From the NCBI GenBank assembly GCA_029862005.1, contig JAOTYD010000026.1:1-46717 (forward strand): a stretch of 46,717 bases of DNA, written 5' to 3'. The stretch's first letter is position 1, and each line of letters begins with the position of its first letter. The notes beneath the pieces were generated by a model. That model did not search any database, was not told the origin of the DNA, and saw nothing but the letters and a program-made list of their open reading frames with translations. The DNA comes from Gammaproteobacteria bacterium (GTDB lineage Bacteria > Pseudomonadota > Gammaproteobacteria > GCA-001735895). The position numbers and the translations under genes are program-made. Positions 1 to 46,717 of this stretch are shown here, piece after piece.

Positions 1-554
1 ATGCCACGAATGCGCATTTGGACTATCCGTATGGAACCGATTTCACTTACGACGAAGGCTGGGACCTGGGCAGCAGGCCTGCTGCTCGCTTTCTGGCATT
101 AGTTTCCCAGCTGTTTTATCGGGCATACAGATCGGGCCCGATGCGCGCATTGATGAATGCTGTCCTGTTACCCAAGCCTGGCGAGGGGCCATCAAGAAAA
201 GCGCGTGAAAAAGGCAAATTTGAGTTTCAATTAATTGCTCGAACGCGATTAGGTCATCGACTGATGCTCATGGTTAGCGGCGATCGCGATCCCGGGTATG
301 GCTCGTCAAGTCGCATGATTGGAGAAGTGGCGGTCTGCTTAGCGCAGGACCTGTCGAAAAGTGATTTGCCTGGTGGCTTTTGGACGCCTGGCGCCGCCAT
401 AGCAGAAAAAATCATTCCACGGCTCATTGAAAATGCTGGAATGAAGTTCGCCTTACTGACCGAAGCAGGAGACCGCTGTCTTATTGGATCCGAATTGCTC
501 GTAAGCGAGAAGCTGAACGCTGGCGAGAGTCGCAAGGTAGAGGGTTCCGCATAA
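1..554 (+). CDS. Saccharopine dehydrogenase-like / trans-acting enoyl reductase family protein, C-terminal part (5' truncated by window)
   Basis: The reading frame is open from the window edge (frame of base 3) to TAA at 552-554, so about 183 C-terminal residues are seen and the N-terminal NAD(P)-binding domain lies outside. The part seen carries the block PGYGSSSRMIGEVAVCLA followed by GGFWTPGAAIAEKIIPRL. I recognise these as the conserved C-terminal features of saccharopine dehydrogenase-like oxidoreductases. The true substrate in this family is usually unknown. The next gene starts inside its stop codon, so the two are probably co-transcribed. The family call is fairly sure; the function is not. 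Confidence 0.7.
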   Translation, partial: ATNAHLDYPYGTDFTYDEGWDLGSRPAARFLALVSQLFYRAYRSGPMRALMNAVLLPKPGEGPSRKAREKGKFEFQLIARTRLGHRLMLMVSGDRDPGYGSSSRMIGEVAVCLAQDLSKSDLPGGFWTPGAAIAEKIIPRLIENAGMKFALLTEAGDRCLIGSELLVSEKLNAGESRKVEGSA

Positions 555-1009
555 TGATAAACGCACCTATGCGAATGAAAGCAGCACTCGCCATTTACTT
601 ATTTATTGGTGCGATAGATATCATACTTGGGGTGAGGTATTTCTCTTCAAAAGAGTTTATGTCTTATCATTCCCAGGCGGTCGGCGCTCCTTGGCAAGAG
701 GTTGATTTGGGCGCCCAGACGTTGATATTGGCGCTCATGAAAGTCGCTGGCGCGGGGTGGTTTATCTTGGGTTTTTTCACCATTATTCTGGCATTAGCGG
801 CGTTTAAAACGGGTAGCGCCGTTGCGAGGTGGACGTTACCGATGGGGACGCTCATTTTTTATTTGGCGAGTTTTGCAGCTACCTGGGGGGTATACCAAGA
901 AACGGGAGCGCCAACGCCCTGGGGGCAGTCTTTAGCGGTGATTGGATTTGCGTTGCTCGCTTTGGTTATAGACGCGCCTTGGTCCCCGCGTGTTTTGGAC
1001 ACGAAATAA
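554..1009 (+). CDS. Four-helix integral membrane protein, unknown function
   Basis: This 151-residue ORF starts at an ATG that overlaps the upstream stop codon by one base, which suggests translational coupling. The protein has about four hydrophobic stretches (roughly residues 10-27, 57-82, 92-110 and 124-142) separated by short loops, so an inner-membrane location is likely. I do not recognise a catalytic motif. The coupling to a saccharopine-dehydrogenase-like enzyme suggests an accessory membrane role, but this is only inference. Confidence 0.6.
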   Translation: MINAPMRMKAALAIYLFIGAIDIILGVRYFSSKEFMSYHSQAVGAPWQEVDLGAQTLILALMKVAGAGWFILGFFTIILALAAFKTGSAVARWTLPMGTLIFYLASFAATWGVYQETGAPTPWGQSLAVIGFALLALVIDAPWSPRVLDTK

Positions 1010-1097
1010 TGCAAGCGCTTGTTAAATATGGTGTAGCAGCCACGATGATATGGGGAGAATGGATGGCTAAAATACTTTGCACGACAGTGTGGGCTAA

Positions 1098-1121
1098 TCG
1101 CAGCTGGCACTCCAGCTGCGA
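1098..1121. other. Perfect 10-bp stem-loop just upstream of a Shine-Dalgarno sequence
   Basis: TCGCAGCTGG (1098-1107) and CCAGCTGCGA (1112-1121) are perfect inverted repeats around a 4-base loop. The hairpin ends 3 bases before the GAGGAG ribosome-binding site (1124-1129) of the SnoaL-like gene and has no T-tract. It could be a processing or stability element in the leader, or a factor-dependent terminator for the upstream operon. Confidence 0.5.
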
Positions 1122-1134
1122 CTGAGGAGAAACG

Positions 1135-1529
1135 ATGATGGAAGCTATACACCCAAACTTGTCTCTTCTGAAAAAATCAATCTGCAAGACCTGGATGCGT
1201 GTAAAAGTATTATTGCTGACGATTTTGTTTGGCACTACTTCAATCGACATTTACCTGAGTTGGAAGGCGACTATCGCGGTGTTGACGGGTTGAAGAGCTT
1301 CTTTGCCAAGCTGGGTGAAAGAAGTGACAGTAGTTTTCGAGTGAATGTAATCGATGGTCGGGCGGCTGGCGATGAACTAGTTGCCACTCAGGTGTGCAAT
1401 TGCATGAACTTGGAAGGCAGCTCAATAGAGTTCGATGCTGTCGTTGTTTGGCGAATCGTCAATGGTAAAGTTGCCGAAGCGTGGGATATTCCCGCAGTCA
1501 ATACGATTCGGCCTGTCGAGAAGGGTTAG
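1135..1529 (+). pseudogene. SnoaL-like / NTF2-fold protein with an apparent frameshift in an A6 run
   Basis: A strong Shine-Dalgarno GAGGAG (1124-1129) precedes ATGATG at 1135. That frame encodes MMEAIHPNLSLLKK and then loses family-like sequence. The adjacent frame, open across 1176-1529, encodes INLQDLDACKSIIADDF and onward through DFVWHYFNRHLP, GVDGLKSFF and VVVWRIVNGKVAEAW, which is a typical NTF2-like/SnoaL polyketide-cyclase fold. The two frames join at AAAAAA (1171-1176), so one base has been lost or gained there. Together they give a protein of about 130 residues, the normal family length. It may be a real inactivation, programmed slippage or a sequencing error. The only intact ATG-like start in the second frame (1260) would remove the first half of the fold. 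Confidence 0.6.
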
Positions 1530-1746
1530 GGCTCTTGTTCCATGTTTGCCAGCTGGACAGCCTCGGATTGAGTCGGACCCGATAAGGCGTCTATCAATTT
1601 CGTTGCGGCGAATGTCCGAAACTGGCCTATTTCCGCAGCCTGGTAGCTGTTTTTTAGGGCAGCTCTGGGGAATGCAGGCGCTTTCCGAGGCCAAGCGCAG
1701 CGTTCGAAAATGTGCTGCTATGCGCAACACCGGTTGATGGACCCCC
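1530..1746. other. Intergenic stretch with no supported gene
   Basis: Short ORFs exist on both strands here, but they show no family signature, no Shine-Dalgarno sequence, and compositions dominated by R, S, P and C, as in out-of-frame translation. I see no clear terminator. The stretch lies between the ends of two convergent genes. Confidence 0.4.
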
Positions 1747-2118
1747 TCAGGTCAGATCAAGCGCATATTCCCGTAGAACATTTAGAGGCACTGTATCAAG
1801 CGCGGCTTCATGCGTGCGTTTAAGATAGACCCGTGGCGCTTTCCCATCCTGATGCGCCTCAAGCCAGCGCCCTGCACAAAGACACCAGCAATCGCCTGCC
1901 TTCAGTCCTGGAAAACCGAACTCGGGTCTTTCCGTTATCAGGTCGTTTCCCCGACCAAGGGAATACTCCAGAAACTCATCAGACAGGCTGGCGCAGACAG
2001 TATGCGAACCATGGTCCTGCGCCCCCGTGTTGCAACATCCATCACGATAAAAGCCCGTTGCCGGGTCCTGTCCATAAGGCTCGAGGGCCTCGCCGAAAAC
2101 ATTCTTTGAATCATTCAT
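1747..2118 (-). CDS. DUF2237 family conserved protein
   Basis: This 123-residue protein matches the DUF2237 pattern from end to end: NVFGEALEPYGQDPATGFYR, then DGCCNTGAQDHGSHTVCA, DEFLEYSLGRGNDL, PEFGFPGLKAGDCWCLCA and a C-terminal HEAALDTVPLNVLREYA. The conserved Cys pairs and His of the family are present. It is full length for the family, which is widespread in proteobacteria and has no settled function; a metal-binding role is often assumed from the cysteines. It is transcribed leftward, convergent with the SnoaL-like gene. Confidence in the family is high. Confidence 0.85.
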   Translation of the reverse strand: MNDSKNVFGEALEPYGQDPATGFYRDGCCNTGAQDHGSHTVCASLSDEFLEYSLGRGNDLITERPEFGFPGLKAGDCWCLCAGRWLEAHQDGKAPRVYLKRTHEAALDTVPLNVLREYALDLT

Positions 2119-2181
2119 AGCCGAATTTTACACTCGACCGTCAACCACTGCATGTAAGACAAGAAAAACTGGCAGGTATTT

Positions 2182-2257
2182 TGAGCTTCCGCTTATGGCC
2201 GTTCTCAGAAGCCCAGGCAGCCCATTTCAGCGTCTGCTATGGAGAATACAGACTCTA
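2182..2257. repeat. Dispersed degenerate repeat, copy A
   Basis: It contains TTATGGCCGTTCTCAGAAG (19 bases identical to copy B at 3264-3340) and, about 30 bases later, GTCTGCT followed by GGAGAAT. The same two-block layout (TGTCCGCTTATGGCCG-like, then GTCTGCT-GAGAA-like) recurs at 3264, 4811, 7391 and 8118. Confidence 0.55.
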
Positions 2258-2313
2258 AGATTACATAAATCCGGGGTCTGACAAATAGTTCACAGCTGTA
2301 TTTGGCTGGTTCC

Positions 2314-2724
2314 CTAGGACGGGTCGGCTCCGCGTGCGATCAAATACGCCTTGCGCGCCCAGAATAGAAGATCGACCACGGGATAATTGGTCCGGAACAA
2401 ATCGAATGCGACCCAGTCGGGGCCAACTTCGGTGGCATTCAAGCCCCCGGTCTCCAGGGCACGCCCCTTGAATGTTTCGTCGAGGCGAAAACCAATCTGG
2501 GACATTCCGTACGCAACAGCGAATACCACGTCCTGTGTTGTGAGAACAATATAACCATAGTTTGCCGGCTCGGAACTGTACAGTTGTACATCGCCAAGCG
2601 GTGCAGAAGCTTCAATAAGGACGTCTGCAACGTCGGAGTGGGCATTCTTACCTTGGAGGAACATCAATATGTCTTGATTCTTGTCGTTGCTTACAGAAGC
2701 GGGTAGGGGCTGCAACTTGGGCAT
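2314..2724 (-). CDS. Hypothetical protein (orphan), 136 residues
   Basis: I do not recognise this family. The sequence is protein-like: it alternates hydrophobic and polar residues, has an aromatic-rich middle (PANYGYIVLTTQDVVFAVAY) and an amphipathic C-terminal helix (VVDLLFWARKAYLIARG). It has no signal peptide or membrane segment, so it is probably cytoplasmic. The stretch GPDWVAFDLFRTNYPVVDLL looks like the end of a compact alpha/beta domain. The Shine-Dalgarno match is weak (GAG about 8 bases upstream). It lies in the same leftward array as the DUF2237 and ABM-like genes, but is separated from each. Confidence 0.5.
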   Translation of the reverse strand: MPKLQPLPASVSNDKNQDILMFLQGKNAHSDVADVLIEASAPLGDVQLYSSEPANYGYIVLTTQDVVFAVAYGMSQIGFRLDETFKGRALETGGLNATEVGPDWVAFDLFRTNYPVVDLLFWARKAYLIARGADPS

Positions 2725-2765
2725 CTATGGATCTCGATTTGCGACTAAAATAGTCTGCCTAACGC

Positions 2766-3161
2766 TCACACCAGCGGCCTTGCGTTAGCCAGGTCCGACT
2801 GCATGTCCTTGTTAGAATTGTCATGTATTGTCCTGCTATCAGATGGCGCTTGTTCTCGATTAAGCATTCCATAGTCTCTGCTAACATTTGCTACTCTCAA
2901 CCGGTAATCCGAAAATACCCCATCACGACCTTTTTCTTGTGCGAGACGGTGTGATTCAATGTTTCTCCATTCTTCTATCGCTTTTTCATCTCTCCAAAAT
3001 GAGAGTGATAATAATTTTCCTTCGACCGAAAAGCTTGAAAACCTTTCTATTGAAATAAAACCATCAATATTCTCTAATTTCGGTTTCAATTTGGCAGCAA
3101 TATCTAAATATTCTTGTACTTTCCCTTCAGCCGGAAACACTTCAAAAATCACAGCAATCAC
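2766..3161 (-). CDS. Antibiotic biosynthesis monooxygenase (ABM)-fold protein
   Basis: This 131-residue protein has a ferredoxin-like dimeric alpha/beta-barrel N-terminus typical of the ABM/YgiN group: MIAVIFEVFPAEGKVQEYLD, DGFISIERFSS, KLLSLSFWRDEKAIEEWR and HRLAQEKGRD. These proteins act on quinones, heme or small aromatics, or have no known substrate. The start is GTG at 3161, chosen because AGAGGAG lies 8-9 bases upstream on the minus strand. The last 30 residues are hydrophilic and not part of the fold. The gene and its upstream region are markedly more AT-rich than the main chromosome to the right, which suggests a separate origin. Confidence 0.75.
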   Translation of the reverse strand: MIAVIFEVFPAEGKVQEYLDIAAKLKPKLENIDGFISIERFSSFSVEGKLLSLSFWRDEKAIEEWRNIESHRLAQEKGRDGVFSDYRLRVANVSRDYGMLNREQAPSDSRTIHDNSNKDMQSDLANARPLV

Positions 3162-3263
3162 AATTTTTTCTCCTCTTTGCGAGATTAAATTATCGCTATA
3201 TCTGAAAATCTAACCTCGTTTTTATAAGGCTTTCGCCTTGATAACATATTATTACTTTATCAT

Positions 3264-3340
3264 TGGGTGTCTGATTATGGCCGTTCTCAGAAGTTGAATT
3301 AGGTTTCGTCAGTGTCTGTCTTGGAGAATGGAGCCAGGGT
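3264..3340. repeat. Dispersed degenerate repeat, copy B
   Basis: It shares TTATGGCCGTTCTCAGAAG exactly with copy A. A second block, GTGTCTGTCTTGGAGAATGG, follows about 30 bases later at the spacing seen in copy A. Confidence 0.55.
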
Positions 3341-3352
3341 TAAATTATATTT

Positions 3353-3505
3353 TTATGCCAGGCGAGTCCTGGTGGCACCACAGCGCCGACATACATCCTT
3401 TTCAACAGCGTCAGTGCCAAATTCAAAAGTGACGTTAGCTACACGATAATCATGGAACCCCAACCAGCAAAGAATTTGGCCTAGTAGGGGTGGTAGCTTT
3501 ACCAT
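3353..3505 (-). CDS. Small CxxC zinc-ribbon-like protein, 50 residues
   Basis: A short ORF starts at ATG (3503-3505, minus strand) and ends with TAA at 3353-3355. Its protein begins MVKLPPLLGQILCWLGFHDY and ends DVCRRCGATRTRLA. A Cys-Trp-Leu-Gly-Phe-His segment followed about 20 residues later by CRRCGA resembles small DUF1660-like zinc-binding proteins often carried by phages and accessory DNA. A GGGGA sequence lies upstream as a possible ribosome-binding site. The ORF overlaps the edge of repeat B only slightly. No other gene competes for this stretch. The family link is tentative, but the CxxCG pattern and the amphipathic start argue for a real gene. Confidence 0.55.
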   Translation of the reverse strand: MVKLPPLLGQILCWLGFHDYRVANVTFEFGTDAVEKDVCRRCGATRTRLA

Positions 3506-3992
3506 TTCAGTAGTCCCCATTCGATTGACAGCCTGATTCTACACCCGGGTTAAGATTATTGCTGCTCACTGTAAGCCGACGCTTAAAATACTGAGGCCAG
3601 AGGCGATTTTCGACCCGAAGCCGTCACTCAGATATGCAATATCAAGGACTTCATGGCGCCCTAACCGATCCTTTAGTACCGCTGGAATGGGTATCAAATG
3701 GCGATTCACCTCGCCGGATTAAAGGTAGAATTTTGACGACTAACGGTCCAATTCGCTGCCGATTAACACCTATGCTTAGTGTGCACTTACTTAAATGTGA
3801 ACCTCATCACACATACAGGGATAGTCGTACCGTCAATTTCAGGATCGAAAAAGTGAGTTGCTAAAGATTCTGGGACGAGTCAACCCGAAGTTTATTCTTC
3901 TCTTTTCCTCGTGTGTAAAGTTCATAGCGCAAATTTCCACTAAAAGCGCTAGGTGCATTTATTAACGATTAATTAACCAAGAGGGAATTATA
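3506..3992. other. Intergenic region without a convincing gene
   Basis: A 76-codon rightward ORF (3634-3864) is possible, but it has no recognisable domain or good ribosome-binding site and I do not call it. The last 100 bases are AT-rich and probably contain the promoter of the secreted protein at 3993. Confidence 0.4.
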
Positions 3993-4385
3993 ATGCGTAG
4001 AGAAAATTTAAAAACCCGGATACTTACCGTTGCGATTTTGGCTTTATCAACTAGTTGGGCGGTTGCTGCACCACCTGTTGACAAGCCAGAAAAACCCGCC
4101 AAGCCCACCAAAATTACGATACTGCATTGTGGCTGCAGTGATTCGGGCGACGCTTTGGTGATGAAGGAAATCTCGGTATCCTCAAAAAGCTTGGGCCACC
4201 AAAATCACTCTACCAGTTCCGTGGAGTCCTGTGATGTTATAGACGAAGATGGCAATGTAACCGCCACCAACAACTTCTCTCGAGTGGCCCCGGACTGTAT
4301 CGTTGAGCCAGAGGGAAGGCTAGGCTTCCTTTCTTGTGATATTGTAATACCTGGGGCGGGTGAAGTATGTGGATTACAGGAATAA
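3993..4385 (+). CDS. Secreted cysteine-containing protein, unknown function
   Basis: This 130-residue protein begins with a clear Sec signal: a basic N-terminus (MRRENLKTR), a hydrophobic core (ILTVAILALSTSWAVA) and probable cleavage at AVAA-PP. A short Pro/Lys linker (PVDKPEKPAKPTK) leads into a domain with six cysteines (HCGCSD, VESCDV, PDCIVE, LSCDIV, EVCGL), suggesting disulfides in the periplasm or outside the cell. A GAGGG Shine-Dalgarno lies 7-8 bases before the ATG. I do not recognise the family. A perfect hairpin at 4496-4523 may end its transcript. Confidence 0.65.
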   Translation: MRRENLKTRILTVAILALSTSWAVAAPPVDKPEKPAKPTKITILHCGCSDSGDALVMKEISVSSKSLGHQNHSTSSVESCDVIDEDGNVTATNNFSRVAPDCIVEPEGRLGFLSCDIVIPGAGEVCGLQE

Positions 4386-4495
4386 GCCTTCCGAGTCAAT
4401 GTACGTGAATGCAACGTAGGGACCTCCTATGTGTTGAAATAGATGTAGCCCTCCGGCAAACCCATCTGTTTTTGTTGGCCCCAGTTGCTGACCAT

Positions 4496-4523
4496 GGTGT
4501 CCACCTAGATTTAGGTGGACACC
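4496..4523. terminator. Perfect 12-bp stem-loop, likely terminator of the secreted-protein gene
   Basis: GGTGTCCACCTA (4496-4507) pairs perfectly with TAGGTGGACACC (4512-4523) around the loop GATT. It lies 110 bases after the stop codon of the secreted protein. The following TCTTTG is a poor T-tract, so termination is likely but not certain. Confidence 0.5.
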
Positions 4524-4810
4524 TCTTTGCCTACTGTCAGCAACGACACTCATCATCGGCTGGCAAATAGCCATCAATTATCCCGAATCGTTTTCTCTGC
4601 ACTTCTTTTTTTGCTCATCATCGTTTCCTCATCAAGGTTAACGATGAACTAAAACTGTCTCTTAGTAAATCAGGCTAGCGGTCCACATTGGGCTGACGGG
4701 GAACAGGCCTCTTAATAATTATTAGAGGATGGGCATTTATATCGGCATATTCCATGTTAAACATGAAACCGCAACTTTAATTTTCAAATTATAGCCCAGT
4801 CCCAAATGCT

Positions 4811-4920
4811 AATGTCCGCTTCTGGCCGAAGATTGCCACTGTTAGAGAGGTTTTCAGCGTCTGCTTTCGAGAAAACAGGCACTCGAACTCGATCGATCAG
4901 CTACGAAAACCGATCCTTCA
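4811..4920. repeat. Dispersed degenerate repeat, copy C (most complete)
   Basis: It reads TGTCCG (4813-4818), CTGGCCGAAGATTGCC (from 4822) and GTCTGCTTTCGAGAAAAC (4859-4876), then an ACTCGAT block and a CGATCCTTCA tail. CTGGCCGAAGATTGCC is identical in copy D, and the second block differs from copy D by one base. Confidence 0.65.
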
Positions 4921-5117
4921 CTCAGATTTGAAACGCCAGGAGTCGCTTCCTGCCTGAAACAGGCTTTCGAGGAACAACGAACCAAAAATGTTAACCGATA
5001 GGACCGCCCGACTTGTCGTAGTGGAATGAAACTTGAGCGCCACGAAATCCAAAATACATCGGCTACCACGTCGATGTGCAGATAATGGAGCAGTTTTAAT
5101 AATTAGATGTCTGAACG

Positions 5118-5669
5118 TCATCCCCGTAAGCGGGGATTATATAATAGTTCATCAGTATCATAAGCTCCACTTACGTTTAAATTCAGTAGTGGAGGGAACA
5201 ACTCGGATTCGCGCAGACTCTCCGCAAGCATCGCGATAAAACTTTTTTTTAATCGGTCTTCAGTAAACACGTGTTGAACATCGATAACATCAAAATATTT
5301 GTTATCTTCATAATTTTCATTCCATTGGATTAATGGGCATTCCTCCCTGATATGAATCGAGCTGCCAATTCCCTTATGGATAGATCGAACTTCAATTTCA
5401 CCAGACTCATGATTTTCATTAAGGTAGAGACAGGAGCTAATTTCCACTTCGAGTTGATTTTGTAGTGCGTTACGAGGATGAATTTCACCGATCAAGTGCA
5501 CCATTCGGGAGGTATTAATACTTTGGTCAACCAGATTGTACGTACTCAGGGCATCGTCGGGCGCAAAACTGTGCCCACCGTCTTTGAAAATAATCTTACC
5601 GACGGTCAGGACATTTTCAACAATGTTGGCCGCATAGTATTTTGAAATATCCTGGAAATCTTCAATCAT
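5118..5669 (-). CDS. Hypothetical protein (orphan), 183 residues
   Basis: I do not recognise this family. The protein is acidic, without a signal peptide or membrane segment, and probably cytoplasmic. The sequence is rich in I, N, E and D, reflecting AT-rich DNA unlike the main chromosome. It looks coding: few rare-pattern residues and plausible secondary structure such as VENVLTVGKIIF and LEVEISSCLYLNE. The last codons form a GC-rich hairpin (5120-5137). The ribosome-binding site is weak. It sits between repeat copies C and D next to the insertion sequence, so recent acquisition is likely. Confidence 0.5.
   Translation of the reverse strand: MIEDFQDISKYYAANIVENVLTVGKIIFKDGGHSFAPDDALSTYNLVDQSINTSRMVHLIGEIHPRNALQNQLEVEISSCLYLNENHESGEIEVRSIHKGIGSSIHIREECPLIQWNENYEDNKYFDVIDVQHVFTEDRLKKSFIAMLAESLRESELFPPLLNLNVSGAYDTDELLYNPRLRG
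5120..5137. terminator. GC-rich stem-loop at the end of the 183-residue ORF
   Basis: ATCCCCG and CGGGGAT form a perfect 7-bp stem around TAAG. It covers the last codons and stop of the leftward orphan gene. There is no strong T-tract on the minus strand, so it may stabilise the 3' end rather than terminate. Confidence 0.35.
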
Positions 5670-6007
5670 TGAAATTGCACCCGAATTCTAAGCAGTTATC
5701 GCTATTAGTAAATATAGCTCAATAAACGAAAGTAAATATGACTTAAAAATAATATTGCAAATGCTTTGTAAAGCGTGTCCCAAATATCAAATACCGATTA
5801 GCTGAGCACGATAAAAACTTTTCATAAATGAAGCAAATTATGGCTAATTTGGATTAAAGATTAAAAAAAGCGGGATTACATTAGGTGGCACGCAGATATC
5901 AATTGCACCGGCTGAACCAAGGAGTTCTAAGCTGTGGTTTTATATCTACTGAAGGCCTGCACTGTGCTGGAAGCAGAGGTAAGGGAGTAAATTGAGAGTG
6001 TCCGTAT
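5670..6007. other. AT-rich intergenic region left of the insertion sequence
   Basis: The first 200 bases are strongly AT-rich without a gene and probably hold the promoter of the leftward orphan gene. The final bases TGTCCG (5999-6004) are the left half of the repeat copy interrupted by the IS element. Confidence 0.4.
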
Positions 6008-7383
6008 ATGGACTCCTCCTCGTTTGCAAGTAATCGGTTTGTGGCAGCTGGCTCGACTGCATACGTATATCCGGCCTCTTCAGGAGGCATACGTTGATGC
6101 CGGGCCATAATGGGGTTTTCGCGCGCCGATTCCCTACTGTTCCTTCGTGTTATTACACACACGGACACTCCCGGGTTTTACCGGCGCCGGTTCGACCTGT
6201 TTGCCATTAACCGCTTACTTCGCAATCGTCAATTGAATAAACTTTCCTCGTTACCGGTATTTAATTTACTGATGCTGCCGCTAAATCCGGATCATAATCA
6301 ACACCACTGGTCATCATCGCCCAGGCCATTCGTGCCATCTTGTTGGCTAGCGCCACGGCCACCACATTGGCATGTCGCCGGGACTGAAGATCGATGATCC
6401 AGCGACTCAGTCGATCATCTTTATCTTTAGCCGTGCGCATCGCAGAACGGGCACCGTGAACCAGTAAACAGCGTAGATAGGCATCACCGCGCTTACTGAT
6501 CCCGAGTAACCGATCCTTGCCACCGGAACTGTGCTGCCTGGGAGTTAAACCCAGGGCTGCTGCCATGTCTCGACTTTTACGGTATTGTTTTCCATCCCCG
6601 ATGGTGGCTACCAGGGCCGTCGCAATCAACGGACCCACACCGCGCAACTGCTGCAAACGTCTGGCCGTGGGATCTTCTTGTGCAACCACCGCGATCTGTT
6701 TATCCAGTTCAGCCATCCGCTGATCCAGGGCATACAAGTCTCCCCATAACCCCTGAAGGAGCTGCCTGAACAAGAAAGTTAAACCATTGTCAGCATCTTC
6801 CAACCACTGAGGGATGGCTCTACGTAGAGCATGTAACTGTAGCGGGGCTACCAGACCATACTCGGTGACCAGACCGCGGATCTGATTCGCCTTGCCGATA
6901 CGGTGGCTCTTGATCTCATCCCGGATACGATGCATCGCTTGCAGATCCTGTTGTTCGACCGTTTTTACCTTGATCGGATACATATCGGGTCTGCCCATCG
7001 CCTCGCAGATGGCCTGGGCATCATTGGCATCGTTCTTGTTACTCTTGATATAGGGCTTGACGAACTGTGGCGGGATGATTTTCACCGGGTAACCTTGCTG
7101 CATCAATTGTCTGGCCCAGTGATGAGCACCGGCACAGGCTTCCATGCCGATCTCGGTCCCGGGTTCAACCGTATCGCATAAAACCGGTAACCATTTGGAC
7201 CGGGATAACTGTCGCTTCCACACGGTTTTACCTTTGTAATCGGCGCCGTGTAACTGAAAAACATTTTTTGCCAAATCAACACCAACTCGATTAATCTTCA
7301 TCGTGGACTCCTCTTTCTCGTTAACTGAAATGTCACAATCTCAGTTTGGCACATCGATGCCGGTAGAGTGAGGAGGAGTCCAT
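6008..7383 (-). mobile_element. IS110 family, IS1111-subgroup insertion sequence
   Basis: One DEDD transposase gene (6261-7301, leftward) is bracketed by a perfect 14-bp inverted repeat: ATGGACTCCTCCTC at 6008-6021 and GAGGAGGAGTCCAT at 7370-7383. The IS1111 subgroup is known to have such subterminal inverted repeats and no target duplication, so the real ends are probably a few bases outside these. About 240 bases of non-coding element DNA separate the transposase stop from the left repeat. The flanks TGTCCG (left) and TTCCTGGCCGAAG (right) join to give the dispersed repeat sequence, showing that the target was a repeat copy. The copy looks intact. Confidence 0.85.
6261..7301 (-). CDS. IS110/IS1111-type DEDD transposase
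   Basis: The 346-residue protein is full length for the family. The N-terminal RuvC-like domain begins MKINRVGVDLAKNVFQLHG (first catalytic Asp in VDLAKN) and continues through GMEACAGAHHWARQL and KSNKNDANDAQAICEA. The C-terminal transposase-20 domain has QLRGVGPLIATALVATIGD, AAALGLTPRQHSSGGK, and the serine-containing LGISKRGDAYLRCLLVHGAR. It catalyses excision and site-directed insertion of the element through a circular intermediate. A GAGGAG Shine-Dalgarno lies 7 bases before the ATG. No frameshift is visible. Confidence 0.93.
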   Translation of the reverse strand: MKINRVGVDLAKNVFQLHGADYKGKTVWKRQLSRSKWLPVLCDTVEPGTEIGMEACAGAHHWARQLMQQGYPVKIIPPQFVKPYIKSNKNDANDAQAICEAMGRPDMYPIKVKTVEQQDLQAMHRIRDEIKSHRIGKANQIRGLVTEYGLVAPLQLHALRRAIPQWLEDADNGLTFLFRQLLQGLWGDLYALDQRMAELDKQIAVVAQEDPTARRLQQLRGVGPLIATALVATIGDGKQYRKSRDMAAALGLTPRQHSSGGKDRLLGISKRGDAYLRCLLVHGARSAMRTAKDKDDRLSRWIIDLQSRRHANVVAVALANKMARMAWAMMTSGVDYDPDLAAASVN

Positions 7384-7390
7384 CCCATTG

Positions 7391-7500
7391 TTCCTGGCCG
7401 AAGATTGCCTCCTACTATGACTTTATGAGAGTCTGCTTCCGAGAAAACTGAACCTCAAACTCGATTATTCAGCGATGATAGCCGACCCGCAGCAGTCGTT
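7391..7500. repeat. Dispersed degenerate repeat, copy D, right part (interrupted by the IS)
   Basis: CTGGCCGAAGATTGCC (7394-7409) and GTCTGCTTCCGAGAAAAC (7431-7448) match copy C, followed by an ACTCGATTATTCAGCGATGA tail. The missing first block TGTCCG is on the other side of the IS at 5999-6004. Confidence 0.65.
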
Positions 7501-7663
7501 TGGCATTGATAAGCAATTATTGAAAGATGCTTGGTCAGAAGAACCCTACCCGTTACCCTTGACCGCCTGAAATTTCGGGAGAAGATATTATCCCGACGGA
7601 CTTTGCCGACACCGCGATAGCAAACAGCGCCCGATGTATATTTCTTGTTGGTAAGACTTATTC

Positions 7664-7954
7664 TTAACCGATATATCGAAGCGCGGATCTAATGGCTTCC
7701 GACATATCATTATAAGCCTTGCGCAGATCGCGCTCGGTCTCATCGTCACCGACGCGGCCTGCGTGTTGAATGTCGGTATAACGGGCACGAGCCGCCTCTA
7801 AATGAACCTCCGCTTCCACGATCTGCTCATGAGCCTTTCGCGTCGCGTCGCTCTCAGAGATCCTAATCTCATCACGCAACCTGGCCAATTGTGCTTCGGC
7901 AGAATCGAGCCCACCTCCTAGTTCTTCTACTGTCTTGCCTTTATCGTGAGACAT
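7664..7954 (-). CDS. Small coiled-coil protein, 96 residues
   Basis: This 96-residue, highly charged protein begins MSHDKGKTVEELGGGLDSAE. It is almost entirely predicted helix with heptad-like spacing (LARLRDEIRISESDATRKAH, VEAEVHLEAARARYTDIQ, LRKAYNDMSEAIRSALRY). There is no signal peptide or membrane segment. AGAGGTGA lies 4-6 bases before the ATG, supporting the start. It resembles small stress- or structure-related coiled-coil proteins, but I do not recognise a family. It is monocistronic and transcribed leftward, away from the serine operon. Confidence 0.65.
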   Translation of the reverse strand: MSHDKGKTVEELGGGLDSAEAQLARLRDEIRISESDATRKAHEQIVEAEVHLEAARARYTDIQHAGRVGDDETERDLRKAYNDMSEAIRSALRYIG

Positions 7955-8330
7955 CTTTCACCTCTCTTATCAACTTGGCAGTTTTACAACACCATTTGAT
8001 TCATATTATTCCTCACAATGTCTACGGGATTGATGTGAGTCAATCGGTAGCCAGAAGTTCTCTCCGACTTTAGTTCCAGAAAATGGAGATATTTTAAGTT
8101 TTCGAGAAATCTGGGCGACAGCTTATGGCCGTAGTAAGGCGCCGGTGTTCCGAATTTGAGTGTCCGCTAGCGGGAAATGCTAGCCTGGGAAACGGCACTC
8201 AGCCAATAAATTACTATCGACCTGCACAATATTCTGCATTGGAATTAACACTGGGTATTCAAAATCCTCAGAGTCATGCTAATCTTGCCGTGCTTGGTGG
8301 AGCAAACCACCCGTAACTAGAGGTTATACC
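7955..8330. promoter_or_regulatory. Divergent intergenic region upstream of the serine operon
   Basis: The region separates the leftward coiled-coil gene from serC and must hold both promoters. It contains repeat copy E (8118-8180). A small hairpin, GGTGG (8296-8300) with CCACC (8307-8311), lies 10 bases before the AGAGG ribosome-binding site of serC. A 63-codon ORF here (8125-8316) has no family signature and is not called. Confidence 0.4.
8118..8180. repeat. Dispersed degenerate repeat, copy E (fragment)
   Basis: GCTTATGGCCG followed by TGTCCGCTAGCGG resembles the first block of copies A-D. The second block is not recognisable. It is the weakest copy. Confidence 0.35.
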
Positions 8331-9512
8331 ATGAACGAGGAAGCCAGCGGCCTTCCCGAGCAACCGCGTATTCGACCCGCGGATCCACGCTTTTCTTCAG
8401 GGCCGTGCAAAAAGTATCCCGGCTGGGACATCACCCATTTAAAGACCGAATTTCTCGGGCGCAGCCATCGCGCCAAACTCCCGAAGCAACGTCTTGCCGA
8501 CGCCATTGAAATCTCGCATCGCCTGCTCGGTCTGCCCGCGGACTGGAAACTCGGTATCGTTCCCGGTTCTGACACCGGTGCTTTCGAAATGGCGATATGG
8601 TCGTTGCTCGGATCCCGTCCCGTGGACGCACTGGTCTGGGAGAGCTTTTCCAGTGACTGGGCAAACGATCTGCAAGCACTGGATTTCGAGTTGAACCTGT
8701 ACCAGGCCGATTACGGCGAACTTCCCGACTTGAACCAGGTAAATCCGGAGCACGATCTCGTCATGGTCTATAACGGTACCACCAGTGGTGTTTGCCTGCC
8801 CAACCTGGAATGGCTAAATGCTGAGCGTGATGGGCTGGTATTGTGCGATGCGACCTCCGCGGCATTCGCCATGCCGATTGATTTCGACAAGCTCGATGTC
8901 GTCACCTGGTCCTGGCAAAAGGTCCTCGGCAGCGAGGGCGCCCACGGCATGCTCGCGCTTAGCCCGAGAGCCGTGGCGCGACTCGAATCTGCCGTACCCT
9001 GTTATCCATTACCCAAACTATTTCAACTGGCCAAGGGCGGTAAGCTGATCGACGGTATTTTTAAAGGTGCCACGATCAACACCCCCAGCATGCTGGCACT
9101 CGAAGACTTGCATGCTGCGCTCGCCTGGGCCGAGTCCCTGGGTGGCATTGAGGCATTGTGGCAACGTACGCGCAGCAATTTCGAATGCATTGACAACTGG
9201 GTTGGGGAATCGAACTGGATCGACTGGCTGGCCCGTGATCCGGAGACCCGTTCGCCGACCTCGATGTGCTTACAGGTTGTCGATCCTGACTTTACAAGTT
9301 TGTCAGCCGAGGAACAGCAACAGTCGATTAACTCGATGCTGGCCAGGCTCGAGCAGGAGAACGTGGCGCTCGATATTGGTAACTATCGCAGTGCACCGCC
9401 CGGGTTTCGAATCTGGGGCGGGGCCACCGTTGACACCAGCAACTTGGAAGCCTTGACGCCCTGGCTGGACTGGGTGTTTGCAGATTTCAAGCATTCCTTG
9501 CAGGAGAAATAA
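8331..9512 (+). CDS. serC: Phosphoserine aminotransferase, archaeal/alphaproteobacterial-type SerC
   Basis: The 393-residue class V aminotransferase converts 3-phosphohydroxypyruvate and glutamate to phosphoserine in serine synthesis (PLP enzyme, cytoplasm). It begins with the type-specific pattern RPADPRFSSGPCKKYPGW and GRSHRAKLPKQRL; VPGSDTGAFEMAIWSLLG contributes to the phosphate-binding region, LCDATSAAFAMPIDF holds the cofactor Asp, and VTWSWQKVLGSEGAHG holds the Schiff-base lysine (K197). It differs from the shorter enterobacterial SerC and fits the longer subfamily seen in Methanosarcina and alphaproteobacteria. AGAGG precedes the ATG. It ends one base before serA, so the genes are co-transcribed. 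Confidence 0.93.
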   Translation: MNEEASGLPEQPRIRPADPRFSSGPCKKYPGWDITHLKTEFLGRSHRAKLPKQRLADAIEISHRLLGLPADWKLGIVPGSDTGAFEMAIWSLLGSRPVDALVWESFSSDWANDLQALDFELNLYQADYGELPDLNQVNPEHDLVMVYNGTTSGVCLPNLEWLNAERDGLVLCDATSAAFAMPIDFDKLDVVTWSWQKVLGSEGAHGMLALSPRAVARLESAVPCYPLPKLFQLAKGGKLIDGIFKGATINTPSMLALEDLHAALAWAESLGGIEALWQRTRSNFECIDNWVGESNWIDWLARDPETRSPTSMCLQVVDPDFTSLSAEEQQQSINSMLARLEQENVALDIGNYRSAPPGFRIWGGATVDTSNLEALTPWLDWVFADFKHSLQEK

Positions 9513-9513
9513 C

Positions 9514-11106
9514 ATGACTAATCCCAGAGTTTTAATTTCTGATTCGATGTCGAGCCAGGCGGTGTCCGTATTTGAAGACCGTGGTGTCGAGGTAGTGCAG
9601 TCGAGCAAGTTAAGTGAGGCAGAACTAAGCGAAATGATCGGAGAATTCGATGGACTCGCGATTCGATCTTCAACAAAGGTGACCGCGGAGCTGCTCGAGC
9701 ATGCCGGGAAACTGAAGGTCGTCGGGCGTGCCGGGATCGGGGTTGATAACGTCGATGTCCCCGCCTGTACCCGGCGTGGAATCGTGGTTATGAATACGCC
9801 ATTGGGTAACGCAATCACGACCGCGGAGCATGCAATGGCGATGATGCTGGCGCTGGCACGTCATATACCGCAGGCGAACAGCTCTACCCACGATGGCAAG
9901 TGGGAAAAGTCCCGTTTCATGGGGATAGAACTGACTGGCAAACTGCTCGGGCTCATTGGTGCCGGTAACATCGGTTCGATCGTCGCCAGTAAAGCGATCG
10001 GGTACGGACTGCATGTACAGGCCTACGATCCCTACCTGACCGAGGAGCGAGCCGCGAAGCTGGGTGTCAAAAAGGTTGATCTCGACACCCTGCTTGCCAA
10101 TTCCGATATTGTTTCACTGCACGTGCCGAAGACGCCCGAGACCGCCAACATCATCAGCGCCAGCGCGATCAACAAGATGAAACAGGGCAGTATGCTGATC
10201 AATTGCGCACGTGGCGGCCTGGTCGATGAACTGGCCCTGCTTGCGGCCCTCAATAGTGGGCACTTGAAAGGCGCCGCGCTCGATGTCTACGAGGTTGAAC
10301 CCGCCCGCGAAAATCCGCTGTTTGAACTGGATAGCGTAATCTGTACCCCGCATCTCGGTGCCTCGACGATCGAAGCACAGGAGAAGGTCGCGATCCAGAT
10401 TGCCGAGCAGATCAGTGACTATTTGTTAGGCGGTGCGATCAATAACGCCATCAACGCACCCAGCATCAGTGCCGAGGAAGCTCAGGTATTGCGACCTTAC
10501 CTGCAACTGGCGCAGTGCCTGGGTTCGTTCGTGGGTCAGCTTACCCATGATCCTATTAAAACCTTGACGGTTACCTATGGTGGCGAGGCCAACGATTTGA
10601 ACGTTTCGCCGTTAACGGTGCAGGTGGTGCAGTCGATACTGGAATATCACAGCAGTTACGTTAACTCGGTGAATGCCCGCGAAGTCGCGCGTGATCGCAA
10701 CATCAATGTTATCGAAGCACACAATGAGGGACGTGACGAATATCCCTGCCGTATCACGGTCGGGGTTGAAACCGAATCGCAATCGCGCAGTATTTGCGGC
10801 ACGCTGATTCAAAATCGGCCACGCGTGATTGACGTTAAGGGGATTCCACTGGAGTCCAAACTCGGTGAACACATGCTCTACATTACTAACGATGATAAAC
10901 CCGGTGTCATCGGCGATATCGGCAGTACCACGGCGCAGCGCGGCATTAACATTGCGAACATGCATCTCGGACGGGATGGCCCGAATGGTAATGCTATCGT
11001 GTTACTTGAAATCGACGAGAAACTGGGTAATGACGATCTCGATCATTTGCGTTCACTGCCGAATATTAACGATGTTCAATATCTGCATTTCCCCGCCTTG
11101 CAATGA
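9514..11106 (+). CDS. serA: D-3-phosphoglycerate dehydrogenase, long form with ACT domain
   Basis: It catalyses the first committed step of serine synthesis, NAD-dependent oxidation of 3-phosphoglycerate. The start at 9514 is preferred because CAGGAG lies 7 bases upstream and the protein then begins MTNPRVLISDSMSS; an earlier in-frame start (9478) lies inside serC. Domains in the 530-residue protein: substrate domain, Rossmann GLIGAGNIGS (GxGxxG at 149-154), catalytic Arg233 (CARGG), Glu262 (DVYEVEP) and His290 (TPHLGAST), an intervening substrate-binding domain, and a C-terminal ACT domain (about 455-528, YITNDDKPGVIGDIG) that usually binds serine for feedback inhibition. The stop overlaps the serB start (ATGA). 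Confidence 0.95.
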   Translation: MTNPRVLISDSMSSQAVSVFEDRGVEVVQSSKLSEAELSEMIGEFDGLAIRSSTKVTAELLEHAGKLKVVGRAGIGVDNVDVPACTRRGIVVMNTPLGNAITTAEHAMAMMLALARHIPQANSSTHDGKWEKSRFMGIELTGKLLGLIGAGNIGSIVASKAIGYGLHVQAYDPYLTEERAAKLGVKKVDLDTLLANSDIVSLHVPKTPETANIISASAINKMKQGSMLINCARGGLVDELALLAALNSGHLKGAALDVYEVEPARENPLFELDSVICTPHLGASTIEAQEKVAIQIAEQISDYLLGGAINNAINAPSISAEEAQVLRPYLQLAQCLGSFVGQLTHDPIKTLTVTYGGEANDLNVSPLTVQVVQSILEYHSSYVNSVNAREVARDRNINVIEAHNEGRDEYPCRITVGVETESQSRSICGTLIQNRPRVIDVKGIPLESKLGEHMLYITNDDKPGVIGDIGSTTAQRGINIANMHLGRDGPNGNAIVLLEIDEKLGNDDLDHLRSLPNINDVQYLHFPALQ

Positions 11107-12029
11107 CAGAAAGCGCTCACGATGATATCCCCCGATGGATGATGCGCGGCGACAGGGATGAACCTTTTGTCATTACGCTTTGTGCCAATGAAGCGGTAGA
11201 TAATGCATTGCAGCAGCTCAGCGGCATGCTCGGAGACCTGCAAATCGACGCGCAGCAAACACATTCGTCACAGGCCGGTAATGTAACCGTATTCTGTAAA
11301 CCCGCGCAGGCATGGTCGCTGTTGCAGTCATTACGAGAAAACCTGGCACACACCGATGTTTATATACAACCACGCAGCGAGTTGGGTAAACGCTTGTTGA
11401 TCTGCGACATGGATATGACCATCGTCGCTGCCGAAACCCTCGATGAAGTTGCCACGATACTCGGCCTGGGCGAACGAATTGCGAGCATTACCACGCGCGC
11501 GATGCATGGCGAAATTGATTTCAATGCCGCGCTGCGTGAACGAATCGCGATGCTTGCAGGACAGTCGGTGCAGGTATTCCACGATATCGCGCAGTCGCTG
11601 TCGTTTAATCCTGGTGCTGAGCAATTGCTCGCTGCCGCGAAAGCGGCCGGTGTGCATACGATTCTGATCAGCGGGGGGTTTTCACAGGTGGCCGAACCTG
11701 TTGCGCAAAAACTCGGGTTTGATGAAGTCCATTGTAGCCAGCTTGAGCTTGACGGTGAGATACTGACCGGGGGTCTGCTGGACCCGATCGTAAATGCTGA
11801 CTATAAATGCCGCATCCTGCAGCAACGCGCTCAGGCACTGGGCTTTGCGTTACGCGATTGCTGCGCGATCGGCGATGGTGCCAACGACCTGCCGATGCTG
11901 AGCGCTGCCGGACTCGGCATCGCTTACCATGCCAAGCCGGTGCTGCGCGCGGCGATCAGCTGCCATATCGATGTTACCGATCTCGAAAGCGCAATTTATT
12001 TCATGGGTTTGAATCACGCTAGCGACTGA
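11103..12029 (+). CDS. serB: Phosphoserine phosphatase SerB
   Basis: It removes phosphate from O-phosphoserine, the last step to serine. The 308-residue protein has an N-terminal ACT-like region (about 1-90) and a HAD phosphatase domain with motif I DMDMT (nucleophile D102, acid D104), motif II ISGG, motif III Lys in NADYKCRIL and motif IV IGDGANDLPML. ETLDEVATILGLGERIASIT matches the SerB cap. Motif I has Met where many SerB proteins have Ser (DMDST), a tolerated position. The ATG overlaps the serA stop, so serC-serA-serB is one translationally coupled operon. Confidence 0.95.
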   Translation: MTESAHDDIPRWMMRGDRDEPFVITLCANEAVDNALQQLSGMLGDLQIDAQQTHSSQAGNVTVFCKPAQAWSLLQSLRENLAHTDVYIQPRSELGKRLLICDMDMTIVAAETLDEVATILGLGERIASITTRAMHGEIDFNAALRERIAMLAGQSVQVFHDIAQSLSFNPGAEQLLAAAKAAGVHTILISGGFSQVAEPVAQKLGFDEVHCSQLELDGEILTGGLLDPIVNADYKCRILQQRAQALGFALRDCCAIGDGANDLPMLSAAGLGIAYHAKPVLRAAISCHIDVTDLESAIYFMGLNHASD

Positions 12030-12049
12030 CAGGGCTGAGTCGATTGCGA

Positions 12050-12811
12050 TTACAGGTCGAAAAGAATATCAGAACGGATGATGTACTTTACCCCTTCAGT
12101 GATTTCCTGCGAGGCGTGCATGCAGTGCAGCGGATGCACGCCATGTGGAAAACACAGTGCGCCGCCGATGGGGGTGCGAATATCGATGACGATGGCATCA
12201 TCGGGATTACTGGCCGGGTGCGCTGGATTATCCGGGCTAACGAAGAAGCGAGTTGCACCGCCCTCGTAGTTCTCGCTCAGGAATAGCAGGAAACTGAGCT
12301 GGCTCCAGCGATCGCTATAGGCGTTGTCAATCAGTTCGCCATCGATAACGCGCGAACCCGGCCAGGAGCCATCGGTATGGGGCGCGAAATAGTCTCCGGG
12401 CCCATAACGATAAAAGCGAAAGCGTGAGTTAATCCCGCAGGCACGCTTACCGGCGTTATATTCATGGGTATCTTTGAGCTGCTCGCGACAGCGCTGCCAG
12501 ATGATGTCATTGGTTTCGTCATCGACAATCCAGGTGAAACTGTCGTTGTGGCGGATTGCACGCGGCAGGGAAACAGCCGCGTCTTCGAGATAACCCATTT
12601 TCTCGGACAGGTCGACAAGGCGCTCGCATTCGGTTTTGGACAGGACGTTCAGCAGCTGGAACGCCCCCGGGACATTTTCGAAATCGTGACGTGAAACCGT
12701 GGCAGTTCGGTGTCGATGCAGGGCGGCCGGATTGGCATCCCGGTTGGCCCAGGCTGGAATTTCGAATTTTTCTGCACCTGCTTCGTGCGCGATGATATAA
12801 AAGTTTGACAC
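12050..12811 (-). CDS. 2-oxoglutarate/Fe(II) oxygenase, prolyl-4-hydroxylase-like
   Basis: The protein is about 253 residues long. The jelly-roll core shows FRFYRYGPGDYFAPHTDGSW with the metal pair H145-x-D147, then FLLFLSENYEGGATRFF, and the distal HCMHASQEITEGVKYIIRSD, with H232 as third iron ligand and K242 or R246 likely to hold 2-oxoglutarate. This is the P4Hc arrangement. The substrate is unknown; bacterial relatives hydroxylate prolines, free amino acids or proteins. The start is uncertain: no ATG exists near the N-terminus. GTG at 12811 and TTG at 12826 are both possible, and neither has a good Shine-Dalgarno. It converges with serB, with only 20 bases between. Confidence 0.85.
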   Translation of the reverse strand: MSNFYIIAHEAGAEKFEIPAWANRDANPAALHRHRTATVSRHDFENVPGAFQLLNVLSKTECERLVDLSEKMGYLEDAAVSLPRAIRHNDSFTWIVDDETNDIIWQRCREQLKDTHEYNAGKRACGINSRFRFYRYGPGDYFAPHTDGSWPGSRVIDGELIDNAYSDRWSQLSFLLFLSENYEGGATRFFVSPDNPAHPASNPDDAIVIDIRTPIGGALCFPHGVHPLHCMHASQEITEGVKYIIRSDILFDL

Positions 12812-12918
12812 AGGAGGCCCCGGCAATTGGTGAAAAGTATATACGTTTGATTTTCGCGAGGTCCAGTAAAGCCCTGCCTTTGGAAACTGCGCTAGTTCCG
12901 GTGCATGAGAAGCCGCAT

Positions 12919-13809
12919 TCAGGGAGGCCCGGCGGATTGCGGCTTTTTACGCGGAAGCTTCCAGTGGCTTAAAAACAGCGCAAACACGATTAATGCCATC
13001 CCCGCGATGCGCTCCGGTGACAGGGTTTCGCCGATGATGGTCCACGCCAGTAATAGAATAACGACCGGTTCGAAGTTAAGCAGCAGCGCGAAGATGGCGC
13101 CGCCGATACGGCTGATCGCCTGCAGCGACATGACGAAGGAGGTCACCGATGCCACGGCAATCAGGCCCAGGTATACCCAGCCGACGGATTCGCGCGGCGG
13201 CACCAGGTCGAATCCGAATGGTATAAGCAGCAGCGTAAAGAGTATCGACGTAAGCATGATCCAGGTGGCGCCGACGTAACTGTCGGTCTGCGGTGGAAAC
13301 CTCTCATAGCTGAGAATGAATACGGTGGTCCCGATCGCGCCAATGAAAGCCAGCGAGACCCCGGTCGGGTCGTATTCATGAAAATCGGGTCCGAGTGCGA
13401 TACCGATGCCGATGAAGGCGAGCACAAAGGCCAGCAGTTCGTTGCGGGTGACCGGTTCGCGGTGTGCGATGCGTTTGTAGGCGACAACCAGTAGCGGAAA
13501 GGTATAGAAAATAATTGCCGCGAGGCTCACCGGGATGTAATTGACCGCTCCGAGATGCCCGATCGAAGTGGCAAACATACCGACCACGCAAATTGCAAAC
13601 AATTTGGGCGTGACTTCCAGTTTCCAGGATTTGCGCAGGATCAGAACCAGCATTACCATCACTGCGGCCGACATCAGGAAACGGAACAGTGTCAGCGATA
13701 CGGGGGTAGTACCGGTGTCGTAGGCCAGCCGCGACAGCGTAGTGTTGAAACCATAGAAAATTGCTGCGCCCAATGCGATTGCACGACCGACAATCTGGTT
13801 TCTATTCAT
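12919..13809 (-). CDS. EamA/DMT-superfamily permease
   Basis: The 296-residue membrane protein has about ten hydrophobic segments in two EamA repeats, beginning MNRNQIVGRAIALGAAIFYG and including FRFLMSAAVMVMLVLIL, SLAAIIFYTFPLLVVAYK and GGAIFALLLNFEPVVILLLA. The ATG at 13809 is chosen because it gives the usual DMT length and leaves a 39-base divergent promoter; a longer frame to 14043 would run into the neighbour. DMT proteins typically export or import amino acids and other metabolites. Divergence from an Asp/Glu-racemase-like enzyme suggests a shared substrate, which is inference. Confidence 0.9.
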   Translation of the reverse strand: MNRNQIVGRAIALGAAIFYGFNTTLSRLAYDTGTTPVSLTLFRFLMSAAVMVMLVLILRKSWKLEVTPKLFAICVVGMFATSIGHLGAVNYIPVSLAAIIFYTFPLLVVAYKRIAHREPVTRNELLAFVLAFIGIGIALGPDFHEYDPTGVSLAFIGAIGTTVFILSYERFPPQTDSYVGATWIMLTSILFTLLLIPFGFDLVPPRESVGWVYLGLIAVASVTSFVMSLQAISRIGGAIFALLLNFEPVVILLLAWTIIGETLSPERIAGMALIVFALFLSHWKLPRKKPQSAGPP

Positions 13810-13848
13810 GTTAGAGTATGCACAGCCAAAAATCCGAGAGGGTGAATT

Positions 13849-14667
13849 ATGAGTCAGCCAGCCAACAAAGCAATGGCGGAAACGCTGCTGTTTGAAAACC
13901 TGCCTTACGAGGTTGATGGCGGGATCGCCAGCCGCGCTTCGATCGGGCTGATCGTATTGGCCACCGACTACACCATCGAGCACGAGTGGCGCCAGGTTTT
14001 TGCCGGGCTTGACGGGATTGCGCTCTACCAGACCAGGATTCACAACGAAGACCTGATAACACCCGAATCGCTGCGCGCGATGGGGCCTCGTATTGTCGAA
14101 TGCGCGCGCATCATAACGCCCGATACACCGCTAGACGTGATTGCCTACGGCTGTACCTCGGCGTCGATGGCGATCGGCGAGGAGGGGGTTTTTGCCAACA
14201 TCAGGCAGGCCAGGCCCGACGTCAAATGCACCACGCCGATTACTGCCGCTTTTGCCGCTTTCGATGCGTTCGGGGCGAGTCGTATCGGTGTCCTGACCCC
14301 ATACCCGGCCGATGTCAACCGGATCGTTGCTGACTACATTACCGCGCGCGGATTCGAGGTCCCGGTATTCGGCTCCTTCAACTCGGATCGCGATACCGTC
14401 GTCGCCCGAATCACGCCGCAGTCGATAGAGCAGGGCGTGCGCGAAATCATCAAGCATGGCGAAGTCGATGCAATCTTTGTTTCCTGCACCTCGGTGCGAC
14501 TCATGCAGGTCTGTGCCGATCTCGAAAAAAACCTCGATATTCCGCTGACATCTTCAAACCATGCGATGGCCTGGCATGCCTTGCGACTGGCGGGGATCGA
14601 CGACAAGCTCGGTCTCTATGGGCGACTTTATGAATTGCCGTTGCCTGCAGAATCGACCCGTAAATAG
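13849..14667 (+). CDS. Asp/Glu racemase superfamily protein (maleate isomerase / arylmalonate decarboxylase / EutA-like)
   Basis: This 272-residue protein has two catalytic-type cysteines in the family positions: VIAYGCTSASMAIGEE (N-terminal half) and IFVSCTSVRLMQVC (C-terminal half), with FGASRIGVLTPYPADVNR between them. This layout fits maleate cis-trans isomerase, arylmalonate decarboxylase and the EutA proteins of ectoine use, rather than classic glutamate racemase (usual short GG motif absent). The start has a GAGAGGG Shine-Dalgarno 7-9 bases upstream. No other ectoine-degradation genes are adjacent, so EutA is only one option. Divergent from a DMT permease. Confidence 0.82.
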   Translation: MSQPANKAMAETLLFENLPYEVDGGIASRASIGLIVLATDYTIEHEWRQVFAGLDGIALYQTRIHNEDLITPESLRAMGPRIVECARIITPDTPLDVIAYGCTSASMAIGEEGVFANIRQARPDVKCTTPITAAFAAFDAFGASRIGVLTPYPADVNRIVADYITARGFEVPVFGSFNSDRDTVVARITPQSIEQGVREIIKHGEVDAIFVSCTSVRLMQVCADLEKNLDIPLTSSNHAMAWHALRLAGIDDKLGLYGRLYELPLPAESTRK

Positions 14668-14766
14668 CCCGGCTTTCATCGAGCCAGCCGAGGCATACGC
14701 TTTCGATTTGAATTTGCAGATTTCCCGACGTTTAAAAATTCGGATTGCCGTCATGCCGGTTGCCTG

Positions 14767-15822
14767 ATGCTGCCCTTAATCACGCCCCCTCAAAGTATCT
14801 GCCTGGTACGCCTATCGGCACTGGGTGACGTTACGCATGCGATCCCGGTGTTGCGCGCCATTCAGCACAACTGGCCGCAAACACGGATTACGTGGATCTG
14901 CGCGGCGCTTGAACACAAACTGCTGTCATGCCTCGCAGGCGTGCGTTTTATCGTGCTCGCCAAGCGCGGCGGCTGGAGTGCTTACTGGAAACTAAAGCAA
15001 GACCTGGGCGGTGAAAAGTTTGACGTCATGCTGCAGATGCAAACATCGGCACGTGCAAATGTCACCGGCGCCTGTGTCAAAGCCGATATCAAACTGGGTT
15101 GGGATAAGTATCGGGCGCGGGATCTTCATCGGCTGTTTATGACCCATTCGGTACCGGAAACGAGGCAGGAACACCAGGTTCAGGGACATTTATCCTTTGC
15201 TCGAACGATTGGGCTGGATGTGCACGAACCGGTCTGGGACTTTCCGATCGGTGAAGACGCCAGGGCGTTCGCCGATTCGATGTTGCCCGCGGATAATCGC
15301 ATCCTCGTGATTTCACCCTGTTCGAGTCATCCCTATCGTAACTGGCGTGCCGATCGCTATGCAGCCGTGGCCGATTACGCAATCGAGTATCATGGTATGA
15401 CTGTCGTACTGTCCGGCGGACCGTCCGATCTCGAACGCTCGACCGGTAAGGCCATTGAGCAGGCAATGACGAACCGGGTGACCAACTTGATCGGCAAGGA
15501 CACACTGCCGCAGCTGGCTGCCCTGCTGCAGCGCGCCGATATTGTTTTAAGCCCCGACGCCGGGCCAGTTCACCTTGCCAATGCGCTGGGGACTGCGGTC
15601 ATCGGTTTGCACGCCTGCACCTGGTCGCGACGCAGTGGGCCCTACAACTCGCTCGATCTCTGCGTCGATAAGTTTGTGGAGGCGGCGCAAAAATTCAGGG
15701 GGAAAAGTCCAGAGGAATTGCGCTGGGGCACACGGATCGAGGCCGAAGGTGTCATGGACCTGGTTGAAACTGACGCGGTTATCGATCGCCTGGACCTCGC
15801 AGTCGGGCGTCTTGGCAATTGA
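14767..15822 (+). CDS. Glycosyltransferase family 9 (heptosyltransferase-like)
   Basis: The 351-residue protein has the GT9 signature: N-terminal ICLVRLSALGDVTHAIPVLR, central LVISPCSSHPYRNWRADRYA, and C-terminal IVLSPDAGPVHLANALGTAV with GLHACTWSRRSGPY. GT9 enzymes (WaaC, WaaF, WaaQ relatives) move heptose from ADP-heptose to the LPS inner core at the cytoplasmic face of the inner membrane. It stands alone, about 100 bases after the racemase-like gene, with no other LPS gene nearby, so the exact sugar is not assignable. The central SPCSSHPYRNW replaces the more common PGARWPAKRW-type motif. Confidence 0.9.
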   Translation: MLPLITPPQSICLVRLSALGDVTHAIPVLRAIQHNWPQTRITWICAALEHKLLSCLAGVRFIVLAKRGGWSAYWKLKQDLGGEKFDVMLQMQTSARANVTGACVKADIKLGWDKYRARDLHRLFMTHSVPETRQEHQVQGHLSFARTIGLDVHEPVWDFPIGEDARAFADSMLPADNRILVISPCSSHPYRNWRADRYAAVADYAIEYHGMTVVLSGGPSDLERSTGKAIEQAMTNRVTNLIGKDTLPQLAALLQRADIVLSPDAGPVHLANALGTAVIGLHACTWSRRSGPYNSLDLCVDKFVEAAQKFRGKSPEELRWGTRIEAEGVMDLVETDAVIDRLDLAVGRLGN

Positions 15823-16027
15823 TTAGCGGGACTCCCGTTCCGTTGTCAGAGACGTCATCGGGTTGCAGGTTTTTCGGGCGATCAGTATCAAAAGTATCGA
15901 GCATCTTTCTGGTAAACCCAGGCCGAGAAAAATATTGAGATTTCAGGATATGAATCGTTACTTTACTACCCGTACAATTCAATATCGTCCCTTGCACGAT
16001 TCTCGTCGAGGAGTTAGTTTACGACCT

Positions 16028-16888
16028 ATGCTGACACGACTAATTTCCACAACTTTGCTTGCGCTCTGGACAACCGTGGCGTTCGCCGCGGAGGTCAGGT
16101 TGACATTCGTCGGCGCCAGTACAGCGCAACTCGAAAATCCCCATGATCTCAAGTTGACACCCGATGGCAGATATTTATATGTCTCCGATGTCGGCAACGA
16201 TCGAGTCGCGATGCTAGATCCGGAGTCGCTCGAACTACTCGGTGAGTTCGGCTCTGACCACCAGTCGGGTACACATGACATCGATTTCGACCACCTGGGA
16301 AGAGCTTTTGTCGCCGATACACACAACAATCGGGTCACGATATACGAAATCGAAGGTACCAGCGCGAAACTCGTCGGCGAACTCGGCGAGCGCGTGCGGG
16401 GACCGGAGGGCGTGCTGGTCCATCCGAACGGTCGTGTTTACGTGGCCGGGGCCTGGTCGGGAAATGTTGTCGCTTATCTTGATGGGAAAGTTATCGGTGA
16501 ACTCACGGGCCTCTCGTCGCCGCATGACCTGGAACTCGGCAAGGGCGGCGATATCTGGCTGGCCGAAGCCGGTAAAAGCCGCATGTTATTGCTAACTCCC
16601 GACCTCGAGATCAAGACCGAACTTGCTCGCAACGAGTATGATTTTAACGGGGTGCGTTACCTGGACCTGACTGCGGACGGCACCATCATCGCCGCAGACA
16701 AGAACAATCATGTCGTCAAGTTTATTGCCGCGGATGGTAAGTTGCTACTGGTGCTTGGTGACGGTCGGCCAGGAAAAGGCGCAGGTCGTTTTACGACGCC
16801 CGAAGGAGTCGAGGTACGTGGCTCTGAATTGTGGCTATCCGATTCGGGCAATGACCGTGTCGTCAAGTACAAGCTCGACCTGGAGTAG
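16028..16888 (+). CDS. Exported six-bladed beta-propeller (NHL-repeat-like) protein
   Basis: The start at 16028 is preferred because it gives a signal peptide (MLTRLISTTLLALWTTVAFA, cleavage before AEV); the frame is open further upstream, but that part looks non-coding. The mature part has repeated blades of the form PHDLKLTPDGRYLYVSDVGN, GTHDIDFDHLGRAFVADTHN, GPEGVLVHPNGRVYVAGAWS, SPHDLELGKGGDIWLAEAGK and TPEGVEVRGSELWLSDSGND. This NHL/SMP-30-like propeller is about 265 residues, enough for six blades. Relatives bind ligands or act as periplasmic lyases and scaffolds. No active site can be assigned. Confidence 0.85.
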   Translation: MLTRLISTTLLALWTTVAFAAEVRLTFVGASTAQLENPHDLKLTPDGRYLYVSDVGNDRVAMLDPESLELLGEFGSDHQSGTHDIDFDHLGRAFVADTHNNRVTIYEIEGTSAKLVGELGERVRGPEGVLVHPNGRVYVAGAWSGNVVAYLDGKVIGELTGLSSPHDLELGKGGDIWLAEAGKSRMLLLTPDLEIKTELARNEYDFNGVRYLDLTADGTIIAADKNNHVVKFIAADGKLLLVLGDGRPGKGAGRFTTPEGVEVRGSELWLSDSGNDRVVKYKLDLE

Positions 16889-17330
16889 GCCCAATGTGGC
16901 TCAAAACTGCCATCGGCGTGCTCGCGCCTGTCTAGATTAAGAGCTGTGCCTGCCGCGAGATGGACCATGCCCCAATTCTCCGGAAAACTGGTCTAGGCAC
17001 GGGGTTGTGAAAATACCGGTATCAAAAGTACCGCTGCGCGTATTTCATGGCGATAGCGGGGACTGCAAAACGCCACCGTAATTTGACAATTTTGTACAGT
17101 TTTTGACATTAATGGCAAGTTTGACAAGCCTGAAATTAAAGAATTGTCCATGCCCGGCCGATACCAGACGCACAGCTTACTGAAATTGAAAGTTACCTGA
17201 TTTCTGCTATACATATTAATCTGGCCAACTGATTGCTATTGGCTTGAATATTGCAGAAACATAACAACAAGTAAGTCATAATAAATATCGTAACCATCGA
17301 GGCATCACCTAATTTTTAAAGAGGTGACGC
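16889..17330. promoter_or_regulatory. Intergenic region and leader of the HtrA-like protease
   Basis: No gene is supported here. The second half is AT-rich and probably carries the promoter of the protease gene. The end of the leader holds the SD-sequestering hairpin described at 17305-17327. Confidence 0.4.
17305..17327 (+). promoter_or_regulatory. Stem-loop that pairs the Shine-Dalgarno of the HtrA-like gene (possible RNA thermometer)
   Basis: TCACCT (17305-17310) is complementary to AGGTGA (17322-17327), which includes the ribosome-binding site just before ATG 17331. The 11-base loop AATTTTTAAAG is AT-only except one G. Outside the stem, GC and GC can add two pairs across an A-C mismatch. 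A short, weak helix that hides a Shine-Dalgarno is the design of bacterial RNA thermometers, and the downstream gene is a heat-shock-type protease. Function is inferred. Confidence 0.4.
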
Positions 17331-18881
17331 ATGAAAATGAAGAGCACGATATTGTGGCGATTTGCCGTGCTGGGATTATTTATAAGCATGGTACCGCTCG
17401 GTATCTACGCACTCGAGAAGCACGACAAAGTCGATACCGACAAGATGCTCGATGTTTCTGTGTCAATTCGCACCATGTCCCACGTGACCGTCGACAAGTT
17501 TGGCGACTCGGTCTGGGACGTCAGTAACGGTTCCGGATTCCTGGTTTCATCCAGAACCTGCGAGGTCTGGACCAATCATCACGTTATTGCCGACGCTGCA
17601 TTGATCGAGGTTTTCCCGAGAGGATGGGACCGCGCGCAAGGCATCCCCGCCACCGTCATTAACTCTACGCCCAGGTCGGACATTGCCATCCTGCAGCTTG
17701 ATGATTGTATTGGTGTTCCGGCGGCACGGCTTGGAGATTCTGAACTCGTCCAACCCGGTGATGAAACTTTCGCGGTTGGTAATCCGCTGGGCCGTAATCC
17801 CGACTCGATCAGTCGTGGCATCATTTCACATACACAACGTTACCGCGAAGGCACAACCCCTTACCTGCAGACCGATGCCGCGATCAATCCCGGTAATTCG
17901 GGCGGTGCCCTGTTTGATCGCAAGGGGAACGTGATCGGGATTAGCACGGCTATCGAAACCACACGTTACGGAACCAATCTCGGAGTTGGTTATGCGGTAC
18001 CGATTAATCTGGTGAAAGAGGTCGTTGCGGAACTGCGCCTGGGACCGCCGAGTTGGGGAGATGCAGGCTTCAACGGCATTGTCAGTGCGTTGACGCCGGA
18101 TGAAGCAGAGGTTTTTGACGTTCCCGGTGGTGGCGGTGCGCTGGTCGTGACCAGCACACCTGAAGAAGGCCCGAGTTCAGGTCATATACTCGCGCATGAT
18201 GTCATTTATCGCGTCGGTGATTCGAGCGTGACCGATACCGAACAGGTCGTCCGGATGATCGGGCAGCATCGCGTAGGCGAGAAGCTCGAACTGGCATTGA
18301 TCCGGAGTGGTGAACAGAAAACGGTTGTTATTACGCTCGGTGAAGGCTGGAAGGCCGACGCTACTCCGGAACCCGACAAGTACGAGGGGTACCTGGGTAT
18401 GACGCTCGAGATGTGGGATGCCGAAGAAGGTGATCGCGCAATGTTCAAGCGCCCGGTTATCACCAAGGTACACAGTATGGGACCGGCCCATAAAGCACAT
18501 ATCGCGAGCTCGCAGAAATCGATTGTTATCAACGGCCCGTATGTAATTCCCTACCTGCTCGATGTCAAAACTGTAATCGGCGTGGCCTACAAGGGAGAGT
18601 TCCATAGTGTTGAGACGGTGGATGATGTCGAGAAGTTTGCGACCGAAGCATACAAGACCGGGAATCCACTATTGCTAGAAATCGAGTTTTGGGCACGTAC
18701 CAATCCCCGCGACCACAAGACTGCGCTTGAACTTGCAAGTACCTCCTTTTATAAATTGCAGCCGCAGCGCGCGCTAGCCGACCTACCGGATTTCCCGTTT
18801 AGTGAAGTTCGCGAACGCGAAATGTCGCAGCAACAATATCGACTTAAAGAAGCGCGCGACAGAATTATTACCAAGCTTTAA
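17331..18881 (+). CDS. HtrA/DegP-like trypsin-type serine protease with PDZ region
   Basis: The 516-residue protein has an N-terminal signal or anchor (LWRFAVLGLFISMVPLGIYA), a chymotrypsin-fold protease domain with triad His84 (WTNHHVIADA), Asp117 (PRSDIAILQL) and Ser190 (INPGNSGGALFD), and a PDZ domain at about 250-345 (GALVVTSTPEEGPSSGHILA, then DVIYRVGDSSVTDTEQVVRM). A second PDZ-like or novel domain may follow at about 350-460. It probably degrades or chaperones misfolded envelope proteins. The C-terminal 150 residues are longer and less familiar than in DegP, so it is not a standard DegP/DegS. AGAGGTGA precedes the ATG. Confidence 0.92.
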   Translation: MKMKSTILWRFAVLGLFISMVPLGIYALEKHDKVDTDKMLDVSVSIRTMSHVTVDKFGDSVWDVSNGSGFLVSSRTCEVWTNHHVIADAALIEVFPRGWDRAQGIPATVINSTPRSDIAILQLDDCIGVPAARLGDSELVQPGDETFAVGNPLGRNPDSISRGIISHTQRYREGTTPYLQTDAAINPGNSGGALFDRKGNVIGISTAIETTRYGTNLGVGYAVPINLVKEVVAELRLGPPSWGDAGFNGIVSALTPDEAEVFDVPGGGGALVVTSTPEEGPSSGHILAHDVIYRVGDSSVTDTEQVVRMIGQHRVGEKLELALIRSGEQKTVVITLGEGWKADATPEPDKYEGYLGMTLEMWDAEEGDRAMFKRPVITKVHSMGPAHKAHIASSQKSIVINGPYVIPYLLDVKTVIGVAYKGEFHSVETVDDVEKFATEAYKTGNPLLLEIEFWARTNPRDHKTALELASTSFYKLQPQRALADLPDFPFSEVREREMSQQQYRLKEARDRIITKL

Positions 18882-18883
18882 AG

Positions 18884-20413
18884 TTAGGTAGCGGGCGCGC
18901 CACCCTCGTTGCTGCGTCGTTCAATAAAGGCTTCCAATTCGTCACGGCGTGCCTGGTCCAGCGCCGGTGCATCAAATTCCTGCAGGATTTGCTTCCAGAT
19001 ACCGTTCGCACGCTGCGTCGCGGTCCTGGCACCGCTATCGGTCCACTGGCCGAAATTGCTCCAGTCTGATACCAGTGGCTCGTAAAATGCGGTTTGATAG
19101 CGATCCATGGTGTGCTGGCAACCGAAAAAATGACCGCCAGGTTCGACACTGGCAATCGCCTCGTAGGCGAGTTCCTCAGGATCGCTGTTAAGTGGCTCGA
19201 AAATCTCCGCGAAGATTTGCAGCATTTCGATATCGAGGATGAATTTTTCCATCGAGCCGGTGAGACCGCCTTCCAGCCAACCAGCTGCGTGCACCATCAT
19301 GTTGACACCACCGAGCACACTGCCCCAGGCCGACATCAGGTATTCATACACAGCCTGTTCATCCGGGGCATTGGACGCGGTGGCCGCGGAGCCTCGCCAC
19401 GGCAGACCGATATGCCGCGCCAACTGGCCGGCACCGAAAGCCGCCTGCACGAATTCGGGAGTGCCGAAGGCAGGAGAACCTGATTTCATATCGACATTCG
19501 AGGTAAAGGAACCGTAAATCACCGGCGCGCCGGGACTTACAGCCTGGGCCAACGTGATTCCGGCAAGTGCCTCGGCATGCTGCAGCACCAGTGCGCCGGG
19601 CATGGTCACCGGGGCCATCGCGCCGGCGAGCGTGAACGGCGTGATCACCGATACCTGGCCGGCCTTTGCAAAATCGATAATGCCCTGGCACATCGGCACG
19701 TCGAGTTGCCGAGGTGAATTTGTGTTGATTACGGTGTAGCACCAGGGTTTTGCCTCGAATTCCGACTCGTTGAGACCATAGGCGATACGGGTCATCGCAA
19801 ACGCATCTTCAACCTGGGCCGAGCCCCTTGCAAAAATAAAAAAAGGTTTGCGGCTCAGACTGAGCTGGCTTTCAGTGACCCGGAAATGGCGCAGGTGCAC
19901 CGGGATATCCTGTGACTCGACGTTGGGTGATTGCAGGTGCATCACGTCGAAGTGCTCGCTTAGCTTGATGATGTTACGTGTATCCTCGAGGGTTGCCGGG
20001 CGCTTGCCACGATCGAGATCGGAAATATGTGGTGCGCCACCAACTGAAACGAAACTAATATTATCTCCACCCATGATGACGTCGAACTCGGGCGTCCTGC
20101 CATGTAACACGAACTCACCCGGTGCCGATTCCAGGGCCGCGGCGACCAGCGCGCGGTCAATCTTTACCATTTGTGAATCCGCGTCGACGCTGGCACCGGC
20201 CTGTTTGAAATACTGCCGTGCTGCGTCGTTTAGTACCTTGATGCCGAGTTCCTCTATAACACGCAATGCCGTATCGTGGATCGCTTCGAGCCGATCGTTG
20301 CTAAAGGCCGGTTGCTTGAGCAGGGGATTTTTTAAATTGCGGTAATTAACCTTGCGCTGATGCGAGGTGTCGGCCACGCCATGATGCCGCCGCCCCTTGG
20401 GTCTTCTGCTCAT
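18884..20413 (-). CDS. MttB-family (trimethylamine/betaine:corrinoid) methyltransferase, non-pyrrolysine type
   Basis: The 509-residue TIM-barrel protein is typical of the MttB superfamily: NDRLEAIHDTALRVIEELGI, VSVGGAPHISDLDRGKRPAT, AMAPVTMPGALVLQHAEALA, GAPVIYGSFTSNVDMKSGSP and the C-terminal EPGGHFFGCQHTMDRYQTAF. The frame has no internal TAG, so it lacks the pyrrolysine of true trimethylamine methyltransferase. Non-Pyl members move methyl groups from betaines (glycine betaine, proline betaine, carnitine) to a corrinoid protein. No corrinoid protein or RamA-like activase is present in the window, which is odd. It is co-transcribed with the TetR gene (ATGA overlap). Confidence 0.9.
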   Translation of the reverse strand: MSRRPKGRRHHGVADTSHQRKVNYRNLKNPLLKQPAFSNDRLEAIHDTALRVIEELGIKVLNDAARQYFKQAGASVDADSQMVKIDRALVAAALESAPGEFVLHGRTPEFDVIMGGDNISFVSVGGAPHISDLDRGKRPATLEDTRNIIKLSEHFDVMHLQSPNVESQDIPVHLRHFRVTESQLSLSRKPFFIFARGSAQVEDAFAMTRIAYGLNESEFEAKPWCYTVINTNSPRQLDVPMCQGIIDFAKAGQVSVITPFTLAGAMAPVTMPGALVLQHAEALAGITLAQAVSPGAPVIYGSFTSNVDMKSGSPAFGTPEFVQAAFGAGQLARHIGLPWRGSAATASNAPDEQAVYEYLMSAWGSVLGGVNMMVHAAGWLEGGLTGSMEKFILDIEMLQIFAEIFEPLNSDPEELAYEAIASVEPGGHFFGCQHTMDRYQTAFYEPLVSDWSNFGQWTDSGARTATQRANGIWKQILQEFDAPALDQARRDELEAFIERRSNEGGAPAT

Positions 20414-21081
20414 GGTAATTTGTCTCCGTAGGTCTCGAGAATGTAGTTACGAAAGTTTTCAGTATCCGACGCTTTGAGTTGCTGGCCGGTAAAACAAACG
20501 AAATAGGCTTCGGTATAAGCCAGCCTTGTTGCCAGGGTTTCCTTTACCTCGAGTGCGTAAAATCCGATCTGGGAAAAGTAGAGTACGCGTGCGCGAATCA
20601 GGGCCTCTGGCATTGCATAACCAAAGCGGATGAAAAATTCACGTAGTGATGCGATTCGAGCTTCATCCTCGATATCCACCATGCTGCGGACGGTATCTGA
20701 ACGCCGGGCCCATTCCCGTAACGCGAGGTCGAGTCTCGGATCGAACAGAGTGGCATCGATGCAGGTTTCAAAGAAACGAAAGATGCCCTCCGCGAGGCTG
20801 GCGGCATGGGTTACCGATTCGGTAATGGCCCTGGTATTCTTGTCCTTCCAGTAGCTCACAAGCGCATCGATCAGATCTTCCCGGTTCTCGAAATGCCAGT
20901 AAAAGCTACCGCGGGTTACGCCTAGGTCCTCGGCCAGTCGCGTGATGCGAACCGCATCGATTCCTTCTGCCACGAAAATATCGAGTGCTGTCAGCAACCA
21001 GTCGACACGCTGCAACTGCTTGCGTTCCGGACTCGTGATTCCGCGATTGGCGATTTCTTCGAGCAGGCTGGCGTCGGACAT
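20410..21081 (-). CDS. TetR/AcrR family regulator of the methyltransferase and oxidase genes
   Basis: About 223 residues. The N-terminal helix-turn-helix is VDWLLTALDIFVAEGIDAVR followed by RLAEDLGVTRGSFYWHFENR, a textbook TetR DNA-binding domain. The C-terminal ligand domain includes FEAKFF-free helices ending YTEAYFVCFTGQQ. The start at 21081 (MSDAS) is preferred over ATG 21093 because TATGGAATCAATA gives a Shine-Dalgarno and because the upstream ATG lies inside a palindromic operator. The gene precedes the MttB-like gene (4-base overlap) and is divergent from the cupin and oxidase. It probably represses both directions until a substrate-derived ligand binds. Confidence 0.93.
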   Translation of the reverse strand: MSDASLLEEIANRGITSPERKQLQRVDWLLTALDIFVAEGIDAVRITRLAEDLGVTRGSFYWHFENREDLIDALVSYWKDKNTRAITESVTHAASLAEGIFRFFETCIDATLFDPRLDLALREWARRSDTVRSMVDIEDEARIASLREFFIRFGYAMPEALIRARVLYFSQIGFYALEVKETLATRLAYTEAYFVCFTGQQLKASDTENFRNYILETYGDKLP

Positions 21082-21090
21082 TATTGATTC

Positions 21091-21106
21091 CATACAGTTA
21101 TGTATG
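21091..21106. promoter_or_regulatory. TetR-type operator, site 1
   Basis: CATACA (21091-21096), spacer GTTA, TGTATG (21101-21106) is a perfect inverted repeat immediately upstream of the regulator start at 21081. Its position over the regulator's own leader suits autorepression. Confidence 0.7.
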
Positions 21107-21113
21107 TTTTAAT

Positions 21114-21127
21114 ATACAGAACTGTAT
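21114..21127. promoter_or_regulatory. TetR-type operator, site 2
   Basis: ATACAG (21114-21119), spacer AA, CTGTAT (21122-21127) is an inverted repeat sharing the ATACAG core with site 1. It lies 25 bases before the cupin ATG (21153). The centre-to-centre distance between sites is about 22 bases, two DNA turns, suiting two dimers on one DNA face and control of both directions. Confidence 0.7.
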
Positions 21128-21152
21128 GTTTATTGCAATATGAGAAATCGAT

Positions 21153-21509
21153 ATGGCGAGTAAAAAAACGCCGGTGCGTTTAGAGCGTTTCGATGAGCTT
21201 GAGTTTATGCCGCGTTTCGAATACGGCGAGATGGCGGAGGTGGCAGGGATTTGCAGCGCCGACGACGGCACCGAGCTGGGAACTGGTTGGGGTAAGCTGA
21301 CTCATGCGCGCATTCCGTGGACCATCAAGTATGATGAAGTGCTGACCGTATTTGATGGCGTGCTCAAGTTGCATGCGAACGGTGAGGTGCATGAGCTCAA
21401 AGCGCGGGACTGTATCTGGTTGCCAAAAGGCACCGAATTGACCTATGAAGCCGAATCGGCGTTGATTCATTTTGCGATACATCCGTCCAACTGGCATGAA
21501 GTTGAATGA
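21153..21509 (+). CDS. EutQ-like cupin protein
   Basis: This 118-residue single-domain cupin ends in the EutQ-like pattern: HARIPWTIKYDEVLTVFDGV, LKLHANGEVHELKARDCIWL, PKGTELTYEAESALIHFAIH. In EutQ-type cupins the metal-binding His/Glu set is reduced; here only scattered His residues remain, so catalysis is doubtful. The first gene of the rightward transcript from the TetR-controlled promoter, it overlaps the flavin oxidase (ATGA) and is probably needed with it. Possible roles are binding or sensing of the oxidised product; this is inference. Confidence 0.75.
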   Translation: MASKKTPVRLERFDELEFMPRFEYGEMAEVAGICSADDGTELGTGWGKLTHARIPWTIKYDEVLTVFDGVLKLHANGEVHELKARDCIWLPKGTELTYEAESALIHFAIHPSNWHEVE

Positions 21510-22831
21510 GTATCAAACAGGTTTCTCACCTGCCGGTTAACGACAATACGAACGGATGGAGTCACATCTTGCCGCCGCGCACTCCTCATCCGGCACTGGC
21601 GGGGCCGCAAAAATTCGACTGGGTTGTTGTCGGGGCCGGTTACGCAGGCCTGGCCGCGGCGAGACGACTCGCCGAAAATCGGCCCGACGACTCGATCGCA
21701 TTGCTGGACGCCGGCGAAGTCGGGGAGAATGCCTCGGGGCGCAATTCAGGTTTCGCGATCGACCTCCCGCACGTGGTCGGCAGCTCGATGGACGAACTGG
21801 AGGGTTCGCATCGCTACATGGCACTGGCACGTGCCGCAATCACATACCACGAAACGCAGATCGGTCGCTACGGTATCGATTGCGACTGGAGCCAGCCGGG
21901 TAAATACCAGACCGCGAGCTCAGACCAGGGCGTGCGCGACATGCTCGAACCCTTCGCACGCGAACTCGAAGCACTTGAAGAGCCGTTCACCTGGATCGAA
22001 AAAGCGGATCTTGATAAGCGGCTTGGCACCACGCATTTCAAGGCCGCGGTTTACACCCCGGGCTGCCGGCTGCTGAACCCAGCGGCGCTGGTGCGCGGCC
22101 TCGCCGATAACATGCCCGCTAATGTGACGGTTTACGAGAACACCCCGGTCTTGTCCCTGGACCTTGGTACGGATGTCAAAGTCACCTCGTCTGCAGGCGC
22201 GATCGATGCAAAGCAGTTAATTCTCGGGGTTAATGCATTCGCGGAAAAGTTTGGTTTTTACCAGCGTCGCCTGCTGCCGTTTGCGGCCAATGCCAGTTTG
22301 AGCCGGCAACTGACCGCCGCCGAGCGTGAGGCTATCGGTTGTGAGGATAACTGGGGCGTAACGCCGGCCAATGCATTTGCGTCGATCACGATGCGTTTTA
22401 CCAATGATCACCGCATTCTGATCCGCAATAATATTTACTATAACCCGTCGATGCGGGAAGCCGCTTCATACCAGGCTGAAATTGCGCGCCGCCACAAAAA
22501 ACTATTCGATGAACGTTTTCCGATGCTGCCCGAGGTCAACATGGAGTACACCTGGACCGGTTTTATCTGCCTGTCGCAAAATGGTTCGCCGGGTTTTGGC
22601 CAGCTTGCGGATAACGTCTATACCTCGGTGTGTCAGAACGCGGTCGGTGTTACCAAGGGGACGGTGGGCGGCATGCTGGCTGCCGATATGGCCTGCGGGG
22701 TCGACAACGAACTGATTGGTTACATGCAAAGCCTGGGTGAACCCAACTTGCTGCCGATACGTCCTTTTCTCGGTATCGGGGTCAGGGCTCGTTTGGCCTG
22801 GGAATTGTGGAAGGCCCGCAAAGAGGTCTAG
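21506..22831 (+). CDS. FAD-dependent oxidoreductase, DAO family (amine/N-methyl amino acid oxidase-like)
   Basis: The 441-residue flavoprotein has the N-terminal dinucleotide motif WVVVGAGYAGLAAARRLAEN, the acidic beta2 end ALLDAGEVGENASGRNSGFA, and the C-terminal TWTGFICLSQNGSPGFGQL. It resembles gamma-glutamylputrescine oxidase and sarcosine/dimethylglycine oxidase-type enzymes that oxidise a C-N bond to an imine. Being coupled to the cupin and divergent from an MttB-like methyltransferase, it may take an N-methylated amine after one methyl group has been removed. The last codons overlap the end of the convergent PhyH gene by four bases. Confidence 0.9.
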   Translation: MSIKQVSHLPVNDNTNGWSHILPPRTPHPALAGPQKFDWVVVGAGYAGLAAARRLAENRPDDSIALLDAGEVGENASGRNSGFAIDLPHVVGSSMDELEGSHRYMALARAAITYHETQIGRYGIDCDWSQPGKYQTASSDQGVRDMLEPFARELEALEEPFTWIEKADLDKRLGTTHFKAAVYTPGCRLLNPAALVRGLADNMPANVTVYENTPVLSLDLGTDVKVTSSAGAIDAKQLILGVNAFAEKFGFYQRRLLPFAANASLSRQLTAAEREAIGCEDNWGVTPANAFASITMRFTNDHRILIRNNIYYNPSMREAASYQAEIARRHKKLFDERFPMLPEVNMEYTWTGFICLSQNGSPGFGQLADNVYTSVCQNAVGVTKGTVGGMLAADMACGVDNELIGYMQSLGEPNLLPIRPFLGIGVRARLAWELWKARKEV

Positions 22832-23727
22832 TGATCTTCACGCCACAATATGGGAAACCAGTCGGCCCGCATCTTGTCGCCGTGCTGCATTCCATGATCG
22901 ACATAGGGTGGCGAAATCTCACCCGGACGTTCGCAGTAGGTAACGTCGTCACCCAGCCAGCGCGTTGAAAACGCGCGGCGCCTGTCCTTGACGACGGTAT
23001 CACCAGTCCCGTGCAGGGTGCGAAAATCGAACACGATGGCATCGCCCGGCGCGAGCGACCAGGCGGCGATATCATACTGTTCCCGGTGCGCATCGATGTC
23101 CGGCACCGGCTCAAGCTTTTCACCGGGTTGATCATCGTTGAACGCGCTACCGTCTTCAAATACGCGTGGGTAAAACAGCTGCTTCCATCGATGTGATCCC
23201 CTGACGAACCGCACCGCCACGTCGGCATCGGCATGGTCCAGTGACACGTAAACACTCGCCGTTTTGCATCCATCGATGCAGTAATAGGGCAGATCCTGGT
23301 GCCACGGGGTGGCGCGTTGCGTACCTGCGGCCTTCATGAACGCATGATCGTGAAAGAACTGTGCATATTGGGTGTCCATGAACTGGCCCGCGATCGACGC
23401 AGCGCAAGAGTGCGCAATGTAATCGAGGTATTCTGGGATTAGTTGCCAGTTGCAATAGCTGTCAAAAAATCGGCCGGGTTCCCCAGCGGGGTTGCTTTCG
23501 CAGGGAAAGGCAAACTGCTGTGGATTGTCGAGGTTGCGCTGCAGCCCTTTGCACAGCGTCTCAACCCATTCGGTAAATACACCGTGCAGTAACACAACCC
23601 CGTCCTGCCGGAAACGCTCGATATCATCCGCTTCGGCGGTGAAGGCGGTTTGGCCCCCGGTATCAACCACTATCCCCGGTTTGTGCCAGTCGACCGTTGT
23701 TGCGTTGAACCCCTTGGTATCTTGCAT
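22828..23727 (-). CDS. Phytanoyl-CoA dioxygenase (PhyH) family oxygenase 1
   Basis: This 299-residue Fe(II)/2OG oxygenase has the metal pair in TPWHQDLPYYCIDGCK (H143, D145), distal His239 in DFRTLHGTGDTVV, and Arg in RRAFSTRWLGDDVTY for 2OG. It shares WLGDDVTY and PWHQD with the second PhyH at 40466, but the two are clearly diverged. Full length. Bacterial PhyH enzymes hydroxylate small acids, ectoine, betaines or secondary metabolites; the substrate is not known here. Its gene is convergent with the flavin oxidase and divergent from the DMT permease operon. Confidence 0.88.
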   Translation of the reverse strand: MQDTKGFNATTVDWHKPGIVVDTGGQTAFTAEADDIERFRQDGVVLLHGVFTEWVETLCKGLQRNLDNPQQFAFPCESNPAGEPGRFFDSYCNWQLIPEYLDYIAHSCAASIAGQFMDTQYAQFFHDHAFMKAAGTQRATPWHQDLPYYCIDGCKTASVYVSLDHADADVAVRFVRGSHRWKQLFYPRVFEDGSAFNDDQPGEKLEPVPDIDAHREQYDIAAWSLAPGDAIVFDFRTLHGTGDTVVKDRRRAFSTRWLGDDVTYCERPGEISPPYVDHGMQHGDKMRADWFPILWREDH

Positions 23728-23855
23728 GTCAGCCCCCCGCGGTCAGTTTAGACCCAAGTGCTGGCGCTGTAAATTTTGCTGCTAAACATTTGCTTTTCAA
23801 CACGGTTTGCTTCGATTACTCTCTGGCGGCGGGTTTATTCCAGGGTTAGAAACGA

Positions 23856-24773
23856 ATGTCCAAAGTGCTTGCGGCCAGGCTCGAGAAGACCAACATCAGC
23901 TATGTTCAGGGTGTCATACTGGTCCTGATGGCGGGCGTTTTCTGGTCGTCGATGGGTCTCGGCGTTCGGATGATCGAGCAGGCCAATGTCTGGCAGATCC
24001 TGTTTTTCCGTTCGATCGCGCTGTCGATATTCCTGTTTTGTATCATCAGCGTCCGGTCCGGATACAAGCCTTTTGCGGTGATCAGGAAATCCGGGATTGC
24101 CGGTATAATCGGTGGCCTCGGATTGGTGTTTGCCTTTGCCGGTGGCATCTACGCGATTCAGACCACGACGGTGGCGAACGCGATGTTCCTGTTTGCATCG
24201 GCGCCTTTTCTGGCAGCCGTTCTCGGCTGGATAATACTGCGCGAACAGGTGCGCAAGGCAACCTGGTTCGCTATGATTTTCGCATCCCTCGGTATTGCCG
24301 TCATGGTCATCGACGGGATCTCCGCCGGACAGGCGGCCGGCAACCTGACTGCCTTGCTGTCCGCGCTCGGATTCGCCGTGTTCACGATTGCGTTGCGCTG
24401 GGGCAAGCTCGAGGACATGCTGCCGGCCGTGTTCCTGGCGGGTATTTTTGCGATGATCACCGCGGCCGTGGTTTGCGAAGTGCAGGGCCACGGTTTTACG
24501 GTGCCGCGCAATGATATATTGATCGCGGTGGCGTTGGGCGTTTTCCAGGTGGGCCTCGGCCTGACCGTTTATACCCTCGGATCGCGGGTGGTACCAGCGG
24601 CTGAACTCGCGCTATTGTCGATGACTGAAGTGCTGTTGGGCCCGTTCTGGGTGTGGATTTTCCTCGGTGAAACCGCAAGTCTCTATTCGCTCGGAGGCGG
24701 CCTGATCCTGATGCTCGCGATCGCCGCTAATGCGCTCAGTGGCCTGCGTCGCAAACCGGTTCCGGTCATCTGA
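23856..24773 (+). CDS. EamA/DMT-superfamily permease
   Basis: The 305-residue protein has ten hydrophobic segments in two EamA domains. The first begins YVQGVILVLMAGVFWSSMGL; the second includes AALLSALGF-like helices and AELALLSMTEVLLGPFWVWI, the signature C-terminal helix pair. The ATG overlaps nothing upstream, but its stop overlaps the malonyl-CoA synthetase start (ATGA at 24773), so permease, synthetase and amidase form one operon. This suggests uptake, or export, of the compound handled by those two enzymes, which is inference. Confidence 0.92.
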   Translation: MSKVLAARLEKTNISYVQGVILVLMAGVFWSSMGLGVRMIEQANVWQILFFRSIALSIFLFCIISVRSGYKPFAVIRKSGIAGIIGGLGLVFAFAGGIYAIQTTTVANAMFLFASAPFLAAVLGWIILREQVRKATWFAMIFASLGIAVMVIDGISAGQAAGNLTALLSALGFAVFTIALRWGKLEDMLPAVFLAGIFAMITAAVVCEVQGHGFTVPRNDILIAVALGVFQVGLGLTVYTLGSRVVPAAELALLSMTEVLLGPFWVWIFLGETASLYSLGGGLILMLAIAANALSGLRRKPVPVI

Positions 24774-26263
24774 TGGCTGCAAATCACTTATTCGATGGCT
24801 TGCTGTCCGGTCGCACGATAGATTCACGCAGGTTGCTCGATGTGCCTGGTGAGCGAGACTGGTCCTATGCCGACCTGGTGGAACTCTCCGGCAAACTCGC
24901 TCATCTGCTGCTGGAGCAGAACGTCAAACCCGGGGATCGCGTTATGGTGCAGGTTCAGAAATCGCCCGAGGCGATCGCACTTTACCTTGCAACCATTCGC
25001 GCCGGAGCGGTATTCCTGCCGCTGAACACTGCTTATACCCGGGCCGAGGTAGGGTACTTTCTGCAAGATGCCGAGCCCGCCGTTTTCGTTTGTGATAGTT
25101 CGCGCGAGGCAGACTACGACGAAATCGAGGCCAGGGTGTGGACGCTTGACAGCGACGCTAGTGGCAGCCTGCTGCAGGCCGCCTGGGACATGCCGGCGGC
25201 GTTTGATAATGTTGCGCGAGAATCCCAGGATCTCGCCGCGATTCTGTATACCTCCGGGACCACTGGTTTATCCAAGGGTGCGATGTTAAGTCACGATAAC
25301 CTGCTGTCGAATGCATTGACGTTAGTTGATTACTGGCGTTTTACCGCTGACGACGTTTTGCTGCACGCGCTGCCCATTTTTCACACCCACGGTCTGTTTG
25401 TTGCTACCAATGTGATCCTCATTGCCGGGGCGTCGATGATCCTCCTGCCGCGCTTCGATGTCGATCAAATGATCGCGCAGTTGCCTGCAGCGACCACCCT
25501 GATGGGGGTACCGACCTTTTATACACGCCTGCTGGCGGATGATCGTTTCGATCGCGACCTGGTCGCGCATATGCGCCTGTTCGTTTCCGGTAGTGCCCCG
25601 ATGCTTGCCGAAACCCACATCCAGTTCGAGGAACGTACCGGGCATCGAATCCTGGAACGTTACGGCATGACCGAGACCAACATGAATACTTCCAATCCCT
25701 ACGACGGCGAGCGTCGTGTCGGCAGTGTCGGGTTTCCGTTACCCGGGGTTGAAATCAGGATTAGCGATCCGGAAACAGGCGCCGAGCTGTCCGCTGGTGA
25801 AACCGGCATGATCGAAGTGCGTGGGCCGAATGTTTTTCTGGGCTATTGGCGCAAGCCTGAAAAAACTGCGCTGGAATTGCGCAACAACGGATTCTTCATC
25901 AGCGGTGACCTCGGCATGATTGATGCCGATGGTTACGTGCATATACTCGGGCGCGAGAAGGACCTGGTCATTTCCGGCGGCTACAACATTTATCCGAAGC
26001 AGATCGAAACCGAGATCGACGCGCTCGATGGAGTGCTCGAATCCGCGGTGTTCGGCATTGCGCATCCCGACCTTGGCGAGGCCGTCGCGGCTGCTGTGGT
26101 ACCGGTTACAGGCACGGAGCTGGACGCCGAGAATTTGATCCAGGCCCTGGAACCAACGCTGGCGCGCTTCAAGTTACCGCGCCAGGTATTCATAGTCGAT
26201 GAACTGCCACGTAACGCGATGGGCAAGGTGCAGAAGAATATATTGCGAGCCAACTATGGATGA
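24773..26263 (+). CDS. matB: Malonyl-CoA synthetase (MatB-like acyl-CoA synthetase)
   Basis: It probably activates malonate with ATP and CoA to malonyl-CoA through an acyl-adenylate. The 496-residue protein has the P-loop LYTSGTTGLSKGAMLSHDNL, LLHALPIFHTHGLFVATNVI, the A5 core LERYGMTETNMNTSNPYDGE, the hinge SGDLGMIDADGYVHILGRE and the catalytic lysine end NAMGKVQKNIL. HALPIFHTHGLF and GMTETNMNTSNPYDG are strong MatB markers and separate it from general fatty-acid or acetate synthetases; methylmalonate is another possible substrate. Overlaps both neighbours (ATGA before, 8 bases after), so the three are translationally coupled. Confidence 0.85.
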   Translation: MAANHLFDGLLSGRTIDSRRLLDVPGERDWSYADLVELSGKLAHLLLEQNVKPGDRVMVQVQKSPEAIALYLATIRAGAVFLPLNTAYTRAEVGYFLQDAEPAVFVCDSSREADYDEIEARVWTLDSDASGSLLQAAWDMPAAFDNVARESQDLAAILYTSGTTGLSKGAMLSHDNLLSNALTLVDYWRFTADDVLLHALPIFHTHGLFVATNVILIAGASMILLPRFDVDQMIAQLPAATTLMGVPTFYTRLLADDRFDRDLVAHMRLFVSGSAPMLAETHIQFEERTGHRILERYGMTETNMNTSNPYDGERRVGSVGFPLPGVEIRISDPETGAELSAGETGMIEVRGPNVFLGYWRKPEKTALELRNNGFFISGDLGMIDADGYVHILGREKDLVISGGYNIYPKQIETEIDALDGVLESAVFGIAHPDLGEAVAAAVVPVTGTELDAENLIQALEPTLARFKLPRQVFIVDELPRNAMGKVQKNILRANYG

Positions 26264-27644
26264 ACTGATCAAAAAAAGCGCCTGCAAAATAGTGGAGCTG
26301 CTTAAAACTGGAGCAGTCAGTATCGACGATACGCTCGATGCGCTAGAAGCGCACATCGAAAAGGTCGATTCCGAGATCAACGCGCTGCCGACGCTTTGCT
26401 TCGAACGCGCCCGGGAAGCTGCCCGGCAGGGTGATCGTAAAGATTCGGTGCTGGCTGGCATCCCGATTGCGATCAAGGATCTGACGGACGTCGCCGGGGT
26501 CAGAACAACCTATGGTTCGAAGCTCTACGAAAACCACGTGCCCGAACAATCCGATATCATGGTCGAGCGGATTGAGGCCAACGGCGGCATCATATACGCG
26601 AAGTCGAACACACCCGAGTTCGGCACCGGTGGCAACACTTTTAACGATGTATTTGGCGCGACCCTCAATCCCCATGACTTAACGCGCAGCGCGGGCGGCT
26701 CATCCGGTGGTGCGGCAGCGGCATTGGCGAGCGGCAGCGCCTGGCTCGCCCAGGGATCTGATCTTGGCGGATCCCTGCGCACGCCGGCCGCCTTTTGCGG
26801 TGTTACCAGCTTGCGCCCATCGCCGGGATTAGTTACGACGAATCCTGGCTTGCAGCCGTTCAATGTATACTCACAAAAAGGTCCAATGGCACGCAACATC
26901 GCTGATCTCGCGCTTTTCGCCGATGCGTTGGCCGGTCCAAGTTCGGTCGCGGGTTTGTCCAAGCCCCACGTCATTGACGAATTCCGAAGTGCCGCGGGGC
27001 GTCCACAGTCGCCGTTAAAAATAGCCTGTAGTGAGGATCTCGGTATTACACAGGTTTCGCCCGAGGTGGTCGCGGTCTTTGATGCTGCCATTGCGATGCT
27101 CGAACGGGAACAGGTTGGTATCGAAAACGCGCATCCCGATCTCAGCATGATGGATGCCGCGTTCGATGTGCCGCGCGCGCTGGACTACGCGCAGTCATTT
27201 GGCGCCGACCTCGACGACACGCGTGCTATTCTCAAACCCGAAGTCGTCTGGAATATCGAGAAAGGTCTTGGTCTCGGCGCAGACGAGATCCGCCAGTCAA
27301 TGGATGCGCAGGGACAGATGTTTGCCAACGCGTCGCAATTCATGCTGGATTACGATTTACTGATCTGCCCGGCCACTATCCTGCCCGCCTATCCGGTCGA
27401 AGAACGCTACCCCGGGTACTCCGACGGGCTCGAGTACTCAGAGTACTATCGTTGGCTGGCGATCTGCTGGGCAATTACCGCGACTACGCTGCCGGTGATT
27501 ACGCTGCCCTGCGGCAAAACCGAATCAGGATTGCCCGTCGGTTTGCAGCTGATTGGTAAAGCTCACGGTGAGCTGGAGCTGTTTGCATTTGCAAGCTACC
27601 TGGAACAGGTATTCGCCTGGGACCCGCTGCAGGCAATTCCCTGA
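26256..27644 (+). CDS. Amidase signature family hydrolase
   Basis: It probably hydrolyses an amide or ureide. The 462-residue protein has the catalytic set of the amidase signature family: Lys74 (IAIKDLTDVAG), cis-Ser in AGGSSGGAAAALASGSA (149/150) and nucleophile Ser173 (DLGGSLRTPAAF). The start at 26256 overlaps the matB end by eight bases; an earlier in-frame start lies inside matB. The coupling suggests that the amidase releases malonate or a similar acid for the synthetase, for example from a malonamate-type or ureidomalonate-type compound. The family cannot be assigned to one substrate by sequence. Convergent, with 8 bases between, with the next oxidoreductase. Confidence 0.9.
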   Translation: MDELIKKSACKIVELLKTGAVSIDDTLDALEAHIEKVDSEINALPTLCFERAREAARQGDRKDSVLAGIPIAIKDLTDVAGVRTTYGSKLYENHVPEQSDIMVERIEANGGIIYAKSNTPEFGTGGNTFNDVFGATLNPHDLTRSAGGSSGGAAAALASGSAWLAQGSDLGGSLRTPAAFCGVTSLRPSPGLVTTNPGLQPFNVYSQKGPMARNIADLALFADALAGPSSVAGLSKPHVIDEFRSAAGRPQSPLKIACSEDLGITQVSPEVVAVFDAAIAMLEREQVGIENAHPDLSMMDAAFDVPRALDYAQSFGADLDDTRAILKPEVVWNIEKGLGLGADEIRQSMDAQGQMFANASQFMLDYDLLICPATILPAYPVEERYPGYSDGLEYSEYYRWLAICWAITATTLPVITLPCGKTESGLPVGLQLIGKAHGELELFAFASYLEQVFAWDPLQAIP

Positions 27645-27652
27645 GCGCGGTA

Positions 27653-28924
27653 TTAAATCGCGGGGCCGAGCTCGAGTTTGCTGCCATCGCTGAAGCGTGC
27701 CAGGCGGAAGCGGCTCAGATTATATTCGACCGGATTGTTCTGTATCAGGTTCGCCATTATCTTTCCGGCGCCGGGACCGATTCCAAAACCGTGCCCACTG
27801 AAACCGGTTGAAATATAGAGTCCGTCGACCGGATCAGCCCAGTCCAGTACCGGCACCACGTCGGGAAGTGCATCGATCATGCCAGACCATGCCTGTAACA
27901 GTTCGACATCCTTGAAAGCAGGAACCCGGTCAGCGAGCCTGGCCTTGATTCGGGCAACCGTGGCTGCACTCGGGATCGGATTCAAAATACGCTGTCGTTT
28001 GAAATTGCCGTCGACCTTTAACTCCGGAATTCGTAACCTGAGCTTTCCGAAAGAGGTCTTGATCAGCGGCAGAAAGTCCTTGATGAATTTAACGTGGCTG
28101 GCCGAGGGAAAGATTTCCAGGTAATCGGAGGCGGCCACGGTAAAGCCGCCATCGATGCGTCTGCGAAACGTAACCTTGCTGCCCGAAGCGTTGCCGTTAA
28201 ACTTAAACGGTGCCGCCGCGGTGCGCGCGACGCTGGCCTTGACGGTAAGTTGAGGTAAACGGATGCCGCATTCCTTGAGCAGAAAAGTCGACCAGGCGCC
28301 GCCGGCACAGAGCACGGTCGATGTTTTTATTTCGCCATGTTCAGTTAAGACGCCCGTGACTTTCTGATTTCCGATCAGTATTTTTTCGACCGCGCAATTT
28401 TCGACGATACTGACACCACGATCGACCAGCGCTTTAGCCATGGCCGGAACCGCCAGCGACGGCTCGGCGCGCCCGTCGTCGGGTGTATAAAGTCCGCTCT
28501 GCCAGCGCTCGGGGCAGTCTGGCATGAGCGTCTCGAGCTGCTTGCGGTTGACGTAACTGGTGTCAAGCCCATAGGCCGGCGCGAACGACATGAAACGTTC
28601 ATGGCGTGCGAGTTCCTGATCATTTTCACAAAGGTAGAGACTGCCCTGTTGCTGGTAACCAATATCGGTATCGAGCTCGTCGGCGATCTCCTGCCACAGG
28701 CGCATGCTTTCCATGACAATCGGTAGCTCGGACTGGTCACGCCCCTGTTGTCGGATCCAGCCCCAGTTACGGCTCGATTGCTCGCCGGCGACGACCCCTT
28801 TTTCGCAAACCACGACCTGCAGGCCGGCCTTGTTAAGAAACCAGGCCGCCGAAATTCCGGCGATACCGGCGCCGACGACGACAACATCGGTTGAATCGGG
28901 TATTTGCGGAGTTTCAGGATTCAT
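27653..28924 (-). CDS. FAD-dependent oxidoreductase (DadA / glycine-D-amino acid oxidase-like)
   Basis: The 423-residue protein has an N-terminal dinucleotide motif VVVVGAGIAGISAAWFLNKA, the ADP end VVVCEKGVVAGEQSSRNWGW with WIRQQGRDQSE, and the C-terminal FAD-binding DGLYISTGFSGHGFGIGPGA. This SRNWGWIRQQGRD type is common in marine heterotrophs and oxidises D- or N-substituted amino acids. No signal peptide; likely cytoplasmic or membrane-associated. It is the second DAO-family protein in this block and shares little with the first. It is divergent from the TauD-family gene. Confidence 0.88.
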   Translation of the reverse strand: MNPETPQIPDSTDVVVVGAGIAGISAAWFLNKAGLQVVVCEKGVVAGEQSSRNWGWIRQQGRDQSELPIVMESMRLWQEIADELDTDIGYQQQGSLYLCENDQELARHERFMSFAPAYGLDTSYVNRKQLETLMPDCPERWQSGLYTPDDGRAEPSLAVPAMAKALVDRGVSIVENCAVEKILIGNQKVTGVLTEHGEIKTSTVLCAGGAWSTFLLKECGIRLPQLTVKASVARTAAAPFKFNGNASGSKVTFRRRIDGGFTVAASDYLEIFPSASHVKFIKDFLPLIKTSFGKLRLRIPELKVDGNFKRQRILNPIPSAATVARIKARLADRVPAFKDVELLQAWSGMIDALPDVVPVLDWADPVDGLYISTGFSGHGFGIGPGAGKIMANLIQNNPVEYNLSRFRLARFSDGSKLELGPAI

Positions 28925-28973
28925 CAGCTGCGGTTATTTTTACGAAGTGACACGAATTTTGCCGAATGATACG

Positions 28974-28986
28974 ATGATTCGATCAT
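28974..28986. promoter_or_regulatory. Short palindrome in a divergent promoter region
   Basis: ATGAT, spacer TCG, ATCAT forms a 13-base palindrome between the leftward DadA-like gene and the rightward TauD-like gene. It could be an operator, but palindromes this short occur by chance. Confidence 0.25.
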
Positions 28987-29029
28987 AGCTGCGTGAAAAT
29001 TCTGAACCGACCCGAGGATAAAAAGCGTT

Positions 29030-29848
29030 GTGGAAATCATACCTCAATCGAGCACTATCGGCGCCGAAGTTTGCGGCCTTGATTTATCGGCCGGGCTGAA
29101 CGGCCAGCTGTTCGAACAGGTCAACCAGGCATTTCTCGATCACCAGGTAATTTTCTTTCGCGACCAGGACCTGACGCCGCAGCAATACAATGATTTTGCG
29201 TTGCGCTTCGGAGTGCTCAAGGACTATATGTTTGCCGACGGTATCGACGGCTATCCGTATATTACCGAAATTGTCAAAACCGAGACCGAAACCGAGAGTT
29301 TCGGCAGTTTCTGGCATTCGGATTCAGCTTATATCGAGTTACCGCCAAAAATTACCATGCTGTATGCGAGACAGATACCACCACGCGGAGGAGACACGCT
29401 GTTTGCCGATATGTATGCTGCATACGACGACTTATCGCCCGGATTAAAAGCAACACTGGCCAGGTTAAGTGCTGTCAACTCCGCCAGTGTCGTACCCCGT
29501 GACGAGGATATTTACGAGGCGGTGAAAAGCAAGAATAGTGACCAGCGGGATCAGTTTGCAATTCACCCGGTGATACGCAGCCATGACGAAACCGGCAAAA
29601 AGGCGCTTTACGTAAACAGTATTCATACCCTCCGGTTCGATGGCATGACCCGGGAAGAAAGCCTGCCGCTGTTGCATTACCTTTACCAGCAGGTCACACG
29701 GCCGGAGTATAGCTTTCGCTTGCGCTGGCAAGAGAATACGCTGGCGATGTGGGACAATCGCTGTACTCAGCATTACGCGCTGAACGATTATCACGGCTAT
29801 CGCCGGGTCATGCATCGCATCATCGTCGAGGGTGAGCGCCCGCAATAG
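29030..29848 (+). CDS. TauD/TfdA-type Fe(II)/2OG dioxygenase 1
   Basis: The 272-residue protein begins at GTG (29030) after a GAGGA Shine-Dalgarno. The metal pair is in SFGSFWHSDSAYIELPPKIT (H96, D98), the middle has PPRGGDTLFADMYAAYD, and the C-terminus has LAMWDNRCTQHYALNDYHGY (distal H248) followed by RRVMHRIIVEGERP (2OG arginine). It fits the TauD/AtsK/TfdA group, which hydroxylates a carbon next to sulfonate, sulfate, ether or amine groups and releases them. The nearby sulfotransferase hints at a sulfur compound, but this is inference. Substrate unknown. Confidence 0.9.
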   Translation: MEIIPQSSTIGAEVCGLDLSAGLNGQLFEQVNQAFLDHQVIFFRDQDLTPQQYNDFALRFGVLKDYMFADGIDGYPYITEIVKTETETESFGSFWHSDSAYIELPPKITMLYARQIPPRGGDTLFADMYAAYDDLSPGLKATLARLSAVNSASVVPRDEDIYEAVKSKNSDQRDQFAIHPVIRSHDETGKKALYVNSIHTLRFDGMTREESLPLLHYLYQQVTRPEYSFRLRWQENTLAMWDNRCTQHYALNDYHGYRRVMHRIIVEGERPQ

Positions 29849-29901
29849 AAAGGTTACCCCTGCCACGATCGGGGTCGTGATTGACTTCGACGGTGCCAGG
29901 A

Positions 29902-30663
29902 TCAGGGCCTTAAGCGGTGACTGTACAGATGCCGGTAGTGGGGCAAATAATCCCGGTAAAGTGCCTGAAGATTTTGCGGCAATTCGTCGATCTCGATTGA
30001 TTTGCGCCGCTGGGCCTTGAGTCCGTCAGAATTTTTCAGGGTTTCATGCCAGATACTATCGTCGCCGTCATACCATAGAACTTCATTGCGGCTTCCGGGC
30101 TCCCAGTAAAGAGCCTCGGCGATAAACGGAATCCCGATTGCCTTGCAGTATTTCTCGACCATCGATGCAGGGTCTTCCAGCAAGTCGTCGCTGTCGATTA
30201 CGACCGGCGGCTTGTCATCCCGATTACAGAGTATATCGAATAGCTGAAGCTGTTCATCGAAGCCGATTTCGTTACGGGTAAATCCCTCTTGGTTACCCGA
30301 CCTGGTCCAGCTGCGGTGTAGCGATGCGAGCACCTTGGCCGGATCACGTATCAAAAAGCTGTGCTCGAAGCAGCTTAAGAATTCATCGCTCCAGAGATGG
30401 TCGGTAAACTGCGGCATGTCCTTGGAAAACACCGGATGTTCGTGTGCGGCTGCCTGCATCTTTTTCAGCACGGTATCGAAATTGAGCCCAGGTTTACGCG
30501 GACTGGCGGCTGTCAGTCTCGGTGCGCGCGCATCGTCTCCCTGGTACCAGGCTTCACCAAAGGGTTCGTGGAAGCAGGCCATGTCGCCGCGCATGCGCAT
30601 CATCCATTCGAACGCGGTCGAGGTCGAGCGTGGCGTCGCCCAGAGGATATAAATCGGGTTCAT
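29902..30663 (-). CDS. Sulfotransferase-family protein
   Basis: The 253-residue protein starts MNPIYILWATPRSTSTAFEW, whose TPRSTSTAFEWMMRMRG is a 5'-phosphosulfate-binding loop as in sulfotransferases, followed by ACFHEPFGEAWYQGDDAR. The 3'-phosphate-binding region is plausibly FLIRDPAKVLASLHRSW. Such proteins transfer sulfate from PAPS to a hydroxyl or amine, although several bacterial members have unproven activity. Its ATG overlaps the stop of the MFS gene (ATGA at 30660-30663), so the two are one leftward operon. Convergent with the TauD gene. Confidence 0.8.
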   Translation of the reverse strand: MNPIYILWATPRSTSTAFEWMMRMRGDMACFHEPFGEAWYQGDDARAPRLTAASPRKPGLNFDTVLKKMQAAAHEHPVFSKDMPQFTDHLWSDEFLSCFEHSFLIRDPAKVLASLHRSWTRSGNQEGFTRNEIGFDEQLQLFDILCNRDDKPPVVIDSDDLLEDPASMVEKYCKAIGIPFIAEALYWEPGSRNEVLWYDGDDSIWHETLKNSDGLKAQRRKSIEIDELPQNLQALYRDYLPHYRHLYSHRLRP

Positions 30664-31817
30664 TTAACCTGCTGCAGTGAGACCTGGCGCCAACCTACAC
30701 CGCCAGCAAGCAGTAGGTAGATCAACGCCAGGCTGATCGGCAGGCCATGCGGTCCGAAGCCAAGCATTGCCCAGCCCCCCGAAACCGAACCGATCAATGC
30801 ACCGAATCCCCAAACCAGTGCAAACGAGGCGGATCCATTGACGAGGTCGATACCGCTGAAGCGATTACCCAGTGCCGCCAGCGACACGGTGTAAACGCCG
30901 TAGCCGGTGGTACCCATCAGGACCAGCAGCGGCCATTTCAGTAACGAATCAATAGTGGCGGGCAGCAACACCAGGCTGATTGCCGTGATCAGGGCGCAAC
31001 CGGCCATGACAAAGCGATGCGGAAAGCGGTCGCACAACCAGCCGATCGGGAACTGCAGCAACACATTACCGAGAATTAACGCGGTCAGGATATTGGCCGA
31101 GGTGGCAAGGTCGAGGCCGTTCTGAATGCCGTACACCGGAAACAGCGACAGGGAAGCGGCATCAAATACCGCAAACGTCCCGACCGCGGCCAGCAGCATG
31201 GGTGCTCTCGGTGCGAAGCCGAGAATACCCGAGGCATGGGTTTCTTCGGGTTCGGCGTGGTAATCTTCACGGATAAAAATAAACGGGATGACACCAACCG
31301 CGACGACTGCTGCGCCGAGGATGAATGGGGTCCAGCCCTCGATGCCGATGAAACTGATGAGTAACGGTCCGGCACCGAAACTGCCCGATAACACGCTGGC
31401 ATAAATGGCCACAACCTTGCCGCGATTCTGATCGCTTGCCGAGCCAACAATCCAGGCCTCGCTCAATACGAATAGCGTTGAAATGCTCATGCCCTGCAAC
31501 AGTCGAATTAAAAACCACGCGGCCAGCGTGTCGAAGACCTTGTAGGAAAGAATCAACAGCGCGGTGACAATTGCGGCAGTAATCGCGACCTTGCGAGCGC
31601 CCAGGTGTTTTGCCGCGACCGGAATCATCGACGAAAACAGCAGGATTCCGATCGGCATCATGGCTGAATTGATGCCAATCATATCGCTCCCGATACCGCG
31701 TGATTCGAGAATCAAAGACAGCAGCGGGTAGGTCATACCAAACGCAAAACCAAACACGGTAATGGCCGCACAGGCAGCCACCAGGTTTCGGGTATTGGCA
31801 GATCGGGGTGTATTCAT
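30660..31817 (-). CDS. MFS transporter (12-helix)
   Basis: The 385-residue membrane protein has about twelve hydrophobic segments and MFS-type features: NLVAACAAITVFGFAFGMTY near the N-terminus, a cytoplasmic loop with KHLGARKVAITAA, WFLIRLLQGMSISTLFVLSE in the fourth/fifth-helix region (RxxQG), and IGWLCDRFPHRFVMAGCAL in the second half. It belongs to the drug/sugar/YcaD-like group with a short length. Its stop overlaps the sulfotransferase start, so product export or substrate import for that enzyme is likely, though this is inference. It is divergent from the threonine aldolase operon. Confidence 0.9.
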   Translation of the reverse strand: MNTPRSANTRNLVAACAAITVFGFAFGMTYPLLSLILESRGIGSDMIGINSAMMPIGILLFSSMIPVAAKHLGARKVAITAAIVTALLILSYKVFDTLAAWFLIRLLQGMSISTLFVLSEAWIVGSASDQNRGKVVAIYASVLSGSFGAGPLLISFIGIEGWTPFILGAAVVAVGVIPFIFIREDYHAEPEETHASGILGFAPRAPMLLAAVGTFAVFDAASLSLFPVYGIQNGLDLATSANILTALILGNVLLQFPIGWLCDRFPHRFVMAGCALITAISLVLLPATIDSLLKWPLLVLMGTTGYGVYTVSLAALGNRFSGIDLVNGSASFALVWGFGALIGSVSGGWAMLGFGPHGLPISLALIYLLLAGGVGWRQVSLQQVK

Positions 31818-31924
31818 GCGCGGATGTTAACCCAGTACCAGTCCAAAGGCATGCTGCATTTGGATCACAAAAAACGTTCCCTTGGCGGTGATTCCATCCT
31901 AATATTAGAAGCGGATTAATGTGA

Positions 31925-32950
31925 ATGAATACAATGTCTGAAGAAGCGATAGTCGACCTGCGCAGCGATACCGTAACCCGGCCCAGCGCAGGCATGTACC
32001 AGGCGATCCTGGATGCGGCCGTTGGCGATGATGTTTACGGTGAAGACGAGACCGTGAACCGGCTCGAAGCGACTGCGGCACAAATGCTGGGAAAAGAGGC
32101 AGGTCTGTTTTTAAGCAGTGCGACCCAGGCTAACCTGGCAGCAATGCTCGCACATAACGCCAGGGGCGAGGAAATCCTGCTCGGTGATCAATACCATGTT
32201 TATGTTGCCGAGGCTGGTGGTACCTCTGCGCTCGGCGGTATCGTCCTGCATCCACTGTTGACGGATGAGTCCGGTGGGCTCTCCCTGCAGCAGGTACTCG
32301 ACGCGATAAAGGATGACGATCCGCATAATCCGATTACGCGCACCCTCGCGCTCGAGAACACCGTGTCGGGACAGGTTCAGGATCCCGCGCACCATCGCCA
32401 GCTTGCCGAAGCGGTGCGCGCGCAGGGCCTGAAAGTACACCTCGACGGCGCGCGGCTTATGAATGCCGCAGTTGCGTTGGAAATGCCCACGGCCGATATC
32501 GTTGAGCCTTTCGATAGCGTCATGCTGTGCCTGTCGAAGGGCCTTGGTGCGCCGGTCGGAGCGATGCTTTGTGGGCCCGCCGCGTTTATCAAAACGGCGC
32601 GTCGCCTGCGTAAACAGCTGGGTGGCGGCATGCGTCAGGCCGGCGTGCTGGCTGCCTGCGGTTTATATGCGCTAGAGCACAACATTGCCCGACTTGCCGA
32701 CGACCACGACTCGGCCCGGCAACTCGCCGAGGGAATTGCCGGCATGGGGACGCTGCCGGTCAGGCACCATACCAACATGGTATTTATCGAACCCGAGGCT
32801 AAAGATATCGAGCCTTTACGACAACACCTCGAGGCACAGCGAATCCTGATCGGTGAGCAGAAACCACCTATCCGCCTGGTCACGCATCTTGACATCGACA
32901 GCGGTGGCATCGATCGGGCGATCACGGCCATCCATTCTTTTTACGGGTAG
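31925..32950 (+). CDS. Threonine aldolase family enzyme (low specificity, beta-eliminating lyase family)
   Basis: The PLP enzyme splits beta-hydroxy amino acids such as L-threonine or L-allo-threonine into glycine and an aldehyde. The 341-residue protein begins with VDLRSDTVTRPSAGMYQAIL, then GDDVYGEDETVNRLEATAAQ, KVHLDGARLMNAAVAL (cofactor Asp) and LCLSKGLGAPVGAMLCGP with the Schiff-base Lys205. Two starts are close: ATG 31925 and ATG 31934; neither has a strong Shine-Dalgarno. It is the first gene of a rightward operon with the DddP-like protein (four bases between genes). With the upstream serine operon it links to glycine/serine one-carbon metabolism. Confidence 0.9.
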   Translation: MNTMSEEAIVDLRSDTVTRPSAGMYQAILDAAVGDDVYGEDETVNRLEATAAQMLGKEAGLFLSSATQANLAAMLAHNARGEEILLGDQYHVYVAEAGGTSALGGIVLHPLLTDESGGLSLQQVLDAIKDDDPHNPITRTLALENTVSGQVQDPAHHRQLAEAVRAQGLKVHLDGARLMNAAVALEMPTADIVEPFDSVMLCLSKGLGAPVGAMLCGPAAFIKTARRLRKQLGGGMRQAGVLAACGLYALEHNIARLADDHDSARQLAEGIAGMGTLPVRHHTNMVFIEPEAKDIEPLRQHLEAQRILIGEQKPPIRLVTHLDIDSGGIDRAITAIHSFYG

Positions 32951-32954
32951 CAAA

Positions 32955-34187
32955 ATGAGCGCAAATCCTGTCGACAAGCTGGTGTTTGATGATAACTGGA
33001 GCGATCTAAGCGCTTTTCGCGAAATGCCGCAGATCAATCTTGAGCGCATGGCACGCTACCGGATGGGTCGGCTCAAACAGCAGCTCGAACTGCATGATGC
33101 GGCCATGTGTATCCTGGTGAATCCGATCAGTCTGCGCTACGCGGTCGACTATCGCAGTTACATGCTGTTCCAGTCACACATACCGACCGTTTACCTGTTT
33201 ATACCCCAGGATGGTCCGACGGTATTTTACGGTTGCTATTACGATGTGCCGCAGGTCGATGATTTTCGACCCGGCCGACCACATGCTTTCTTCGACGGTG
33301 GCACTAATATCGACGAAGCCGCTCGAGGTCTCGCCGAGGATGTTGTCGCCTATCTCGATGAAATCGGCAGCGCCAATCGACGCGTCGCAATCGAATACGT
33401 GAATCCGTCGGTAACCCAGGCGCTGGAGGCCCGTGGAATCGAAGTGATCGACGGGGTTCGTATCGCCGAAACGGCGCGCCTGATCAAGTCTGAAGACGAG
33501 ATTGCCTGCATGCGCTGGGCCATCGCGGTTGCCGAGCATGGCGCCGCAATGGTCAAGAAAGCGCTGCGGCCCGGGGTTACCGAACTGCAGCTCTGGGGTT
33601 TGCTCAACTACACTAATGTCGCGAATAACGGGGACTGGCACGAGGGGCGCATGCTCTCCTCTGGGCCCCGTATAAATCCGTGGCTGCAAGAGGCCAGCGA
33701 ACGCAGGATAGAATCGGGTGACCTGGTTGGTTTCGACACCGACATGATTGGTCCCTTTGGTTACTTCGTGGATTTATCACGAACCTTTCATTGCGGACCG
33801 GACAAACCCACGCGGCGCCAGAAAGAAATCTACCGCATGGCGGTTGATGAAGTCGAACATAACTTAACGCTGATCTACCCCGGCATGACCCTGAAGGAAA
33901 TGCAGCAACGGGCCTATCCGGTACCCGAGGAATGCCAGCAGAACGCCTACCCCTGCATCATGCATGCGGTCGGGATGTGCGACGAGTATCCGCAGGCCAA
34001 GCACCTGTTTCGCCAGAAGAATCCGTATGACTGCGCGCTCGAGACGGGTATGGTCGTCTGTGTCGAAAGTTACATGGGTCCCGAGGGCGAGCGCGACGGT
34101 GTCAAGATCGAGCAGCAGGTGCTGATCACCGAAGATGGATACGAGCCGCTCACCACGTACCCGTGGGAACAAGCGCTGCTCGATTGA
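32955..34187 (+). CDS. M24 metallopeptidase-family protein closely resembling the DMSP lyase DddP
   Basis: The 410-residue protein has the creatinase/prolidase fold. Spacing of key residues follows DddP as I recall it: metal ligands D261 and D263 (GFDTDMIG), D273 (FVDLSRTF), H337, E371 (VVCVES) and E386 (KIEQQVLI), plus the DddP-specific Tyr332 and Asp343 in YPCIMHAVGMCDEYP. GRMLSSGPRINPWLQEA and YEPLTTYPWEQALL are also DddP-like. DddP cleaves dimethylsulfoniopropionate to dimethyl sulfide and acrylate. The relative DoeA (ectoine hydrolase) fits less well. No acrylate gene is near. Starts at 32955, four bases after the aldolase stop. Confidence 0.75.
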   Translation: MSANPVDKLVFDDNWSDLSAFREMPQINLERMARYRMGRLKQQLELHDAAMCILVNPISLRYAVDYRSYMLFQSHIPTVYLFIPQDGPTVFYGCYYDVPQVDDFRPGRPHAFFDGGTNIDEAARGLAEDVVAYLDEIGSANRRVAIEYVNPSVTQALEARGIEVIDGVRIAETARLIKSEDEIACMRWAIAVAEHGAAMVKKALRPGVTELQLWGLLNYTNVANNGDWHEGRMLSSGPRINPWLQEASERRIESGDLVGFDTDMIGPFGYFVDLSRTFHCGPDKPTRRQKEIYRMAVDEVEHNLTLIYPGMTLKEMQQRAYPVPEECQQNAYPCIMHAVGMCDEYPQAKHLFRQKNPYDCALETGMVVCVESYMGPEGERDGVKIEQQVLITEDGYEPLTTYPWEQALLD

Positions 34188-34219
34188 GCTTTAATATTGA
34201 CAAGAATACGGGGACCAAT

Positions 34220-34750
34220 ATGACAGATTTCAACCTCGATGATTACATACAGCAGTTGCGCGCCGCCGCGCGGGAATCGGAACCGGGGCGGAAAGTGCGG
34301 CAATTGATGAACGAGGCATTTCAGAATCCGCAGGCGATCGGCAGTGCGATGCCCGAGTTCGAAAACGACGATGAAGTCCTGTTTGAAGACGACAGCGTGT
34401 CGATCTGGTTTGTGCGCTTCATGCCGGGCCTGCACGTGCCACCGCACGATCATCAGACAACCGCAACCATCGGGGTTTACGAAGGGGCTGAAGATAATCA
34501 CTTTTACCTGCGCGAGGACGGACGCCTGGTACATAAATCCACGAAACGCGTCGGCCCCGGCGATGTCATCGCGCTGAAACCGGATGGCATTCACTCGGTA
34601 GAGGCGGCCAACGGTAAGCAAAGTTGCGCAATACACGTCTACCTGGCCGCATTGACCACGATAGAGCGTTCACTGTTCGGCTGGGAGACGGGCGAGGCGA
34701 CGCCGTTTACCGACGAAAACTACGATCGCATGAAGCGATTGACCGCTTAG
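34220..34750 (+). CDS. Cysteine dioxygenase-like cupin (thiol dioxygenase family)
   Basis: This 176-residue protein has the iron-binding pattern of type I cysteine dioxygenase and 3-mercaptopropionate dioxygenase: FMPGLHVPPHDHQTTATIGV (H76, H78) and PDGIHSVEAANGKQSCAIHV (H125). HDH and the later His match the thiol dioxygenase three-His site; the Glu found in cupin-type DMSP lyases is absent. It would oxidise a free thiol to a sulfinate. The start ATG 34220 has a GGGGA upstream and 32 bases separate it from the DddP-like gene, so co-transcription is likely. A link to thiols arising from DMSP is plausible but unproven. Confidence 0.7.
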   Translation: MTDFNLDDYIQQLRAAARESEPGRKVRQLMNEAFQNPQAIGSAMPEFENDDEVLFEDDSVSIWFVRFMPGLHVPPHDHQTTATIGVYEGAEDNHFYLREDGRLVHKSTKRVGPGDVIALKPDGIHSVEAANGKQSCAIHVYLAALTTIERSLFGWETGEATPFTDENYDRMKRLTA

Positions 34751-34757
34751 AATTCTC

Positions 34758-34785
34758 TGGTTTGTGGGCAATTGCCCACAAACCA
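34758..34785. terminator. Perfect 28-base palindrome after the thiol-dioxygenase-like gene
   Basis: TGGTTTGTGGGCAA (34758-34771) is followed at once by its complement TTGCCCACAAACCA, then TAATTTT. In RNA it forms a long stem with a 4-base loop, fitting an intrinsic terminator with a short T-rich tail. It could also be an operator, because a perfect palindrome binds dimers well. Confidence 0.6.
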
Positions 34786-34872
34786 TAATTTTGGAATTAA
34801 TGGGCAAAAAACTTGCCATGGTTATGGTTCGGGCGTAGGGTATTGCGCGAACGCAGTTGCGTGGATTGGGCT

Positions 34873-36273
34873 ATGGCGAGCGCCATTGAATCATTGTTAA
34901 GCGAAATCGAGGCTTACTGCCGAGGCGCCGGCATCGCCGAGTCGACCTTCGGTCGTCAGGCGGTCAACGATGGCAAGTTATGTGCTCGACTTCGCTCCGG
35001 TAAAAACGTAACGCTCGAAACCATGCAGCGAATCCACGACTACATCAATCTGTCTGTCTCACAAACCGGCATCGCTTCGAGTGTGCCTGAGACCGGTAGC
35101 AATGGGCGTAAACAAGAGGGGAACGAAGCCATGAAACACGTTACCGATGATCGACCGTTTCGATTTTACGATAATCGCCAGAAGTACCTGGCTTTCGTGA
35201 ATACCTGCAACGAGAAGTGGAAAGTTGCCGAACGTGCCACGCAGGAGCTCACCCATATTCGACCCTCACCTCCGGCCTTGCGTCTGTTCGATGCCGGTGT
35301 CGGCGACAGCACCGTACTGAGCCATTTAATGCGCGCGATGCATCGGCGTTTCCCCACCATTCCGTTTTTCATCGTTGGCAAGGAAGTCAGCCTCGAAGAC
35401 GTGCGCCTGACCCTGGAAAAGCTGCCCGATCGATTTATCGAGCACCCGGCAAGCGTCATCGTCGTCACCAATCTCTACTACGCCGAGGCTCCGTGGCTGA
35501 TGCCCAATGATGTTGCCAAGGCGGCGGCGCTTAACTGGATCGAAATGCCGCTGCAAGGCGACTCCGCTCATGAGTTCGGCGAACAGTTACGCGGCATCGA
35601 TAAGGAACTGGTCGACGGTTGGCAGGTCAAGGCGAATGAGAAATCCGGTAATCCGATGTATGTGCGGCCCTCGGTACTGGTCATGTTCCGCGAGGATCAC
35701 CGCTTCCTGCTTGATGACGTCATTCCCCGGCGCGGCCAGGCGGCTGGCGGCGATTATGACCTGGTGCTGGCATCGCAGCCGTGGCGGGCGCGGATGAGCG
35801 CAGATTTCAAGGTCAGGCATGTACTTTCGCCGCTGGCTAAGAGCCTGAGGCCCGGGGGCAGGTTGTTAACCGCGCAATCCTATGGCAATGATCCCGGCCT
35901 CGAGCTGGTGCGCAAGATCTGGCCTGACGAAGATCCTTTTACAGTCGGTCGCCACGAGCTGATTAAAACGCTCAAGGAATACCTGGGCCGCGCTGCACAA
36001 AACTATAACTTCAATGCCGGGTCCGATACCAAATCAATTATTCGCTATCATATGCACACCCTGCCCACGGAGATTAGTGAAGCGATTGGCACTTCGACCC
36101 TGTTTGCGGCCTGGAACGCGGCTATCTATGTCGGGCAGATCGAAGACGAACGCCTCGAGCCGGTGGTATCTTCCGGTGAGTATCTCGACGCAACTGCCGA
36201 GGTATTGCACAAGCACAATGGTATCTGGTTTAACGATGAAACGTTTGTGGTCTCGAGAAAACGCGATACCTGA
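34873..36273 (+). CDS. Helix-turn-helix-like N-terminus fused to a class I SAM methyltransferase-like domain
   Basis: The start ATG 34873 (MASAIESLLSEIEAYC) is chosen because the preceding residues look non-coding. Residues 1-60 (ESLLSEIEAYCRGAGIAEST, RSGKNVTLETMQRIHDYI) resemble a compact DNA-binding or protein-binding helix domain seen at the front of similar proteins. The main part (about 100-440) has a methyltransferase-like core with LRLFDAGVGDSTVLSHLMRA (motif I), DYDLVLASQPWRARM (motif IV-like) and LAKSLRPGGRLLTAQSYG (motif V). The whole resembles alphaproteobacterial SAM-dependent methyltransferases of unknown target. 466 residues; monocistronic. Confidence 0.65.
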   Translation: MASAIESLLSEIEAYCRGAGIAESTFGRQAVNDGKLCARLRSGKNVTLETMQRIHDYINLSVSQTGIASSVPETGSNGRKQEGNEAMKHVTDDRPFRFYDNRQKYLAFVNTCNEKWKVAERATQELTHIRPSPPALRLFDAGVGDSTVLSHLMRAMHRRFPTIPFFIVGKEVSLEDVRLTLEKLPDRFIEHPASVIVVTNLYYAEAPWLMPNDVAKAAALNWIEMPLQGDSAHEFGEQLRGIDKELVDGWQVKANEKSGNPMYVRPSVLVMFREDHRFLLDDVIPRRGQAAGGDYDLVLASQPWRARMSADFKVRHVLSPLAKSLRPGGRLLTAQSYGNDPGLELVRKIWPDEDPFTVGRHELIKTLKEYLGRAAQNYNFNAGSDTKSIIRYHMHTLPTEISEAIGTSTLFAAWNAAIYVGQIEDERLEPVVSSGEYLDATAEVLHKHNGIWFNDETFVVSRKRDT

Positions 36274-36277
36274 CCGG

Positions 36278-37366
36278 TTGCTACGGTTTGCTTTTGCAGC
36301 GTTATTGCTGACAATTGGATCGATTATGGATGTTAATGCGAAACAGTCAGCAAACAGCAAACGTGTGCCTGCCGAGTGGGAGCCGCAGGAAGCCGTCTGG
36401 CTGCAGTGGCCAAGCGAATTTGAACGCGTGTTCCAGCCTGCATTTGCGCAGATGACCGCCATTATCAGTCGCTACCAGAAACTGAATATCCTGTTCGATT
36501 CGATGTCGGATCATAAACAGGCCAGGCAGGCAATCGAAGCTGCGGGTGTCGATCCGGATCATGCCAACATCATCTGGCATCAAATCCCCAATAATAGCGC
36601 CTGGATGCGAGACAACGGCCCGGTCTATATCGTTGATGACGGCGCAATGCGTATTCAAAACTGGGAATTCAATGCCTGGGGCGGGGCCTTTGGCAGCCAT
36701 ATACCCTTCGACCAGGATAACCGGGTGCCTTCGCTGCTCGGAGAGAAACTTGATATGCCGGTTGATGTTATCGATATCGTGCACGAACGCGGTAACCTGG
36801 AATTCAACGGTGTCGATGCCGTCATCCTGAACTGGAGCACCCTCGGCGATCCCGATCGCAATCCGGGATACACGCGCGAACAAGCCGATCGCGACCTTAA
36901 GGATCACTTCGGGGTATCCCGCGTGGTCATGGTAGAAGGCATCCCGGCCGGGGATCTGACCCGTGGACATATCGACGGTTTTGCGCGCTTTATCGATGCC
37001 GAAACCGTGGTGGTATCGCGTTGTACTGCCGACTCTCTTTGTCAACCTGGTGATGGTGCCGACGGCAGCGTCTACGATAGTGCCGCGGCAACGATCGCAG
37101 CAGCGGGCTTTAAGGTAATTCGCGATCCGATCCTCGGGCAGGTCAGGTACCGGGATAAAATTTTCGATACCAATTATCTTAACTGGCTGGTCGGCAATGG
37201 CTTCGTTATCGCGGTCGGTTTTGGTGACGACACGACCGACACCGCCGCAAAACAGCGCATCGAAAGTTACTTTCCCGGTCGCGATGTCTATATCGTTGAA
37301 ATGCTGGAATCCTGGTATGACGGTGGCGGAGTGCACTGTCATACCAATGATCAACCTGCGATGTAG
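36278..37366 (+). CDS. Agmatine deiminase-family protein (peptidyl-arginine deiminase fold), probably exported
   Basis: It probably hydrolyses a guanidino group (agmatine to N-carbamoylputrescine). The core shows MPAEW-type VPAEWEPQEAVWLQWPSEFE, NNSAWMRDNGPVYIV, NLEFNGVDAVILNWSTLGDP, TRGHIDGFARF and the catalytic Cys354 in GGGVHCHTNDQPAM. A TTG start at 36278 is proposed because it yields MLRFAFAALLLTIGSIMDVN, ending VNA-KQ, a good Sec signal; ATG 36326 would give a cytoplasmic enzyme of 346 residues. Most agmatine deiminases lack a signal, so an envelope location would be unusual. No polyamine gene is adjacent. Confidence 0.85.
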   Translation: MLRFAFAALLLTIGSIMDVNAKQSANSKRVPAEWEPQEAVWLQWPSEFERVFQPAFAQMTAIISRYQKLNILFDSMSDHKQARQAIEAAGVDPDHANIIWHQIPNNSAWMRDNGPVYIVDDGAMRIQNWEFNAWGGAFGSHIPFDQDNRVPSLLGEKLDMPVDVIDIVHERGNLEFNGVDAVILNWSTLGDPDRNPGYTREQADRDLKDHFGVSRVVMVEGIPAGDLTRGHIDGFARFIDAETVVVSRCTADSLCQPGDGADGSVYDSAAATIAAAGFKVIRDPILGQVRYRDKIFDTNYLNWLVGNGFVIAVGFGDDTTDTAAKQRIESYFPGRDVYIVEMLESWYDGGGVHCHTNDQPAM

Positions 37367-37375
37367 GAATTTTTC

Positions 37376-37616
37376 TTGGGGATTAGAAAACACTGCGGGC
37401 TGGTCTTTATGATGGCCGCCTGCTGCATTAGCGTCAACGCCGAACACAAGGCCGATGCGCCCTTGTTCCTGGCATGTGTTGTCATCCGGACTGGACGAAA
37501 GCAGACTCAGTAGTCGCCAGGGATTTGCAAGACATTACCCGATTGCCGAGAGCTATATCGCTGAGCCGGCAGTGAAAATGAATGAGCCAGATTTTGAAAC
37601 CCGGATTGCCCGCTAG
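37376..37616 (+). pseudogene. Frameshifted remnant of a small exported protein
   Basis: A TTG-started frame (37376) encodes MGIRKHCGLVFMMAACCISV followed by NAEHKADAPLFLACV, which resembles a signal peptide and mature start, then becomes non-protein-like and stops at 37511. The neighbouring frame picks up near 37475 with LSSGLDESRLSSRQGFARHY and continues PIAESYIAEPAVKMNEPDFE to TAG at 37614-37616. Joined, they give about 80 residues of believable protein. No family is recognised. The end overlaps the stop of the convergent gene by two bases. Confidence 0.35.
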
Positions 37617-38098
37617 TATTCGAAATTACTGGTGGTATCGGAAACCTTGGCATTACCCTTATGGTTTACCGTACTTGAACTCGAGATATCCGACAGGTAG
37701 AAATCAACCTGGATAGACTCGAAGTCGGACAGGGTAACCGGTTTGGTTACCTTGCCTTCGATAGCCTCATCGAACTCGGCCGCGACTAGCCAGTGGTCGA
37801 AGTATTCCTCCCCGATCACCGCGCCGCCGGCATCCAGAAATTTAACGCGGGCATTGAACCGGGCTGAATGCGAGCTGTTACCATTCGAGAACATAACGTC
37901 GATGGTGCCTTTGCCCCTCTGGTCAGTGGTAAGCGTCATGTATCCGTAAGTCTTTTCGACCGGTGCATCGCCGTTATTATTCATTCTGGCGTCGGCGGTA
38001 AACTCGAATGGGTGACCGACTGCAAGCGCCGGCTGTGATCCCAGCAATGACAATAGAATCGTCAGTATTACAATGATAGGTCCGATTTTTTTGTTCAT
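37613..38098 (-). CDS. Secreted protein of unknown function
   Basis: The start at 38098 is chosen because GAGGAG lies 7 bases upstream and because it gives a signal peptide (MNKKIGPIIVILTILLSLLG, cleavage after PALA). The mature part of about 135 residues is beta-rich: YGYMTLTTDQRGKGTIDVMF, RFNARVKFLDAGGAVIGEEY and SDFESIQVDFYLSDISSSST. This looks like a small beta-sandwich, probably periplasmic. I do not recognise the family. The frame is open further upstream (to 38263), but that part lacks a ribosome-binding site. Confidence 0.75.
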   Translation of the reverse strand: MNKKIGPIIVILTILLSLLGSQPALAVGHPFEFTADARMNNNGDAPVEKTYGYMTLTTDQRGKGTIDVMFSNGNSSHSARFNARVKFLDAGGAVIGEEYFDHWLVAAEFDEAIEGKVTKPVTLSDFESIQVDFYLSDISSSSTVNHKGNAKVSDTTSNFEY

Positions 38099-38285
38099 TT
38101 CGCTCTCCTCGCACAGGGTGTCTCTAAAGGTCTTGGTGCAGTTATACGAAGTCGCTGTGAAAAATCGGTGAAAAAGTGGAAAATTTTCTGCAACGTCTGC
38201 GGATCCGGCCCGATTCGTTGTAATTTGCACTCGAAAATGCTTGACCGCGTATTGAATAAACATGCTGTGCTAGGATGTCTGCGTG

Positions 38286-38903
38286 ATGATCAAAGCGCTC
38301 CAATCCAATCGTGTATTACAGGGATTTATCATGTGGTTGATCCTGGTGTGGATTATCACCGCGATCAAACCGCTTTACCCGAGCGACTGGTTGCTTGAAA
38401 ACCTGCTGGTGTTTATCTGGAGTGCCATACTTGTCGTTAGCTATCGCTGGTTCAAATTTTCCAATTTATCCTATGGCCTGTTTACCGTATTTTTAAGCCT
38501 GCATCTGGTAGGTGCGCACTACACCTATGCCGAGACTCCGTTTGGATTCTGGTTGCAGGACCTGTTTGATCTGGAACGCAACCACTACGACCGCATCGTC
38601 CATTTTTCATTCGGGCTGCTGCTTGCCTACCCGATGCGAGAAATACTTTTACGTCGATCAGGCGTCGGCAGTGGGTGGGCTTATTTTCTTGCAATAAACT
38701 GTATCCTGGCGTTCAGCGCTGTCTATGAAGTGCTGGAAGTCATTGCGGCGATGATCGTCAGCCCCGAACTGGGTAATGCTTACCTCGGCACGCAGGGCGA
38801 CGAATGGGACGCCCAAAAGGACGCTTTTCTGGCGCTGCTGGGTTCGATTATTGCGATGGGGGTGACGTGGGCGCTTGTCCGAAAAAGGGCGGGGACAAGC
38901 TAG
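38286..38903 (+). CDS. DUF2238 (YjdF-like) membrane protein
   Basis: This 205-residue inner-membrane protein has about six hydrophobic segments and the DUF2238 blocks: LVGAHYTYAETPFGFWLQD, NHYDRIVHFSFGLLLAYPMR, FSAVYEVLEVIAAM and the C-terminal YLGTQGDEWDAQKDAFLALL. GDxWDAQKD is the family's hallmark. The role of YjdF is unknown. ATG 38286 is used; a GTG codon directly before it is also possible. It is divergent from the secreted-protein gene and convergent with the stress protein. Confidence 0.88.
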   Translation: MIKALQSNRVLQGFIMWLILVWIITAIKPLYPSDWLLENLLVFIWSAILVVSYRWFKFSNLSYGLFTVFLSLHLVGAHYTYAETPFGFWLQDLFDLERNHYDRIVHFSFGLLLAYPMREILLRRSGVGSGWAYFLAINCILAFSAVYEVLEVIAAMIVSPELGNAYLGTQGDEWDAQKDAFLALLGSIIAMGVTWALVRKRAGTS

Positions 38904-38922
38904 TCGGCCTTGCACCAGTGCT

Positions 38923-39429
38923 TTATCGCTTGGCAGGATAAGCGAGCAACACCGGTAAATTGGCTTCCCTCGCTATCGTATCGGCGATGTTCCTGAAGAA
39001 AAAACGGGTTACACCGACGCGGGCAAGGGTCGACATGGCCACGAGATTTATTTTCTTCTCACTGATCTCGCGCAAAATGGTCTCGACCGGGTCCTTGCCA
39101 AAACCTACCACCAGCGAAAACTCATAGCCTGCTTCCTTGAGGCGGTGGGTTACGGGGATTAATTCGGCCTCGACGTGGGCTCGGATGCTGTCTTCCTGCT
39201 GGGTTGCATAAATCGGGTGGAGCGCGGGGGTGATATTTTCCTCGCCGGGCAAAGGCAGGTACCCGGCCGACAGGTCGGGTTCACCGAGACCGACGTTACT
39301 GGGCGGGTTCGTGACATAAAACAGAATCAGGTCGTTTTCCTGCGCCGGAATGAATTTTTCCACGTGCGGTAATATTTGCTGGCTCAGTTCCGACTGGTTC
39401 AGCGGTATCAAGACTCTATTTTTAGGCAT
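38923..39429 (-). CDS. Universal stress protein (UspA family)
   Basis: The 168-residue single-domain protein has a Rossmann-like UspA fold: MPKNRVLIPLNQSELSQQIL at the N-terminus and KKINLVAMSTLARVGVTRFF with RNIADTIAREANLPVLLAYP at the end. The usual ATP-binding Gly-x2-Gly-x9-Gly-Ser/Thr motif is changed (STLARVGVTRFFFRNIAD), so it may not bind ATP. It probably accumulates in stress or stationary phase in the cytoplasm. GAGGAGG lies 7-9 bases before the ATG (39429). Confidence 0.9.
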   Translation of the reverse strand: MPKNRVLIPLNQSELSQQILPHVEKFIPAQENDLILFYVTNPPSNVGLGEPDLSAGYLPLPGEENITPALHPIYATQQEDSIRAHVEAELIPVTHRLKEAGYEFSLVVGFGKDPVETILREISEKKINLVAMSTLARVGVTRFFFRNIADTIAREANLPVLLAYPAKR

Positions 39430-39541
39430 ACCTGAATCCTCCTCGAGGTCATTTAGTATAAACCCTGCACAATGGGTACGCTAACTCTTATCGGAACGCC
39501 AGCTTCAATAGATGACTCCCGTTTCATATTGCCTGGTAATG

Positions 39542-40171
39542 CTATTTCCTGCGTTCGAGGGTGAGCAGGCGGCCATCGATACCGTCTGCGGTGAGGTAAT
39601 CAATTGTTTTAATACCCAGCAGCCGCGCATCGGGATAGTCCTGATCGAAACCATCCAGCTTTGATTCCCAGTCGACTTCTCTCCAGGCTTTACCGTTGAC
39701 GGTCACGATGGCAATCCCGCCCGGCTTGAGGCTGCGGGTAATATTGACGAGATGCTCGGCCGACGGCACGCTGAAGGCGAAGACTCCTACAGAGATGGCG
39801 GCATCGTAAGGTTCGTCGGTTTCCACGGGCAGGGTAAGGTCGTGTTGCTCAAGCGACCGGTAAGCGTCGGTGGCGCGGGCCTCGTCCAGCATTTTTGCCG
39901 AGTAATCGTTGCCATGGATATTGGTATAACCAGACTGCTTGAGGCGGCGTCCCACCAGGCCGGTGCCACAGCCCGCATCGAGAATGCGTGCCTGCCGGTC
40001 GGTAACTAAGGATACGAATACCCGGCAGGCTTCGGCGTCCGCCACGTAACCCAGGTCATTAACCAGGTCATGATCGTAGCTCGATGCCCAGTCGTCGAAC
40101 AGCGCCTGCTTGTCGCCGGGGTTATCGTAGACTTTTTTAAGTCGCGAATCGATTTTATTTGAAGGGGGCAG
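39542..40171 (-). CDS. Class I SAM-dependent methyltransferase, apparent CTG start
   Basis: The core ARILDAGCGTGLVGRRLKQS (motif I), GNDYSAKMLDEAR, YDAAISVGVFAFSVPSAEHL and LKPGGIAIVTVN identifies a methyltransferase-11-type enzyme. A GTG at 40045 is the first usual start codon, but the frame upstream encodes DSRLKKVYDNPGDKQALFDD and WASSYDHDLVNDLGY, the conserved N-terminus of this family. Between the stop at 40183 and 40045 there is no ATG, GTG or TTG. CTG at 40169-40171 has GAGGA six bases upstream and gives 209 residues. A frameshift in an A6 run near 40133-40138 is the alternative. Substrate unknown. Confidence 0.75.
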   Translation of the reverse strand: MPPSNKIDSRLKKVYDNPGDKQALFDDWASSYDHDLVNDLGYVADAEACRVFVSLVTDRQARILDAGCGTGLVGRRLKQSGYTNIHGNDYSAKMLDEARATDAYRSLEQHDLTLPVETDEPYDAAISVGVFAFSVPSAEHLVNITRSLKPGGIAIVTVNGKAWREVDWESKLDGFDQDYPDARLLGIKTIDYLTADGIDGRLLTLERRK

Positions 40172-40248
40172 GTTGATTCCTCAACGAGTTTCGACCGTGG
40201 CTCGAAATATATCAACTTTTGCTTTTATTATCACATCGCGGAGTGTGC

Positions 40249-40284
40249 AAAAAAGAACCCCGCACTTTTGCAAGTAGCGGGGTT
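40249..40284 (-). terminator. Intrinsic terminator on the minus strand, upstream of the methyltransferase
   Basis: AACCCCGC (40256-40263) and GCGGGGTT (40277-40284) form a perfect 8-bp stem. Read on the minus strand it is followed by CTTTTTTG, a proper terminator tail. No leftward gene lies just upstream, so it may end a short RNA or act as a leader attenuator 85 bases before the methyltransferase start. Confidence 0.7.
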
Positions 40285-40465
40285 AGTCATTAAGCAGTTG
40301 CCAGTTCCAAATCGATTTTTGGGAAGCGTGGAAGCTGACAACGGATAAAGCCTAACGATTTGATTATTGAAACAATGTGATGCAGTCGACACTAAATCAA
40401 GATTTACGCTTTCGATTTCGGCGCGTTTATGGTTACCTTGGGCTAATTCTTACATGGGTTCTGGC

Positions 40466-41335
40466 ATGCAATCAGTACATCGGTCAAAAGCGAAACCGCA
40501 GGATGTACCGGAGTTTCGGATTGTCGAGAATGTTATAGGTCCGGATGCTGTGCGCGCCTATAAAGAAGATGGCGTGGTGTGTTTGCGCAACGCGATCTCG
40601 AATGACTGGCTTGATGTTATCGAGCTTGGTATTCAGCAGGCTTTACAGGGTGCGAGTACCAATCTCGATGTCGTCAGAAAAAAGGGCGACCAGGGCCAGT
40701 TCTCGGTCAGCTCGCAGGCCTGGCAGAACGTAGAGCCATTCGAACGTTTCATTTTTGACAGCCCCGTCGCGGACCTGGCCTGGCCGTTCCTCGAATCGCG
40801 CTACCTGTGCCTGTACTATGATTTCCTGCTGATCAAGGAGGCCCACAGCGAGAATGCGGCGACACCCTGGCACCAGGATCACGCCTATTACCCAGCGCGG
40901 GGTCGCAAGGTGATTAACAGCTGGATAGCGCTCGATCCGATTCCCCGATCGACGGCACTGCGCTTTTATCGCGGCTCACATCAAGCGGGAGTTTTGTATC
41001 GGGCCGTGAATTTCGAGAACCAGGATCACGATTACCGGCACGTTCGCAAGGATCGCCCCGAGGTACCGGATATCGATAATGACAAGGGGATTGAGATTCT
41101 GAACACGGCGATGGAGCCGGGCGACATGCTGATCTGGAATTCGTATACTCTCCACTGCGCACCCGGTAACAATCTTGATCGCAGGCGTGCTGCCTTTTCG
41201 GTGAACTGGCTCGGCGATGACGTTACCTACGATGAAATGCCCGCGCTCGAAACCTACCTGGATGCGGAACTGGTTAGCGGCGATCGGTTGATCAGCCGGA
41301 AATTCCCACTGGTCAGGGGATCGGTCGAAGCATAG
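40466..41335 (+). CDS. Phytanoyl-CoA dioxygenase (PhyH) family oxygenase 2
   Basis: This 289-residue Fe(II)/2OG oxygenase has AATPWHQDHAYYPARGRK (metal pair H136, D138), IWNSYTLHCAPGNNLDRRRA (distal H230) and AAFSVNWLGDDVTYDEMP (2OG Arg region). It shares PWHQD and WLGDDVTY with the PhyH at 22828-23727, but they differ elsewhere. The exact start is uncertain; ATG 40466 (MQSVHRSKAK) and ATG 40454 are close, and more upstream codons look non-coding. It is monocistronic. The substrate is unknown. Confidence 0.85.
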   Translation: MQSVHRSKAKPQDVPEFRIVENVIGPDAVRAYKEDGVVCLRNAISNDWLDVIELGIQQALQGASTNLDVVRKKGDQGQFSVSSQAWQNVEPFERFIFDSPVADLAWPFLESRYLCLYYDFLLIKEAHSENAATPWHQDHAYYPARGRKVINSWIALDPIPRSTALRFYRGSHQAGVLYRAVNFENQDHDYRHVRKDRPEVPDIDNDKGIEILNTAMEPGDMLIWNSYTLHCAPGNNLDRRRAAFSVNWLGDDVTYDEMPALETYLDAELVSGDRLISRKFPLVRGSVEA

Positions 41336-41438
41336 ACACCGCCGGTCTAATACATAACAGGTATGCCGTCCCCTGAAATGCCCGACGGCTGCCGGTTTCT
41401 GTCCGATCGACAATGTCGCCGCTATCTCAATCCTCTAC

Positions 41439-41732
41439 TCAAGGATCCGGTCTCAGCACGGCACCGCATTTATGGCAGTGCCTGGGTATTCCAAGCCGCA
41501 ATTGCCAACCCAGGTTGGCGCGGCATTTTGGGCAGCGTTTTGCAAATTGAAGTAGCAACAGCACGATAGCCCCGCCGAATATGGTGCCGATCAGGCTGTC
41601 TCGAGTGCGCTCGCTAATCTCGACGAATTCAATGATTCCGATGGCAACCAGGGTAAATAGCCAGAAGGCGACAAACAACCCGATTGTCGCATGGTGGTGC
41701 TGTCGTAATTTTTCTATCTCCCTGGCAGACAT
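41439..41732 (-). CDS. Small membrane protein with zinc-ribbon cysteines
   Basis: The 97-residue protein has an N-terminal basic helix (MSAREIEKLRQHHH), two hydrophobic helices (about 16-36 and 48-64) and a C-terminal CPKC (about 68-71) and CHKC (about 86-89) pair resembling a zinc ribbon. GAGGT lies about 8 bases before the ATG. It is probably an inner-membrane protein with the zinc ribbon in the cytoplasm. I do not recognise a named family. Confidence 0.7.
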   Translation of the reverse strand: MSAREIEKLRQHHHATIGLFVAFWLFTLVAIGIIEFVEISERTRDSLIGTIFGGAIVLLLLQFAKRCPKCRANLGWQLRLGIPRHCHKCGAVLRPDP

Positions 41733-41784
41733 TCACAGACCTCGTTAATAATTTTACTCAATCTTGTAGTGTTCGGTAGCAACC

Positions 41785-42237
41785 CTAATAGACCGATTCG
41801 GCTATGCGGATGAGGGTGTCGGCTGGCAGTCGGTCACTGGCAATTAACAGCAACAGCTCCGCATCGTGCCACACGATCACGGCAGGACTGCGTGGATCGA
41901 TATCATCTGCTTCGGGTTGCGGTCCGAGCTCATACCTGCGTGCTTCGTGGCCGGCAATTTTCGTCTTCACCGGTAGCTTTCCGTAGGGTACCTCCAGCGC
42001 CAGGCGCCTGGCTACGTCCTCGCCTTTGAGGACCTGGGTCAACACAAAGCCCTCGTAGTGCGCCTCCAGGCTTCTTTCGCTGGCGGGCAGCTCCCGGTGC
42101 TTGTGATCCCGGACGAAGATAGCGATAGACCGCAGCGTGTAACCGTCAGTTCGGGAAGGTTTGAAAGGTTTGAAAGTAACCATGGCCTCGGCTTCTGCCC
42201 AGGAGAGCGCTGTCTCAAAGTGTGGGTTTTGTTTCAT
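41785..42237 (-). CDS. Hypothetical protein with DUF4367-like C-terminus
   Basis: The 150-residue protein begins MKQNPHFETALSWAEAEAMV and has TFKPFKPSRTDGYTLRSIAI, LTQVLKGEDVARRLALEVPY and the end IVWHDAELLLLIASDRLPAD followed by TLIRIAESVY. The pattern of a tryptophan-containing strand, a short hydrophobic strand and a terminal helix is like DUF4367 proteins of anti-sigma/lipoprotein type, here without a signal. AGGT lies 6-8 bases before the ATG. Function unknown. Confidence 0.6.
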   Translation of the reverse strand: MKQNPHFETALSWAEAEAMVTFKPFKPSRTDGYTLRSIAIFVRDHKHRELPASERSLEAHYEGFVLTQVLKGEDVARRLALEVPYGKLPVKTKIAGHEARRYELGPQPEADDIDPRSPAVIVWHDAELLLLIASDRLPADTLIRIAESVY

Positions 42238-42390
42238 CGGTACCTGATTTTATTTGCGACTTGGCGCTGACTTTCACCATTCGTCCCGGTAACAAAAACG
42301 TGCAGGCTAAAGCTTATTTTGGCGAACGGCAACGAACTTCTGTTTTGTCTACTATACTGAAAAGCAACGTAAAAGTGAGAGAGCTCAGGA

Positions 42391-42720
42391 ATGAAACTGA
42401 AAAGCCTAATGACGTTTGCCCTGGTGTTAAGCCTGTGTTCCGGCTCAGCATTTGCCGCCAACGCGAAACATAAGAACAAGGATAAGCAGCTTCCGCAGGG
42501 ATTGCAGATGAAGCTGGATCGAGGCGGTTCGCTGCCACCGGGTTGGCAACGAAAACTGGTCAGAGGGGAAATCCTGGCGGAACCCATTTATAGCCACAGC
42601 GAGATCGTCATTCCGGTCGATTCGGAAGGGCTGCTCACGGTGCGCGTGGAAGGGAAGTTGATCCGCCTGATTCAGGCGACCCGGGAGATCATCGATATTG
42701 TCGATCTATTGAACCGGTAG
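42391..42720 (+). CDS. Small secreted protein, RcnB-like
   Basis: The 109-residue protein has a signal peptide (MKLKSLMTFALVLSLCSGSA, cleavage after AFA), a lysine-rich linker (AKHKNKDKQLPQG) and a short domain with GGSLPPGWQRKLVRGEIL and LLTVRVEGKLIRLIQATREI. LPPGWQ and the closing VxGKLIRLIQATREIIDIV resemble the RcnB family, periplasmic proteins linked to nickel/cobalt control. No metal transporter is adjacent. Divergent from the DUF4367-like gene. Confidence 0.7.
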   Translation: MKLKSLMTFALVLSLCSGSAFAANAKHKNKDKQLPQGLQMKLDRGGSLPPGWQRKLVRGEILAEPIYSHSEIVIPVDSEGLLTVRVEGKLIRLIQATREIIDIVDLLNR

Positions 42721-43131
42721 TCACTGTCTCAAATAAAACCAAAGCTCATTCTTACAGCGCCAGTTCAACTGAATTTTGATATATCGTAACGAATGGTGTA
42801 CTGATTTCCGCATCAGCAACCATGATTTGTCGACAGCGATCGGGCACCACTACCGCCAATCGGTCTATGAATCGAGGTTAAAATTTCCGCTTACCCAGTT
42901 GTGCGTATGTAAGGACTTTTTTTGCAGCAGCTACGTGTAGACGGCCCTGGAAACGAGCGGCCGAATAAGCAGTCAAAAGTTTCCACTGGTTTGGGGGAAG
43001 TCCAATGTCCACTAAGCTGACAGCAAAAATCCAATCTTTGGAAGTTGTTCTCATTATTCAATAGGCTAAGCACCTATATGCTATAAATAGCTTTTGATTT
43101 TTAGAATTTCTCGAATGAGATTAATAGCAAT
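42721..43131. other. Intergenic region without a supported gene
   Basis: About 410 bases between the RcnB-like gene and the lipoprotein gene. A 60-codon ORF on the minus strand is not convincing. The last 80 bases are AT-rich and probably hold the lipoprotein promoter. Confidence 0.4.
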
Positions 43132-43965
43132 ATGAAAAATTTAATGAATAGAATTAACCTGCCTATCCGCAGGCTCCTCGTAGTCAGTTCGATGGTGCTC
43201 CTTGTTTCCTGTGGCGGAAGCAGTGGCGGTGGGGGTGGAGACGATGGTTTTCCCACGCCCACACTACCGGGTGATGCGGCAAGATTTGACGCCACCAATG
43301 CGAATAGCACCGCCGTTACAACCATGGCTTTTGTGGATACCTTTTCTCTGGTCACACAGCTGAAAACAGAAGAGGCCCCCTCGATACCCCAGGTTATCAA
43401 TCGGGTAATCAATCAGTTTGTTAAAAGGAATCGAAATTCAGAGGCAGCTCGTACCGAGGACATCAGTGCGGGTTTATGCGTTACCGGTACCGCCATCGCA
43501 GTATTTGACGAAACCGCAAATAGCGCAGCGGGTACGATCACTTTTACCAACTGCGATGTTGGCAGCGGGATAGTGATCAACGGTAGCATTCCTTATGATA
43601 CCAGCTGGAACGACGTCACTTTAGACTACAGTTTTCTTTTTGGTGGTACGCTCAGTTTCCAAATTGGTAGTGACACTATTTTCATCGTAATGAACCTGAG
43701 TGAATCCGGAAATTTCGGCAGCGGGGACTTTTCCAGTAGCATTAGCTTTTCATTGTCCGGCATTCCCGGCGGTGGATTCCTGGTTACGACGACACAGCCC
43801 TTGGTAGGTAATGCCTTGTCTCTAACCGTTGACAGTGGTCAGCTAATTGTTGAGGGCGCTGACAATACCCGGCTACGCATCACGGTGACCGGTATCAACG
43901 CAGCAAATGTAGACCTGGATAACGGCAGTGGCACTTTTGTGTTCGACAGCACAATTTCCTTTTAA
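43132..43965 (+). CDS. Lipoprotein, beta-rich, unknown function
   Basis: The 277-residue protein starts with a lipoprotein signal ending in LLVVSSMVLLVSCGGSSGGG (lipobox LVSC, about residue 27 for the Cys). A glycine/serine linker leads into a beta-rich domain, for instance TGTAIAVFDETANSAAGTIT, FTNCDVGSGIVINGSIPYD, FGGTLSFQIGSDTIFIVMNL and SSISFSLSGIPGGGFLVTTT. Two cysteines (LCVTG, FTNCDVG) may form a disulfide. Likely anchored in the outer membrane. No family recognised; beta-helix-like or autotransporter-like repeats are not clear. It ends at a strong terminator. Confidence 0.75.
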   Translation: MKNLMNRINLPIRRLLVVSSMVLLVSCGGSSGGGGGDDGFPTPTLPGDAARFDATNANSTAVTTMAFVDTFSLVTQLKTEEAPSIPQVINRVINQFVKRNRNSEAARTEDISAGLCVTGTAIAVFDETANSAAGTITFTNCDVGSGIVINGSIPYDTSWNDVTLDYSFLFGGTLSFQIGSDTIFIVMNLSESGNFGSGDFSSSISFSLSGIPGGGFLVTTTQPLVGNALSLTVDSGQLIVEGADNTRLRITVTGINAANVDLDNGSGTFVFDSTISF

Positions 43966-43992
43966 CCCTGTCTGCCCAGGTTGGTGGCAATC

Positions 43993-44025
43993 AAAAAAGG
44001 CACGAACACGCTTCGTGCCTTTTTT
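43993..44025. terminator. Strong intrinsic terminator of the lipoprotein gene
   Basis: AAAAAAGGCACGAA (43993-44006) and TTCGTGCCTTTTTT (44012-44025) form a perfect 14-bp stem around CACGC. The stem ends in a T-run in both directions, so it can work bidirectionally. It lies 27 bases after the lipoprotein stop. Confidence 0.9.
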
Positions 44026-44048
44026 ATGGTGTGGTCATTTCAGGTAAT

Positions 44049-44080
44049 GGGACAAAAAGGGGTCCGGCCCCTTTTATCCC
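44049..44080. repeat. Second hairpin (GGGG/CCCC type) following the terminator
   Basis: GGGA, AAAA and GGGG (44049-44062) pair with CCCC, TTTT and TCCC (44068-44080) around the TCCGG loop, with one mismatch. It lies just after the main terminator, before the TauD gene. Elements of this AAAAGGGG/CCCCTTTT type are common intergenic inverted repeats in gammaproteobacteria; this may be one, or a second terminator. Confidence 0.45.
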
Positions 44081-44253
44081 AAAATCGGGGATATCTGGCG
44101 ATTCGGCAGTTCGCTACTTGTCAAAAGGTATACTATCTTGGGAAGTTCACTCAGCAATAGTAAAAAGGGGCATACAAAGGGATTGGTGCTGCGTCATTGT
44201 CCGACAATCCTTACGTTATTAGAATGACCGAGAAGTAAGATTCCGAGTTGTCC

Positions 44254-45228
44254 ATGAGTAAATCATTGTTCCTGGAAGACCTGGTGGTAGATTTTTCGGG
44301 AAGTGGCCGAACCGAAGCGATTGCGGAAGTCCATCGTAAGCTGGACGTCGAAAGGGCCGCGCTGTTGCGCAACACCGGCATGACCAGGCTTAGCGAAATG
44401 GCGACCTGGGCAGAACTGCTGGACTTACAACCAATGGATTACACCGGCGGTACCGGCCATCGTAAACCGATGGGGGCCGGGGTATTGTCAGTCGGTATCG
44501 AGCCACACTACACCAACATCGAGCCGCACTGTGAAATGTCCTTCTGGACCTACTATCCGCGCTACATACTGTTTGGTTGTGTCGAGATCCCTTCTACTGG
44601 TGGGGAAACCGTAATCGCCGATAACCGGCGGGTGACTGAAGAAGTTTGGGTGATGAAAACCGGACAAAGAATATTCGAAAAGGGAATTCGCTATATCAGG
44701 AACTTTGCAGACGCCAACAGTCCGGCTTGTATACCCAGCACCAAGAGCTGGCAGGAAGCCTTTGAAATCTCCGACTGGGGCGAGCTGGAGGATTTCTGCG
44801 AGGATAAAGACTGGCAACTGTTGCGGCGCGAGGATGGCTCGGTGCAGGTATCCTATAGCGAGGTCGGCTTCGAGTATGATCCCAGGACCGGAACCAACCT
44901 GCTGTTTACGTCGATGGCACGGCTGGGACGGGCCTTCGACAACTGGCCACCGTACAACAGCCTGCCCAATGACCAGCGACCTTATCATGTCACCTATGCC
45001 GACGGTTCCGAGTTTTCCAGCGAAGACCTGGACACGCTGGACCGGATATTCGCCCGGCATTCGATCCCGATTCCATGGCAACCTGGCGATATCGCGGTAC
45101 TCGATAATATTACCTGGCCCCATGCCCGCCCGCCGTACCAGCTGCAGCGCGGAGAGCAAAGACGGATTGGCGTTTTGGTCAGCGAACCGATTCAACGCCA
45201 GCGAATTGTAATGCCTTCAGATAATTAA
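44254..45228 (+). CDS. TauD/TfdA-type Fe(II)/2OG dioxygenase 2 (SyrP-like)
   Basis: The 324-residue protein has an HxE rather than HxD metal pair in HYTNIEPHCEMSFWTYYPRY (H92, E94), the family block PSTGGETVIADNRRVTEEV, and distal His290 in LDNITWPHARPPYQLQRGEQ, followed by 2OG arginines. An HxE pair fits SyrP-like and clavaminate-synthase-like members. The start ATG 44254 is preferred; TTG 44248 lies just before it. Substrate unknown. Convergent with the GMC oxidoreductase. Confidence 0.88.
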   Translation: MSKSLFLEDLVVDFSGSGRTEAIAEVHRKLDVERAALLRNTGMTRLSEMATWAELLDLQPMDYTGGTGHRKPMGAGVLSVGIEPHYTNIEPHCEMSFWTYYPRYILFGCVEIPSTGGETVIADNRRVTEEVWVMKTGQRIFEKGIRYIRNFADANSPACIPSTKSWQEAFEISDWGELEDFCEDKDWQLLRREDGSVQVSYSEVGFEYDPRTGTNLLFTSMARLGRAFDNWPPYNSLPNDQRPYHVTYADGSEFSSEDLDTLDRIFARHSIPIPWQPGDIAVLDNITWPHARPPYQLQRGEQRRIGVLVSEPIQRQRIVMPSDN

Positions 45229-45289
45229 CGGGATTGCCGAAGACCCGGGATATCGTGGTGAAGTTAGCGGACAACATCACTCCCGTTAG

Positions 45290-46717
45290 TCAGATTTGTG
45301 CGGGTTCCAGCTGCGGCCTGGCCAGCAGCATATCGGCGGCGCGCTCGGCCATCATGATAACCGCGGCGTTCGGATTGCCGCTGAGCTGGCCTGGGAAGGC
45401 CGAGGCATCGACTACAAGCAGGCCCTCTACTCCGCGAACACGATATTCCGCATCGAGTACCGCTTGCGCATCATCATCGGCGCCGATGCGGCAGGTCGAT
45501 ACCGGGTGATGCCCGGTGGTGATGTGCCGGCGTAAACCGGCCGCCATCGCCGATCTGGATTTTACCTGCGGGCCCAACGCGATTTCATTACCGACGATCT
45601 TACTGATGGCGGGCTGTGACGTCAGCTCGCGGATATGTTCAGCCCCGTCGATCAGGGTCTCGACGTCTTTCTGCTGGCTGAAATACCCTGGATCGATTAA
45701 CGGAGGTTCGGCTGGATTAGTCGAGGCAAGACGGATACTGCCCCGGCTTTCGGGTCGCAGCAGGTTGATATCAAACTGTAGGCCCGGGGTCGCCGTTTTG
45801 CCGCGTGCCAGGATGGCGCGGCCCGGTTTGAGAATATTTTGCAGGCTCCAGCCCGCACCCCCGGCACCCTCCCTGACAACCATCGGGGTACAGTAGACCT
45901 CGAGGTCGGGTAATTCGCCGCCATCGAAGGCATGAAACAGCGCGGTGCTCCAGAATGGGCCGGTCGCGGGACCGGTTTTACCGAACCAGTACTGCATCGC
46001 CAGCGAGATGGCGCGATCGAGGCGCTGGTAGCGGGCAAAGCTCAGGCTGCTGTCGTTGATTTCGAAGGTGAGCGGCATATTGGGATGATCCTGCAGCGCT
46101 TCACCGACGCCGCTTAGATCAACGATTGGCTCGATACCGTGTCGCCGCAGGTGATCGGCGGGTCCGACGCCGGACAGCATCAAAAGTTTCGGTGACTCGA
46201 ATGCGCCGAGGCAGGAAACGATTTCTCGCTCGGCGTTTATCGTTTGTGGTCCGGCGTTACCTTCGATCAGCAGCCCGCTCGCCCGATTACCCGAGAATTC
46301 GACGCGCAACACGCGGGTACCGGTGAGAATGGTCAAATTGGCGGGTCGTTGCTGCAGGTAGGTGGCGGAGGTCGACTGTCGCTGGCCGTTGAAGACCGTG
46401 GCATCGAAGCGGCCCACGCCAATCTGTGATGCGCCATTGAAATCATGATTGAGCGGGGCACCTGCCTGTTGCGCCGCTTCGACAAACATCTGGCTGACGG
46501 GACAGTAATTTTCGGCCGGTGAAATTTTCAAGGGTCCGGTTTGACCATGGAATTCTGAATTGCGGTGCGGAGCGGTTTCAGATTTCTTGAAATACGGCAA
46601 CACGTCGGCGTATCTCCAGCCGGGGATTCCCAGGTCATGCCAGCGATCGAAGTCGAGGCGGTTACCGCGCACGTAGATCAATCCGTTCATCAACGACGTG
46701 CCACCGAGACCCTTACC
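45290..46717 (-). CDS. GMC-family oxidoreductase (choline/alcohol dehydrogenase-like), N-terminus cut by window
   Basis: The frame is open to the window edge; upstream of the visible part it reads GKGLGGTSLMNGLIYVRGN, the GMC signature 1 region, so about 80 N-terminal residues including the FAD-binding GxGxxG are missing. About 475 residues are seen: SCLGAFESPKLLMLSGVGPA is signature 2, and TGHHPVSTCRIG plus NPNAAVIMMAERAADMLL carry the active-site His pair and FAD end. Relatives oxidise choline, alcohols or sugars. No betaine aldehyde dehydrogenase is seen, so choline dehydrogenase is not assured. Confidence 0.9.
   Translation of the reverse strand, partial: GKGLGGTSLMNGLIYVRGNRLDFDRWHDLGIPGWRYADVLPYFKKSETAPHRNSEFHGQTGPLKISPAENYCPVSQMFVEAAQQAGAPLNHDFNGASQIGVGRFDATVFNGQRQSTSATYLQQRPANLTILTGTRVLRVEFSGNRASGLLIEGNAGPQTINAEREIVSCLGAFESPKLLMLSGVGPADHLRRHGIEPIVDLSGVGEALQDHPNMPLTFEINDSSLSFARYQRLDRAISLAMQYWFGKTGPATGPFWSTALFHAFDGGELPDLEVYCTPMVVREGAGGAGWSLQNILKPGRAILARGKTATPGLQFDINLLRPESRGSIRLASTNPAEPPLIDPGYFSQQKDVETLIDGAEHIRELTSQPAISKIVGNEIALGPQVKSRSAMAAGLRRHITTGHHPVSTCRIGADDDAQAVLDAEYRVRGVEGLLVVDASAFPGQLSGNPNAAVIMMAERAADMLLARPQLEPAQI

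Follow-up and report, generated by a model that had tools for sequence, protein, structure and literature searches.

Bacteria carrying this locus are likely to use a module of four genes to strip methyl groups from a betaine-like compound, and, as judged from its sequence, the module is probably switched as a whole by its own repressor. The window, i.e., the entire 46,717-nucleotide stretch of DNA analysed here, carries genes for a non-pyrrolysine MttB-superfamily methyltransferase and a TetR-family regulator on the minus strand, and these diverge from genes for a EutQ-like cupin and a DAO-fold oxidase on the plus strand. One B12 protein encoded elsewhere apparently serves ten MttB-family enzymes in the same genome. 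For an orphan MttB clade, this supplies a putative regulator whose operator can be predicted, a fixed set of partners and an isolate known by name, which together make the substrate and the role of the EutQ-like cupin directly testable.

This divergent arrangement had been described in the initial annotation, and both the ORF list of the window and the Pfam matches place the four neighbouring genes where it had them. The features of the region are as follows.

18884-20413, minus strand: non-pyrrolysine MttB-superfamily methyltransferase, 509 aa (PF06253, 647.4 bits)
20410-21093, minus strand: TetR-family regulator, 227 aa from the first ATG (PF00440, 44.5 bits)
21092-21105, no strand: predicted operator half 1, overlapping the first TetR start codon (motif scan and conservation in relatives)
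21114-21127, no strand: predicted operator half 2, ATACAG-N2-CTGTAT (motif scan and conservation in relatives)
21111-21138, minus strand: weak sigma-70-like promoter match, TTGCAA-16-TATATT, towards TetR-MttB (consensus match only)
21153-21509, plus strand: EutQ-like single-domain cupin, 118 aa (PF06249, 43.4 bits)
21506-22831, plus strand: DAO-fold FAD-dependent oxidase, 441 aa (PF01266, 155.2 bits)
22828-23727, minus strand: PhyH-type dioxygenase, a convergent and optional neighbour (PF05721, 70 bits)
23856-24773, plus strand: EamA-family transporter, a frequent neighbour of the window-type MttB in the genus (PF00892)
24773-26263, plus strand: malonyl-CoA-synthase-like ligase, a genus neighbour (NF005702, 797 bits, cut-off 558)
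26199-27644, plus strand: amidase, a genus neighbour (PF01425, 302 bits)

The genes overlap by 4 bp in both pairs, MttB/TetR and cupin/DAO, and the DAO start codon overlaps the cupin stop codon. The PhyH gene occurs in some loci of the genus and is missing from others. The EamA gene is retained in L053, L054 and L057, where cupin-DAO is missing, and is divergent from MttB in L058.

The methyltransferase matches PF06253 over profile positions 3 to 500 of 500, far above the cut-off of 25 bits. Its assignment as a non-pyrrolysine member was borne out: its score against TIGR02369, the pyrrolysine trimethylamine methyltransferase family, is 338.8 bits and lies below the cut-off of 525, and a search of its reading frame revealed no in-frame stop or pyrrolysine codon. 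By phmmer, it scores 323.5 bits against PDB 4yyc and 187 bits against the pyrrolysine MttB 7xcl. In the phmmer alignment, Ala344 occupies the column of the 7xcl pyrrolysine; we dropped this position as an argument because that column moves by one residue from one alignment to another (for MtgB it holds L in one and G in another). The binding residues of MtgB used here (Y94, N199, R309, H345 and F353) are docking predictions, according to the accessible part of their source (PMC6855144). Three of them, N199, R309 and H345 on the carboxylate side, are kept in the window protein as N230, R340 and H375, and the aromatic Y94 and F353 are replaced by G125 and G383. The three kept residues are present in every window-type row examined, in which the Tyr94 position is Gly, Ala or Ser, and paralogues on contigs C10 and C17 share this pattern. 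Such a pocket suggests that the substrate is a betaine that bears a carboxylate but differs from glycine betaine, perhaps a bulkier one; the docking origin of the MtgB residues and the shared pattern of the C10 and C17 paralogues count against this argument. Reading the substrate from neighbouring genes was abandoned, as these differ between loci (ligase, amidase, EamA and PhyH genes in the genus; TRAP, ABC or BCCT transporters elsewhere) and point to no single compound. Proline betaine, homostachydrine, carnitine and beta-alanine betaine are guesses, none of them preferable, and the accessible portions of PMC9842639, PMC12155760 and PMC8604678 contain nothing decisive on this point.

The regulator matches TetR_N (PF00440) above the cut-off of 24 bits and has a second in-frame ATG at codon 5. 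Two ATACAG-type palindromes had been noted two DNA turns apart between the divergent arms, and we find both, with their centres spaced by 22 bp. The palindrome at 21114-21127 is perfect, and that at 21092-21105 has one mismatch to ATACAG-N2-CTGTAT and forms, together with its flanks, a perfect CATACA-N4-TGTATG. The latter overlaps the earliest possible TetR start codon (21091-21093), and the promoter match (9 of 12 positions; one found compared to 0.3 expected) spans the former. Taken by itself, the window lends the motif little weight, because three matches are found with up to two mismatches when 0.87 are expected, and 8 of 100 shuffles reach as many. In the whole assembly, exact ATACANNNNTGTAT occurs only at the two operator-half sites; the reversed pattern, used as a control, has one match per strand, that is, one place. 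The motif is also conserved with the TetR gene, being present with at most two mismatches in 12 positions in 30 of 31 intervals between TetR and cupin (or DAO). Single weak matches mean little, since the other MttB loci, 133,876 bases in all, contain four when two mismatches are tolerated. Twelve loci linked to dimethylglycine-dehydrogenase (DMGDH)-type enzymes were scanned as well, giving a single-mismatch hit in L194, next to a TetR gene, and a two-mismatch hit in L196; the TetRs of these loci look like another subgroup.

The initial annotation remarked that the window has no corrinoid partner, and offered two explanations: a partner acting from elsewhere, or an enzyme that works differently. 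Profile searches for PF02310, PF02607 and RACo found no place on the window's contig (C26), as would be expected if MttB were corrinoid-independent and performed different chemistry. However, the genome search for a corrinoid protein and its activase identified one protein with both B12 domains (the only PF02607 place in the assembly and the best of three PF02310 places) and one RACo activase, lying in one cluster on another contig. This cluster (L015:8113-14286) encodes the corrinoid protein, DUF1638, Virulence_fact, DUF5981, MTHFR, Pterin_bind and RACo, and an AraC-type regulator and an MttB follow RACo on the opposite strand. Its pterin protein scores above the cut-off as a methyl-THF:corrinoid methyltransferase, and the linkage of a stand-alone corrinoid protein to pterin-binding, MTHFR-like, DUF1638 and RACo proteins is that of an MtgC/MtgD hub. 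The assembly, with ten PF06253 genes, has both the corrinoid protein and the reductive activase that go with membership of the MttB superfamily. Moreover, in raw genome counts that ignore kinship, MtgC of at least 70% identity is present in each of the 20 searched genomes whose oxidase locus includes MttB, compared to 9 of 21 whose locus does not. With a conserved corrinoid protein and activase in the genome, pocket residues that are retained and a PF06253 match of this strength, the first explanation is supported and the second is extremely unlikely.

A survey across relatives found all four genes in this divergent arrangement at 23 of the 80 oxidase loci, 16 of which lie outside the genus, mostly in Alphaproteobacteria; the named isolate with the complete divergon is Roseovarius albus CECT 7450 (L100). 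Within the genus, gene order is preserved even for unrelated neighbours (HtrA, NHL and EutA-like), as it would be if the arrangement reflected nothing but inherited local synteny. Beyond the genus, however, the flanking genes change around a retained set of the four genes and the operator, leaving synteny devoid of functional meaning a very improbable, already disfavoured account. We found no published description of this gene set in the open-access PMC literature.

The proposed four-gene module holds up as a set that co-occurs in distant bacteria but not as an inseparable one, since MttB and cupin-DAO can be separated. All three other genes are missing from 35 of the 80 DAO loci (6 of these 35 have less than 3.2 kb upstream). 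These include Brucella/Ochrobactrum relatives that lack MtgC, so the oxidase also serves purposes unconnected with MttB. A phylum-wide sample included 20 other genomes with a close MttB, and in none of them does the cupin or a window-type DAO lie within about 1.5 kb of it; the link is thus loose outside certain lineages. It could be argued that the two arms share their regulation and yet have different substrates, with MttB working on a betaine and cupin-DAO deaminating or oxidising some other, unrelated amine present in the same food source. DAO-cupin pairs accompany TRAP transporters without MttB in Tistrella and Paracoccus, Rieske and aldehyde dehydrogenase genes in Pseudomonas, Cupriavidus and Oceanisphaera, and a carbon-nitrogen hydrolase in L059, and genus members retain MttB though cupin-DAO is missing, all of which favour this possibility. 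Yet the Rieske settings are themselves compatible with demethylation, the operator is shared, the divergent order is fixed in distant bacteria, and the neighbouring place is taken by DMGDH-type enzymes in related loci; we regard separate compounds as unlikely, though a serious contender.

Stepwise N-demethylation, as first envisaged, fits the gene neighbourhoods. DMGDH-type enzymes adjoin other MttBs of the same clade, one such protein lies downstream of DAO in L079, and remnants of a lost cupin-oxidase arm are found in three genus members. Because of the DMGDH-type neighbours and these remnants, the cupin-DAO pair looks like an alternative second-step oxidase. In a first tree, whose alignment left out L073, L115, L124 and L137 (fragmentary or fused ORFs) and loci with an MttB unresolved by the ORF caller (e.g., L079 and L121), the DAO-linked MttBs formed one clade, and all paralogues but one were from the window's genome. 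Monophyly of the module MttBs was abandoned when an enlarged tree, comprising the first set and 21 MttBs from the phylum-wide sample, put DAO-linked and DMGDH-linked members in one 45-row clade. Excluded from that tree for their long branches or as far paralogues were MttB_7xcm, parC27b, parC11, parC12 and L124_par, and L058 was excluded as a duplicate. Of the sample's 28 non-own MttB hits, the tree omits 7 (L163, L166, L183, L184, L187, L188 and L189).

The cupin exceeds the PF06249 (EutQ) cut-off of 21 bits, matching profile positions 68 to 151 of 152. Against full-length EutQ, the ethanolamine utilization acetate kinase (NF012001), it reaches 46.9 bits where 193 are required, and the match covers the C-terminal cupin only. 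The oxidase exceeds the PF01266 cut-off of 27.9 bits and falls well below those for aminophosphonate oxidoreductase (TIGR03329; 131.7 versus 632.8 bits) and L-pipecolate oxidase AmaA (NF050086; 117 versus 600 bits). A sequence search against solved structures gave weak matches only (best E 0.0016). The best fold matches of its predicted model (pLDDT 89.7) are glycine oxidase (4ysh; Z 36.8, rmsd 2.5 over 358 residues), L-proline dehydrogenase and sarcosine oxidase, with DMGDH also listed, at 11-19% identity among the listed matches. A Pfam profile search found no GCV_T folate domain in it.

With moderate confidence, we propose that the locus is a regulated peripheral unit, or "spoke", of a corrinoid-dependent N-demethylation system. 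The steps would be: TetR, bound at the two palindromes, shuts both divergent promoters until the substrate or a product binds it; MttB takes one methyl group from a carboxylate-bearing quaternary amine, which is probably not glycine betaine but a different and perhaps bulkier betaine, and transfers it to Co(I) of the genome's one corrinoid protein of MtgC type; by homology to Ruegeria, an MtgD-like pterin-binding enzyme passes the methyl to tetrahydrofolate, an MTHFR-like enzyme oxidises the folate-borne methyl, and a RACo-type activase maintains active cobalt; and the DAO-fold oxidase, aided by the EutQ-like cupin, oxidises the tertiary or secondary amine left after methyl removal, filling the place of the DMGDH-type enzymes beside MttBs of the same clade. 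A more tentative and somewhat doubtful extension would have one MtgC hub and ten substrate-specific MttB spokes, the second step swapping between folate-coupled DMGDH and DAO with a EutQ-like cupin that has no conserved metal-ligand histidines and handles the released imine or formaldehyde. If true, this would give EutQ-like cupins a role beyond ethanolamine use.

The oxidase shares its DAO domain with the glycine oxidase/sarcosine oxidase/dimethylglycine dehydrogenase fold group and differs from it by the absence of GCV_T and by low identity. The cupin had been called a new component, which needs qualifying: the accessible part of a 2015 study (PMC5023230) places EutQ-like cupins beside the methylated-amine oxidation genes Tmo, Tmd and Mao in Gram-positive methylotrophs, their function being hypothesised only. 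The adjacency is similar, while the phyla and partner enzymes are others. The pyrrolysine MttB (PDB 7xcl) is of the same superfamily as the window's MttB, which differs by its uninterrupted frame and its TIGR02369 score. MtgB (PDB 2qne and 9yce) also belongs to it and shares the predicted carboxylate-side residues, whereas the window's MttB has glycines for the predicted aromatics and sits on a separate tree branch. Another close known system is the MtgBCD/split methionine synthase system of Ruegeria pomeroyi DSS-3, described for glycine betaine (PNAS 2025, PMC12478193); a term search of the main text of that paper, as accessible, returned neither cupin nor EutQ. According to the same accessible text, MtgC is also required there for methionine synthesis, and up to seven pfam06253 genes occur per genome. 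Both systems have one MtgC-type corrinoid protein, an MtgD-like pterin protein, MTHFR-like and DUF1638 proteins, a RamA-type activase and several pfam06253 genes, but the window's genome has ten of the latter, one of them with its own TetR, operator and cupin-DAO arm.

The divergon consists of two overlapping gene pairs that point away from each other, with 59 bp between their first start codons:

18884-20413, leftward, MttB-family protein (MttB), above the curated MTTB cut-off
20410-21093, leftward, TetR, above the curated TetR_N cut-off
21153-21509, rightward, EutQ-like cupin, above the curated EutQ cupin cut-off
21506-22831, rightward, DAO-fold oxidase (DAO), above the curated DAO cut-off

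By these cut-offs, the predicted products can be placed securely in the MttB, TetR, EutQ-like cupin and DAO families. None of the equivalog models for the nearest named functions (TIGR02369, EutQ acetate kinase, TIGR03329, AmaA) reached its cut-off with the module proteins. No in-frame stop was seen within the window MttB gene, which is therefore a non-pyrrolysine member, as had been read from the sequence initially.

In a survey of 41 genomes of the order, 31 of them from the genus, an MttB orthologue (at least 75% identity; four from partial hits) was present in 25 of the genus genomes and a DAO orthologue (at least 69% identity; some partial) in 18, all among the 25 with MttB. A DAO-alignment scan of an 84,980-species collection was then sampled at its best 80 loci, and in 23 of these MttB, TetR, cupin and DAO stood in the same divergent order, 7 from the window's genus and 16 from outside it; the co-occurrence by which the initial annotation proposed to judge the set was thus found. 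Among these best 80 loci, the complete divergons outside the genus came from Roseovarius, Pelagimonas, Ascidiaceihabitans and Neomegalonema, from Rhodobacteraceae, Rhizobiaceae, Hyphomicrobiales, Geminicoccaceae and Rhodovibrionaceae, and also from an unplaced alphaproteobacterium and one gammaproteobacterium of the Granulosicoccaceae. Flanks beyond the four genes varied. DAO clearly has other settings: in the same 80 loci, 15 of which had less than 3.2 kb upstream, we counted MttB and cupin without TetR (3), MttB and TetR without a detected cupin (3), TetR and cupin (5), cupin only (10), TetR only (1) and none of these (35).

The two palindromes in the gap between tetR and the cupin gene lie 22 bp apart, in keeping with the two-turn spacing noted at first. 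Exact copies of ATACANNNNTGTAT occur at two places in the 3.99-Mb assembly, both in this gap (a reversed control pattern occurs at one), and none lies in the corrinoid cluster on contig C1 described below. Both operator halves, equally spaced, are present in most of the genus loci printed; the second is degenerate in L031, and the pair is kept in L053, L054 and L057 although cupin and DAO are gone. Among the best 80 loci, all from named genomes, 31 had a TetR-cupin or TetR-DAO interval short enough for a motif test, and CATACA-N4-TGTATG (at most 2 of 12 mismatches) was found in 30 of these 31 segments, several of them from close relatives and so not independent, each at p < 0.05 when compared with 200 shuffled versions of that segment; L129 failed. 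Conservation of the predicted operator is comparative evidence for TetR being a local repressor that may regulate itself.

The corrinoid partner missing from the window was found, with its activase, elsewhere in the source genome. Whole-genome profiles matched PF06253 in ten genes (contigs C1, C10, C11, C12, C17, C26, C27 (two), C28 and C31), PF02310 at three places, and PF02607 and RACo_C_ter at one place each. For ten MttB-family genes there is a single protein that combines both B12 domains, and a single activase; the two lie together in one cluster on contig C1 (L015, C1:156000-175999; coordinates within L015):

8113-8826, corrinoid protein
8863-9477, DUF1638, after the corrinoid protein and before the MTHFR-like genes
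9465-9779, 'Virulence_fact' (Pfam), likewise
between Virulence_fact and Pterin_bind, DUF5981, then MTHFR
11323-12234, Pterin_bind, above cut-off as methyl-THF:corrinoid methyltransferase
12265-14286, RACo
15652-17262, hub-linked MttB

The other two PF02310 places are in frames of 507 and 580 aa. With all three B12-binding frames at 580 aa or less, and with six PF02574 places present, no full-length MetH was seen in the genome, which fits a methionine synthase that is split and draws on MtgC, as it does in Ruegeria. Of the 31 genus genomes, several of them incomplete assemblies, 27 have the corrinoid protein at almost full length (89-100% identity), G003 and G024 yield partial matches, and G004 and G018 yield none at E 1e-10.

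MtgC was also sought in 41 genomes from the best 80 loci: 20 whose DAO locus includes MttB (the 29 such loci less seven of the genus, L121 and L136) and 21 of the 51 without. A match of at least 70% identity was found in all 20 of the former vs 9 of the 21 latter, one of the nine with an internal stop (Fisher's exact P = 5e-5, kinship ignored). The best match in the other 12 genomes, which include Brucella/Ochrobactrum, Pectobacterium and Dickeya loci, was 33-37% identical and in 11 lay in MetH-sized frames of more than 1,200 aa.

For MtgB, a docking analysis put forward Y94, N199, R309, H345 and F353 as residues near glycine betaine (PMC6855144). Their equivalents in the window MttB are G125, N230, R340, H375 and G383; N, R and H are unchanged in all window-type rows checked, and the Y94 position is always G, A or S. 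In the hub-linked C1 MttB and the C28 MttB, as in Sinorhizobium 4yyc, Tyr, Asn, Arg and His are all retained, and these two MttBs are better glycine betaine candidates. For the window MttB we infer a betaine that bears a carboxylate and whose ammonium group is different and may be larger. Because related paralogues on C10 and C17 show it too, the pocket pattern is not by itself specific to the module.

Of 398 genomes drawn from across the phylum, 21 (the source genome among them) had an MttB at E 1e-150 or better. The 20 others contributed 28 loci, in none of which cupin or window-type DAO was found within about 1.5 kb of MttB. A frame of 801-856 aa adjoins MttB in 10 of 12 wider stretches (one small frame intervenes in L203; the ORF caller left L193 and L195 unresolved), and the five Pfam-scanned (L192, L196, L199, L200, L201) are all DAO-FAO_M-GCV_T, the dimethylglycine dehydrogenase type. 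Near L195 and L200 there are also sarcosine oxidase alpha subunits. A clade of 45 rows (support 100/100) unites the cupin-DAO-linked MttBs with those of 10 of the 12 stretches, eight of which have an 801-815-aa neighbour; the MttBs of L199 and L203 branch just beyond it. In L079, L081 and L085 an 854-aa frame directly follows DAO (DAO-GCV_T by Pfam in L079), and in the source genome a dimethylglycine-dehydrogenase-type protein adjoins, or is one gene from, the MttBs on C10, C11, C27 (second copy) and C28, assigned by length and start only for C11 and C27. With TetR and MttB in place, L053 (G029) and L054 (G017) still have the four opening cupin codons (MASK) with a stop two codons later, and L055 (G015) has a stretch resembling DAO residues 395-440 beside TetR; these appear to be vestiges of a former cupin-DAO arm. 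Given the varied neighbours and these apparent remnants, MttBs of the window type pair with exchangeable amine oxidases.

Around the module, the EamA transporter, malonyl-CoA-synthase-like ligase and amidase genes (window 23856-27644) stay beside MttB in L053 and L057, which lack cupin-DAO, and EamA is directly divergent from MttB in L058. An Oxidored_FMN protein (NADH:flavin oxidoreductase) of about 675 aa lies near the module in L100 (Pfam) and L079 (clustering). Elsewhere in the window are an M24-family protein (32853-34187; DMSP lyase DddP model 292 bits, cut-off 600), of a family also represented next to the MttB on contig C17; an EutA/arylmalonate-decarboxylase-like protein (13849-14667; TIGR02990 216 bits, cut-off 318), syntenic in the genus; and a GMC oxidoreductase (45290-46693) matching choline dehydrogenase models below cut-off.

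Cupins have classical metal-binding histidine motifs; when five of the cupins were compared, H110 was the only invariant histidine, and therefore these motifs are not conserved. Fold comparison of the predicted DAO model (pLDDT 89.7) puts glycine oxidase first (Z 36.8, rmsd 2.5, 358 residues) and also matches L-proline dehydrogenase, monomeric sarcosine oxidase and dimethylglycine dehydrogenase, which supports amine oxidation, not any one substrate. Plasmid-borne DAO homologues at 57% form TetR//EutQ-DAO-TRAP units without MttB (Tistrella, Paracoccus), and those at 41-42% form Rieske-aldehyde dehydrogenase-FAD-DAO-EutQ operons (Pseudomonas, Cupriavidus, Oceanisphaera), two of the three with BCCT transporters in view. 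In L059 (8065-10738; G010), where the surroundings differ, a carbon-nitrogen hydrolase follows a cupin and a DAO of 45% identity. The GbcAB dioxygenase is described as another start of glycine betaine demethylation (PMC12478193), and EutQ-like cupins beside methylated-amine oxidation genes of Gram-positive methylotrophs have been proposed to matter (PMC5023230).

Gene content, conservation, motif and hub are the observed parts of the scheme, in which: the window MttB would pass a methyl group from its substrate to MtgC; DAO would oxidise the product; the cupin may assist this step; and TetR would be released from its operator. A regulated cupin-DAO unit of this kind, a spoke that would use the C1 hub, was not found in searches of the open-access PMC literature. 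According to the PNAS 2025 paper (PMC12478193), MtgC and MtgD of Ruegeria pomeroyi take part in methionine synthesis as well as in the demethylation of glycine betaine, and several pfam06253 genes there are of open substrate; up to seven are mentioned, vs ten in our genome. The C1 set matches the MtgC/MtgD/RamA/DUF1638/MetF2 set of that organism (PMC12478193), and we regard the system as one variant of the aerobic MtgBCD scheme already described.
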